The notes under the pieces: generated by a model
The model's database searches: none
The model's input: the letters and a program-made list of their open reading frames with translations, nothing else
Told to the model about the DNA's origin: nothing
Made by a program: the position numbers and the translations under genes
NCBI GenBank assembly: GCA_001695595.3
Contig: MBPM02000154.1
Span: 34,189 to 98,188 of the forward strand
Source of the DNA: Plasmopara viticola
Lineage: Eukaryota; Oomycota; Peronosporomycetes; Peronosporales; Peronosporaceae
Reading direction: 5' to 3'
Length of the DNA stretch: 64,000 nt
Part shown: positions 1-64,000 of the stretch, one piece after another
How the letters are laid out: every line of letters begins with the position of its first letter
Position numbering within the stretch: position 1 is the stretch's first letter

Positions 1-22
1 ATTTTAGGATGGATGCCAGTAA

Positions 23-844
23 CCGGTCAAGACACCTCAAGATCCGGGCCTCAAACTGACAAAGAATATGTGTGAAGACGGTTGTAAGCACGACGTGACC
101 ATGGCTGGAGTCCCCTATCGAAATGCAGTAGGGTGCGTCATGTATCTCATGGTATGTACTCGACCAGACCTCGCGGCAGCAGTGGGAGTACTCAGCCAAT
201 TTGCGGCAGATCCATGTCCTACTCATTGGCAAGCACTCAAGCGGGTCTTCAGGTACATTCAAGGGACAAGGACACATGGTATTGAATTCCAACCGGGCTG
301 CGATGATGGACTTCGAGGTTTCACGGATGCAGATTGGGCTGGAGATATTGCAACAAGAAGAAGCACGAGCGGCTATGCGTTTATGATGAACGGCGGATGC
401 ATCAGCTGGAGAAGCAAGAAGCAACGTACGGTGGCGCTGTCATCTACTGAAGCTGAATACATGGCGTTGTCGGAGGCAACACAAGAGGCTATATGGCTAA
501 AGGCTTTCTTGTGCGAATTGGGTGAGTTGACAACTGATGAAGCGGTTACAGTTTACGAGGACAATCAGGGCTCCATTGCATTGGCCAAGAACCCGGAATT
601 TCACAAGCGCACCAAGCACATCGACATTCGTTATCATTTTGTTCGTGAAAAGGTAGAAGATGGCCAAGTGGTGTTGCAGTATTGCTCAACAAACGACATG
701 ATGGCCGACATGATGACCAAGCCAATCAGCGCTGTGCAGTTTCAAAATCTCCGGAACAAGTTGGGCATCAAGTCGCCAAGTGCTGACGAGTCGAGTGGGA
801 GTGTTGGAGAATCGACGCCTCGACCAGCAATTACATATCGGTAA
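23..844 (+). pseudogene. Ty1/copia Pol C-terminal fragment (end of RT plus RNase H)
   Basis: This is the 3' end of a copia-type retrotransposon polyprotein, which would copy element RNA into DNA in a virus-like particle. From about position 68 the frame is open for 258 residues. It shows the copia connection block (YRNAVGCVMYL, TRPDLAAAVGVLSQF) and then RNase H: TDADWAGD, SSTEAEYMA, EDNQ, and the late HKRTKHIDIRYHFVRE and ADMMTKP blocks in family order. Upstream, copia-like residues continue (about 23-67) only after a stop at 20-22, and bases 3-21 read FRMDASN in another frame, so there is a frameshift near 22. Everything further upstream lies outside the window. The stop at 842-844 is a natural C terminus. 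I see a decaying element end, not a working gene. Confidence 0.9.
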
Positions 845-947
845 GTACTGGTATCTGCAATCAGTTGGTGACTACTTAAAATTAGCACTTATAAATATAT
901 TCACTTTTGCAATTTGCCAACTAGTGCCCAAGTAACATTTTCAATTT
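845..947 (+). mobile_element. Copia 3' non-coding remnant
   Basis: About 100 AT-rich bases lie between the copia stop codon and the first tRNA-array unit. They should hold the start of the right LTR, but only one side is present and no LTR end or polypurine tract can be defined. The junction with the array is abrupt at about 948, where the sequence becomes the array's type-A flank. Either the array or the element was truncated here. Confidence 0.4.
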
Positions 948-1044
948 GCTCAACGGTATATGACAATACACACCGCAATAAAAATAAGCCAAAACGGTAA
1001 AGAGGCAACTTGACGGTAAATTCCGGCCGTTGAGACCCAAATCA

Positions 1045-1117
1045 TGGTCATACAGGGGCTCGAACCCTGGACCGCAGCGTTATTAGCACTGTGCTCTACC
1101 GACTGAGCTATACGACC
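1045..1117 (-). tRNA. tRNA-Ile(AAU), array copy 1
   Basis: Consensus copy, nearest the copia end. Type-A flank; next copy 509 bp away. Confidence 0.95.
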
Positions 1118-1553
1118 GCTCACCATAACTACCTTGCTCAATACTTACAAACACGAAACCCGTTTACTATTGCAAACCATGCATACAATAACGGATCAAT
1201 GCATACGAGCACACCGATGTTAATTTTATTCGCTATCTGCCGATTAATTTCTCATTCCAGTCAATCTTTGCGATAGCTTAACACGAAATGAATTCATCGA
1301 TTCTATCAAGGCAAAGTTTTTAATTACTTGTATGTTCACACATCCCCCAGACAGCTGCATGACGCTTTATAATTGCGAAGAGACAAGTCCGGTATGCATG
1401 AAGCAATATCGTTTGTTTTGATATTTTCTTGTTTGCAGCAAGACTCTGACATTCGGTGTGCTCAGCAGTATATGACAATACACACCGAAAAAAATAAGCC
1501 AAAACGGTAAAGAGCAACTTGACGGTAAATTCCGGCCGTTGAGACCCAAATCA

Positions 1554-1626
1554 TGGTCATACAGGGGCTCGAACCCTGGACCGCAGCGTTATTAGCACTG
1601 TGCTCTACCGACTGAGCTATACGACC
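1554..1626 (-). tRNA. tRNA-Ile(AAU), array copy 2
   Basis: Consensus copy. Its type-A flank has lost a few bases (gcaata reduced to gaaa); 509 bp to copy 3. Confidence 0.95.
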
Positions 1627-2062
1627 GCTCACCATAACTACCTTGCTCAATACTTACAAACACGAAACCCGTTTACTATTGCAAACCATGCATACAATAA
1701 CGGATAAATGCATACGAGCACACCGATGTTAATTTTATTCGCTATCTGCCGACAAATTTCTCATTCAATCTTTGCGATAGCTTAACACGAAATGAATTCA
1801 TCGATTCTATCAAGGCAAAGTTTTTAATTACTTGTATGTTCACACATCCCCCAGACAGCTGCATGACGCTTTATAATTGCGAAGAGACAAGTCCGGTATG
1901 CATGAAGCAATATCGTTTGTTTTTGATATTTTCTTGTTTGCAGCAAGACTCTGACATTCAGGTGTGCTCAGCGGTATATGACAATACACACCGCAATAAA
2001 AATAAGCCAAAACGGTAAAGAGGCAACTTGACGGTAAATTCCGGCCGTTGAGACCCAAATCA

Positions 2063-2135
2063 TGGTCATACAGGGGCTCGAACCCTGGACCGCAGCGTTA
2101 TTAGCACTGTGCTCTACCGACTGAGCTATACGACC
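2063..2135 (-). tRNA. tRNA-Ile(AAU), array copy 3
   Basis: Consensus copy with type-A flank; 513 bp to copy 4. Confidence 0.95.
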
Positions 2136-2575
2136 GCTCACCATAACTACCTTGCTCAATACTTACAAACACGAAACCCGTTTACTATTGCAAACCATGC
2201 ATACAATAACGGATAAATGCATACGAGCACACCGATGTTAATTTTATTCGCTATCTGCCGACTAATTTCTCATTCCAGTCAATCTTTGCGATAGCTTAAC
2301 ACGAAATGAATTCATCGATTCTATCAAGGCAAAGTTTTTAATTACTTGTATGTTCACACATCCCCCAGACAGCTGCATGACGCTTTATAATTGCGAAGAG
2401 ACAAGTCCGGTATGCATGAAGCAATATCGTTTGTTTTTGATATTTTCTTGTTTGCAGCAAGACTCTGACATTCAGGTGTGCTCAGCAGTATATGACAATA
2501 CACACCGAAATAAAAATAAGCCGAAAACGGTAAAGAGCAACTTGACGGTCATTCCGGCCGTTGAGACCCAAATCA

Positions 2576-2648
2576 TGGTCATACAGGGGCTCGAACCCTG
2601 GACCGCAGCGTTATTAGCACTGTGCTCTACCGACTGAGCTATACGACC
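2576..2648 (-). tRNA. tRNA-Ile(AAU), array copy 4
   Basis: Consensus tRNA. The 3' flank is slightly rearranged (cggtcattccgg in place of cggtaaattccgg). Confidence 0.95.
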
Positions 2649-3088
2649 GCTCACCATAACTACCTTGCTCAATACTTACAAACACGAAACCCGTTTACTA
2701 TTGCAAACCATGCATACAATAACGGATCAATGCATACGAGCACACCGATGTTAATTTTATTCGCTATCTGCCGACTAATTTCTCATTCCAGTCAATCTTT
2801 GCGATAGCTTAACACGAAATGAATTCATCGATTCTATCAAGGCAAAGTTTTTAATTACTTGTATGTTCACACATCCCCCAGACAGCTGCATGACGCTTTA
2901 TAATTGCGAAGAGACAAGTCCGGTATGCATGAAGCAATATCGTTTGTTTTTGATATTTTCTTGTTTGCAGCAAGACTCTGACATTCAGGTGTGCTCAGCG
3001 TATATGACAATACACACCGCAATAAAAATAAGCCAAAACGGTAAAGAGGCAACTTGACGGTAAATTCCGGCCGTTGAGACCCAAATCA

Positions 3089-3161
3089 TGGTCATACAGG
3101 GGCTCGAACCCTGGACCGCAGCGTTATTAGCACTGTGCTCTACCGACTGAGCTATACGACC
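3089..3161 (-). tRNA. tRNA-Ile(AAU), array copy 5
   Basis: Consensus copy with type-A flank; 489 bp to copy 6, the first type-B unit. Confidence 0.95.
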
Positions 3162-3577
3162 GCTCACCATAACTACCTTGCTCAATACTTACAAACACGA
3201 AACCCGTTTACTATTGCAAACCATGCATACAATAACGGATCAATGCATACGAGCACACCGATGTTAATTTTATTCGCTATCTGCCGATAATTTCTCATTC
3301 CAGTCAATCTTGCGATAGCTTAACACGAAATGAATTCATCGATTCTATCAAGGCATTGTTTTTAATTACTTGTATGTTCACACTACCCCCAACAGATGCA
3401 TGACGCTTTGAAGTTGCGAAGAGACAAGACCGTATGCATGAAGCAACATCGTTTGTTTTGATATTTTCTTGTTCGGGTGTGCTCGGAGTTATATTTTAAT
3501 ATACACAGCAATAAAAATAAGCCAAAACGGTAAAGAGGCAACTTGACGGTAAATTCCGGCCGTTGAGACCCAAATCA

Positions 3578-3650
3578 TGGTCATACAGGGGCTCGAACCC
3601 TGGACCGCAGCGTTATTAGCACTGTGCTCTACCGACTGAGCTATACGACC
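3578..3650 (-). tRNA. tRNA-Ile(AAU), array copy 6
   Basis: Consensus tRNA with the short type-B 3' flank; 514 bp to copy 7. Confidence 0.95.
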
Positions 3651-4091
3651 GCTCACCATAACTACCTTGCTCAATACTTACAAACACGAAACCCGTTTAC
3701 TATTGCAAACCATGCATACAATAACGGATCAATGCATACGAGCACACCGATGTTAATTTTATTCGCTATCTGCCGACTAATTTCTCATTCCAGTCAATCT
3801 TTGCGATAGCTTAACACGAAATGAATTCATCGATTCTATCAAGGCAAAGTTTTTAATTACTTGTATGTTCACACATCCCCCAGACAGCTGCATGACGCTT
3901 TATAATTGCGAAGAGACAAGTCCGGTATGCATGAAGCAATATCGTTTGTTTTTGATATTTTCTTGTTTGCAGCAAGACTCTGACATTCAGGTGTGCTCAG
4001 CGGTATATGACAATACACACCGCAATAAAAATAAGCCAAAACGGTAAAGAGGCAACTTGACGGTAAATTCCGGCCGTTGAGACCCAAATCA

Positions 4092-4164
4092 TGGTCATAC
4101 AGGGGCTCGAACCCTGGACCGCAGCGTTATTAGCACTGTGCTCTACCGACTGAGCTATACGACC
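4092..4164 (-). tRNA. tRNA-Ile(AAU), array copy 7
   Basis: Consensus tRNA with type-A flank. Confidence 0.95.
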
Positions 4165-4580
4165 GCTCACCATAACTACCTTGCTCAATACTTACAAACA
4201 CGAAACCCGTTTACTATTGCAAACCATGCATACAATAACGGATAAATGCATACGAGCACACCGATGTTAATTTTATTCGCTATCTGCCGATAATTTCTCA
4301 TTCCAGTCAATCTTGCGATAGCTTAACACGAAATGAATTCATCGATTCTATCAAGGCATAGTTTTTAATACTTGTATGTTCACACATCCCCCAACAGATG
4401 CATGACGCTTTGAAGTTGCGAAGACACAAGACCGTATGCATGAAACAACATCGTTTGCTTTTGATATTTTCTTGTTCGGGTGTGCTCGGAGTTATATTTT
4501 AATATACACAGCAATAAAAATAAGCCAAAACGGTAAAGAGGCAACTTGACGGTAAATTCCGGCCGTTGAGACCCAAATCA

Positions 4581-4653
4581 TGGTCATACAGGGGCTCGAA
4601 CCCTGGACCGCAGCGTTATTAGCACTGTGCTCTACCGACTGAGCTATACGACC
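4581..4653 (-). tRNA. tRNA-Ile(AAU), array copy 8
   Basis: Consensus tRNA with type-B flank; 489 bp to copy 9. Confidence 0.95.
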
Positions 4654-5069
4654 GCTCACCATAACTACCTTGCTCAATACTTACAAACACGAAACCCGTT
4701 TACTATTGCAAACCATGCATACAATAACGGATAAATGCATACGAGCACACCGATATTAATTTTATTCGCTATCTGCCGACTAATTTCTCATTCCAGTCAA
4801 TCTTTGCGATAGCTTAACACGAAATGAATTCATCGATTCTATCAAGGCAAGTTTTTAATACTTGTATGTTCACACATCCCCCAACAGATGCATGACGCTT
4901 TAAGTTGCGAAGACACAAGACCGTATGCATGAAACAACATCGTTTGCTTTTGATATTTTCTTGTTCGGGTGTGCTCGGAGTTATATTTTAATATACACAG
5001 CAATAAAAATAAGCCAAAACGGTAAAGAGGCAACTTGACGGTAAATTCCGGCCGTTGAGACCCAAATCA

Positions 5070-5142
5070 TGGTCATACAGGGGCTCGAACCCTGGACCGC
5101 AGCGTTATTAGCACTGTGCTCTACCGACTGAGCTATACGACC
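5070..5142 (-). tRNA. tRNA-Ile(AAU), array copy 9
   Basis: Consensus tRNA with type-B flank. The unit to its right lost several bases near 5,217, giving a 506-bp spacing to copy 10. Confidence 0.95.
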
Positions 5143-5575
5143 GCTCACCATAACTACCTTGCTCAATACTTACAAACACGAAACCCGTTTACTATTGCAA
5201 ACCATGCATACAATAATGCATACGAGCACACCGATGTGACATTTATTCGCTATCTGCCGACTAATTTCTCATTCCAGTCAATCTTTGCGATAGCTTAACA
5301 CGAAATGAATTCATCGATTCTATCAAGGCAAAGTTTTTAATTACTTGTATGTTCACACATCCCCCAGACAGCTGCATGACGCTTTATAATTGCGAAGAGA
5401 CAAGTCCGGTATGCATGAAGCAATATCGTTTGTTTTTGATATTTTCTTGTTTGCAGCAAGACTCTGACATTCAGGTGTGCTCAGCGGTATATGACAATAC
5501 ACACCGCAATAAAAATAAGCCAAAACGGTAAAGAGGCAACTTGACGGTAAATTCCGGCCGTTGAGACCCAAATCA

Positions 5576-5648
5576 TGGTCATACAGGGGCTCGAACCCTG
5601 GACCGCAGCGTTATTAGCACTGTGCTCTACCGACTGAGCTATACGACC
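5576..5648 (-). tRNA. tRNA-Ile(AAU), array copy 10
   Basis: Consensus tRNA with type-A flank. Confidence 0.95.
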
Positions 5649-6062
5649 GCTCACCATAACTACCTTGCTCAATACTTACAAACACGAAACCCGTTTACTA
5701 TTGCAAACCATGCATACAATAACGGATAAATGCATACGAGCACACCGATGTAATTTTATTCGCTATCTGCCGATTAATTTCTCATTCCAGTCAATCTCTG
5801 CGATAGCTTAACACGAAATGAATTCATCGATTCTATCAAGGCAAAGTTTTTAATACTTGTATGTTCACACATCCCCCAACAGATGCATGACGCTTTGAAG
5901 TTGCGAAGACACAAGACCGTATGCATGAAACAATCGTTTGCTTTTGATATTTTCTTGTTCGGGTGTGCTCGGAGTTATATTTTAATAACACAGCAATAAA
6001 AATAAGCCAAAACGGTAAAGAGGCAACTTGACGGTAAATTCCGGCCGTTGAGACCCAAATCA

Positions 6063-6135
6063 TGGTCATACAGGGGCTCGAACCCTGGACCGCAGCGTTA
6101 TTAGCACTGTGCTCTACCGACTGAGCTATACGACC
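6063..6135 (-). tRNA. tRNA-Ile(AAU), array copy 11
   Basis: Consensus tRNA with a type-B flank carrying small deletions; 487 bp from copy 10. Confidence 0.95.
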
Positions 6136-6553
6136 GCTCACCATAACTACCTTGCTCAATACTTACAAACACGAAACCCGTTTACTATTGCAAACCATGC
6201 ATACAATAACGGATAAATGCATACGAGCACACCGATATTAATTTTATTCGCTATCTGCCGATTAATTTCTCATTCCAGTCAATCTCTGCGATAGCTTAAC
6301 ACGAAATGAATTCATCGATTCTATCAAGGCATAGTTTTTAATAACTTGTATGTTCACACATCCCCCACAGATGCATGACGCTTTGAAGTTGCGAAGACAC
6401 AAGACCGTATGCATGAAACAACATCGTTTGCTTTTGATATTTTCTTGTTCGGGTGTGCTCGGAGTTATATTTTAATATACACAGCAATAAAAATAAGCCA
6501 AAACGGTAAAGAGGCAACTTGACGGTAAATTCCGGCCGTTGAGACCCAAATCA

Positions 6554-6626
6554 TGGTCATACAGGGGCTCGAACCCTGGACCGCAGCGTTATTAGCACTG
6601 TGCTCTACCGACTGAGCTATACGACC
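6554..6626 (-). tRNA. tRNA-Ile(AAU), array copy 12
   Basis: Consensus tRNA with type-B flank; 514 bp to copy 13. Confidence 0.95.
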
Positions 6627-7067
6627 GCTCACCATAACTACCTTGCTCAATACTTACAAACACGAAACCCGTTTACTATTGCAAACCATGCATACAATAA
6701 CGGATAAATGCATACGAGCACACCGATATTAATTTTATTCGCTATCTGCCGACTAATTTCTCATTCCAGTCAATCTTTGCGATAGCTTAACACGAAATGA
6801 ATTCATCGATTCTATCAAGGCAAAGTTTTTAATTACTTGTATGTTCACACATCCCCCAGACAGCTGCATGACGCTTTATAATTGCGAAGAGACAAGTCCG
6901 GTATGCATGAAGCAATATCGTTTGTTTTTGATATTTTCTTGTTTGCAGCAAGACTCTGACATTCAGGTGTGCTCAGCGGTATATGACAATACACACCGCA
7001 ATAAAAATAAGCCAAAACGGTAAAGAGGCAACTTGACGGTAAATTCCGGCCGTTGAGACCCAAATCA

Positions 7068-7140
7068 TGGTCATACAGGGGCTCGAACCCTGGACCGCAG
7101 CGTTATTAGCACTGTGCTCTACCGACTGAGCTATACGACC
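7068..7140 (-). tRNA. tRNA-Ile(AAU), array copy 13
   Basis: Consensus tRNA. It begins an unbroken run of type-A units that reaches copy 21. Confidence 0.95.
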
Positions 7141-7581
7141 GCTCACCATAACTACCTTGCTCAATACTTACAAACACGAAACCCGTTTACTATTGCAAAC
7201 CATGCATACAATAACGGATCAATGCATACGAGCACACCGATGTTAATTTTATTCGCTATCTGCCGACTAATTTCTCATTCCAGTCAATCTTTGCGATAGC
7301 TTAACACGAAATGAATTCATCGATTCTATCAAGGCAAAGTTTTTAATTACTTGTATGTTCACACATCCCCCAGACAGCTGCATGACGCTTTATAATTGCG
7401 AAGAGACAAGTCCGGTATGCATGAAGCAATATCGTTTGTTTTTGATATTTTCTTGTTTGCAGCAAGACTCTGACATTCGGGTGTGCTCAGCAGTATATGA
7501 CAATACACACCGCAATAAAAATAAGCCAAAACGGTAAAGAGGCAACTTGACGGTAAATTCCGGCCGTTGAGACCCAAATCA

Positions 7582-7654
7582 TGGTCATACAGGGGCTCGA
7601 ACCCTGGACCGCAGCGTTATTAGCACTGTGCTCTACCGACTGAGCTATACGACC
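7582..7654 (-). tRNA. tRNA-Ile(AAU), array copy 14
   Basis: Consensus tRNA. Flank carries the attcgggtg variant; first half of a roughly 1,027-bp dimer. Confidence 0.95.
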
Positions 7655-8094
7655 GCTCACCATAACTACCTTGCTCAATACTTACAAACACGAAACCCGT
7701 TTACTATTGCAAACCATGCATACAATAACGGATAAATGCATACGAGCACACCGATGTTAATTTTATTCGCTATCTGCCGACTAATTTCTCATTCCAGTCA
7801 ATCTTTGCGATAGCTTAACACGAAATGAATTCATCGATTCTATCAAGGCAAAGTTTTTAATTACTTGTATGTTCACACATCCCCCAGACAGCTGCATGAC
7901 GCTTTATAATTGCGAAGAGACAAGTCCGGTATGCATGAAGCAATATCGTTTGTTTTTGATATTTTCTTGTTTGCAGCAAGACTCTGACATTCGGTGTGCT
8001 CAGCAGTATATGACAATACACACCGCAATAAAAATAAGCCAAAACGGTAAAGAGGCAACTTGACGGTAAATTCCGGCCGTTGAGACCCAAATCA

Positions 8095-8167
8095 TGGTCA
8101 TACAGGGGCTCGAACCCTGGACCGCAGCGTTATTAGCACTGTGCTCTACCGACTGAGCTATACGACC
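8095..8167 (-). tRNA. tRNA-Ile(AAU), array copy 15
   Basis: Consensus tRNA. Flank carries the attcggtg variant; second half of the dimer. Confidence 0.95.
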
Positions 8168-8608
8168 GCTCACCATAACTACCTTGCTCAATACTTACAA
8201 ACACGAAACCCGTTTACTATTGCAAACCATGCATACAATAACGGATAAATGCATACGAGCACACCGATGTTAATTTTATTCGCTATCTGCCGACTAATTT
8301 CTCATTCCAGTCAATCTTTGCGATAGCTTAACACGAAATGAATTCATCGATTCTATCAAGGCAAAGTTTTTAATTACTTGTATGTTCACACATCCCCCAG
8401 ACAGCTGCATGACGCTTTATAATTGCGAAGAGACAAGTCCGGTATGCATGAAGCAATATCGTTTGTTTTTGATATTTTCTTGTTTGCAGCAAGACTCTGA
8501 CATTCGGGTGTGCTCAGCAGTATATGACAATACACACCGCAATAAAAATAAGCCAAAACGGTAAAGAGGCAACTTGACGGTAAATTCCGGCCGTTGAGAC
8601 CCAAATCA

Positions 8609-8681
8609 TGGTCATACAGGGGCTCGAACCCTGGACCGCAGCGTTATTAGCACTGTGCTCTACCGACTGAGCTATACGACC
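8609..8681 (-). tRNA. tRNA-Ile(AAU), array copy 16
   Basis: Consensus tRNA. The 5' flank has a private change (ccactcacc for ccgctcacc). The downstream flank repeats that of copy 14. Confidence 0.95.
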
Positions 8682-9121
8682 ACTCACCATAACTACCTTG
8701 CTCAATACTTACAAACACGAAACCCGTTTACTATTGCAAACCATGCATACAATAACGGATAAATGCATACGAGCACACCGATGTTAATTTTATTCGCTAT
8801 CTGCCGACTAATTTCTCATTCCAGTCAATCTTTGCGATAGCTTAACACGAAATGAATTCATCGATTCTATCAAGGCAAAGTTTTTAATTACTTGTATGTT
8901 CACACATCCCCCAGACAGCTGCATGACGCTTTATAATTGCGAAGAGACAAGTCCGGTATGCATGAAGCAATATCGTTTGTTTTTGATATTTTCTTGTTTG
9001 CAGCAAGACTCTGACATTCGGTGTGCTCAGCAGTATATGACAATACACACCGCAATAAAAATAAGCCAAAACGGTAAAGAGGCAACTTGACGGTAAATTC
9101 CGGCCGTTGAGACCCAAATCA

Positions 9122-9194
9122 TGGTCATACAGGGGCTCGAACCCTGGACCGCAGCGTTATTAGCACTGTGCTCTACCGACTGAGCTATACGACC
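9122..9194 (-). tRNA. tRNA-Ile(AAU), array copy 17
   Basis: Consensus tRNA. Its flank repeats that of copy 15, about 1,027 bp away. Confidence 0.95.
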
Positions 9195-9633
9195 GCTCAC
9201 CATAACTACCTTGCTCAATACTTACAAACACGAAACCCGTTTACTATTGCAAACCATGCATACAATAACGGATAAATGCATACGAGCACACCGATGTTAA
9301 TTTTATTCGCTATCTGCCGACTAATTTCTCATTCCAGTCAATCTTTGCGATAGCTTAACACGAAATGAATTCATCGATTCTATCAAGGCAAAGTTTTTAA
9401 TTACTTGTATGTTCACACATCCCCCAGACAGCTGCATGACGCTTTATAATTGCGAAGAGACAAGTCCGGTATGCATGAAGCAATATCGTTTGTTTTTGAT
9501 ATTTTCTTGTTTGCAGCAAGACTCTGACATTCGGTGTGCTCAGCAGTATATGACAATACACACCGCAATAAAAATAAGCCAAAACGGTAAAGAGCAACTT
9601 GACGGTAAATTCCGGCCGTTGAGACCCAAATCA

Positions 9634-9706
9634 TGGTCATACAGGGGCTCGAACCCTGGACCGCAGCGTTATTAGCACTGTGCTCTACCGACTGAGCTAT
9701 ACGACC
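9634..9706 (-). tRNA. tRNA-Ile(AAU), array copy 18
   Basis: Consensus tRNA; type-A flank one base shorter (aagagcaac for aagaggcaac). Confidence 0.95.
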
Positions 9707-10146
9707 GCTCACCATAACTACCTTGCTCAATACTTACAAACACGAAACCCGTTTACTATTGCAAACCATGCATACAATAACGGATAAATGCATACGAGCA
9801 CACCGATGTTAATTTTATTCGCTATCTGCCGACTAATTTCTCATTCCAGTCAATCTTTGCGATAGCTTAACACGAAATGAATTCATCGATTCTATCAAGG
9901 CAAAGTTTTTAATTACTTGTATGTTCACACATCCCCCAGACAGCTGCATGACGCTTTTAATTGCGAAGAGACAAGTCCGGTATGCATGAAGCAATATCGT
10001 TTGTTTTTGATATTTTCTTGTTTGCAGCAAGACTCTGACATTCGGGTGTGCTCAGCAGTATATGACAATACACACCGCAATAAAAATAAGCCGAGACGGT
10101 AAAGAAGCAACTTGACGGTAAATTCCGGCCGTTGAGACCCAAATCA

Positions 10147-10219
10147 TGGTCATACAGGGGCTCGAACCCTGGACCGCAGCGTTATTAGCACTGTGCTCTA
10201 CCGACTGAGCTATACGACC
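10147..10219 (-). tRNA. tRNA-Ile(AAU), array copy 19
   Basis: Consensus tRNA. The 3' flank has private changes (ccgagacgg, aagaagcaac) shared with the divergent unit at 12,992, which links the two by conversion or descent. Confidence 0.95.
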
Positions 10220-10660
10220 GCTCACCATAACTACCTTGCTCAATACTTACAAACACGAAACCCGTTTACTATTGCAAACCATGCATACAATAACGGATAA
10301 ATGCATACGAGCACACCGATGTTAATTTTATTCGCTATCTGCCGACTAATTTCTCATTCCAGTCAATCTTTGCGATAGCTTAACACGAAATGAATTCATC
10401 GATTCTATCAAGGCAAAGTTTTTAATTACTTGTATGTTCACACATCCCCCAGACAGCTGCATGACGCTTTATAATTGCGAAGAGACAAGTCCGGTATGCA
10501 TGAAGCAATATCGTTTGTTTTTGATATTTTCTTGTTTGCAGCAAGACTCTGACATTCAGGTGTGCTCAGCAGTATATGACAATACACACCGCAATAAAAA
10601 TAAGCCAAAACGGTAAAGAGGCAACTTGACGGTAAATTCCGGCCGTTGAGACCCAAATCA

Positions 10661-10733
10661 TGGTCATACAGGGGCTCGAACCCTGGACCGCAGCGTTATT
10701 AGCACTGTGCTCTACCGACTGAGCTATACGACC
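10661..10733 (-). tRNA. tRNA-Ile(AAU), array copy 20
   Basis: Consensus tRNA with type-A flank. Confidence 0.95.
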
Positions 10734-11173
10734 GCTCACCATAACTACCTTGCTCAATACTTACAAACACGAAACCCGTTTACTATTGCAAACCATGCAT
10801 ACAATAACGGATCAATGCATACGAGCACACCGATGTTAATTTTATTCGCTATCTGCCGACTAATTTCTCATTCCAGTCAATCTTTGCGATAGCTTAACAC
10901 GAAATGAATTCATCGATTCTATCAAGGCAAAGTTTTTAATTACTTGTATGTTCACACATCCCCCAGACAGCTGCATGACGCTTTATAATTGCGAAGAGAC
11001 AAGTCCGGTATGCATGAAGCAATATCGTTTTTTTTGATATTTTCTTGTTTGCAGCAAGACTCTGACATTCAGGTGTGCTCAGCGGTATATGACAATACAC
11101 ACCGCAATAAAAATAAGCCAAAACGGTAAAGAGGCAACTTGACGGTAAATTCCGGCCGTTGAGACCCAAATCA

Positions 11174-11246
11174 TGGTCATACAGGGGCTCGAACCCTGGA
11201 CCGCAGCGTTATTAGCACTGTGCTCTACCGACTGAGCTATACGACC
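11174..11246 (-). tRNA. tRNA-Ile(AAU), array copy 21
   Basis: Consensus tRNA with type-A flank; 493 bp to the chimeric copy 22. Confidence 0.95.
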
Positions 11247-11666
11247 GCTCACCATAACTACCTTGCTCAATACTTACAAACACGAAACCCGTTTACTATT
11301 GCAAACCATGCATACAATAACGGATAAATGCATACGAGCACACCGATATTAATTTTATTCGCTATCTGCCGATTAATTTCTCATTCCAGTCAATCTCTGC
11401 GATAGCTTAACACGAAATGAATTCATCGATTCTATCAAGGCATAGTTTTTAATAACTTGTATGTTCACACATCCCCCCAACAGATGCATGACGCTTTGAA
11501 GTTGCGAAGACACAAGACCGTATGCATGAAACAGCATCGTTTGCTTTTGATATTTTCTTGTTCGGGTGTGCTCGGAGTTATATTTTAATATACACAGCAA
11601 TAAAAATAAGCCAAAACGGTAAAGAGGCAACTTGACGGTAAATTCCGGCCGTTGAGACCCAAATCA

Positions 11667-11739
11667 TGGTCATACAGGGGCTCGAACCCTGGACCGCAGC
11701 ATTATTAGCACTGTGCTCTACCAATTGAGTTATCCGACT
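11667..11739 (-). tRNA. Chimeric tRNA-Ile(AAU)-like gene at a LINE 5' junction
   Basis: The 3' two-thirds equals the array tRNA, with anticodon AAT and one anticodon-stem change giving a G-U pair. The 5' part reads AGTCGGATAACTCAATTGG and not GGTCGTATAGCTCAGTCGG. Pairing AGTCGGA with TATGACC leaves two mismatches in the acceptor stem, and the A-box C/T changes weaken the D stem. The odd 5' end is exactly the 18-bp segment abutting the truncated LINE at 11,740. It is probably a damaged or poorly processed copy. Confidence 0.6.
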
Positions 11740-12552
11740 TTGGAGGGTAACTGGATACGAGCCAGCCGCGGAAAAGAACGGAGAAGGGGGCGCAAGCTTC
11801 AAAGCAGTGAGAAAGCGGCTTCGTAAGTCAAGAACTTTGTCTTCTGTGAACCCTGGGGGGCCAGGGGTACCTTGATGAAGTCTGAAAGCTGAATCTCAGT
11901 GGTTATGGTGACCCGAAGAGGCCTAAAAGGCCAATTTACCTGTGAGGCCATACCGGTCACTTATTTATTTTTTCTGTGAGGCCTGGAGAATCAAGAAATT
12001 TTTCACTCCTCACGACGAATAAGAAGCGAGGGATTTTATCTTATAAAGTATAACGATCCTAAAATTGGGTTGGCCCACGGATAGGGTTACGGATTACGCC
12101 GTCGCGAATCGACGCGACAGTGTGCTCTAAGACCGGACATCCGTTAAAGCCCCGTTTCGACCTCAACTTCGGGCGAAAAAGGCCTTTTAGACCCTTTGTG
12201 CGTGGCAACGTTGCTCGATAACCGCGGTCGATCAACAGCCGAAACTTTTGGCACTTGGGCAGCACATACAGCGCCCATTGCATGCCAATTGCCCACGCGT
12301 ATCAACACTTCAGGTGGCAAAAGTGTAGAACTGAAACCCTCACAGGCCAGTGATTGGATGAAATCCAAAACAATACGTGGCAAACATAAATTATGTAATT
12401 TCCATTTTTTGAGGAAATTACATATATTTTTGTATATCTCTATTTTGGGGGAAAATGCATAGTTATATAAAGTACACTAGAGTAGTAGAACAGATACAAT
12501 GCCAGGCAAGTTGGGTAGACATTTGCCTATATTACATAATATAGACGACCTT
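11740..12552 (+). mobile_element. 5'-truncated L1-like LINE inserted in a tRNA-Ile gene
   Basis: This 813-bp segment holds only a LINE 3' UTR. It aligns end to end with about 20,050-20,882 of the long copy: shared blocks include aagcagtgagaaagcggct, cgacgcgacagtgtgct, gccaggcaagttgggtagac and the terminal atagacgacctt. The two are clearly diverged, so they come from different insertions or subfamilies. The left edge joins the 5' end of the tRNA at 11,667-11,739. The right edge is followed by 18 bp of the tRNA start (12,553-12,570), matching 11,722-11,739 at 15 of 18 positions. It has no poly-A tail. A 5' truncation with a fixed 3' end is typical of target-primed reverse transcription. Confidence 0.85.
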
Positions 12553-12570
12553 CAACTGAGCTATCCGACC
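12553..12570 (-). repeat. tRNA 5' stub (target-site duplicate, truncated LINE)
   Basis: The first 18 nt of a tRNA-Ile gene (GGTCGGATAGCTCAGTTG), cut off by the LINE 3' end. It is the right-hand target duplicate; the normal array 5' flank (gctcaccata) follows. Confidence 0.85.
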
Positions 12571-12991
12571 GCTCACCATAACCACCTTTTTTAGTACTTA
12601 CAAACACGTAACCCGTTTACTATTGCAAACCATGCATACGAGATCACCGATGCTAATTTTATTCGCTATCTGCCAATTTATTTCTCATTCCAGTCAATCT
12701 TTGCGATAGCTTAACACGAAATGAATTCATCGATTCTATCAAGGCATAGTTTTTAATTACTTGTATGTTCACACATCCCCCAGACAGCTGCATGACGCTT
12801 TATAATTGCGAAGAGACAAGTCTGGTATGCATGAAGCAATATCGTCTGCTTTTGATATTTTCTTGTTTGCAGCAAGACTCTGACATTCGGGTGTGCTCGG
12901 AGTTATATGACAATATACACCGCAATGAAAATAAGCCGAGACGGTAAAGAAGCAACTTGACGGTAAATTACGGCCGTTGAGACCCAAATCA
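12571..12991 (-). repeat. Diverged array unit between the two LINE insertions
   Basis: One type-A array flank with more substitutions than its neighbours (for example cgtaacccgtttac and atcaccgatgctaatttt). It separates the truncated LINE from the full-length one, so two adjacent tRNA genes were each hit. Confidence 0.85.
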
Positions 12992-13064
12992 TGGTCATAC
13001 AGGGGCTCGAACCCTGGACCGCAGCGTTATTAGCACTGTGCTATACCAACTGAGCTATCCGACC
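12992..13064 (-). tRNA. Divergent tRNA-Ile(AAU) at the 5' edge of the full-length LINE
   Basis: A 73-nt tRNA with anticodon AAT. It differs from the array consensus in GGTCGGA for GGTCGTA (one acceptor mismatch), AGTTGG for AGTCGG, and ATAGC for AGAGC (one D-stem mismatch). The LINE starts at the very next base upstream of the tRNA (13,065), so the gene keeps its body and both promoter boxes but has the LINE 5' UTR as its 5' flank. Confidence 0.7.
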
Positions 13065-13247
13065 ACTTCCCACTTTGCCGGCTACTACGCAAGTCAAATC
13101 ATAGGAAGTACCCCTTTCAACCACCTTTTCTACCCTTCGTTCTTTGCAATGGACAGCCCTGACATTTCTACCGCGCGTTTCGCAAAGAATCTTTCGAAAA
13201 CGTCAAATCTGTCCCGTCTGCGTTGTTTTTACTGTAAGTAACATCAA

Positions 13248-15676
13248 TTGGAGAAGGGACTCGATAAAGAGTTGCCTCTGACATCCAGTTCAACTGACGG
13301 CGCGGCTACGGTCACGCCGCCGAAACTTAATGCTTCCACCTCGGACGCGTTCGCTGGGTCAAGTGCACCTGGTGGTCCGGACAGTGAATCGATTCTCTCC
13401 CCTCAGTCAGGCGTCAAGAATGTCTCGTCCCCACCAGATGAAGACATGCGTCCGACCATGGCTAGCTTACTTGCGCAGCAAGAAACCATTCGTCGGAGCA
13501 CCGAAGACGCTGACGCTGCGCGTCGGCGTGTAGAAACGCCCAAGCCACTCGCCTGCGACATTTAAGCAATCGAACGTCAGTACGCTGCTGGCGGTGACTG
13601 GTCATTCATCGCCTCTCACATGGAGCAGGCGCTACCATATACCCTACCTCGTGCCAAGTACGATATGGTAATCGATACCGGACGCATGTTTGCAAAAACA
13701 CCGCTTCAGAAGATTATGGCATCGCTTACAGGCAAGCATCACGGCAACAAAGCACTTGAGCACCTGTACAGCAAGTTCGAGATTGGCCAAGTGTCCAAAC
13801 TTCCTGGCGGTAATCTTCGAATTAAGGTAAAGTCGAAGAACGCCTGCATCGCTCTCGAGCGCACAAAAGTAAACATTCTAGGGGGTGTATTCATGTTTAA
13901 GGAATTCGACGTGCTAGGTGGCAAGTACTATGTCGATGTTTCGAATGTTGACTCGGACACGAAAACGGACGTAATGCTGCACCGCTTGTTCTTGATGGGC
14001 TGTAAACCGGTGTACGATACCTTCCGTGAAGTAAACCTTGCAACTGGTATAACGTCAGCAACCTGGAGAGTATACTTCCTTACCACGACATGCCCAGGTC
14101 CCCTCATTGTGAATGGATCAGTGTGTGACCAGCTCCAGTTCGACAACAAGTTGCACCCCGTGCACGGAAAGAACGCTCCATATCCTTCCGAGCGTTTGCC
14201 TTTCGGCTATCGTTCGCATCATTTCATCGACCTGCGCACGAGTGACGACATCTATCGACGCCCAGCCACTCCAACCGGGTCACCACCACTGCAGCCTGTC
14301 ACGGCACTTGTTGCAGCGAAACAGCAGCATCAAACGAACCCAAAACCAGCCACTTCTAAGTCCCAGCCGATGACCTCGCTGCAGCGTGCAGTACAGGAGT
14401 CCACAACGAAAAATGATAAGAAGCTTCAGCAAGAAGCTCAGCATAGTTTACCGCCTAACTGCAATCGACTTGCAAGCCCCCTAAGCTGCACCGACGATAT
14501 TCTGTCAGTTGCGACGTTCGAGGGGTCGAGCGGAAAAATTTCCCCACCCCGTAGTCCCGAAAGCAGTATGAAGAAGCCAACGATGTACCTTACAAACGGG
14601 GAAAGCTCAGACGGATTCGCAACCGTCTTCAACACCAAGAAGCGGAGCCGCGGAGATATTGACCTTTCGAATCTTCTTACCAAAAAGCAGCCGCAATCAC
14701 TCGACGGAATCGCGACTAAAAACTACTTCGAGGTCCTGCAAAACATGGAAGTCGATCTTGAGCTTAAAGACGTCACGGCAAGCAAGAAGTTTGGCGTGCG
14801 CAAGCAGATCGTACCAGTAGCCGTGGCACGTCCTTCGGGGATGGCCACCGCAAAGGAGTCGGTATTTTTCATGGAAAAACACCACACAAAATTAAAAAAG
14901 CTGCAAAGGCTTCGTCGATCCTAGAAGTCACGGAGGCAATGATCAATGATGAAAATACTGCGCTGCTTGATACGTTGCCAGATCGCCTTGTGCTTGCAGA
15001 CGAAAAGGTCGATGGCATGGTCAAGCTACTTGATAATGCAACAAATCCAGACCTTGTGATGAAGCCGGCAGCTCAATGTCCGATGGCTTTCAACAGCGCG
15101 TTGTCCCTTAAAATGGCAGATGACCACCGCATCATCGCTAAAATTGCGCAACTGCGCGCAATTTACCGCGTATTATCAGCTACGTACCCGACAGAAGACA
15201 CAACTTTTGTTACAAAGTGGAAGCGTGTCATGAATATGCCTCTACCATTCAACCGCCATGAAATCTTCGAGGCATGTGCCAAGTGGTGGACCCACTCTGA
15301 CTCAATTACAGAGCTTGCGCGTGCGTCGAAGGCACTCGGTATATTTGAGCTTGCGCTCATGTCCGCTGCTCCGACACTCTTTAAAAATGACCACTGAATT
15401 CAATACTTTACAGGCCAGCCAGTCGAACGGATTCCAGCACACCACATGCGCTTCTTTCATCCCAACACACTGCAACGGCTGCTGCGTTCTAAGGTTGGAG
15501 AGCTTTGTATGGAGCAGTGGCGTGACGTACAATGACAAGGTCACCTTCTTGATGACCTTGAAGTGCTCCGCCAGCTTGAAGGGTACTATCCGAACGACTC
15601 ATCGGTGCTAAAAATTCAATTGAATGCCGGCTCCTTGGCTACGACTGTGACTGGAGCTGTCTCCAGTTGCTGCTAA
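13248..15676 (+). pseudogene. LINE ORF1 (putative RNA-binding/gag-like protein), broken
   Basis: ORF1 of the LINE, expected to bind the element RNA as a chaperone. It opens at 13,248 with a Ser/Thr/Pro-rich leader containing PPDEDMRPTMASLLAQQE and meets an in-frame TAA at 13,563. The same frame continues through 13,620-14,924, including LPGGNLRIKVKSKNACIAL, a region that could be an RRM-like fold. A frameshift near 14,885 moves the frame to 14,939-15,397. Sense-like sequence then runs to about 15,676, across TGA codons at 15,395 and 15,533. The decayed copy at 44,985-50,705 has matching segments (PPDEDMRP as SPDEDTRP; PVHGKNAPYPSERL as PVHEKNASHPSEHL), which confirms the reading frame. No CCHC knuckle was seen. 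The ORF1-ORF2 gap is about 40 bp. Confidence 0.75.
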
Positions 15677-15719
15677 AGTTAAATCGAAAGGACAACACGC
15701 TTGGAACGCTGTCTCGCTT

Positions 15720-18700
15720 ATGACAGTGAACACAAACGGCATCAAGCGAAATGGCCACCTCCTTATTAGAAATCTTTTGGCCAAGCACTCGCTAACATGC
15801 GTACAAGAAACCAAGTTTGCTGACGCGCAGCATCTCAATACGTTCAAGTTTCACCTCTGCTCACATTTTGCGCACAAACTCTTCGTCAATGACAGTAACA
15901 CGCGACTCGACCGACCCAAGCGCGGTCGCAGTAGTGGAGTCCTGACGCTGCTACGTTCTGATTTTCCTGGTAGCGACACGGCTGCAGAAATGGTACACCT
16001 GTCGGTGCCGGGACGGTATCTTGTTGTAAAGGTAACGGTTCAACGTGCTCCCGTCTATATTCACAATGTGTATGCGCCCGTCGATAGACACGAAAAGTAA
16101 TCGTTCTTTCTAAACCTTCCAATAGATGGGTTTGAAGATGATGCAACGCACTTCGTGCTTGGAGATTTAAATACGCCACTTGACCCGCGACTTGACTGCT
16201 CGAAACCTGACTTGCGCTACGACCCGAGCCGCTCTGCTTGTCTCGAGTGGCTTGCCAAGCTAGGTGTCGTTGATGCGTGGCGTACTCACTATGACTTTAA
16301 GCGAGTGTTTACTGGTCCCCTTCCTCGAAAAAATCGCCTGGACTACATTTTAGTTTCGGAGCAATTCTGTGACCGCTTTTACGAAAGTGCTGAATACTTC
16401 CTGCCAATGCACGCTGGTGATCATCTTGCTCATAGTGTTTCCCTTCGAAGCGGTACGCAGCTACATGGTCGTGGTTATTGGAAAATTCCACAATACCTCC
16501 TCGAATATCCGAAGATTGTATCAGCGATTGAGAGGGAGGCCGAGCAGGTCCTAGACCAACTTCGCCGTTCAAAAAACCCCGGGAAAATTTGGGAAAAGTG
16601 GAAAGGAAGCATCAAGACTCAGCTTCAAGACGTACAGAGGAAGCTCAAGCAACAAAGTACGCGAGAGATCGAAGATGCCCGCGTCACATTAGATCAAGCA
16701 GCCGCACGATACCGCGTATTTCCAGACAAAAACAATCGAGACTTCTTTGACGAGGCTCTGCAAATCTATAAAGACACAGTCAAAAGAAGTAGTCAATACA
16801 ATCATGATGCTTCTTTCGATTTCCAAGCCAACAACTCAGAACGTTCAACAGCCCAATTTTTTCGTCCTCTCGACACAAGTTTGCGGCGCGTTTCAATTGA
16901 AGAGGTAATAACACCGAGTGGAAATGTCTCATCGAATCCTCAAGAAATTTCTCTGCGCTTCTTGGAGCACTGGGGGTCTGAGATGGGTGATGTCGAAAGC
17001 CCAAACGAATCGGCTTCTGAGCCAAATGGCGCGAAGCAACGCAAACTTCTTGACTCAATTTCGAGAAGCGTTCCAGTCACGAGCTACACAGCTTTGGAAG
17101 CCGACTTGACCACTGCTGACCTTGCAACTGCAATCCGGCATATGAGAGCGACATCCGCTCCAGGCATGGACGGATTGACGGCTGGATTTTATCAGGTGGC
17201 ACCAGTAGTATTCGGGGAGTGCCTCGTCATTGTCTTTAAGATAGGCTGCGACGTGGTAAGCTTTTAGCGTCTCAACGCAAATCGGCGGTCGTACTGCTAC
17301 ATAAGAAGGGTTCTCGCGCTGAGCCAGGCAATTACCGTCCGATTGCGCTTGTGCCAGTCGACGTAAAGGTGCTGTCAAAAGCACTAACATATCGGCTACA
17401 AAGTGTAATGCTCGACTTGATTCATCCAGACCAAAAAGGCTTCGTCAAGACTCGATCAATTCATCATCATGTACGCTTTCTTGTCGACCTGCAAGACCTT
17501 GTCACAAGTCGGGATGAAGAGGCATACGCACTTTTCCTGGACTTTCAAAAGGCATTCGACCGTGTAAATTGGTCATACATGTTTCGGCTGCTGGCTTGCA
17601 TGGGCTTTGGACCAGTTTTTATATCTTGGGTCCGGCTCTTGTACACCAAACCGAAGGCACACCTGCTCATCAATGGTAACATCCAGCCGGCTTTACACCC
17701 TACTCGAGGCGTTAAGCAAGGAGACCCTCTGTCGGCACTCCTATTTGTTCTCACAATTGAGCCTCTTGGAAATTTGCTCCGCAAACATGAGGAATACGGG
17801 GTATGTCTAAATGCGAATTGTACGGTGACAAGCATGTTTTTTGCAGATGACTCGACGCTTCTCGCCGGATCAATTGATCACGTTCAGGCTCAGCTCGAAA
17901 TTGTCGACGAGTATTGTGCTGGCTCTGGAGCAAGACTTAATCTATCCAAGTCGATACTGCTGGATCTTAATCGTAGCACGGTGTGTCCTGAACTTCCCGG
18001 GGTCCAAGTCCTTGATCGTTCTGACACAACAAAATACTTAGACATCCCGTTCGGTCAGGCGTCAGTCAACGACATGATCACCGAATTCTTGGATGCTCGC
18101 TTTTTTGAGGGCATAAAGTCATGGTACAGGCGCGCTCGCACACTCCGAGGGAGACTGCTCGTTGCACAGACGATGGTGCTATCACGCTTATGGCACTACA
18201 CTCAGCACGCGAATATTTCTCAGATCATTGTGCGGCGCTGGCAATCGATGCTTAACCGATTCGTGTTGAGTCGAAAGCATGATCGTGACGGAAAGCACGT
18301 GATGCTCATACCGAGCGAATTTCTTTATCTCCGGCGCAATCAAGGTGGTCTTGAAATTCCGCGTCTCGATGCACAGCTCAAAAAGCAACGTCTTTCGCTG
18401 TTATTGCAGTTTATTGGGGCTGTAAGTGCTGCTGATGAGCGAAACTGGACGGCAGCGAGTGTTGAGCTGCTGGCGTCAGGATTACCTTCCTATGGCGGAT
18501 GCCATGCACTGGACTTTCTTACAATTTCACCTCTTTGTCACGGCCAGCTTATCTCACTTAGCCGAAGTGCAATGTGGTGGAGAGAGACGTGGGTGTGTTG
18601 GTACAGGACTCGATGGAACGTCACGTGGCATGACTTGGATTCACATGAACGCGCCACGCACGGCCTACATCAGCCGATTTGGTTCCATGCTGATGCTCAA

Positions 18701-19715
18701 CTTCACTACGAGAAGCGAAACGGTCCGATACGGCAGTGGTGCATCGACGTTGTCTAGGGATGGTTACCGAACCACAACGAAGCTTCCGTCTCCATATCTC
18801 ACGTGTCTTTAACTTACGGTCACTTTCCGACTTCAGGTGTGAAGGTGAAGAGTGGCCAGCTGCAACTACCTTCGTACAGCGACATATCGACTACACGATT
18901 GGCTCAGTGCGACCGTATACACAGATAAAGTGGCTGCGCTCGCTGTACCGCGAAGCGACACAGATTGTAGACCGCCTTGAAGCACGACAACTTGTACGAG
19001 ACTTGTCAAGTATCGACGCACAGAGATGTCTGCTTCCACGAGTTGGCTACAGGAACGAAGCAAAAATATTCTTGATCCCGAAAATCCCACGGTCAGCGAT
19101 TATGAAAATTGTCTGGGCGCCTGACCCTCCGAAAAAGCCGCACCCGATGAAAATTTACTCGAAGCGCGTTGACAACCACCAAATTGAAGCCTTCGCGGAG
19201 TATAGCAAGCGACTGCGCCAGATCCTGCTTCCAGTCTTCGAAGACTTGCAGTTTCGTCTAGCGTTTCGCGGCTGCCTGTGCGATCGCGCTTTTGGTTCTT
19301 GGAGACGTCACATCCAGATATTCGTAAATGCGTGCGTGCAGGATGCAACGCGATAGAGACCGAAAAGCATTTGTTTTTTGACTGCACGCTTGCGTCACAG
19401 CTGTGGTGCCAGATCCTGCAGCTTGTCTCGCCGTTCTTTGTCTCTCGACCATTGTGGCTCGATATTGCTCTCGCGAGCAAGCTGCGCGTACGCGACGAAT
19501 GGATTAAATGCTCTGTTGTGGTAAGAGAAGTATGGCATGTGCTTCGGGCTGTAGTGCTTCACACGATCTGGACGAACCGCAATCGATGCTTATTCGACGG
19601 ACGGCAACCAATGCCGATAGCTCTGGCGCTCTTGGTCATACTGTCGACTTTCTGTGCGCACCTTCGCTTTTTCCAGCGACACCTGTATGACCGACAGCTG
19701 AGATTGGCTTGCTGA
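15720..19715 (+). pseudogene. LINE ORF2: APE endonuclease + reverse transcriptase + zf-RVT, broken
   Basis: The enzyme that would nick the target and copy the element RNA. The endonuclease runs from VNTNGIKRNG and CVQET through VYAPVDR, FVLGDLNTPLD, LDYILVSEQF and AGDHLAHS. This is the APE-type series with the asparagine, glutamate and GDH motifs present. The reverse transcriptase has FLDFQKAFDRVNW (block A), RGVKQGDPLSALLF (block B) and FFADD in place of YADD (catalytic, about 17,838-17,852). The C terminus carries a C-x4-C...H-x4-C knuckle (CVRAGC, HLFFDC, about 19,330-19,395). Breaks: TAA at 16,098-16,100, a frameshift near 17,260, a stop or shift at 18,755, and a shift near 19,290. The four breaks spread evenly, as expected of neutral decay. 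The L1 group is the best match. Confidence 0.9.
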
Positions 19716-20882
19716 GAACAATTCCATGTTTTGCAGCTTCACTTGCCAGCATCCAGGCATCACCCAGGAGCGTACTGCGCAGCTCTGACCTGCGAAGCCG
19801 GTGTCATCATGACCTGCGCGCACAAGACAAAAAATGGGCGAGGTCTAGGAAAGAACACTGTCAATGCCGGCAAATATTGAGTTCATTTCAATTAATGCCA
19901 CTTCGCCGTCAGATGTTGTGGCTGCTACCTGGTCGGGCAGCCTGCCGGTTGCCCTTGCGGGTGAAATCGTTCCCTTTTGAATAACGTCTGGGTTGCTTTA
20001 GGGTCCGACGTCGCCGCAAGCCTCGTACTTGATGTATCCATACGGCGCACATGGAGGGGCATCGGGTGCGAGCTAGCCGCGTCAGAAGCCGGGGAAGGCG
20101 GCGCCTCCTGAAAAGCAGTGAGAAAGCGGCTGTGTGTTGAGGCCAGAGCTTTTGTCCTCTGTGCGCCCTGGAAGGCCAAGGGTTCCTTGGTTCAGCCTGA
20201 GAGATGAAACACATCAGTTTTGGTAATTCTGCAGGGCTTGAGAAGCCAACTTACCTGTGGGGCCATAGAGGCAATTTTTTTTATTTTCGCTGTGGGGCCT
20301 GGAGGGACAATTTTTTTTTATGTACCATGACGAATGAAAAGCCAGGGGCTTTACCTTATAAAGTTTAAGGTCGAGACCCGATCCCAGTTTTGGGTCGGCC
20401 CACGGACTGAGCTGCAGGCTACGCCGTCGTGAAACGACGCGACAGTGTGCTGAAAGACCGGACTTCCGTTTCAGCACCTGAGGTCTCGACACGTGTGAAC
20501 AATTGGCATGTAATGGGCACTGTATGCGCTGCACATGTGCCCAAAGTTTCAGCTGTTGATTGGCTGCAGTTTCCGAGCAATGTTGCCACAAACAGAAGGT
20601 CTAAACGACCAATTTTGGCCGAAGTTGAAGTCAAAATGGGGGCAAAAGTGTAGAACCGAAACCCTCTCAAGCAGTGATTGGACGAAATCCAAAACACAAA
20701 CTAAGGAAAAAACACAAATTTATGCACTTTCCTTTTTTGAGGAAAATACAAAAATTTATGAAGATTCCTATTTTGGATAAAAATGCATAATTATATATAG
20801 TACACTAGAGTAGTTTACAACAGATGTTACGCCAGGCAAGTTGGGTAGACATTCGCCTATATAACTTAATATAGACGACCTT
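19716..20882 (+). other. LINE 3' UTR with conserved terminal hairpin
   Basis: About 1.17 kb without coding potential. Its distal 830 bp is shared with the truncated copy at 11,740-12,552, including a T-rich stretch near 20,270-20,320 and the last 70 bp. The terminal region forms a short stem (ctatat...atatag) in both copies despite sequence changes (ctatataacttaatatag here, ctatattacataatatag in the other). A structured, non-poly-A 3' end suggests a stringent-type LINE whose reverse transcriptase recognises this end. Confidence 0.6.
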
Positions 20883-20900
20883 CAACTGAGCTATACGACC
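20883..20900 (-). repeat. tRNA 5' stub (target-site duplicate, full-length LINE)
   Basis: First 18 nt of tRNA-Ile (GGTCGTATAGCTCAGTTG) next to the LINE 3' end, followed by the usual array 5' flank gctcaccata. It pairs with 13,047-13,064 as a target-site duplication, 17 of 18 identical. Confidence 0.88.
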
Positions 20901-21341
20901 GCTCACCATAACTACCTTGCTCAATACTTACAAACACGAAACCCGTTTACTATTGCAAACCATGCATACAATAACGGATCAATGCATACGAGCACACCGA
21001 TGTTAATTTGATTCGCTATCTGCCGACTAATTTCTCATTCCAGTCAATCTTTGCGATAGCTTAACACGAAATGAATTCATCGATTCTATCAAGGCAAAGT
21101 TTTTAATTACTTGTATGTTCACACATCCCCCAGACAGCTGCATGACGCTTTATAATTGCGAAGAGATAAGTCCGGTATGCATGAAGCAATATCGTTTTTT
21201 TTTGATATTTTCTTGTTTGCAGCAAGACTCTGACATTCAGGTGTGCTCAGCGGTATATGACAATACACACCGCAATAAAAATAAGCCAAAACGGTAAAGA
21301 GGCAACTTGACGGTAAATTCCGGCCGTTGAGACCCAAATCA

Positions 21342-21414
21342 TGGTCATACAGGGGCTCGAACCCTGGACCGCAGCGTTATTAGCACTGTGCTCTACCGAC
21401 TGAGCTATACGACC
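21342..21414 (-). tRNA. tRNA-Ile(AAU), block 2 copy 1
   Basis: Consensus tRNA with type-A flank; first complete copy to the right of the LINE. Confidence 0.95.
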
Positions 21415-21835
21415 GCTCACCATAACTACCTTGCTCAATACTTACAAACACGAAACCCGTTTACTATTGCAAACCATGCATACAATAACGGATAAATGCA
21501 TACGAGCACACCGATGTTAATTTTATTCGCTATCTGCCGACTAATTTCTCATTCCAGTCAATCTTTGCGATAGCTATACACGAAATGAATTCATCGATTC
21601 TATCAAGGCATAGTTTTTAATTATTTGTATGTTCACACATTCCCCCCAACAGATGCATGACGCTTTGAAGTTGCGAAGACACAAGACCGTATGCATGAAA
21701 CAACATCGTTTGCTTTTGATATTTTCTTGTTCGGGTGTGCTCGGAGTTATATTTTAATATACACAGCAATAAAAATAAGCCAAAACGGTAAAGAGGCAAC
21801 TTGACGGTAAATTCCGGCCGTTGAGACCCAAATCA

Positions 21836-21908
21836 TGGTCATACAGGGGCTCGAACCCTGGACCGCAGCGTCATTAGCACTGTGCTCTACCGACTGAGCT
21901 ATACGACC
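21836..21908 (-). tRNA. tRNA-Ile(AAU), block 2 copy 2 (A37G)
   Basis: Anticodon loop reads CTAATGA, so the base 3' of the anticodon is G in place of A. Type-B flank. The fold is otherwise unchanged. Confidence 0.92.
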
Positions 21909-22327
21909 GCTCACCATAACTACCTTGCTCAATACTTACAAACACGAAACCCGTTTACTATTGCAAACCATGCATACAATAACGGATCAATGCATACGAG
22001 CACACCGATGTTAATTTTATTCGCTATCTGCCGATTAATTTCTCATTCCAGTCAATCTCTGCGATAGCTTAACACGAAATGAATTCATCGATTCTATCAA
22101 GGCATAGTTTTTAATAACTTGTATGTTCACACATCCCCCCAACAGATGCATGACGCTTTGAAGTTGCGAAGACACAAGACCGTATGCATGAAACAACATC
22201 GTTTGCTTTTGATATTTTCTTGTTCGGGTGTGCTCGGAGTTATATTTTAATATACACAGCAATAAAAAAAGCCAAAACGGTAAAGAGGCAACTTGACGGT
22301 AAATTCCGGCCGTTGAGACCCAAATCA

Positions 22328-22400
22328 TGGTCATACAGGGGCTCGAACCCTGGACTGCAGCGTTATTAGCACTGTGCTCTACCGACTGAGCTATACGACC
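22328..22400 (-). tRNA. tRNA-Ile(AAU), block 2 copy 3
   Basis: One change in the variable loop (CAGTC for CGGTC). Type-B flank; 493 bp to the next copy. Confidence 0.93.
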
Positions 22401-22820
22401 GCTCACCATAACTACCTTGCTCAATACTTACAAACACGAAACCCGTTTACTATTGCAAACCATGCATACAATAACGGATAAATGCATACGAGCACACCGA
22501 TGTTAATTTTATTCGCTATCTGCCGACTAATTTCTCATTCCAGTCAATCTTTGCGATAGCTTAACACGAAATGAATTCATCGATTCTATCAAGGCATAGT
22601 TTTTAATAACTTGTATGTTCACACATCCCCCCAACAGATGCATGACGCTTTGAAGTTGCGAAGACACAAGACCGTATGCATGAAACAACATCGTTTGCTT
22701 TTGATATTTTCTTGTTCGGATGTGCTCGGAGTTATATTTTAATATACACAGCAATAAAAATAAGCCAAAACGGTAAAGAGGCAACTTGACGGTAAATTCC
22801 GGCCGTTGAGACCCAAATCA

Positions 22821-22893
22821 TGGTCATACAGGGGCTCGAACCCTGGACCGCAGCGTCATTAGCACTGTGCTCTACCGACTGAGCTATACGACC
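22821..22893 (-). tRNA. tRNA-Ile(AAU), block 2 copy 4 (A37G)
   Basis: Carries the same A37G loop variant as the copy at 21,836, two units away, which points to duplication of a two-unit block of about 985 bp. Confidence 0.92.
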
Positions 22894-23312
22894 GCTCACC
22901 ATAACTACCTTGCTCAATACTTACAAACACGAAACCCGTTTACTATTGCAAACCATGCATACAATAACGGATCAATGCATACGAGCACACCGATGTTAAT
23001 TTTATTCGCTATCTGCCGATTAATTTCTCATTCCAGTCAATCTCTGCGATAGCTTAACACGAAATGAATTCATCGATTCTATCAAGGCATAGTTTTTAAT
23101 AACTTGTATGTTCACACATCCCCCAACAGATGCATGACGCTTTGAAGTTGCGAAGACACAAGACCGTATGCATGAAACAACATCGTTTGCTTTTGATATT
23201 TTCTTGTTCGGGTGTGCTCGGAGTTATATTTTAATATACACAGCAATAAAAATAAGCCAAAACGGTAAAGAGGCAACTTGACGGTAAATTCCGGCCGTTG
23301 AGACCCAAATCA

Positions 23313-23385
23313 TGGTCATACAGGGGCTCGAACCCTGGACCGCAGCGTTATTAGCACTGTGCTCTACCGACTGAGCTATACGACC
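23313..23385 (-). tRNA. tRNA-Ile(AAU), block 2 copy 5
   Basis: Consensus tRNA with type-B flank. Confidence 0.95.
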
Positions 23386-23826
23386 GCTCACCATAACTAC
23401 CTTGCTCAATACTTACAAACACGAAACCCGTTTACTATTGCAAACCATGCATACAATAACGGATCAATGCATACGAGCACACCGATGTTAATTTTATTCG
23501 CTATCTGCCGATTAATTTCTCATTCCAGTCAATCTTTGCGATAGCTTAACACGAAATGAATTCATCGATTCTATCAAGGCATAGTTTTTAATTACTTGTA
23601 TGTTCACGTATCCCCCAGTCAGATGTATGACGCTTTCTAATTGCGAAGAGACAAGTCCGGTATGCATGAAGCAATATCGTTTGTTTTTGATATATTCTTG
23701 TTTGCAGCAAGACTCTGACATTCGGGTGTGCTCAGCAGTATATGACAATATACACCGCAGTAAAAATAAGCCGAAACGGTAAAGAAGCAACTTGACAGTA
23801 AATTCCGGCCGTTGAGACTTAAATCA

Positions 23827-23899
23827 TGGTCACACAGAGGCTCGAACCCTGGACCGCAGCGTTATTAGCACTGTGCTCTACCGACTGAGCTATACGACC
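23827..23899 (-). tRNA. tRNA-Ile(AAU), block 2 copy 6 (edge variant)
   Basis: Two changes in the 3' part (CTCTG in the T stem, TGTGACC in the acceptor). Both keep pairing through G-U wobbles, so the cloverleaf still forms. The flank is a diverged type A. Confidence 0.88.
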
Positions 23900-24312
23900 G
23901 CTCACCATAACTACCTTGCTCAGTACTTACAGACATAAAACCCGTTCACTGTCGCAAACCATGCATACAATAACGGATCCATGCATACTAGCACACCGAT
24001 GCTAAGATTATTTGCTATCTGCCGATTTATTTTTCTTTCCATATCGCATAGCTCAACACGAAATGAATTCATCAATTCTATCAAGTCATAGTTTTCTATT
24101 ATTTGTATGTTCACACATCCCTCCAACAGATGCATGACGCTTTGAAGTTGCGAAGACACAAGACCGTATGCATGAAACAACATCGTTTGCTTTTGATATT
24201 TTCTTGTTCGGGTGTGCTCGGAGTTATATTTTAATATACACAGCAATAAAAATAAGCCAAAACGGTAAAGCGGCAACTTGACGGTAAATTCCGGCCGTTG
24301 AGACCCAAATCA

Positions 24313-24385
24313 TGGTCATACAGGGGCTCGAACCCTGGACCGCAGCGTTATTAGCACTGTGCTCTACCGACTGAGCTATACGACC
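24313..24385 (-). tRNA. tRNA-Ile(AAU), block 2 copy 7
   Basis: Consensus tRNA, the last copy of the array. Type-B flank preceded by a strongly diverged spacer (23,990-24,130). Confidence 0.94.
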
Positions 24386-25184
24386 GCTCACCATAACTAC
24401 CTTGCTCAGTACTTTCAAACATGAAACCCGTTTGCTATTGCAAACCATGCATACAATAAGGGATCAATGCTCGAATGTTCATTAATCGGGGTGCTGTGAC
24501 AAATAGCAACGCGAACATACATCGACGCGTATAAAGACCGCTAACGCGGCACTGGAATAAGCGTTTGTTGAGGCGTCACTTGTCTTGCTCGTTGATTGGA
24601 ACGGCCATCTAGGGTGTAAGCACTTCAGCACATTGTTCCAACTTAGAAGCTTCGATAATGTAGTTGACTTCAATTTTTTGAATGCCTTGTGTTCAATCTG
24701 TCGGATTCAATGACTGGGATAACAAGCACAGGCTTTTGAAGCATGTCCTTTTACATGACTGGCCCTGGCGTTTCTATAGGCTCATCCAGAACGACAGGAT
24801 CAGAGTCAACCTCGTCGACATTAATAATATACATGTACCCTATAACGAAATCAAAATAAATCATACCGGTATATCATGCGCGTAGATCTTCTCTCACCTC
24901 CTGTAAATACTCTATAAGATCGATATGATGCTCGCAATCGTTCAATTATAGCCAAATCCGCCATCAGCTCGTCAATCATGCATTTGATCCCTTGGCGCGT
25001 GATGACTCCATTATCTCGTCACTCCGATCGGTAACACCTGAAGCGAATGCCGTGCGTTTAAGAGACTGTCTTGAAGCTGCCCAAGACGATTCAGTAAGGA
25101 ACGGACTGATGCAGCAATAAGGCAGTACATACTTGAGCTCTCCTTTCACGCAGCCTATGTGCTGCAGCTCTACAAAAAGATAAA

Positions 25185-25445
25185 TCAATAAGGAATAGAA
25201 TCCCACAAAATGCTTCCCGGATCTACCTTGTTGATGTTCTTTCGTTCATCAGCGATAAAACGCATGACGAATGGATCTGCACTGTCAATCCGCTCTACAA
25301 CGATAGCGTAGCCATGCGCAAGATCCAAATTTGGGGAAATGGTCAATCCATCATCGAGATAGTTGATCGCTGCAATAGTTTCAACATGCCTTGCCAGCAG
25401 AACATCGTAATTGTCACCAATATTGTTTATTATCCCATTATTCAT
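25185..25445 (-). pseudogene. Unrecognised 86-residue ORF of the macrosatellite unit
   Basis: The most constant ORF of the unit, also at 27,436-27,696, 29,691-29,948, 31,944-32,204 and 34,200-34,460. It contains DNYDVLLARHVETIAAINYL and FVMRFIADERKNINK. In unit 6 (36,323-36,697) the same start leads into 124 residues because the sequence after KNIN differs, so the 86-residue version is probably cut short. I recognise no family. No signal peptide or membrane segment is evident. The opposite strand gives a Leu-rich hydrophobic ORF that I read as a shadow of this strand's A/G-rich coding. Confidence 0.4.
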
Positions 25446-25794
25446 TCATGATTTTGTGTTTCAGCCACTCGCGCGTCTTCTCTTGCTGCATCTTCCTCTT
25501 CTCCTGCTGCAAATGTCTCTGCTCTTGCTGTATCTACCTTGCGTTTTAACCGTCTGGGGCGCTCCTGGAGAAACTTTACGTCGCTCATTTCTATCGCTTT
25601 TCATTTTTTATTTTACAAGTGTCAATATGCATTATTTGTAAAAAGAGTTTATACGAAGGTTAGATTGAAATGCAATTAGCTTCCTTTCTAAATGACAAAT
25701 AATTAGGGTGCGACATCTCTGCTCGCGATGACAACATGCGCACTCAAACTCGTAACTTCACTCAGATTACGGCGACAATTGAGTCAGGCAGTCT

Positions 25795-25935
25795 TCCCAT
25801 CGTGAGAGGTCAGGGATGTGTGGTGAGAGATGTCAGAGGTGTGAGGTAAGAGAGGTCGGGGATGTGTGGTGAGAGAGGTCGGTGATGTGCGGTGAGAGAG
25901 GCCAAGGATGTTCAGCGAGGGGGGCCAGAGATGAG
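25795..25935. repeat. Nested minisatellite, about 23 bp
   Basis: Roughly six degenerate repeats of gagagaggtcggggatgtgtg with variants, found in all five full units (28,050-28,190, 30,305-30,440, 32,560-32,700 and 34,815-34,955). The minus strand can be read as Ser/His/Thr/Pro-rich protein (SHRTSPTSLTTHP), probably a by-product of the repeat. Confidence 0.8.
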
Positions 25936-26045
25936 TGGACAGGACGCTGCGCGAAAACGATGACTGATGCACACGCACCAAAAGGAGAAAACGAGGAATA
26001 TGTACTCGTCAAATTGTATTAGTACAAGAAGAGCTATATTGACGT

Positions 26046-26477
26046 GCAGCTATCCTCGTCATTGGAAGAAGATCCATCAAAAAGAAGACGATGCCGGAAA
26101 CATTACCAAAAACACAGATTTCAATCCAAAGATTACTGTGGCTACATATGTACAATTTGTCGATAGACACGGACCGACACCGACAGCGTTTTATAAATCC
26201 AGACAAGCAGCAACAACAACAGCAAATTGACCAGCAACAACAAAAACAAATTAAATACGCTTCAAATTAGCATCAACAATGTATTGAACGACTGGAACGG
26301 CTGGAACAACAACTCCAGACTTCGAACGAACGTATTGCTGCACTGGAGAAAGGGCAATTGCCAGATTCACGTGTTTTTAATGCTACGGAAGTGAATGATG
26401 CAAATGATGACCACGGGCTCATGGAAGGTGGCGGATCTGATTTGATGACAATAAATCAGATCCGCCACCTTCCATGA
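26046..26477 (+). pseudogene. Q-rich/coiled-coil reading with a fixed internal TAG
   Basis: In each full unit a plus-strand frame (for example 30,550-30,990) runs from MQLSSSLEE through a Gln-rich tract (QQQQQQIDQQQQKQ) to TAG. The same frame then continues with CIERLERLEQQLQTSNERI, a heptad-like coiled coil, and ends in MEGGGSDLMTINQIRHLP and a stop inside the hairpin. All five units carry the same TAG, so it predates the amplification. In this first unit the upstream part is shifted. No homologue is recognised. Confidence 0.35.
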
Positions 26478-26480
26478 GCC
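26416..26480. repeat. Hairpin, unit 1 (28-bp perfect arms, 9-nt loop)
   Basis: Left arm 26,416-26,443 and right arm 26,453-26,480 are exact reverse complements, with loop gatgacaat. A bulged G followed by CAC/GTG extends the stem by three pairs. Confidence 0.95.
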
Positions 26481-26720
26481 GTGAAGCGACCCTGCATGTC
26501 AGCCAATTATGGCAACGTAGAGTGCGAGGCCAAAAGACGAGCTATTCCAACGGCACCTTTAACGGCATCTCCAGCGGTTTGTAAAAGTCTTGTGCACCGC
26601 GAAGGCAGCCAAGTTCTACTGCAAGACATAAAGCTTTATTATTCCCGCATGACATCCACAAAGGTGTTGGCGATGGACAAGCGGTTCACTCTGAGTAAAG
26701 TTTCTCTATGTAAACACTGT

Positions 26721-28974
26721 TCGAATGTTCATAAATCGGGGTGCTGTGACAAATAGCAACGCGAACGTACATCGACGCGTATAACGACCGTTAACGCGGC
26801 ACTGGAATAAGCGTTTGTTGAAGCGTCACTTGTCTTGTTCGTTGATTGGAACGGCCATCAAGGGTGTAAACACTTCAGCACATTGTTCCCACTTAGTAGC
26901 TTCGATAATTAGTTGACTCTAATTTTTTGAATGCCTTGTGTTCAATCTGGCTGCTTCAATAATTGGGATAACAAGCACAGGCTTTTGAAGCATGTCCTTT
27001 TACATGACTGGCCCTGGCGTTTCTATAGGCTCATCCAGAACGACAGGATCAGAGTCAACCTCGTCGACATTAATAATATACATGTTACCCTATATAACGA
27101 AATCAAAATAAATCATACCGGTATATCATGCGCGTAGATCTTCTCTCACCTCCTGTAAATACTGTATAAGATCGATATGATGCTCGCAATCGTTCAATTA
27201 TAGCCAAATCCGCCATCAGCTCGTCAATCATGCATTTGATCCCTTGGCGCGTGATGACTCCATTATCTCGTCACTCCGATCGGTAACACTGAAGCGAATG
27301 CCGTGCGTTTAAGAGACTGTCTTGAAGCTGCCCAAGACGATTCAGTAAGGAACGGACTGATGCAGCAATAAGGCAGTACATACTTGAGCTCTCCTTTCAC
27401 GCAGCCTATGTGCTGCAGCTCTACAAAAAGATAAATCAATAAGGAATAGAATCCCACAAAATGCTTCCCGGATCTACCTTGTTGATGTTCTTTCGTTCAT
27501 CAGCGATAAAACGCATGACGAATGGATCTGCACTGTCAATCCGCTCTACAACGATAGCGTAGCCATGCGCAAGATCCAAATTTGGGGAAATGGTCAATCC
27601 ATCATCGAGATAGTTGATCGCTGCAATAGTTTCAACATGCCTTGCCAGCAGAACATCGTAATTGTCACCAATATTGTTTATTATCCCATTATTCATTCAT
27701 GATTTTGTGTTTCAGCCACTCGCGCGTCTTCTCTTGCTGCATCTTCCTCTTCTCCTGCTGCAAATGTCTCTGCTCTTGCTGTATCTACCTTGCGTTTTAA
27801 CCGTCTGGGGCGCTCCTGGAGAAACTTTACGTCGCTCATTTCTATCGCTTTTCATTTTTTATTTTACAAGTGTCAATATGCATTATTTGTAAAAAGAGTT
27901 TATACGAAGGTTAGATTGAAATGCAATTAGCTTCCTTTCTAAATGACAAATAATTAGGGTGCGACATCTCTGCTCGCGATGACAACATGCGCACTCAAAC
28001 TCGTAACTTCACTCAGATTACGGCGACAATTGAGTCAGGCAGTCTTCCCCATCGTGAGAGGTCAGGGATGTGTGGTGAGAGATGTCAGAGGTGTGAGGTA
28101 AGAGAGGTCGGGGATGTGTGGTGAGAGAGGTCGGTGATGTGCGGTGAGAGAGGCCAAGGATGTTCAGCGAGGGGGGCCAGAGATGAGTGGACAGGACGCT
28201 GCGCGAAAACGATGACTGATGCACACGCACCAAAAGGAGAAAAACGAGGAATATGTACTCATCAAAATTGTATTAGTACAAGAGGAGCTATATTGACGTG
28301 CAGCTATCCTCGTCATTGGAAGAAAATCCAAAAAAGAAGACGATGCCGGAAACATTACCAAAAACACAGATTTCAATCCAAAGATTACTGTGGCTACATA
28401 TGTACAATTTGTCGATAGACACGGACCGACACCGACAGCGTTTTATAAATCCAGACATGCAGCAACAACAACAGCAAATTGACCAGCAACAACAAAAACA
28501 AATTAAATACGCTTCAAATTAGCATCAACAATGTATTGAACGACTGGAACGGCTGGAACAACAACTCCAGACTTCGAACGAACGTATTGCTGCACTAGAG
28601 AAAGGGTAATTGCCAGATTCACGTGCTTCTAATGCTACGGAAGTGAATAAGGATGCAAATGATGATCACGGGCTCATGGAAGGTGGTGGATCTGATTTGA
28701 TGACAATAAATCAGATCCGCCGCCTTCCATGAGCCGTGAAGCGACCCTGCATGTCAGCCAATTATGGCAACGTAGAGTGCGAGGCCAAAAGACGAGCTAT
28801 TCCAACGGCACCTTTATCGGCATCTCCAGCGGTTTGTAAAAATCTGGTGCACCGCGAAGGCAGCCAAGTTCTACTGCAAGACATAAAGCTTTATTTTCCC
28901 GCATGACATCAACAAAGGTGTTGGCGATGGACAAGCGGTTCACTCTGAGTAAAGTTTCTCTATGTAGACACTGT
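26721..28974. repeat. Macrosatellite unit 2
   Basis: Full unit of 2,254 bp. It has a one-base loss near 27,290 (aacactgaagcg), and the upstream part of its plus-strand coiled-coil segment ends in taattgcc where other units have caattgcc. Confidence 0.93.
28671..28735. repeat. Hairpin, unit 2
   Basis: Same 65-bp structure with two arm differences (ggtggt against ccgccg), each leaving a U-G pair if transcribed. Confidence 0.92.
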
Positions 28975-31226
28975 TCAAATGTTCATTAATCGGGGTGCTG
29001 TGACAAATAGCAACGCGAACATACATCGACGCGTATAACGACCGTTAACGCGGCACTGGAATAAGCGTTTGTTGAAGCGTCACTTGTCTTGTTCGTTGAT
29101 TGGAACGGCCATCTAGGGTGTAAACACTTCAGCACATTGTTCCCACTTAGTAGCTTCGATAATGTAGTTGTCTCTAATTTTTTGAATGCCTTGTGTTCAA
29201 TCTGGCTGCTTCAATAATTGGGATAACAAGCACAGGCTTTTGAAGCATGTCCTTTTACATGACTGGCCCTGGCGTTTCTATAGGCTCATCCAGAACGACA
29301 GGATCAGAGTCAACCTCGTCGACATTAATAATATACATGTACCCTAAATAACGAAATCAAAATAAATCATACCGGTATATCATGCGCGTAGATCTTCTCT
29401 CACCTCCTGTAAATACTGTATAAGATCGATATGATGCTCGCAATCGTTCAATTATAGCCAAATCCGCCATCAGCTCGTCAATCATGCATTTGATCCCTTG
29501 GCGCGTGATGACTCCATTATCTCGTCACTCCGATCGGTAACACCTGAAGCGAATGCCGTGCGTTTAAGAGACTGTCTTGAAGCTGCCCAAGACGATTCAG
29601 TAAGGAACGGACTGATGCAGCAATAAGGCAGTACATACTTGAGCTCTCCTTTCACGCAGCCTATGTGCTGCAGCTCTACAAAAAGATAAATCAATAAGGA
29701 ATAGAATCCCACAAAATGCTTCCCGGATCTACCTTGTTGATGTTCTTTCGTTCATCAGCGATAAAACGCATGACGAATGGATCTGCACTGTCAATCCGCT
29801 CTACAACGATAGCGTAGCCATGCGCAAGATCCAAATTTGGGGAAATGGTCAATCCATCATCGAGATAGTTGATCGCTGCAATAGTTTCAACATGCCTTGC
29901 CAGCAGAACATCGTAATCACCAATATTGTTTATTATCCCATTATTCATTCATGATTTTGTGTTTCAGCCACTCGCGCGTCTTCTCTTGCTGCATCTTCCT
30001 CTTCTCCTGCTGCAAATGTCTCTGCTCTTGCTGTATCTACCTTGCGTTTTAACCGTCTGGGGCGCTCCTGGAGAAACTTTACGTCGCTCATTTCTATCGC
30101 TTTTCATTTTTTATTTTACAAGTGTCAATATGCATTATTTGTAAAAAGAGTTTATACGAAGGTTAGATTGAAATGCAATTAGCTTCCTTTCTAAATGACA
30201 AATAATTAGGGTGCGACATCTCTGCTCGCGATGACAACATGCGCACTCAAACTCGTAACTTCACTCAGATTACGGCGACAATTGAGTCAGGCAGTCTTCC
30301 CAATCGTGAGAGGTCAGGGATGTGTGGTGAGAGATGTCAGAGGTGTGAGGTAAGAGAGGTCGGGGATGTGTGGTGAGAGAGGTCGGTGATGTGCGGTGAG
30401 AGAGGCCAAGGATGTTCAGCGAGGGGGGCCAGAGATGAGTGGACAGGACGCTGCGCGAAAACGATGACTGATGCACACGCACCAAAAGGAGAAAAACGAG
30501 GAATATGTACTCATCAAAATTGTATTAGTACAAGAGGAGCTATATTGACGTGCAGCTATCCTCGTCATTGGAAGAAAATCCAAAAAAGAAGACGATGCCG
30601 GAAACATTACCAAAAACACAGATTTCAATCCAAAGATTACTGTGGCTACATATGTACAATTTGTCGATAGACACGGACCGACACCGACAGCGTTTTATAA
30701 ATCCAGACAAGCAGCAACAACAACAGCAAATTGACCAGCAACAACAAAAACAAATTAAATACGCTTCAAATTAGCATCAACAATGTATTGAACGACTGGA
30801 ACGGCTGGAACAACAACTCCAGACTTCGAACGAACGTATTGCTGCACTGGAGAAAGGGCAATTGCCAGATTCACGTGCTTCTAATGCTACGGAAGTGAAT
30901 AAGGATGCAAATGATGATCACGGGCTCATGGAAGGTGGTGGATCTGATTTGATGACAATAAATCAGATCCGCCACCTTCCATGAGCCGTGAAGCGACCCT
31001 GCATGTCAGCCAATTATGGCAACGTAGAGCGCGAGGCCAAAAGACGAGCTTCTCCAACGGCACCTTTAACGGCATCTCCAGCGGTTTGTAAAAGTCTTGT
31101 GCACCGCGAAGGCAGCCAAGTTCTACTGCAAGACATAAAGCTTTATTTTCCCGCATGACATCAACAAAGGTGTTGGCGATGGACAAGCGGTTCACTCTGA
31201 GTAAAGTTTCTCTATGTAGACACTGT
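28975..31226. repeat. Macrosatellite unit 3
   Basis: Full unit of 2,252 bp. Three bases are missing near 29,918 (tcgtaatcacc), an in-frame loss of one residue in the 85-residue minus-strand ORF. Confidence 0.93.
30923..30987. repeat. Hairpin, unit 3
   Basis: Same 65-bp structure with one arm difference (ggtgg against ccgcc). Confidence 0.92.
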
Positions 31227-33482
31227 TCAAATGTTCATTAATCGGGGTGCTGTGACAAATAGCAACGCGAACATACATCGACGCGTATAACGACCGTTAA
31301 CGCGGCACTGGAATAAGCGTTTGTTGAAGCGTCACTTGTCTTGTTCGTTGATTGGAACGGCCATCAAGGGTGTAAACACTCCAGCACATTGTTCCCACTT
31401 AGTAGCTTCGATAATGTAGTTGTCTCTAATTTTTTGAATGCCTTGTGTTCAATCTGGCTGCTTCAATAATTGATATAACAAGCACAGGCTTTTGAAGCAT
31501 GTCCTTTTACATGACTGGCCCTGGCGTTTCTATAGGCTCATCCAGAACGACAGGATCAGAGTCAACCTCGTCGACATTAATAATATACATGTTACCCTAT
31601 ATAACGAAATCAAAATAAATCATACCGGTATATCATGCGCGTAGATCTTCTCTCACCTCCTGTAAATACTCTATAAGATCGATATGATGCTCGCAATCGT
31701 TCAATTATAGCCAAATCCGCCATCAGCTCGTCAATCATGCATTTGATCCCTTGGCGCGTGATGACTCCATTATCTCGTCACTCCGATCGGTAACACTTGA
31801 AGCGAATGCCGTGCGTTTAAGAGACTGTCTTGAAGCTGCCCAAGACGATTCAGTAAGGAACGGACTGATGCAGCAATAAGGCAGTACATACTTGAGCTCT
31901 CCTTTCACGCAGCCTATGTGCTGCAGCTCTACAAAAAGATAAATCAATAAGGAATAGAATCCCACAAAATGCTTCCCGGATCTACCTTGTTGATGTTCTT
32001 TCGTTCATCAGCGATAAAACGCATGACGAATGGATCTGCACTGTCAATCCGCTCTACAACGATAGCGTAGCCATGCGCAAGATCCAAATTTGGGGAAATG
32101 GTCAATCCATCATCGAGATAGTTGATCGCTGCAATAGTTTCAACATGCCTTGCCAGCAGAACATCGTAATTGTCACCAATATTGTTTATTATCCCATTAT
32201 TCATTCATGATTTTGTGTTTCAGCCACTCGCGCGTCTTCTCTTGCTGCATCTTCCTCTTCTCCTGCTGCAAATGTCTCTGCTCTTGCTGTATCTACCTTG
32301 CGTTTTAACCGTCTGGGGCGCTCCTGGAGAAACTTTACGTCGCTCATTTCTATCGCTTTTCATTTTTTATTTTACAAGTGTCAATATGCATTATTTGTAA
32401 AAAGAGTTTATACGAAGGTTAGATTGAAATGCAATTAGCTTCCTTTCTAAATGACAAATAATTAGGGTGCGACATCTCTGCTCGCGATGACAACATGCGC
32501 ACTCAAACTCGTAACTTCACTCAGATTACGGCGACAATTGAGTCAGGCAGTCTTCCCAATCGTGAGAGGTCAGGGATGTGTGGTGAGAGATGTCAGAGGT
32601 GTGAGGTAAGAGAGGTCGGGGATGTGTGGTGAGAGAGGTCGGTGATGTGCGGTGAGAGAGGCCAAGGATGTTCAGCGAGGGGGGCCAGAGATGAGTGGAC
32701 AGGACGCTGCGCGAAAACGATGACTGATGCACACGCACCAAAAGGAGAACAACGAGGAATATGTACTCATCAAAATTGTATTAGTACAAGAGGAGCTATA
32801 TTGACGTGCAGCTATCCTCGTCATTGGAAGAAAATCCAAAAAAGAAGACGATGCCGGAAACATTACCAAAAACACAGATTTCAATCCAAAGATTACTGTG
32901 GCTACATATGTACAATTTGTCGATAGACACGGACCGACACCGACAGCGTTTTATAAATCCAGACATGCAGCAACAACAACAGCAAATTGACCAGCAACAA
33001 CAAAAACAAATTAAATACGCTTCAAATTAGCATCAACAATGTATTGAACGACTGGAACGGCTGGAACAACAACTCCAGACTTCGAACGAACGTATTGCTG
33101 CACTAGAGAAAGGGCAATTGCCAGATTCACGTGCTTCTAATGATACGGAAGTGAATGAGGATGCAAATGATGATCACGGGCTCATGGAAGGTGGCGGATC
33201 TGATTTGATGACAATAAATCAGATCCGCCACCTTCCATGAGCCGTGAAGCGACCCTGCATGTCAGCCAATTATGGCAACGTAGAGTGCGAGGCCAAAAGA
33301 CGAGCTATTCCAACGGCACCTTTATCGGCATCTCCAGCGGTTTGTAAAAATCTGGTGCACCGCGAAGGCAGCCAAGTTCTACTGCAAGACATAAAGCTTT
33401 ATTTTCCCGCATGACATCCACAAAGGTGTTGGCGATGGACAAGCGGTTCACTCTGAGTAAAGTTTCTCTATGTAAAGACTGT
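31227..33482. repeat. Macrosatellite unit 4
   Basis: Full unit of 2,256 bp with perfect hairpin arms like unit 1. Confidence 0.93.
33179..33243. repeat. Hairpin, unit 4
   Basis: Perfect 28-bp arms, identical to unit 1. Confidence 0.94.
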
Positions 33483-35735
33483 TCGAATGTTCATAAATCG
33501 GGGTGCTGTGACAAATAGCAACGCGAACGTACATCGACGCGTATAACGACCGTTAACGCGGCACTGGAATAAGCGTTTGTTGAAGCGTCACTTGTCTTGT
33601 TCGTTGATTGGAACGGCCATCAAGGGTGTAAACACTCCAGCACATTGTTCCCACTTAGTAGCTTCGATAATGTAGTTGACTCCAATTTTTTGAATGCCTT
33701 GTGTTCAATCTGGCTGATTCAATGACTGATATAACAAGCACAGGCTTTTGAAGCATGTCCTTTTACATGACTGGCCCTGGCGTTTCTATAGGCTCATCCA
33801 GAACGACAGGATCAGAGTCAACCTCGTCGACATTAATAATATACATGTTACCCTATATAACGAAATCAAAATAAATCATACCGGTATATCATGCGCGTAG
33901 ATCTTCTCTCACCTCCTGTAACTACTCTATAAGATTGATATGATGCTCGCAATCGTTCAATTATAGCCAAATCCGCCATCAGCTCGTCAATCATGCATTT
34001 GATCCCTTGGCGCGTGATGACTCCATTATCTCGTCACTCCGATCGGTAACACCTGAAGCGAATGCCGTGCGTTTAAGAGACTGTCTTGAAGCTGCCCAAG
34101 ACGATTCAGTAAGGAACGGACTGATGCAGCAATAAGGCAGTACATACTTGAGCTCTCCTTTCACGCAGCCTATGTGCTGCAGCTCTACAAAAAGATAAAT
34201 CAATAAGGAATAGAATCCCACAAAATGCTTCCCGGATCTACCTTGTTGATGTTCTTTCGTTCATCAGCGATAAAACGCATGACGAATGGATCTGCACTGT
34301 CAATCCGCTCTACAACGATAGCGTAGCCATGCGCAAGATCCAAATTTGGGGAAATGGTCAATCCATCATCGAGATAGTTGATCGCTGCAATAGTTTCAAC
34401 ATGCCTTGCCAGCAGAACATCGTAATTGTCACCAATATTGTTTATTATCCCATTATTCATTCATGATTTTGTGTTTCAGCCACTCGCGCGTCTTCTCTTG
34501 CTGCATCTTCCTCTTCTCCTGCTGCAAATGTCTCTGCTCTTGCTGTATCTACCTTGCGTTTTAACCGTCTGGGGCGCTCCTGGAGAAACTTTACGTCGCT
34601 CATTTCTATCGCTTTTCATTTTTTATTTTACAAGTGTCAATATGCATTATTTGTAAAAAGAGTTTATACGAAGGTTAGATTGAAATGCAATTAGCTTCCT
34701 TTCTAAATGACAAATAATTAGGGTGCGACATCTCTGCTCGCGATGACAACATGCGCACTCAAACTCGTAACTTCACTCAGATTACGGCGACAATTGAGTC
34801 AGGCAGTCTTCCCCATCGTGAGAGGTCAGGGATGTGTGGTGAGAGATGTCAGAGGTGTGAGGTAAGAGAGGTCGGGGATGTGTGGTGAGAGAGGTCGGTG
34901 ATGTGCGGTGAGAGAGGCCAAGGATGTTCAGCGAGGGGGGCCAGAGATGAGTGGACAGGACGCTGCGCGAAAACGATGACTGATGCACACGCACCAAAAG
35001 GAGAAAACGAGGAATATGTACTCATCAAATTGTATTAGTACAAGAGGAGCTATATTGACGTGCAGCTATCCTCGTCATTGGAAGAAAATCCAAAAAAGAA
35101 GACGATGCCGGAAACATTACTAAAAACACAGATTTCAATCCAAAGATTACTGTGGCTACATATGTACAATTTGTCGATAGACACGGACCGACACCGACAG
35201 CGTTTTATAAATCCAGACATGCAGCAACAACAACAGCAAATTGACCAGCAACAACAAAAACAAATTAAATACGCTTCAAATTAGCATCAACAATGTATTG
35301 AACGACTGGAACGGCTGGAACAACAACTCCAGACTTCGAACGAACGTATTGCTGCACTAGAGAAAGGGCAATTGCCAGATTCACGTGCTTCTAATGATAC
35401 GGAAGTGAATGAGGATGCAAATGATGATCACGGGCTCATGGAAGGTGGTGGATCTGATTTGATGACAATAAATCAGATCCGCCGCCTTCCATGAGCCGTG
35501 AAGCGACCCTGCATGTCAGCCAATTATGGCAACGTAGAGTGCGAGGCCAAAAGACGAGCTATTCCAACGGCACCTTTAACGGCATCTCCAGCGGTTTGTA
35601 AAAATCTGGTGCACCGCGAAGGCAGCCAAGTTCTACTGCAAGACATAAAGCTTTATTTTCCCGCATGACATCAACAAAGGTGTTGGCGATGGACAAGCGG
35701 TTCACTCTGAGTAAAGTTTCTCTATGTAACACTGT
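33483..35735. repeat. Macrosatellite unit 5
   Basis: Full unit of 2,253 bp. Its hairpin has two arm differences, as in unit 2. Confidence 0.93.
35433..35497. repeat. Hairpin, unit 5
   Basis: Same structure with the two arm differences seen in unit 2. Confidence 0.92.
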
Positions 35736-35971
35736 TCAAATGTTCATTAATCGGGGTGCTGTGACAAATAGCAACGCGAACGTACATCGACGCGTATAAC
35801 GACCGTTAACGCGGCACTGGATTAAGCGTTTGTTGAAGCGTCACTTGTCTTGTTCGTTGATTGGAACGGCCATCAAGGGTGTAAACACTCCAGCACATTG
35901 TTCCCACTTAGTAGCTTCGATAATGTAGTTGACTCCAATTTTTTGAATGCCTTGTGTTCAATCTGGCTGCT

Positions 35972-36244
35972 TCAATAATTGGATAACAAGCACAGGCTTT
36001 TGAAGCATGTCCTTTTCATGACTGGCCCTGGCGTTTCTATAGGCTCATCCAGAACGACAGGATCAGAGTCAACCTCGTCGACATTAATAATATACATGTA
36101 CCCTAAATAACGAAACCAAAATAAATCATACCGGTATATCATGCGCGTAGATCTTCTCTCACCTCCTGTAAATACTCTATAAGATCGATATGATGCTCGC
36201 AATCGTTCAATTATAGCCAAATCCGCCATCAGCTCGTCAATCAT
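35972..36244 (-). pseudogene. Unrecognised 90-residue reading in unit 6
   Basis: Contains MADLAIIERLRASYRSYRV, GGERRSTRMIY and IINVDEVDSDPVVLDEPIE. A diverged homologue lies at 40,109-40,402, where the text RFRCYRSEWRDNGVI is uninterrupted; the macrosatellite units have a TGA in place of that TGG. The shared amino-acid text despite DNA divergence suggests a once-selected protein. In both places a short interruption before MYI contains a GT...AG stretch that could be an intron remnant. No family is recognised. Confidence 0.4.
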
Positions 36245-36322
36245 GCATTTGATCCCTTGGCGCGTGATGACTCCATTGTCTCGTCACTCCGATCGGTAAC
36301 ACTTGAAGCGAATGCCGTGCGT

Positions 36323-36697
36323 TTAAGAGACTGTCTCCCAAGACGATTCAGTAAGGAACGGACTGATGCAGCAATAAGGCAGTACATACTTGAGCTCTCC
36401 TTTCACGCAGCCTCTGTGCTGCAGCTCTACAAAAAGATTGCGTAAATCAATAAGGAATAGAATCCCACAAAATGCTTCCCTGTTGATGTTCTTTCGTTCA
36501 GTAGCGATAAAACGCATGACGAATGGATCTACACTGTCAATCCGCTCTACAAAGATAGCGTAGCCATGCGCAAGATATAAATCTGGGGAAATGGTCAATC
36601 TATCATCGAGATAGTTGATCGCTGCGATAGTTTCAACATGCCTTGCCAGCAGAACATCGTAATTGTCACCAATATTGTTTATTGTCCCATTATTCAT
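36323..36697 (-). CDS. Unrecognised 124-residue ORF in unit 6
   Basis: Begins MNNGTINNIGDNYDVLLARH like the unit ORFs but continues through FVELQHRGCVKGELKYVLPY, a stretch that the full units place in a separate 76-residue ORF. This suggests the two ORFs of the full units were once one frame. Just upstream on the same strand (about 36,710-36,870) is an open Lys/Arg/Glu-rich stretch (RRKFLQERPKRLKRK) ending in a stop next to this start. No family is recognised. It may be only a relic. Confidence 0.35.
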   Translation of the reverse strand: MNNGTINNIGDNYDVLLARHVETIAAINYLDDRLTISPDLYLAHGYAIFVERIDSVDPFVMRFIATERKNINREAFCGILFLIDLRNLFVELQHRGCVKGELKYVLPYCCISPFLTESSWETVS

Positions 36698-37074
36698 TCA
36701 TGATTTTGTTTTTCAGCCACTCGCGCGTCTTCTCTTGCTGCATCTTCCTCTTCTTCTGCTGCGAATGGCTCTGCTCTTGCTGTATCTACCTTGCGCTTTA
36801 ACCGTTTGGGGCGCTCCTGGAGAAATTTACGTCGCTCATTTCTACCGCTTTTCACTTTTTATTTTACAAGTATTAATATGCATTATCTGTAAAAAGGGTC
36901 TATACGAAGGTTAGATTGAAATGCAATTAGCTTCCTTTCTAAATGACAAATAATTAGGGTGCGACATCTCTGCTCGCGATGACAACATGCGCACTCAAAC
37001 TCGTAACTTCACTCAGAATACGGCGACAATTGAGTCGGGCAGTCTTCCCCATCCCATCTTCGCGTCAGGCTATC

Positions 37075-37455
37075 TTGATAATTAAAATAATTTTTCAGCT
37101 TACTGGATCGCTCGTTGCAAAGCAACCTCATGCCGATGCAAGTCAATGCTCTCTTCAAGATCGGAATCGGTAATGCCATCATTTTGGTTTTCCACAACTT
37201 GATTTGCATTACTGGATCCGGAAGAAGCGAAATCGACCGCTTCTTCATCCACGATTTTTCTATACAACTCATCCGCCTTGCGCTACAAATCGTTGATTGA
37301 AGACGACTCTGCACCTGATTGGCCTTTCTTAGATCGTTGATCTGGGTACGCATTGACCTGATGGTGGCGAAGACTTCACGCACTTCACCCACGCTATTCA
37401 AATAAGGTTGCAAGGATTCTGAATCCGGCGAAAAAGAAGGTGAGGACTGACGTTC
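37075..37455 (-). pseudogene. Decayed coding relic, unrecognised
   Basis: Minus-strand text reads SESLQPYLNSVGEVREVFAT and MRTQINDLRKANQ. After a frameshift near 37,300 it continues with RKADELYRKIVDEEAVDFAS and SDLEESIDLHRHEVALQRAI. The composition (acidic, heptad-like) looks like real protein in both frames. It starts where the macrosatellite homology ends. No family is recognised. It may be the C-terminal part of the relic at 37,500-38,140. Confidence 0.45.
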
Positions 37456-37499
37456 TGCTCGTTAAATTACAGCAAATTTACCATCACCCACTCCTTACT

Positions 37500-38140
37500 C
37501 AACTTGAGGATAGCTGAGCGTATTCACTAGTCAGCTTCTTTTCATATTCGGGGTGATTACGAAAACTGTTATTAAACTTTGGAAAGTCCGGTGTGCAATG
37601 TGGACAGTTGAACCGCACATAACAGCACATTGGATGCAGTTCTTGAGCGACCGAGTGTGAATTTTAAATTTGAGTCCGTCAACCGTGCGAAAAAAATCTT
37701 GCTCTTTATGCCCAAGCTCGACTAACGATTCTTCGTAGTGTTCCACGTAGCCGGAACGGAAAGAGTCGCGGATCGCCTCTACATTTTGATATTTGCGGTT
37801 TTGGAGATACGCTAGGCGGAAAAATTGCCCCATGTGTATCCTCTTGTTGGTTGCTAAAATTGGTGAAAGTTTCACTAGTGTTGAGAAATCCAATCCTTTA
37901 ATGCTAGGCGCAAGATCAGCTTTTGATGGTAATCATGAGAACGCAGTATCTCATGCAATCTTCTTGCTTGATATTTATTGATAGTAACCCATTCCACCTC
38001 AGGGCCACGTGCCGAGCTCATATGTCTCAAGCCCGCTCTTCTTGGTGTTCGCAAACTTACTCACTATTTGCTTATCTTCTTGGTGGCGAGATGGAGAATG
38101 AGAAAATTGGCATGCCACTCATTTCAGCTTGAAATTTGTA
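37500..38140 (-). pseudogene. Decayed gene with a CPHC motif, unrecognised
   Basis: A minus-strand frame of 120 residues (37,531-37,893) contains LVKLSPILATNKRIHMGQFF and YVEHYEESLVELGHKEQDFF. Near 37,660 a shift to another frame gives CCYVRFNCPHCTPDFPKFNN and EYEKKLTSEYAQLSSS followed by a natural stop. The C-C...C-P-H-C spacing could bind zinc. Upstream, stop-interrupted text (SGLETYELGTWP, LPSKADLAPSIKGLDFS) extends the same gene to about 38,140. It could be a transposase N terminus or a host gene; I cannot decide. Confidence 0.45.
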
Positions 38141-38177
38141 TGCCCACACTTTGCGTAATTACGCTTTATTACGAAGC

Positions 38178-38955
38178 TGTCTTTTATGTACGACGATGGC
38201 GAGTTGACAAAATTCTCAGCTTGGCGCAGGCAAAAAGACTATTTTCGCGTCGTAAAATGCTAAAAGACAGCACGAAAAATGGGTACATCAACGATCAAAG
38301 CTGCACCAAGAAAAAGATGTTACTGGCTCAAAAAGTCCGATTGCTCAAACCCGCCAACAAGAACCAGCCCATACTCTTCTCTTTGGACCTGAGTGTCAAT
38401 ATTCATCAGCGCAAAGCCAAAAATTACCTGAAAGCTTACAAGTCGCTAATTTTGAGCTCTAAATTACTTAATATTATATCAAATTGATAAATTGCCAAAT
38501 TATTACGAGTATCTGAGCTCATGGCGACCATAGAAGCGTTCTCTGTCGTGATGCAGGATGGCTATGTGAGTCCAGGCAAGCCTTCACATAGCTTTATAAA
38601 TCAAGATCATGTTATGTTGCAGGATTTTGCGACCTATTTGGAGCTGCGTCTTAAGTGCGTGAACATCTTGATGTTGCGTCGCATCTTTGCCGACTTTCTA
38701 AATGGCCACGAGAATACAATGGTACCAGTGATGCAACTCGGCAGCACAATGATTACCCTCGTGGGTGCGTATTTCTTTATCTACAGTATCGCACGGCAAC
38801 GCGAAACATGGCGTTGCGCAAGCAACTGTGTCTTAAATTATTTGCCGTCGCGAAGTGCAATTGCTGGCATTCGTAGAAAGAGTAAGTTAAGTTATCAGTG
38901 TGATTCCCTTCGAATTGACACAGACAATGCCCTCGGCATGTACTTTGTGTCTTGA
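38178..38955 (+). pseudogene. Plus-strand coding relic with a duplicated segment
   Basis: Two adjoining frames (37,978-38,487, ending in KLLNIISN, and 38,521-38,955, starting MATIEAFSVV) are separated by a short AT-rich gap with stops. No family is recognised. The 38,438-38,695 part recurs at 40,545-40,793. Translation there reads MATIETLSIVTQDVYVSPG and stops early. Confidence 0.3.
38438..38695 (+). repeat. Dispersed direct repeat, copy 1
   Basis: About 250 bp, starting agtcgctaattttgagctct and ending near aacatcttgatgttgcgtc. It matches 40,545-40,793 with scattered substitutions, in the same orientation. Confidence 0.85.
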
Positions 38956-39829
38956 ACATCAAAAGTCTACTCAGGAGGTAAAGACTGCCGACAAGCAGCA
39001 GAATTATATCCAGCAGACTGTAAATAAGAGTCGAAAGCGTAAAGGTGCAGTATTTAAACCGGTAAAATGCTTGGTATTTGTTGGGAAGACGTGCCGCATG
39101 ACACAACAAATCGCAGCTTTTGTAGCTGCTATGGAACATTAAGAAGTCGATGAGACGTGTTTCATGGCGAAAACACTGTCCAACCTTGGCGAGCAATACG
39201 CTACTCAGTGATGCCAAACGTGATACTGCGATCGATGTTATTGATTCTGAATCAAATGCAAAGTCGATCACTTAAGGTGGCAGAACATCAAAGACGAGCA
39301 GTGTGTCACGACATCAGACATCACCTCAATCGGCGAAGTTGGATGTAGTGAGACTTGCCACTAGACGACCTTTTAAGCGTCTAACGACAAGAAAAGTGCC
39401 TGCAAGAGCAACAGGGCGGATTGAATCAAATGTGCGGCATCAGTTGTCGAATCAACTATGAACCGTGGTCTTCACGAAGATCAATGCAGTAAAACACTTC
39501 AAAAATGCAGCCCCTGCTATTGCGTTGGAAGAAGTGGAATCAGCTGTTGTCGAGCCTACTGCAGATTTGCTGTAAAACTGTGGCGAAAAGTTTAAGCAAG
39601 CGATGTGCGACTGCATGAGGATTCTTCCGTATCTGCAAGTAAATTGGGTGGATCGGCGATAGCGGATCTGGCTGACAAATTGCCATCAAAGCGTGGCGAA
39701 CTAAGCAAAGTGCTCCATGATCTACCTCCTGTGAGCGATCATTCAAGCAACCCTGTGGCAGTGCCACGGAGAACATGACGCCAAACGACAACCTTCTCCA
39801 ACAACTTCTCCAAGTTCATCGACAGCGGG
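38956..39829. other. No supported gene
   Basis: Short plus-strand frames (38,900-39,142 and 39,157-39,348) contain protein-like text such as EVDETCFMAKTLSNLGEQYA split by stops. I see decayed sequence and nothing that can be named. Confidence 0.5.
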
Positions 39830-40350
39830 TAGTAAGAGCTTGTAAACACGATCCTTAACGCGGTACTGGAAAAGGGTTGTCGAATCGTCACTTTTCTTGC
39901 TCTTTCAGCACGTTGCTTCCACAGAGTAGCTTCGATAATGCAATTGGCTCCAATTTTTGAATGTCTTGTGTTCTTTCTAGCTTGATTTAATAACAAGGAT
40001 TACAAGCACGGTTTTTGCTCTGGCGTTTCTATTAGCTCATCCAAAACGACAGGATTGGAGTCAATCTCGTCAAGATTAGTAATATACATGTTACCCTAAA
40101 TAATGAAATCAAAGTAAATCGTACTTACATATCATGCGCGTAGATCTTCTCTCACCTCCTGTAAATACTCTATAAGATCGATATGATGCTCGAGATCGTT
40201 CATATATAGCCATATCAGCCATCCGCTTGTCAATCATGCATTTAATCACTCGGCGCTTGATGACTCCATTGTCTCGCCACTCCGATCGGTAACACCTGAA
40301 GCGAATGTCGTGCGTTTGAGAGATGTCTTGAAGCTGCCCTTGACGATCCA
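39830..40350 (-). repeat. Solitary diverged macrosatellite-related copy
   Basis: From about 40,084 to 40,345 the sequence aligns with the left part of the 2.25-kb unit (shared atcatgcgcgtagatcttct and aatactctataagatcgata) with many substitutions. From 39,830 to 39,990 it resembles the unit's ends. The 97-residue minus-strand ORF at 40,109-40,402 reads through RFRCYRSEWRDNGVI without the TGA found in the units. It is probably an older branch of the amplified sequence. Confidence 0.75.
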
Positions 40351-40544
40351 GAATTAAATTGCGTCTACGCTGTCGCCGAACACAAGGGCGAATTAAACGC
40401 ACTTTGGGCAGTTAATGTTGCGGAGACTGAAGCTAAATACGCTATGGCAAAGATTAATTAACAATTTAAACTTGTCACCAATAGATTTCAAATGTGGTCG
40501 GGCTGGTATGACAAATTTGCGGGTAGAAAACTAAAAATTACAGC

Positions 40545-40793
40545 TCACGAGTCGCTAATTTTGAGCTCTAAATTACTTAATATTCTATCGAGTTAATAAA
40601 CTACCAAATTTTTACGAGTATCTGAGCTCATGGCGACCATAGAAACGCTCTCAATCGTGACGCAGGATGTCTATGTGAGTCCAGGCAAGCCTTCACATAG
40701 CTCTATAAATCAAGATCATGCTATGTTGCAGGATTTCGCAACCTATTTGGAGCTGCGGCTTAAGTGCGTGAGCATGTCGATGTTGCGTCTGTA
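40545..40793 (+). repeat. Dispersed direct repeat, copy 2
   Basis: Second copy of the 38,438-38,695 segment, ending abruptly at gatgttgcg. Upstream, 40,345-40,540 carries plus-strand text (VAEHKGELNALWAVNVAET, FKLVTNRFQMWSGWYDKFAG) split by a stop. Confidence 0.85.
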
Positions 40794-41471
40794 GTACCAA
40801 CTTCCACCAAGATTTTGAACAGTATACACACTATCTGTCCAGTTTATGTAGTGACTCCCATATTTGTAACAAGTGGATATGAATGCGCGCCATCTCTCTG
40901 TTTCCATTGCATCCAAACCATCTCTTCAAGGCTCCCCAAAAAATGTATGCGGTAAAATTACTATTTTAAAGGCATAAATTCTCTTTTTTTATTTTTACAT
41001 GTATATATATTTCTGCCATTGTTGCCAAAATATTCATTGCTAGGTATATTTTTCTGCTTCTTTATCATTTTTTGTTCTGTAATTTTTCCATTTAATTTGA
41101 AAGAAGGTTTATTTTTTCCATTCTCCGGGTTTAGAAAGAGAATTTTCCTAGGAGTGACCCTATGGGTTGCCAGAGTTGATGGGGACTTACAGCACTTCAC
41201 ACAAAGGAAGCCAAAGAAAAAAAAGCCATGTATTATATAGTAAACGAGTGTTCATGTGCAATAGACATAACATCTAAGACGGATTTGATAATACAATTTT
41301 ATGCGCCTTCAATTAAGCACCTTGGCAGTTTTTTACGAATATCTTCTTATAATACTTCAGTATGCAAGAAATGGAGTGGAATTAGCGTTGTACATAAAAC
41401 TCGGCTTTGTGTGCCGGCCCATTTACTGCCCGACAGTTTCCACGACTTGATGCTTCAATCACCGTCTTTTA
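40794..41471. other. No supported gene
   Basis: AT-rich sequence with opposing short ORFs (41,019-41,240 plus, 40,961-41,200 minus) and a 106-residue plus ORF (41,228-41,548) without recognisable features. I read these as chance. Confidence 0.5.
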
Positions 41472-41675
41472 ATGGCGGCGATCTTGGTGTTTGTCTACGT
41501 GTTGATGCAGTTAAGCTTTGTCTCAAGCGAAGCACCTGCCAAATTTGAAGAAAAGGAGCTAGTCGGTTTGCTTGAGTCACTCACACGCGCTTGTTCTGAC
41601 GAATCCCTTTTCGCTTGCGGCATAGTGGTGCACAATGATTGGTGGTCGTGTCTTTTTATTGTGCTTGCGGCATAG
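41472..41675 (+). CDS. Short secreted-peptide candidate
   Basis: 67 residues. The first 19-20 (MAAILVFVYVLMQLSFVSS) form a good signal peptide with a small-residue cleavage site before EAPAKFEE. The remainder is acidic, then carries three cysteines (RACSDESLFACG, WWSC). The C terminus is altered by a tandem duplication (43-bp copies, 50-bp period): without it the frame would stop in CTTTAA right after WWSCL, about seven residues sooner. Oomycetes secrete many small Cys-containing proteins, but no RxLR or LFLAK motif is present. The start is the first ATG of the frame. It could equally be a chance ORF. Confidence 0.35.
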   Translation: MAAILVFVYVLMQLSFVSSEAPAKFEEKELVGLLESLTRACSDESLFACGIVVHNDWWSCLFIVLAA

Positions 41676-41705
41676 TGGTGCACAATGATTGGTGGTCGTG
41701 TCTTT
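41613..41705. repeat. Tandem duplication, 43-bp copies at 50-bp period
   Basis: 41,613-41,655 and 41,663-41,705 are identical (gcttgcggcatagtggtgca onwards), separated by ttattgt. The lack of divergence indicates a recent event. Confidence 0.95.
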
Positions 41706-41848
41706 AAATTTGCGTTGAATTTTACAATTCTAAAAATCCACCTTTCCCGAAATATTTCCTTATCAATAGTCATCGACATTACACTTACAAGATGAACGTC
41801 AGTCAACACGTAAATGTCATAAATTCTTAATATTTATTAATCAAAGTA

Positions 41849-42763
41849 TCAACTTGCTTGAGAATTGTTACGCTTTCTTACCGTGCGGTTTGGCATTTTA
41901 AGCAGATAAGAACCACGGACATAAGCTCCACCTGCTTTTGAAATAATCTCGTAAGTTTGTTTTCGAAGCTTCAGCAAATTTGTTTTGATCGTCCTTTGTT
42001 TAAGCTCAACTAAGCGCTTCATTTCATCGTTTGCTCGTTTTTGGTACTGGTTTGAGTAGGGAGTCTGATTATTTGAAGCTTTCACTAATCGCTTGGAGGG
42101 ACAATTGTACCAACGATTTTGACGTTCCGTATCAGAAGCCTCTTTTTCAACCCTGATCTCCTGCTTCCGACGATGTTGAGCCAAGTTAAGGTGATCTTGT
42201 GCAGACAAACCAGCTATTCCAAGAGCCTTGTGCATAGCCTCATTCGATTTCCGAATTGAGCGACGTGCTTCAACCCATGCTTTTTCCTTTTCTCGTTCTT
42301 TTTCTGCAGTTTGCGTCTGCCTTTTCTTATACATAGCAACGCGTTTTGCCGCGACATGCGCTTCAAAAGCTCCAAAATCGATCGATGCTGACGGCACAAT
42401 TTCAGCATTACTCGGGTCTAAAAGCGACGCTAAATTTGGTGTTAAAGCATGATGGTTAGGATGAAGGCCGTGTACATGAACAAGCCTCGAAAGCCTCTCT
42501 TCATGAAGCAAATCTGCAGACGTCTCATTCTCCATGACCGGCATATCGCATGTCACTTTAGAAGCCAAGTGCTTTGACGCAAGGCATAATTTTGCAGCAA
42601 CGATTTGGTCACGCTTGGGCGGCGTAACGGGTATCATCACCTTTCCTAATCCCAAAATCACTTCCGAGCTGATCGCGATAAACCGCCCTTGCGTGTAAGA
42701 TTGCGTCGACTTCGCAGCTCGATATAAGGGAAACCTTGAACATTTTTGGTCTAATATTATCAT
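41849..42763 (-). CDS. Basic coiled-coil hypothetical protein (304 residues)
   Basis: A single uninterrupted frame, one of the longest here outside the mobile elements. Residues about 130-215 are rich in Lys, Arg, Glu and Ala (VAAKRVAMYKKRQTQTAEKE, HRRKQEIRVEKEASDTERQN), predicting a long helix or coiled coil. The C terminus is strongly basic (LLKMPNRTVRKRNNSQAS). No signal peptide or membrane segment is seen. A basic helical protein of this kind would fit a cytoskeletal or nucleic-acid-associated role, but I recognise no family. The N-terminal 45 residues are less protein-like, so the true start or a first intron may lie near the internal VMIPVTPPKR. Flanks are AT-rich and free of repeats. 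Confidence 0.55.
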   Translation of the reverse strand: MIILDQKCSRFPLYRAAKSTQSYTQGRFIAISSEVILGLGKVMIPVTPPKRDQIVAAKLCLASKHLASKVTCDMPVMENETSADLLHEERLSRLVHVHGLHPNHHALTPNLASLLDPSNAEIVPSASIDFGAFEAHVAAKRVAMYKKRQTQTAEKEREKEKAWVEARRSIRKSNEAMHKALGIAGLSAQDHLNLAQHRRKQEIRVEKEASDTERQNRWYNCPSKRLVKASNNQTPYSNQYQKRANDEMKRLVELKQRTIKTNLLKLRKQTYEIISKAGGAYVRGSYLLKMPNRTVRKRNNSQAS

Positions 42764-44336
42764 CCACTAATTTTCTAGCTCTCCCAATCTCGTCTATTTT
42801 ACGTTTTGATCGCTATTTAAAAGTACTATTTTTTTCGCCCTTCAGCAGTCCATAGTAAAATTACTCATTCCATGCCCTCTCTATTTAAACTCCCCTTAAC
42901 CTGGCTTTTCTTATCAGATATCTAAGGATAATACATATGGATGGAACAAATCGGTCTAGCCAGTGACGTCGCTACCCGTATCGCTACAGTGGCGGCGATT
43001 CTGGACCGGGCAGAGCTGGCGGTTATGTGACATTCTTGTAAATTGAGAAAGTATTAGCAAGCTCAATACTGTGGTACTGGGTTTGAAGAATTGCAACGCT
43101 ATGATTGACACTATTATGAGGTTCCCAAGCTTTGCTTCTATCTAAGGTGAAACGTATGACAGAGGCACAAAGATGGCTACTGCTCGTGAGTTTCGAATGA
43201 TGGACGTGAAAGCGGCATTACGTTTCGTACAAGTACGCATTGGCATCTTAGTGGGAGTGCAAGTCTGTATTACATCTTGAGGTGGCAGAATGCATTGCGT
43301 GTGTTGTGTTAAGCAGAGAAGGTTTCGCCACAAAAACGTTTAAGCTTGAGTTGGTAAAGTTCAAGTTCGACGCTTTAACCGATGTTTCATTCGATGTAGT
43401 TGCCCAGGTACTTTTGTAAATGTTCGCTCGTCAATATTATTATCTTTAATAACAGTTGCTGTGGAAGGTGCGAAACGAGATATCAAATTTGCTGGCGATG
43501 GAAAGCTGGAGCTTGTGCTGTCGTTCGAGCATGATGTTATAACTATGTGCAGTTGCCATAATATAGCTTGTAGGCGATGATTGTTGAAAAAGATGAACAG
43601 ACGTGGAGACACGGGCGGATAGTAGCAACCATAGTGTCGTTCGGCGACACAAGGGCTATGCGGCAACAATTGGTACATATACTACTTATATAGTGCGGCT
43701 AATAGATAGAATTAGATTTTTCTCAAATGACTTGCTTTAACAATAGAAAAATGTTTTTCAGAAGCAAACATAAATTCGCAATCTGCACTCTTCTTCTCTC
43801 TTTTGAACGGGGGCAGCGCGGACGTCTCGCCGATTACCAGCAGTACATAAACCCACGTATAAAGTTGTAACTTTTTGCTCTATATTGCTTGCCTTTATGC
43901 TGCATGGAATACTTTGTAACTAATGGTCACCGTTTAACAGCTTACGCTTCGATAACATTGCATTGACGGGTTCGCAGGCAACCTAAATCTGGCAAAATGT
44001 TTACGTTTAGTCCGTGTAATAACGTCAAACAACACACTGCGCAGAGAAGGCGTGCAGACAATCCACGATCTACTCGTGAGTGAGCGCTCACTACTTTTGA
44101 AGTCTATTCAACGATCGAAGTGTGTGACTTATCCATTAAAAAAATATTTATGTAACGGGCCATTGCAAAAACCAAGCTTTTATGGTTTTTAGCTGGCCTT
44201 TCGTTCTAAGGAATCTAAAACCTGATGCCATCGGTGTCCTGCCTAAATTGCTTAGCTAAGTTAGAATATATACAGGAATTAGGCAGAACAAAAAGAAAGG
44301 AATACGTTGTACTTAATTGTCAGAATTTACTATTGT
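42764..44336. other. No supported gene
   Basis: AT-rich, without long frames. A 29-residue ORF at 42,941-43,030 (MEQIGLASDVATRIATVAAI) reads like protein and could be a first exon or relic, but nothing follows it in frame. Confidence 0.5.
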
Positions 44337-44348
44337 ACCCATAATTCA

Positions 44349-44680
44349 TTTTCGGAAAAGGTTGGGGTGACGCCCTCCTTCCAAGCGCGGGGGCTAAATG
44401 CTCGCGCGCTTCGGGCAGGTGCTCTCGGGCATCTGCAGGTCTCTAACGAGTCTCACCCTCGACGCGACGGTCTCCAGCACCAGGGCGCCACCTGGGCTCT
44501 TACCAAGTCAGAAGTACACAAAATAATGGAAGACCCTCACGGCCTCGGTGCTGGCTGCACTGCCCGCCGAACGAGACTCGACGTATGCGGACACCACTCT
44601 ATGCCGTGGACTAGCTATAGAGCCTAGCACGTGCATAACTTGGCAACGCGATAACGTAATACAATACAATACAATACAAT
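44349..44680 (+). mobile_element. Small retroposon with 12-bp target duplications
   Basis: A GC-rich 332-bp insert in AT-rich surroundings. It is flanked by acccataattca at 44,337-44,348 and 44,681-44,692. It ends in four tandem AATAC units (aatacaatacaatacaatac), a typical tail of some LINEs and SINEs. No A or B box could be placed, so a 5'-truncated LINE 3' end is more likely than a tRNA-derived SINE. The clean duplications suggest a fairly young insertion. Confidence 0.75.
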
Positions 44681-44692
44681 ACCCATAATTCA

Positions 44693-44984
44693 GTTTTTGT
44701 CCTTGACAAAAACAAGTATCAATTCTTTCTGTGCATTTCGTCGCTTAAAAGCAAAAGGAAAAAAGATTACAGGAACAGCCACCCAATTAACACAACAGAG
44801 CTGTAATAAGTCAACTTCAGACTTTATTATGCGGGCAACTCTTCTGAAAGGAAGCCTGGGCTAGTTGGCGCCAAAATTTATATGAGATGCATTGAAGGTA
44901 ATGATGTGTACAGGAAGGCAATTTTAACGACGTCTTTGAAATGTTGCTCAGCGGGTATCAAATTAGATCACATGATATACAAAT
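44693..44984. other. No supported feature
   Basis: AT-rich spacer between the small retroposon and the old LINE copy. The LINE 3' UTR expected here is absent. Confidence 0.5.
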
Positions 44985-47900
44985 TAAAGTACTATATATT
45001 TTAAGCTTTTTAAAAGAAGCGAACGTGCGCACAGAAAGTCGACAAGGTCATAGAGAGTGCCAGAGCTGTTGGTATCGGTTGCCGCCCATCGAACAAGCAT
45101 CGATTGCGGTTCATCTTGACCGTATAGAGAACTTAAGCTCAAAGCACATGCCATACTTCTCGTACTGCAGCGGCGCATTTTAATCCTGTCACGTACGCGT
45201 AGCTTGCTCAAAAGAGCAATGCCGTGCCACAACGGACGAAAGACGAGGATCGGTGAGACAAGCTGCAGGATCTGACACCACAGCTACGACGCAAGCGTGC
45301 AGTAAAACTTAGTTGCTTCTCGGGCTCAGTCGCGTTGCATCCTTCACGCACGCATTTGCGTATGTCCGGATGCGACGTCTCCAAAAGCCAAAGCGCGATC
45401 GCACGGGCAGCAAGCGATAAGCTACACGAAACTGCAAGTCTTTAAAGACCAGAAGCAGAATTTGACGTGGTCGCTTGCTATACGCCGCAAATGCTTCAAT
45501 CTGTTAATTGTCGACAAGTGTCAGGAATGCTGATCGTGGAATTATCGAGATCAACAACATCTTCGGTTTATTCTTGTAGCCAACTCGTGGAAACAGACAT
45601 CTTTGTGCGTTTATGCTTATAAAGTCCGAACTTGTTGTCGTGCTCAAAGGCTATCAACAATCTGCGTCGCTTTGCAAGTACAGCGAACGTAACCAGTTCA
45701 GCTGAGTATACGCGCACTGAGAAAACCGTTTGGTCGATATATTGCTGCACGAACGTGGTTGCAGCTGGTCACGCTTCACCTTCACACCCAAAGTCACCAA
45801 TGAATCGTAATTTGAAGGTACATGAAATATGGCGACGAAAGCTTCGTTGTGGTTCGGTAACCATGCCTAGACATCGACCGTATCGGACCGCGTTAGCTTC
45901 TCTTTGTTAAGAACGGCATCGGGATGAAACCACATCGACTGCTGTAGGCCATAGATGGTCCGTTCATTTAGGGCCACGTCATGCCAAATGTCATCCCATT
46001 GTGCCTTGTACCAACCCATCCACGTCTCTCTCCAAAGCATTGCAGTTCGTCCAAGTGAGATAAGCTAGCCGTAACGAAGCGGTAAAATTGTAAGAAAGTC
46101 ATCCACCACAGCAGATTAATTCTGACACCAGCACTTCAACACTCGCCGCCTTTTAGTCACGCTCACCAGAAGCGCTTACGACACCAACAAAAGCACAAAA
46201 CGCTGCTTCTTACGCTGTCCATCGAGACGCGGATTACCAAGACCTTCTTGCTTGCATCAGTGACGAAGAAATTCGTTCGGGACGAACATCACGTGCTCTC
46301 CGTCACGGTCATGTTTACGACTCAAATGAAACAATTGAGCATCGATTGGCAGCGCCGCATTTATTTGCGAGATGTTATAGTGCCATAAAATGATAGCACC
46401 ATCGTCTGTGTAATGAGCAGTCTATCGCGTCGCGCCTGTACCCGGATTCAATGACCTCGTAGAAGCGGGCACTCAAGAACTCGGTAATCATGTAATTGAC
46501 TGCCGCCTGGCCGAACGGGATGCCCAAGAACTCTGATGTGTCAAATGTGCAAGAACTTGGACCTCGGAAACTGCAGGACACACCATGCTACGATTGAAAG
46601 CCAACACTACCGACTTGGAAAAATTAACGCTTGATCTAGAGTCAGCACAGTACTCGTCAGCGATTTCAAGCTGTCTCTAAATGTGGTCAATCGATTAGGC
46701 GAGAAACGTCGATTAAAGTTGTGACAAGGTCTTGCAGGTCGACAAGGAACCGTACATGACGAAAATTTGATCGGGTCTCGACAGAGTCTTTTGGTCTGGA
46801 TGAACTGAGTCTAGCGTAACACTTTGTGATCGATACGTAAATGCTTTTGGCAGCACCTATACATTTAATCGCACGGGCTCCGTAAGACAGTAGTTGTTTG
46901 GCTCAGTGCGTAGATTTTTCTTATGCAGCAGTACGACCGCCAATTTGCGCTGAGAAGCAAAACCATACACGCCGTAGCCTGTACTTAAAAGCAATCACGA
47001 CAAATACTTAGGTGTCCATTAATTAAATTAGCCGTTAATCCGTCCATTCCGGGAGAAGATGTCGTTTTCATATGCCTGATTGCGCTTGCGAAGTCTGCAG
47101 TGGTCAGGGCGGCTCTTAAAGCTATACAGCTTGCTGGAACCACTATTGAAAACGAGTCGAGAAGTTTGCAATGCTTTGCGAAATTTGGCTTTGCGTCTAA
47201 CTCGGTTGGGGTGTAATGATCACCCATCTCAGACCCCCACTGCTCCGGATATTGCAGAGAAACTTCTTGAGGATTCGCTGAGACATTTCCACTCGGTGTT
47301 ATTACCTGCTCAATCGAAAGTCGCCGCAAACTTGTGTCCAAAGGATAAAAAAGATGAGATGTCGAGCGTTTTAAACTGTCAGCTTGAACGTAAAAAAATT
47401 GTCCTGATTGCATCGGCTGGTTCTCATGACCGCATCCTAATAGCTCCGCAAAGCCTCGTCAAGGAAGTCTTGATCGTCTTCTCTGAATATATGCGGTATC
47501 GTGCGGCTGCTTGATTCAATGTGACGCAGTCATCTTTGACCTTTCGCATATCTGTTTGGCTGCGCTTCATCGGTACGTCTTGAGGCTGAGTCCTGATGCT
47601 CTTTTTCCACTAATCTCAAAGTTTTCCGAGATTTTTTGCACTTCAAAGTTGGTCTAGGGCCTGCTCGGCGATCCTTTCAGTCGCTGGTACATTCGTCGAA
47701 TAGTCGAGGAGGTATCGCGGAAATTTTCAATAGCCTCGACCATAAATTTGCGTACCACTTCATAAGAACACTATAAGCAAATTAATCACCACCAAGCTTC
47801 GGAAGGCAAAATCTGGCCCTGTTGTAAAAGCGGTCACAGAGTTGCTTTGAGCCCAATATAAAGTCCATCGATTTTTTATTAGGAAGACGTCGAGTAAACA

Positions 47901-47999
47901 CGCGCATAAAGTCATAGAAGTGAAGTCCAGACGCTGCTACACTCTTATTTTCTGGAATCAATACGGCTGCAGAAATTATACATCTATCGCTGCCGTGAT

Positions 48000-48530
48000 A
48001 AAATTCTTTTGTGAGCGTGATTGTTCGACGTGCTCCTGTCCGCATTTACAATGTGTTTGCACCTTTCGATAGACACAAAAAGCAATCGTTCTTTGTAAAT
48101 CTTTCAACAGATGGGTCGAAGATGATGGGTGCAACACACTTTGTGTTTGGAGACTCGGACACTAAGTGTGTTGCACTTATCATCTTGCTGCTACACTTTA
48201 ATTCTCTGAAATCAACACGGCTGCAGAAATTATTCATCCGTCGCTGCCGTGATAGGATTCTTTTGTGAAGGCGATCGTTCAACGTGCTTTTGTTTGAATT
48301 TACAATGTGTTTGCACCTGTCAATAGACACAAAAAACAATCGCTCTTTGTAAATTTTTCAACAGATGGGTTGAGGATGATGGGTGCAACACACTTATTGT
48401 TCGGAGACTCGGACACACGACTAAGACCGCGACTTAATTGCTCTAAACTCGACTTGCACTACGACCCGAGCTGCTCTGCTTGTCTCGTGTGGATTGCTAA
48501 ACTTGGTGTTGTCAATACATAGCGGACTCA
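48000..48530 (+). repeat. Inverted, duplicated endonuclease segment inside LINE copy 2
   Basis: Here the LINE endonuclease text lies on the plus strand, opposite to the rest of copy 2. It occurs twice: RIYNVFAPFDRHKKQSFFVN at 48,040-48,110 and VFAPVNRHKKQSLFVN at 48,304-48,360, the second leading to LRPRLNCSKLDLHYDPS. This corresponds to about 16,030-16,280 of copy 1. At the position of copy 1's TAA (16,098) these pieces have a Gln codon, so that stop arose in copy 1. Confidence 0.75.
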
Positions 48531-48702
48531 CTGCGACCGCGCTTGGATTGGACAAGCTGCGGGTTGCTGTCATTTACGAAAAGCTTGTGGGAAAATTAAA
48601 CCAGATGTGAAATTTGAACGTACTGAGATGCTACGCGTCGTGAAATTTGGTTTCTTGGACGCACATGAGCATGTGTTTGGATGAAAGACTGTCAATAACG
48701 AC

Positions 48703-48766
48703 GTGACCATTTCTTTTAATGCCGTTTGTATCAGATGTCACAAACGGCATTAAGAGAAATGGTCAC
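48703..48766. repeat. Palindrome at the start of the old ORF2
   Basis: Arms 48,703-48,729 and 48,740-48,766 are 27 bp with one mismatch and a 10-nt spacer. Both arms derive from the ORF2 start of the LINE (the NGIKRNGH codons), so a short stretch was copied back in inverse orientation. Confidence 0.85.
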
Positions 48767-48790
48767 TTTAAGCGAGACGTCATTTCAGGC

Positions 48791-50590
48791 ATGTTGTTAT
48801 TCCGACCCAACTTAAGCAGCCACGGGAGCCACCTTCAGCCACTATCGTAAGAAAGGAGTCAGCACTCAATCATTCTTTTAGCAACGACGAGTCATCCGGA
48901 TCGTACCCATCAAGCTTGTGAGGTGCTTCTAAGTCGTGAAGAAGGTGACCTTGTTGTTGTACATCACGCCATTGTAAATGCGAAACTTTCAACCCCAAAA
49001 AAGCAGTAGCTATTGCAGCGTGTTTGGATGCAAGAAGCACATTTGGTGCGCGGAAAAATATTCGACTGGCTGGCCCGTGAAATACTAAAGTCAGTGGTCA
49101 TTCTTAAAGACTGTTGGAATAATTGGCATGAGCGCAAGCTCGAACATACCAGATGACTTTGACGCGCGTGCAAGCTCTGTAATCAAGTCAAAATGGGCCC
49201 GCTACTTGGCACACGCCTTGAGGATGCCATGGCAGTTGAATGGTAGCGGCAAATCTAAGGTGCTTCCACTTGTTACAAAAGTCGTGTCTACGTACTTAAC
49301 AAGACGTGGTTGATTGCATGCAACTGAGTAAATCAGCAAGGATTCGATGGCCAACTCCCAGAATATAGTCAGTGCAACTTGAAGGACCTGCTAGCTGATT
49401 ATAGCCGAGCGGTAAATTATTTGAAGCTTCTTGCTGAGACTTCGCCTCATTCTTTCTTTTTGACTCACGCTGCAGTGAGGTCGAGGCTCGGACTTAAAAT
49501 TAGCTCCTTGTAAACCCGTCCAATGCTGATTCTTTCATCAATAGTGGTCTTGATAGGCTGCAGCGCCGGTGAAACGGTTGGAGTAGTTGAATGTCGAAAG
49601 ATGTCGTCACTTGCGGGCTGGTCGATGAAGTGGTCCAAACGATAGCCGAAGAGCAGATGCTCGGAAGGATGCGAAGCATTCTTTTCGTGGACTGGGTACA
49701 TCTTGCAGTCAAACTTGAGCTGGTCTCGCACCGCTATATTAACAATAGAAGCGCCAGGGCACGTCGTGCTTGAGTAGTATTTTTGCCAGATGGCTGACAT
49801 TATCACAGCTGCGAGGTCTTCTTCGCGAAGGGTTTCGTACAACGATTTGCAGCCCAACAAGAAGAAGCGGTGCAGTCCTTGTTCGTGTTTGAGTCAGCAT
49901 TCGCAATATCGACGAGGTGCTTGCCACCTACTACATCAAATTCCTTGAGCATAAGTACACTCCCTGGATGTCTATTCTTGTGCGTTCAAGGGCGATGGAG
50001 AAGTCCTTCGACACCACTTTGAATTAAATATTGCCATCGTGAAGTCTGGAAACTTGGTCAATTTCGAGCTTGCTGTACAGGTGCTCGGACGTGTCGTGAT
50101 GCTTGCTTACCAGTGATGCCATAATCTCTTGAAGCGGTGATCTTGCAAACATGCGTACGATGTTGATCACCATATCGTACCGAGGAAGAGGTAGGGTATA
50201 CGGCCGCGCTTCATGAAAGAGGCGATGAATGACCAGTCCCCGCCAGCAGCTTACTGACGTTTAATTGCTTCGTTGTCACAGGCAGTTGGTTTGAGCGTTT
50301 TGCTAGCCATAGTCGGACGCGTGTCTTCATCTGGTGAATACGAGACACTATTGCCTCATGACTTGGGAGAGAAAATTGCATTACGATCTGATACACCAAG
50401 TGCACTTAATGCAGCAAAAGAGTCCGAGGTTGAAGCCTTGTGTTTCAGCATTGGAATCGGGATTGTATCGTTGGTTGAAGTGGAAGCTACAGACGATTCT
50501 ATATCGAGTTACTTCTTAGATCGGCGATCACTCTCACAATGTAACAACGCAGACGAGACAGATTTATCGTTTTGGTGCATTTTTTGAGAA
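48791..50590 (-). pseudogene. LINE ORF1 relic (copy 2)
   Basis: Matches copy 1 ORF1: SISRASQSNIFPRTKCASCI (49,090), LGCKSLYETLREEDLAA and YPVHEKNASHPSEH (49,465-49,860), and the leader KHKASTSDSFAALSALG with SPDEDTRPTMAS (50,290-50,450). The minus-strand frame opens at about 50,587 and is broken repeatedly. Confidence 0.75.
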
Positions 50591-50707
50591 AGGCGAGAGC
50601 TAAATTCTCGGGACTATCCATTTAAATACACAATTGGGTAGAAAGGGTGGCAAAAAGAGAGTTATTTTTGTAAGTTATTTTACGTAGTAGCAGGAAAATT
50701 GGGAATC

Positions 50708-50780
50708 GGTTGTAAAGCTCAGTCGGTTATGCACACTGCTAGAAACGCTGCGATTTAAAGTTCGAGCCTCTGTATGACCA
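50708..50780 (+). pseudogene. Dead tRNA-Ile array copy next to LINE copy 2
   Basis: 73 nt aligning without gaps to the array tRNA: ggttgtaaagctcagtcgg, then gttcgagcctctgtatgacc. The anticodon loop is CTAGAAA, so AAT has become AGA, and the acceptor and D-arm positions are also changed. Orientation is opposite to the array, as is the adjoining LINE. Confidence 0.85.
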
Positions 50781-50925
50781 TGATTTGGGTTACAATGGCC
50801 GGAATTTACCATCATGTAGCTTCTTTTTTATTCTAACTTGATCAGAATATTGTGTATATTGTCATATATTGCCACACACACCGGAATGTCAGAGTCTTGC
50901 AGCAAACAAGAGAATATTTAAAGCA
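50781..50925 (+). repeat. Orphan array flank (type A)
   Basis: Continues from the dead tRNA with the array's type-A 3' flank (tgatttgggt, ggccggaatttacc, cggaatgtcagagtcttgc). So a whole array unit, not just a tRNA, once stood here, more than 26 kb from the present array. Confidence 0.85.
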
Positions 50926-50934
50926 AATGAAGAT

Positions 50935-52505
50935 ACTTCATAAATATCGGTTTTGTCTGAGTGGTTTTTCAAACTGCGCAAAGTCCTTGCAGAACCTGGA
51001 GACGTAAATCTTGTGCCAATGAAGCTCTCAAAATTTCTAGGCGCGGGAATTCATCCACGCAGAACTGCCACTTTGACAATATGATGTAAAGTTGCTATTC
51101 TTCACAGCGTTTGAGGTCACGGTCTACAGCCGTATTGTGGTTTGCAACATCACGTCCTTTAATCCTCGAAAGATTTGTTTCAAAGCCACTTAAGCGTACT
51201 CCGACTTGCGCAAGGTCCCATTCGAGTGACTAAACAGTAAAAAGATATAACTGGGGTTGAATTCGCGGTAAATGCAGTGTCCGATACACGCAATTCAATT
51301 TGTTAGTAAAACCAAAGCAGGTCCATGCACAAATACCAAAAAATTCCGGACATGGTGTCAAAGGTGTCTTCCTTACGCAACATCGGTATCATTGTCAAGA
51401 TTGTCGCTATATTAAGTTGACAATAGTCGTGCACTATGCGCCTATCTACAGGTTTCTTGACCAAACGTTGGTGCCGAAGAGGCAGACGTACTTTGTTGAA
51501 CAATGCCATCCTTTTGGTCCATTCGTGGATTGTTTTGTGCTTTTGAGGGCTCTAGTGCTATCGTTCGACGGTTAATGGCTTGATAGCAGACCCGAACAAA
51601 ATTTCGTGATCGTTTTCGTTCCGTACTGAAGATGCATCGCTAGGACGCTCTTCGCAAATTCTGTGTCTACATACTTGCGTAGCGTTTTATACGCCAGATT
51701 CTTCTCAAAAGATTTCCATCCATGATTCTTGAAGCGCTCAATCTTTTCAGAGTCTCGCGGGTTGACGACAGACACAGCTTTGATGTCTGGATCGTGATGC
51801 AAAATTCTTGAACGCTGGTAAGAAGAAATTAATTGCGTCATTCATTGACCTCCTTGGTGGCTTTGTTGCTGGTAGTACTTTAAGATCTCGCGGCTCTGAT
51901 TTATGCAAGCTTATCGTTGTCCGCCACTCATCTGGCCGATAATTGATTATGTGGGCTCAGTTATATTGCCGCGTGTTGCTTCGTGCTGATGCGGGGTGTC
52001 ATGCGTTCTGTAGTCCAAGCAATGTCTTGATTTTGCTCACGAAGCCACATCACGCTGATAGTCACATCCTAATTATTAAAATCAGGCATATTTTGGATAA
52101 TCCCTGATGTCAAAGAGAAAACAGGTACATGCAAATTTGTGTGCACAGTTCGTCCAGGGCGGTAAATAAACTGGTCAAACCAAGGTTGACAGGCATAATT
52201 TCAGCTTTGGTCTTTTTGAGCTCATGTTGCTTCACCAAGTCTTTGGATATCATGTTGAGACTGTTTCTGTTGATGATAAAGACGGTGACGGGTATCAAAT
52301 GCTTGATCTTCTACTTCGAGGATCGCATATGGTGCACCATCAATACAACGATTCGCTCCCTTGCGTTAGGGAGCGATACATTGTGTAGGACTGTAGCTGA
52401 CATCGACACAATTGGTGCATGTTGCTGATTTAGTCTAGTCGTCGTTCCTGTTCTTCCTCTTTTCAGAACGTTTTGGCTTCTAAGGTCATGACTTGTTTGC
52501 ACTAT
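50935..52505 (-). pseudogene. Ty3/gypsy-type Pol relic
   Basis: A minus-strand reverse transcriptase fragment at 51,303-51,509 reads RIVHDYCQLNIATILTMIP, RKEDTFDTMSG and MDLLWFYQ, the gypsy order of DYRxLN and the following LDL-type block. It runs on, broken, through TAFTANSTP and a TSPGSARTLRSL-like stretch to about 50,935. Farther 5' (52,110-52,505), ERIVVLMVHHMRSSK and IPVTVFIINRNSLNMISK may be the retropepsin region. Every frame is interrupted. No LTRs were identified, though 52,506-53,250 probably belongs to the same element. Confidence 0.65.
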
Positions 52506-55500
52506 AGCTCGATTCTATAGGCATCGTCTCGAACGATTTGGCCGATATAAACGCTTTGGTCTACCCGAGTAATGGGCAAACTTGAAGTCGGAGGCATTTC
52601 CATGGCCTCTTGGAGAGTACTCCGACTTCCATCCTTTAATTTCTTTGCGGTCTCTTCCCGTAATTCAATTTGAGAAAAGATTTTTTTTCAATTTGCTGAT
52701 CTTCGATTCTGTTTGGGACATCAAGTCCTGGACCTCAGAAACGTACTCGTGTATTGTTTACCTTTAATTCGGGTGAAACGTCCACTTTCAAAGATAACAT
52801 TAAAAATATATAGGTCTGAAGCGTGTGCGCAGCTGGGTTTTGAACAGTGCCCTTGTCTTATGCACATCCATGTGCTTGTAGTCGGCTATAAAGGCTCAGC
52901 CTTGATTTGCCCTGATTTTGCATAGATACTTTGAGATAAGCTTCACGATGTCTGACAACCCTGTTGTCATCAAGTGCTTAGTAGCGTAGTTTCTGCATAA
53001 ACGGTGTGTCTAGTTCTGTCGCTGCAGAAGCGAACTAGCCTGAGCAATTAAATTTGCTTGGCAATCGGCACTTGCCGCATCTTACGGAGGCGGTGCTCGT
53101 GAAGTCGAGCGTAAAGTTCGTCGTAAGCTCTCATTGTCGTCGAGAGCGCTTTTTCTGCTCTTTTAACGAGGTCTTGGGTTTGGAGATGGGCGCTTGACCA
53201 TACGGCCTCTTCATCGGGCCGTACTTGCTGAACTTCTCAGAGCTTTTTGTATAATATATCAGACCTTAACGAAACCTAAAGAATGCTAGACAGAACTGAT
53301 AAAATATTGTTTTACACTTTACGATCTTCGTGCAAATGGATAGAATGGTCTAATTAATCTTCCAAAAGCTCTTTGGTTTGCTAATTAAGACGATGTAGAC
53401 GTTTAGTGACGACGTGTACTAATTATCGAGCACCTGAGTCTATTAAAATCTGAGACTTTGTGTTAAATAAGTGGGACAAGCGTCAGCTGTTTCACAATTA
53501 ATAGCCACAACTCCTTTCGAAGCTCAACGAGCTCCTTGTCAAGGCTTCTTATAAGCCCAGTGGTGTCTATAAACACATTCCTCGGCTCACTAGCCTTTCA
53601 TTTTTCTGTATAGCGAAGCCGAAAGAAATACCTCATTAGCAATGAATAAAGATCAAGCAAAGTCAAGTAAAACGCTATTCGGAAATTGTTCTTCGTGTTT
53701 TCAGCAGCGAAACAAAGTATCACCAAAAGGCAAGAGCACTAAGCCACCGACCAACTACAGGAGCTCATAGTATTTGTATCACACTAACCACACTAACCAT
53801 CCACCGATCGTTGAGATCGTGGACGACTCGCTTCTCACAATGTGAACGAGCCGCTTCTCACTATGTGACCACGAGCAACCTTGTCTTGAAGTCTTGAACT
53901 TGGGATGGAACAAGTGCTACCATGTAACACAGTCGTGGAGAAAGCTTTTTTGAAAGTCGGCTGTCGGACGAAGCCTGGGCGGCGAGCGGAGCGAGGTCGG
54001 TGAAATAGCAGAAATGTCTGTTGCCTAAAACAATGTGAGAAGAAGTACTAAGTGGAGAGCTTTTACAGCTTCTTGTCTTGCTACAGCTCAACGGGCTACT
54101 CTCCGCCATCAACCGTACCATCATAAAGGCTATCTTTTTTTTTCTTTCACACCCTACACTGTTTTCAGCGAATAAGGTCTCTTACCCCTTAAGAATTCTG
54201 GGATATCTGATCCTTGCTTTTGGTCTGAAAATATGTAATGGTCTATTTCCATAGAAGGTGCCGATGCATATGTATTTTGAGAAATAATGTAATTCTATAT
54301 TGTAATGGCCGTAATTATCAAACCTACTGGTGACGACGGCTACGTCACAACGAGCTGGCAGCAGATAGGCCTATTGTAATTTGAAATTGAGCTCCTCTGG
54401 CGGCAAGCAAACTTCTGCCAGAGGCAGCGCATGAGAGAAATGCTGGAGCAATTTCACACAATAGCGGGACACTAACTGGAACACTGAGTGCTGAGGTGAC
54501 AAACACCACTTTGCATTTTTCAATGCTCTGTATAAAGCGCTCATCAGATTCGATTTCGGCGGCATGATCCAACATTGCACCCTCTGTACGAAAATTTTGC
54601 CAAGTAATTTTCTACATAACTCAAAAATTTCTTGCTGATATACCTAACATCAGCCTCGTGATGGACTTGGTCGACAGCGACGTCCAGCCTGTGTTACACA
54701 ATTGCTGACGATGCTCATAGGTGTCGAATAAGTGTAGGTTGGTAACATGGTCTCGCATTGACCGAAAAGTATGAGATGAACGGACAGAAAAATGAAATTA
54801 TAGTATATTGCTGTGGACGAAGCGACTACCTCTACTATGGCGGATTGACTAGCTCAGCTACGCGCTCACAATACCCTGAGACTGTGACCTGAACTTTTGG
54901 CGGCCATGATCAACAAGTACAGCAAGACAGAGCACACTTGTGCAACTTTTATCTAGTACATCACTTGATGGAAGGTGAGCAGATACGCACTTGCCATTTC
55001 GACACCTGTCAAATTATACTGCATCTAAAAGCTTTGAAAATTGTCCGATGCCACAATCAAGACAATGTTCGATTTGTACTCTTGTCTTTGATTTGCAGTG
55101 TGAACCTTGATGTTAATCGCACGCTGTACAAATAAAAGGCCACTCTTTCTATTCAATAATTGTCGCTCACTTCAAACGGCCATGCTCATCTCCCACAAAC
55201 CGAGTGTCATGATGAACGCCAACTTCTATCTTTGGACCATTCTCCCATCAATTATCAATACAGCAATCTTATATAATTCAATATATGGAACTTATCAAGC
55301 TTGAGAGGGTAACCAAAATTTCTCATAACACACTATGATCGACCAACATAAACGCCTCGCGCGGCGCGTTTATTATAAAAATGCCCAATGCCTACCGGCC
55401 TTTAAAAGCTCCGATGACGCCGCCAAATTTTCATGTCGCCAAGGCAGTATTTAAAATCACAACCATCGATTCTTCCACCATGCTGATGTGTCTACCACCG

Positions 55501-55829
55501 CATCGCCCTCGTGCTCTAAGAAGACAATCTGAACTTCATTGCTCATTCGAAAAATTTCAGACTAAAAACTTGCTATAAGCTGCAAATCCTGACTTTTTGA
55601 CTCAGTACACTTCTCTATCCGTAGATCGCGGACTTGCAGTTGTCTTTATGGCGGAAGAGATACCGCAAGAGGAAATGGTATCATGAAAATACCATGCCTA
55701 TCAGGTTCACCGCTCGACTTATAGAATGCCGTAACCCGGGGCAAGCCAGTATTTTCAGGTTATCCAGCTACATATTCTCGGGCTCAGTGTTTATTCATAT
55801 GTAGCAGTTTCAAATTTGATAGAGGGTGC
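52506..55829. other. No supported gene
   Basis: Short scattered ORFs only. 53,040-53,240 may hold decayed gag of the gypsy relic. Around 53,825-53,870 two similar stretches (cgcttctcacaatgtgaac, cgcttctcactatgtgacc) resemble an LTR-type border, but no partner was found. 54,930-55,060 has copia-like residues (MEGEQIRTCHFDTC) too weak to call. Confidence 0.45.
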
Positions 55830-55889
55830 CGCTAACCAGCCCCCCCCCTCCTCAATGCAGTACCCCTAAGCTATAGGAATGATCTGTGG
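55830..55889. repeat. MULE left TIR
   Basis: Pairs with 57,884-57,942. Nine Cs here against eight Gs on the right. Confidence 0.85.
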
Positions 55890-55989
55890 CGAACACAATT
55901 GGATTTGAATGTTATGTAGAACATTCGCAATGGCAAAAAGACTCTGCAAATTTCCACTTTCTTATCGTAACTTTCATTTCTATGAGTCA

Positions 55990-57211
55990 ATTAGAATACA
56001 CCGTTGATACTACTTACGCGTCGTTGGAAGAGGCTCGTTTGGTAGTAACTCTTCAATCGTGAATGAGGGCTTCAAATTCACGTGCAAAAGAACAAAGAGA
56101 GTTGGCCACCGATCAGACGCTCAGATCAAAGCTATATGTTTTATATATTCGTGTGCGAAGATCCAAACTTCCAAGCTGCGTATACGCGTACGTGAACGCC
56201 ACGGAACAGGTTGTCAATCTGCTATGATAATGCGAGGACAAGGAGATTTGGTTTACTGGGTTATTGAGTCTAACCAACTTGAACATAGACATGAGCCTTT
56301 CGTAGATGCTGCTGTGCATCCGCAAGGCCGAGCCTTTGGATTCGTTGAGCGGTAACGAATTTCGAATTACTGTCGGTCGGGTTTGGCTCCTATGCGTTTT
56401 GTTGCATCAATGCGCGATGGAAAATTCACGATGTATACAACATTCGCGACGCGGAACGAAGGCAGTACACCGCTGGCTACTCCTTTCGATCGTCTTGAAT
56501 CAGCAAGTCTTTGTGCGCCATACTATACGCAATTTGATGCAGGACGGCGACTTACGCATCTATTCATTATTTCTTCGGCAGCGAAAAAAAATATGCTGCA
56601 AATTTAGCGCTAGGTAATCTGGTTGTTGGACTCTTCTCACGAAACTAACCGTTTTTCAATTCCTATTATGCACGTGATGGGGGTTAGTTCGACAAGAGTT
56701 TTAAATTTGTTTATAAATTATGGCCGGAGAAAGGACTGACGACTATTTTGGGCAATAAGGCCCTTAAAGCCTACATTCGTGGACTTGTAGGTGTCTCCAT
56801 TGACTTTTGTATTGACAAAAAAAAATTAGCTCTCATGAGCGCTCTTGACGATGTATATTTTGAGGCTAATAAACTCCTTTGTCGCTGGCATATCAGCAAA
56901 AAAAAATTGCCAGGCAGCGCAGGACGTTCCAATTAATGGAGGCATTCCGGGAGCTCAAGAGCCAATATAATCCATTAGTGGTATCGCCAACGACTGGCAT
57001 ATACCAGCGTCGGCGTACCAAAATGCGAGATGCCTTTGCGCGTCAAGTGATGGCATTCCTTAGGGAGGTCTGGCTTGCGTACAAGGAGAAAACTGTCTTT
57101 GTTTTTTTTGTGCGGCAAATTGCATTTTGGCCATACGACAACTTCACGAGTGAAGAGCGCACACTTTGCATTGAAGAAGCGATCAGTATCAACGAGCGTT
57201 TTGTTGACTAG
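55990..57211 (+). pseudogene. FAR1/MULE transposase, broken
   Basis: The element's cut-and-paste enzyme. An N-terminal FAR1-like zinc/DNA-binding segment (56,059-56,352) reads FKFTCKRTKR, a C...C spacing, then LEHRHEPFVDAAVHPQGR. The transposase core follows in pieces: FDAGRRLTHLFII (about 56,536), LLDSSHETNRFSIPIMHVMG (about 56,625), with the first acidic residue of the MULE triad, and KLALMSALDDVYFEANKLLC RWH (56,820-56,895), with the second Asp region and the family's CxxH. Frame changes near 56,057, 56,370, 56,610 and 56,905 disable it. The late SEERTLCIEEAISINERF ends in a stop at 57,211; the C terminus beyond is unclear. Confidence 0.8.
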
Positions 57212-57883
57212 ATACAGCTTGCCGGCTAGCTTGCGATGGCCAACTTGCTGCCATCAGACTGCAATCCACACGAGAGCGCGCAATCGCCGATATGCAGTCT
57301 GGTCAATTTTTTGTCGGGCAATGGGGAAGGTTTCGGGGAAAGATGAATAAGACTGACAAGGCATGTTTGTCTCGAACTTCGTGCAACACATATTTCAATC
57401 TTGTGCAGCCGCAACATCAGTAAGAGGCCTCACCTTTGACGATTTCGGTTTGCATTGGTGGCTCATTTAACCTTTTCGGGAGACGACAGCCGTACCACCG
57501 CATCGAGTAACCGTCCCAGACGGGAACTTTCTAATATCACAAAGGTACGAGGTCGTTGACGTCCCTCGAGATAGCCTCAGCGCAATTTATTGCAGTTTGA
57601 GGTGGTTAAGGCATCCTTTCGACCACAAAGACGAGGCGGAAACTGTGGAGGGACGGGACACAACAGAAGACGGTGCAATGAACCTGTTAATATCAACAAT
57701 AATGCTGATGTGGCTCGCACAGCCAATGCAAGGATCGACCTTGATTGTCTGGGTACTGTCGATGATTGAAAACACTATGCTTTGTCTCCTAGTACTAAAT
57801 TGTATTGCTCGTTTAAGCTCGATATTGTAATCCTGCTTTTTAGAACAATGATCGTCTGTCGCGATGGTGTTCGCTTTAGCCAA

Positions 57884-57942
57884 TCATAGACCATTATTAT
57901 AGCTTAGGGCTACTGCATCAAGGAGGGGGGGGCTGGTTAACG
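57884..57942. repeat. MULE right TIR
   Basis: Inverse of 55,830-55,889, ending ggctggttaacg. Confidence 0.85.
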
Positions 57943-58213
57943 AAAAGGAGGGCTGGTGGGCGGCTCTTTTGATAAATTAAAATTGCAAATGCTTTTGTGT
58001 ACGGGTCAAAAAAAGAAATATTTGGCTCATATTTCAATAACTAACGCGTCTTGCACTTGCAGTCTGTATATACTTCGTTTACGCAGTTTTAAAATAGTTA
58101 GTATACCGGTACAGAAGCTGCGAGCATATTCTGGGCATAGACTAGCCGCTCACCCATCTGGTATGCGATATTAGACGCAGCTGAGAGTTGCCATAGCTCA
58201 ACACCTGCTCAAG

Positions 58214-60796
58214 ATGGACGGTGCTCGCCGCCGGATGAAGCAAATGCAGGGACTGCTGCTACTTTCGCGGTTGGACGAGTCGACAACGCGCCATCACCAG
58301 TCGGTTAAAAAGCCGCAGCGCGTAGCGGTGATGTTGCAACCTCAGATGTTGCAGCTACTGTACTCGTCTCTGGCGGACCAGGACATGGTGCGTCCGCTAG
58401 GACGTATCGATCTGCGTGACTCCAAGCTTGAGCAAGTCTCAGACGGATTTATTATCTACGAGGCCGGCGTTGGGCTTCGCAAAGTCTGTTAAGCATTCTG
58501 ATAAGCAAAGCTGCTTGTAGCGTTTATTGATTGTTGGTGTGTGTGGATCAGAAAGTCAAACTTCAGGATCAGGACAAGGTCACTACGGATGCCTGGTTTC
58601 TCGCAGTCTACACGGCTATTACGGAGCACGAGCGTCTCCCAGTCAGCGCCGATAACAACGTTAGACATAAGATCTCGACCGTTCTTACCTCTAGCATACA
58701 CGACGAACACACAGGGGAGGTGGTGCGTGATGTTATTTTTTTGCTTGTTTGACCCGTAGCTAGAGGATGTTAACGATCTTGACGAACAGGAATACGAAAT
58801 ATCGTGCCAATTGGTTCCGCGTGCACATCCCATTTATAAGCCTAGCATCACGTGGAAAGTATGGAAGACCTTCCTGGAGTTCCAAACTTTTGACGAGTGA
58901 GTGGTGACTATCAACTTTCCGTTCGGTATTACTGTATCTTTGCTGGGTTGATCAGAAAGGCTGATTGTTTTGTGTATCATACGCCAAAGTGAGCTGCGAG
59001 TCTCGTTTGGTGCACTTATGTCGCGGATTATGTTCCCACGAGACCGCAAGCGTGATTCACTTTTCAGCAGTATGCGCAAAAAGTCTTTGCAAGGAGTGAA
59101 GAACAAACAGCTTGCTCTTTACGTTGAACAGGTTCATTCTAGTGGTCGTTTGCTTTTTTATGTCAATTTTTGCTTATAAGTTTACTGGTGGTACTGCAGG
59201 TATGTCAAATTCCCGAAATTTCCACTGACTCTTTACTTTACGAAAAAGTAAAACACTTTCTTGGCTTTGATACATTTTATGAGATCATTGTGAGTTCCGA
59301 GGTGCCGTTCTACGGACCAGCGATTAACTAACATCTGAATGTGACCATCTTGGATTGTTTAGTCGTTATCATCGAGTGGGAACGGCAAGGATGACCAAGA
59401 AGGCACGGACGAAGGCGTCAGATTCTTTAAGCCGCCAGTATCCGAAGCACTTGGTGACGTGTCTGAGTCTTCCCTCGATCATGTCCTGCAGAGTGTTGGT
59501 CAGTCTGCTACTGAGCCGCTGAAAAGCGTGTCCGGAGCACATTTGAGTGATAATAGTAGCAGTTGTAGAAGATCGAGTTTTGCAGCCTTAGTAGACGAAG
59601 GTGAAGAGTTTGTGGATGTCGTTCCAATAACTGATTCGAGAGCGGCAAAAAGGCTGCACAAGAAAATTGTTCAGACTGTCCGTGAGCTTGTTTCTCACGA
59701 TGACGAGCGTGTCCGGGAATTTCAGGACCAGACGAAAGATTTTGGCCGAGATAAGGTGTCAGCCATGGAATATTGTGCGTTTCTTCTTGGAGCAGTTGGT
59801 GCTTTGGGGTGTTGTGGGCTCATTATTGAAATGGCAAAGCTTCTTCCCGATGACCTTAAAAGAGAGGAATTATTGCAGGCTCGAGCTGCGATCTGGCGAC
59901 GAACTTACAGGCGGCAGCGAAGGCGCTCAAAGCAATTTTCTGAAAGCGTCGTGCTTCAAAATCAAAAGGAAGTTTTGCAAAATATCGAAAATGTACAGAG
60001 TAGAATGCGTCCAAAGTCCGACAGTTTTGGTGTACTGAACTGGGAATCGGAGCGCGTTCAGGCTACTGAAATACCAGTGCGGAGCCCAGTGGTTACAAAA
60101 AGAGCTAATTTACCAATCGACACCAAAAATCGTAGCCAGCGGGACTGCAGCGTACCTGTACTTCGATCTGCAATTGCTGACTCGCGACGTCATCTGAATA
60201 GAAGAGCATCGTTTAATACAATGTTTGGTGAGACTGTCCAAACGGACCCAATTAACGAGGAGAATCCGGCAGAAAACGAGTCCGACAACGACTGCCGTTC
60301 GAATCAATTTTGCACCTTGAGCGAAAAGTTTCTGTCGACTCACAAGAAAGTCTCGCGAAACGGAAAGGAGAGAGATGGATCCTTTGGCTCAAAACGTCAC
60401 AATTCTATTTTTCTTGATGATGACGAGGGCAATAGTACTGAAGACGAAGAAAATCACGTCTCGGTCCGCGATTGCAATCGCCGTAGCCGCAACCGCCAAC
60501 AAAGCGGTAGTGGAAGCGGTAGCCGTGACAACCGAATTGTAAGTGGGAGACCGTTGTCTAGTGTTGATCTCACTGGACTTCGATCTTGTCAAAACTCTTC
60601 ACTCGCAGAAAAAAATAAGAAACAAAACGATATCGACGAAGAAAATAGTCATTCGCGAATTTGCAGAAGTCAACACCATACTAGTCGTATGTTTGATGAG
60701 GATGCAAACTCCGATCTTGCAATTGAAGAGGAAAACCCAGTTTTGGCTCGCCTGAAGAAACAGGGGGCTGTAAACTTTATGATGCAGCTACACTAA
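58214..60796 (+). CDS. PH-PX domain protein, six exons (about 746 residues)
   Basis: Proposed exons: 58,214-58,483, 58,552-58,719, 58,760-58,896, 58,990-59,131, 59,200-59,289 and 59,363-60,796, summing to 747 codons in one frame. The N terminus is a PH domain (MKQMQGLLLLSRLDE, PLGRIDLRDSKLEQ, TTDAWFLAVYTAI). Exons 3-5 form a PX domain (EYEISCQLVPRAHPIYKPSI, WKTFLEFQTFDDEL, RIMFPRDRKR, NKQLALYVEQV). Both are phosphoinositide binders, so a membrane-trafficking role is inferred. The last exon has a conserved-looking block (ALGCCGLIIEMAKLLPDDL, AIWRRTYRRQRRRSK) and a Ser- and acid-rich tail I do not recognise. Introns 3 and 5 have GTGAGT donors, and intron 5 has a CTAAC branch motif. The second intron (40 nt) is the least sure junction. 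Confidence 0.8.
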
Positions 60797-60944
60797 ACAG
60801 TGGGTGTTGCTTATATAACTTTAATAGGAATTTGCGTGTTTATCAAAGATTTGGTAGCTATCTAAAGTGCCGTGTTACGACTGTCGAAGCTCTAAATTTA
60901 GAAACGTCGACTGCGGCAAGGAGCCCTTTAATTTGGTCGTTTCA

Positions 60945-62635
60945 ATGGCAGCGATATCTGGTAATGAGCTGCAGGATGCTTGGCAGAAGGTAAAAGCTAT
61001 GACAAGTCTTCCTGAGGTAATGAATTGCACGAACAATTGACTCAAATCGCAAACTTGAATGGCTATTTCGTGTAAAATAGCCCCCTGAGCTTAAACTTCC
61101 CTCATTCGGGCCACAGATGCCTATGAAAAGCAAGCTGTTTATTATTCAGAATATCATTACCTCTCTCGAGTGAGTAAATGCAAGAACGGTCTGTGTACAT
61201 TGTTGCTTTGTCAATGCATGTGTGACGGATAGATACAATTATACCGGAACTCTCTATTTCGACGTGAGCAAAAATCGCAGTTTCAAGAGCATTGCGAGCA
61301 CAGCAAAAGAAATTCTTAAGGAAGGACTACCAATTCAATGTCTTGAGGCGGTTTTTCTGGGAGCCTATCTGACTGCGGGGATTTTAAATCTTGATCGGTT
61401 CCCTATCAGCTTCAAAACGACAGCTGGTGCAACAACACACCGTCACATTGTCTTGGGCATTCATCACCATCGGCAAAAATGGGGAGCATTGGGTCTAAGT
61501 CGATGCGATAAGCTCATGAACAAGGATTTAAAATATGACTCGCTTAGCGAATTGATACTCGATTACTGCCACGAATTTGAAAATGTCTATCACCATGTTT
61601 TGAAGGTCAATGTTGGCTTCCCTTTCACACACGATATCCATTCGTCCGAGCGAGTCCAGTGGCGGGTTCGTGTCTTCGGTTTTTTTTTGCTGTTATACTT
61701 TTTGTTAATGGATGCAGTAATTTAAAAAATTACAGGTGCTTAATGTCCACATTGACAGTAATAGCTGGACGGACACTTCAAAGCAGATAGACAGCTTTGG
61801 AAAGGATGCAGTAGAAATTTACAGCTTTAAAAAGGCCAATGGTACACTTCCTGCTTGGTTTGGAGCCAAGTATAATCTCAGCATCTCAGAAGTGGAGATT
61901 GATGTGCGATCACCACACCGGCGTCGCAACTCGTTATCAGATGACTTTAATGCATTTGAGGAAGAATTGCATTGTCAAGATATTGTTTCGACACAGAAGC
62001 CGAGGATAGTGCATATCATTGTATCACCGGACGAAATCACTTTCAAGAGGCCAAGATCCGTGAGTATTATGTATACCTGTTATGATTTTCCTTCTTACCT
62101 TTTTTTGCAGAGGATCGTCCCGGCCCCACCAACAAATATTTTCGTGCAGAATACGTCGCCGTCGCCGTTTCTGATCGAGATTGAGGACAATGCAGGTCTT
62201 TTAGAAGTCGTCACAAAAACGCAGCCTACTGTACTGCAAACAGGAGAATGCGACTCAAAGTATAATTCTGGGCAGTCTCCATCAATATTTCACATCTCGG
62301 CTGTGCGCTTAATTTTAATTTTCTAATTGTTTATTTTCATACCTCACCGTTGCCTTACTTTCTTGGATGTTTAGAAAGGCATGATTGTCGTGGCCATGAA
62401 GTACAATCCTCAGCAATCTCAAGTAAAAAATCTTACGTCGCTAAAGGAATCGTTACAAACGAAATCGCCCAAAGAGGCTGATAACGGAATCCGAAGGGCT
62501 GATGAATCGTTTGGTGAAAACTATGTCTTGCTCAGCTGCACACCAATGACTTATTCATGTGACAATTTGCTGGAGAGAGTTCCCGGTGGGGAAATTTTCA
62601 CACTTAAAAGACCTTTTACTTTGTTAGATATATAG
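60945..62635 (+). CDS. Vasohibin-like tubulin tyrosine carboxypeptidase, six exons
   Basis: Removes the C-terminal tyrosine of alpha-tubulin in animals, acting on microtubules, usually with the small partner SVBP. Exons: 60,945-61,016, 61,081-61,169, 61,233-61,665, 61,736-62,059, 62,111-62,302 and 62,375-62,635, giving 456 residues. Exons 2-4 carry the vasohibin fold: IQNIITSLEYNYTGTLYF, LPIQCLEAVFLGAYLT, LDRFPISFKT, HRHIVLGI, GALGLSRCDKLM and LSELILDYCHEF. The transglutaminase-like Cys-His-Ser set is Cys90, His125 and Ser143; Cys-His spacing equals that of VASH1 as I recall it, and His-Ser is one longer. Introns are 51-72 nt with GT-AG ends. The 51-nt fourth intron is a multiple of three with no stop, so retention would still read through. 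The C-terminal 170 residues are not recognised. The start is the first ATG of exon 1. Confidence 0.85.
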
Positions 62636-62706
62636 ACAAAAGTCTTCCTCACGAAATTTATGCTGGCTAGAAAAGTGTCAAGCAAAGCGTAAATACAATA
62701 CGTCTA

Positions 62707-63347
62707 TTACTTGTCTATTCTCTGTAGAAATCTAGATTGATACAAGCTCGATGCCTTCTCAAACAAAACGGCCATGGCAGCGAAGCCCGCTGCGCCCTTG
62801 ACGGTATTTCGCACCAGCACTATAGCCACAAAATACCAATACACCAAAGTCTCAGCCGAGTCAAATACACCTAAATATAACTACAATTTAGCTCACGCTT
62901 TGGACCTGATCTTCGTGCCGCCCACGCACCCAACGCTCCGCAATGCACCACCGGCCAAAATGGGATTCAAGATGTCATGTGTAGCTCTTTCGCGCTCGAT
63001 CATGCACTCGACACCAGCGAATATGCTCCCCACCAGCGCAAATTCCTAGTGTTCACCGTATGATACACAAACAAAATTTAGTTTATCTATTATAGCCCAA
63101 TGTAATCAGCTCACGTGCCTTGGAGAAGTAGACGCTCCGCACGTAACTAGCTTTTATGGATTTGCTAAAACCGTTGTATAGCTAAAACAACCACAACAAC
63201 AGCACATAAAATACATATGGCTCCTTCTATTAATCAGTCTCCCGCAGGCACCTGCTCCCGCATACAATGACCCGCGAGCTCTCCGTGCGCACCCTCGAAA
63301 GTGCCGAGAAACGTGCCAACACCGACGCCCATAATTGAACCAGCCAT
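62707..63347 (-). CDS. TIM22/Tim17-family import subunit, exon structure unresolved
   Basis: Minus-strand pieces spell a PRAT-family protein of the mitochondrial inner membrane, best like TIM22, which inserts carrier proteins. Pieces: [20 protein letters not shown] from ATG at 63,347, with a glycine-spaced helix and a donor after [26 protein letters not shown] after a TTTTAG acceptor (about 63,185); [20 protein letters not shown] with [15 protein letters not shown] (about 63,040-62,890); and [20 protein letters not shown] ending in TAA at 62,707-62,709. The EC-x-I-E...R-x-x-H/D and GAAGFAA motifs are diagnostic. I could not join pieces 2-3 and 3-4 in phase, so there are unseen introns, an N terminus that may start upstream, or a recent defect. 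It converges with vasohibin, the stop codons lying 71 bp apart. Confidence 0.65.
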
Positions 63348-64000
63348 ACAACGATTACGCTACGCTTCCAACAGCTCTCCCGAGATTCCTCGCAAGCTTT
63401 ATAATACGGCAAATCGCGAGCTGTCCCATACTTGGTTCACGCGAATTTTCCATGATGTCAATGGATGCCAAGAATTTGACAAGAAGTCAATAGCTTTTTA
63501 TTTGTCGCACGTTGCGTGTACTACTCATTTTGAAGATCATGTATTTACAACCTAAATTGGCTACATACATTCTAGTCTTAAATTTCTTTTTTCTTTGTTT
63601 ATCGGGGTCGATATACACCACTCGGCAAACCGCCCCTCGATTACAAATTTGTCCGGGGTAGGGCTCAAATTCGCATTCCACACTGCGTTTAGGGCTTCTC
63701 CGCGAAACAGAGCGCAATTATGAAGAAAACGCTTCGTGATAAGGGAAAGCTTGAAAATGACATATGGCTATTAGCAGAAGTGCACCAGATCTTTGGAAGC
63801 AGAGCTGTGCTATCTTATTGATCGAGTATTGGGCGTGCGGAGCGCCAGTCTGTTGTCATATCACAAACAAAGGCTTTCATTGGTCGCTACCACAGTGATG
63901 CCTTTGCAGCGTCAGGGCGCTTAATTGAGGCTATTATTTGCGCCAACATGAAGACTGTCGGCAACCATGCGAACGTCAAGATGTGTCGCTAACGAGCTAC
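63348..64000. other. No confidently supported gene
   Basis: A 76-residue minus ORF (63,487-63,717) contains VECEFEPYPGQICNRGAVCR, and a plus stretch at 63,830-63,994 reads KAFIGRYHSDAFAASGRLIE before a stop. Either could be an exon of a gene continuing beyond the window. I recognise neither. Confidence 0.4.

Follow-up and report, generated by a model that had tools for sequence, protein, structure and literature searches.

An L1-like LINE lineage and a SINE of Plasmopara viticola with the A box of tRNA genes as their probable address

A tandem tRNA-Ile array of the oomycete Plasmopara viticola, carried on the 64,000-nucleotide stretch of DNA analysed here (the window), is interrupted by LINE copies whose edges coincide with the first nucleotide of a tRNA gene (Table 1). 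This raises the question of what such an element recognises and how the gene fares. In the window, ARAGORN finds 29 genes in the array and Rfam RF00005 finds 30; the gene at 11667-11739 is accepted by Rfam only, at 41.4 bits compared to 65.1 bits for the main array type. The left edge of copy 1 is nt 1 of that gene, and the left edge of copy 2 is nt 1 of the gene at 12992-13064. Both copies lie antisense to the tRNA and share the terminus ...GACGACCTT, followed by CAACTGAGCTAT(C/A)CGACC, which is complementary to nt 1-18 of the tRNA; the two 3' ends do stop at one tRNA base in one orientation, as an earlier note on this DNA had stated. That note also described a join to nt 1 on the left and an 18-bp repeat on the right. 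The junctions stand, but a clean 18-bp duplication does not: the left and right repeats match at 17/18 positions (copy 2) and 15/18 (copy 1), and nt 15-18 often come from the element. The decayed tRNA-Ile that adjoins a third, related LINE was called by neither ARAGORN nor Rfam.

Table 1. Coordinates of the tRNA-Ile array, the LINE copies and the parts of copy 2 in the window
Feature	Position	Strand	Remarks
Tandem tRNA-Ile(AAT) array (target)	1045..24385	-	units mostly ~490-513 bp
tRNA-Ile left of insertion 1	11667..11739	-	mutated, still recognised by Rfam, 41.4 bits
LINE copy 1	about 11740..12552	+	blastn to copy 2; 5'-truncated
Inverted segment inside LINE copy 1	12150-12316		blastn to copy 2
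Right-hand repeat of tRNA nt 1-18 after copy 1	12553..12570	-	sequence
tRNA-Ile left of insertion 2	12992..13064	-	Rfam 52.4 bits
LINE copy 2, full length	13065..20882	+	first letters ACTTCCCA, last ...GACGACCTT(CA); reading frames broken
ORF1 region	13242..14921	+	two open stretches, one frame: 13242-13562, 13566-14921
ORF2 N-terminal part, APE-type endonuclease	15651..17264	+	stop at 16098
ORF2 reverse transcriptase	17240..18754	+	Pfam RVT_1 9.4e-33
ORF2 C-terminal zinc-binding part	19206..19712	+	zf-RVT, below cut-off
3' UTR of copy 2	20050..20882	+	query for genome-wide family search
Right-hand repeat of tRNA nt 1-18 after copy 2	20883..20900	-	sequence
Decayed related LINE	50707 down to about 45014	-	tRNA nt 1 adjoins its 5' end; no recognisable 3' end
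Decayed tRNA-Ile adjoining decayed LINE	50708..50780	+	read from sequence

Judged by its coding sequence, the element is an L1-like, APE-type non-LTR retrotransposon, in agreement with the earlier assignment. Its reverse transcriptase has human L1 ORF2p as its best match of solved structure (116.8 bits) and R2 at 72.8 bits, the only two kinds among 10 matches. An APE-type endonuclease upstream of the reverse transcriptase, target-site duplications and 5' truncation, all features of the L1 group, are present. Pfam Exo_endo_phos falls below the cut-off on both pieces of the window's endonuclease and above it in the relatives P0024 and P0060, which both also match RVT_1 (P0060 below cut-off); no match to RNase H was found in the scanned pieces of copy 2. 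ORF1 belongs to an oomycete protein family and has no Pfam match above cut-off; a low-confidence model suggests RRM-like domains at residues ~10-188 of its 13620-14921 stretch. Membership of the Tx1 clade would be no more than a possibility: the reverse transcriptase tree (31 rows) shows only an oomycete lineage. Protein relatives of ORF1 and ORF2 were found in other oomycetes, with Globisporangium, Phytophthora, Peronospora and Pl. halstedii among them, and the host, earlier guessed to be an oomycete, is one. A reverse transcriptase search of viral contigs gave no relative, and of the 11 stretches there with the junction pattern, none carried an element tail within the 30 bases preceding the motif.

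The 3' junctions were collected from the organism's own genome (92.9 Mb, 358 contigs). All 43 places found by the 3'-end pattern of the window family (LINE1) continue into the antisense 5' end of a tRNA-type sequence, whether Ile or another isotype, as had been foreseen for copies sharing this 3' UTR; the reversed pattern gave 0 places. With 43/43 places at tRNA A boxes against none in the control, chance is excluded for the LINE1 target. The isotypes identified are Ile, Lys-TTT, Lys-CTT, Thr-AGT, Thr-CGT, Thr-TGT, Met, Phe and Tyr, and a few targets (e.g., GCTCTCGTAGCTCA and TGGCACTTAGCTCA) are A-box-like without isotype assignment. A second lineage, LINE2, occupies the same site in 31/31 places reaching the 3' end (29 loci, L068 and L109), one being off-type and another readable over just 10 nt. 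The SINE does so at 46/46 ends, counting places whose flank was read for 20 nt or more, and exact CAACTGAG directly follows 93 of 100 exact SINE tails listed. Among the ends read, nearly all copies of LINE1, LINE2 and the SINE lie at this one position; the scatter over unrelated sites that would have told against the earlier note is absent from these 43, 31 and 46 ends. The note had taken tRNA-Ile itself for the target: Ile is hit, and the site is strictly at the tRNA 5' edge, but Ile is one isotype among many. The second LINE lineage, the SINE, and the stacking and tRNA-Leu insertion described below are additions to that account.

At the 5' end, 25 of the 33 places examined join at mature tRNA nt 1 (within 0-2 nt). 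Four others, in Lys arrays, adjoin a tRNA without its 5' half, one joins inside the tRNA, two have a first stretch too diverged for exact placing, and one has only 4 nt of flank. For the SINE, 23/23 distinct 5' junctions fall between -1 and +3. Where both ends of a LINE1 insertion were read, the right side consists of native upstream sequence plus the start of the left-side tRNA type, with 0-1 differences (14/14; ends paired by distance, chance matches of the loose expression in the Met and Thr-CGT rows left out). The right-hand copy comprises tRNA nt 1-14, and nt 15-18 often agree with the element instead of the target: GTTG (once GTTA) stands there in Ile, Lys-CTT (C17), Thr (CAGTGG) and Ala (CAAATGG) targets. 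Because these positions read as in the element, we conclude from the junction sequences that the true duplication is 14-16 bp plus element-dictated nucleotides, not a clean 18 bp. The 3' join is, however, not always dictated by the element, since SINE copies in one Lys-CTT array retain CGACTGAG (one fully read, one for 5 nt). Survival of the tRNA body, as claimed earlier, is seen at most places. Two interrupted tRNA-Ile genes, L069 and L078, are now below Rfam's threshold. Elements also stack serially at the target. We rejected stacked copies as proof that a bare tRNA remnant is used, as re-insertion at an intact tRNA gives the identical order.

The A box (GCTCA^), common to several isotypes, seems to be the target; the genome holds 3,365 GCTCAN{2,4}GGTAGAGC sites. 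We suggest that this is probably a site-specific L1-like lineage with the Pol III A box within tRNA genes (TRGCTCA, nt 8-14) as its address. From the junctions we infer that the sense strand of the tRNA gene would be nicked by the APE-type endonuclease immediately behind A14, or as far along as nt 18. The element RNA would anneal to the nicked A box with its 3' end, ...CUUCAACU(GAG), and prime reverse transcription, the tail CAACU(GAG) probably providing the pairing. The opposite strand would be cut at mature nt 1, at a distance of 14-16 bp, and fill-in would duplicate nt 1-14. Because one duplicate remains joined to the tRNA body, the gene would keep its full mature sequence and lose its native upstream flank; because the target would remain usable after insertion, elements could stack. 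LINE2 and the SINE, whose 3' tails are similar, use the same site. A more tentative extension, to which we give rather less than even weight, is that the tail arises by read-through into the element's own A-box remnant and acts as guide, pairing with any GCTCA-type tRNA gene at its nicked A box, such that LINE and SINE serve many genes and each insertion regenerates both gene and guide.

The SINE is tRNA-derived and short (~260 bp), with a tRNA-like head containing a B box (GGTTCGAGCCC) and a LINE-like tail; ARAGORN with lowered threshold gives an irregular tRNA-like fold at 2-78. Its 3' tail resembles that of LINE2, and the common target and similar tail suggest that it presumably borrows the LINE machinery. 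A common 3'-end recognition hairpin was considered and is not supported: compared with shuffles, good folding is confined to two tails of LINE2 type (z -2.27 and -4.02), and none of the LINE1 (-0.35), L087-type (-0.66) and SINE (-0.80) tails stands out.

Position could instead be set by tethering, in which Pol III factors bring the integration complex (as for TRE5-A and Ty3) and the assembled complex, rather than DNA read by the endonuclease, decides where it joins. The 5' join at nt 1 regardless of acceptor-stem sequence would fit, as would the contact of the TRE5-A ORF1 protein with TFIIIB reported in the part of PMC5911963 cited here. We nevertheless think tethering unlikely, as every sense-type junction read is at a GCTCA-like A box; no end was read in genes with the other common A box, GTNTAGTGGT, whose pattern has 1,524 matches against 261 for the reversed control. 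In arrays holding both Thr-CGT and Ser-GCT genes, every insertion read is at Thr and none at Ser-GCT. The off-type insertion L119, which lies at TAGACCA in a tRNA-Leu D-arm, on the opposite strand (isotype read from sequence), is likewise better explained by sequence reading.

The converse, that RNA-DNA pairing alone chooses the target, with priming at any nicked end that pairs with the read-through tail CAACUGAG and only a minor part for endonuclease specificity, draws on the GTTG that the element dictates in several targets. It seems to us improbable, given that no copy sits at a non-tRNA match among the ends read and that the cut at nt 1 is nearly constant. Least credible, and very unlikely indeed, is that real insertions were few and that unequal crossing-over and gene conversion of tRNA arrays spread the copies. 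Array expansion is real, since in several arrays the element recurs as part of a repeating unit (C113 has nine LINE1 copies; for the SINE, C76, C16 and C249), and because amplification multiplies copies, independent events must be fewer than places. As the sole cause it is already contradicted by copies 95-98% alike (a comparison that leaves out L008 and L014) that adjoin Ile, Lys, Tyr and Met genes with right-hand repeats matching their own tRNA type.

Retrotransposons that target tRNA genes are already known (TRE, NLTR-A and NeSL/LIN), and the proposed A-box address has to be set beside them. The Dictyostelium TRE5 and TRE3 elements are L1-like and tRNA-gene-targeted, TRE5 lying upstream of and antisense to tRNA genes and TRE sharing APE endonuclease, reverse transcriptase and zinc finger with the window LINE, according to the cited part of PMC5911963; TRE is present at 61% of D. 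discoideum tRNA genes (PMC5006619, in the section consulted). Insertions of TRE5 lie about 40-54 bp upstream and those of TRE3 40-150 bp downstream, whereas the joins of the window LINE fall within the A box and at nt 1, neither about 50 bp upstream nor about 100 bp downstream. NLTR-A of Dictyostelium purpureum, also a non-LTR element, sits 2-6 bp ahead of where the mature tRNA begins; it has RNase H after the reverse transcriptase, unlike the scanned pieces of the window LINE, and section 9 of PMC5006619 describes neither an A-box duplication nor a SINE partner. NeSL-1_TV (tRNA-Pro), LIN15_SM (tRNA-Arg) and LIN25_SM (tRNA-Glu) are specific to one isotype each and related to NeSL, a clade listed under restriction-like endonucleases in the portion of PMC4640811 used here, whereas the window LINE is of APE type and uses many isotypes. 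The same portion describes Utopia, a target-specific LINE in oomycete multicopy RNA genes (U2 snRNA), which differs in clade, endonuclease (restriction-like) and target. The Perkinsus DNA transposons Dada-tI/tY target TAGCTC of the tRNA A box but, unlike the window LINE, have a DDE transposase, a proposed TAGCTC duplication (6 bp) and one tRNA type per family, as given in the relevant part of PMC3706591. In our literature search we recognised no publication describing the window element or combining its set of features.

The A-box reading would make this a LINE/SINE set that lands on a core promoter element of many tRNA isotypes and leaves the mature gene sequence whole, and it would be a clean case of harm-avoiding targeting. 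As the target is short, exactly defined and abundant, endonuclease specificity, priming by the RNA tail and the effect of the replaced flank on tRNA transcription would be testable. The insertions also provide many datable marks inside large oomycete tRNA arrays.

The earlier note had taken tRNA-Ile itself as the target of LINE1, the L1-like element of the window; Ile-AAT is indeed among the targets, but so are other isotypes. In searches of the whole genome (92,937,831 bases, 358 contigs), LINE1 3' ends were located by a 29-base pattern at up to 3 mismatches, which would miss more diverged ends; it gave 43 places and its reversed control 0. Reading of all 43 flanks showed that the sequence goes on as CAACTGAG at 41, as TAACTGAG at one and as CACGTGAG at one, and each time a tRNA-type 5' end follows in complement. 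ARAGORN, applied to the loci, names Ile-AAT, Lys-TTT, Lys-CTT, Thr-AGT, Thr-CGT, Thr-TGT, Met-CAT and Phe-GAA; one further target, GCTCTCGTAGCTCA, has no isotype name, and an intron-containing tRNA-Tyr, read by eye, appears to be another. Copies residing at Ile, Lys, Tyr and Met genes are 95-98% alike in the final 650 bases. An internally deleted form, in which element position ~3607 runs directly into 6753, occurs at the targets Thr-CGT, Lys and GCTCTCGTAGCTCA. For the window's 3' UTR (20050-20882), the best 40 of 101 candidates fall into identity bands of 94-97, 79-83 and 77-79%.

Within the window, gene calls and sequence bear out the tRNA-Ile array with two insertions that share a 3' end and an orientation. 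The right-hand repeats of the tRNA start, described as restoring its first 18 bp, are present at both insertions but are inexact, matching the left tRNA at 17/18 and 15/18 positions.

LINE1-related insertions in the window (window positions)
Feature	Position	Strand	Description
LINE copy 1	~11740-12552		5'-truncated, internal segment inverted
LINE copy 2	13065-20882		full length, reading frames broken
Decayed third relative	45014-50707	-	begins at nt 1 of decayed tRNA-Ile

The first 235 bases of LINE1 match 35 genomic places, of which 33 were examined, leaving out a contig start (C309:20) and an internal match (C27:25015). At 17 of the 33, the window's own among them, the element joins nt 1 of the mature tRNA within 0-2 nt; at five it joins nt 1 of a tRNA piece lying after another element (a SINE at L065-L067, LINE2 at L068, a third tail type at L087), and three decayed copies (L090, L091 and the window's fossil) likewise lie at nt 1. 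Elsewhere the start is diverged and its exact position not assignable (L088, L089), the first bases are absent and the join lies within the tRNA (L082), the flank is only 4 nt (L071), or the adjacent tRNA-Lys lacks its 5' half (L062, L070, L075, L085). The part missing from these four tRNA-Lys genes runs from nt 1 to about 38; a deletion on the 5' side of the target, amplified afterwards, may be the cause. A separate motif scan across the fetched loci also picks up related elements at their 5' ends. Of its 23 distinct junctions, 18 lie at offset 0 and one each at offsets 1 and 2; the motif is absent from the other three, which are L068, with CGAG in its A box, and L062 and L075, both Lys cases. 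The 5'-truncated Lys-CTT copies on contig C113 begin at nt 1 too. Pairing by distance yielded 14 LINE1 insertions with both ends (a 15th, at Lys on C27, has no usable left end), and in 14/14 the right flank combines native upstream DNA with nt 1-16 of the left-side tRNA type, with 0-1 differences.

Two further elements occupy the same target. LINE2, a different LINE, was recognised as the left neighbour of the stacked LINE1 copy L068. Its last 602 bases gave, among the best 40 of 67 candidates, 43 matching stretches, 31 of which extend to the 3' end. All 31 were read (29 in small windows, L068 and L109; L126 for only 10 nt, at a contig end), and 30 belong to the sense A-box type; variants among these are GCCCA (L117), an altered A14 (L068) and a doubled AACTAAACTGAG (L133). 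At L133 (C27:92392-92502) the LINE2 3' end is followed by AACTAAACTGAG, as though the tail had undergone slippage or had primed a second time. The other end (L119) lies on the opposite strand at TAGACCA, which has TAG..CA in common with TAGCTCA, in what by eye looks like a tRNA-Leu. Targets first met with LINE2 include GGGGATGTAGCTCA and GGGCGCTTAGCTCA (Ala-type as read by eye).

The SINE query (273 bp, L045:2107-2379, the final ~13 bases being target sequence) has a tRNA-like head and a B box, and found 296 candidate places, of which the best 40 were scored. Its tail TTAAATACATGACAACTTT occurs 149 times in the genome at ≤1 mismatch, and tail plus CAACTGAG 163 times at ≤2 mismatches (controls 0 and 0). 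Among the matches listed, exact CAACTGAG follows 93 of 100 exact tails; the remaining seven comprise five read as A-box variants, one read for 5 nt and one without flank read. An A-box-type tRNA start is present at 46/46 places where 20 nt or more of the flank was read, a few without isotype. The 23 distinct 5' junctions all fall within -1 to +3 of nt 1, and the 23 distinct copies have a mean likeness of 98.1% (minimum 93.3%). Copies show array-like spacing on contigs C76, C16 and C249 and therefore exceed insertion events. Phytophthora infestans, according to the available text of PMC9584435, is known to have large tRNA arrays in tandem.

The right-hand copies at Ile, Lys-CTT, Thr and Ala-type targets read CAGTTG (CAGTTA once), whereas the targets have C17 (Ile and Lys-CTT), CAGTGG (Thr) or CAAATGG (Ala-type). 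Because the two differ, the target gives nt 1-14 to 1-16 and the element RNA the remainder. In the Ala-type case the element RNA, judged from these sequences, must extend at its 3' end at least to ...CAACU. Such element-dictated bases are consistent with pairing of the RNA tail to the A box. A counter-example is provided by SINE copies of one Lys-CTT array, which retain CGACTGAG (one fully read, another for 5 nt).

The genome holds 3,365 GCTCAN{2,4}GGTAGAGC sites (reversed control 2) and 1,524 GTNTAGTGGTNA sites (reversed control 261), and among the element ends read none is inserted in the GTNTAGTGGTNA class. In arrays holding both Thr-CGT and Ser-GCT, every insertion read is in Thr. The sparing of GTNTAGTGGTNA and Ser-GCT genes favours a reading of the sequence rather than simple recruitment through Pol III factors, an argument limited by the SINE copies outside the fetched loci, which are known solely by an 8-letter pattern.

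The LINE1 reverse transcriptase (RT) matches Pfam RVT_1; the endonuclease (in two pieces) and zf-RVT match below cut-off, and relatives carry endonuclease and RT within one protein. We take the catalytic motifs of the endonuclease to be TNG, QETK, GDLNT, DYI and GDH. The RT tree indicates an oomycete lineage; in the list of RT relatives all named entries as far as row 73 are oomycetes, and lower rows include animals, plants, algae and a fungus. ORF1, with no Pfam match above cut-off, belongs to an oomycete family (all named relatives are oomycetes), and a low-confidence model suggests an RRM-like fold. No published description of this element was found in a search with slight coverage of Repbase reports and of journals behind subscription, so it may have a Repbase entry. 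As far as the available text of the sources goes, the closest systems are the TREs (PMC5911963), NLTR-A (PMC5006619), NeSL-1_TV and LIN15/25_SM (PMC4640811) and Dada-tI (PMC3706591).

Other repeats were also seen. The first unit of a tRNA-Glu array (L175, C1:390-1060) is broken after the D-arm by an apparent antisense RT fragment akin to LINE1, possibly a relative with a different tRNA target. A ~320-bp repeat with (TATTG)n at one end (window 44360-44690, minus strand, and L014 ~2310-2640), flanked by direct repeats of ~11-13 bp, also breaks a LINE copy beside tRNA-Thr; it looks like another retroposon, without a tRNA tie in these two cases. In the window, an ORF at 68-844 (plus strand) resembles the end of a Ty1/copia polyprotein, and a degenerate gypsy-like RT region, read by eye, lies at ~51000-52500 (minus strand), just past the decayed tRNA-Ile and fossil LINE.

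Survival of the tRNA after insertion, as proposed earlier, holds for part of the genes. The Rfam check covered the window, ten 5'-junction loci and some others; tRNA genes adjoining LINE 5' ends score 41.4 and 52.4 bits in the window and up to 68.2 (L073, L084), but the interrupted genes at L069 and L078 fall below the threshold of 29. The mature tRNA can thus survive insertion intact, while some interrupted genes have decayed.
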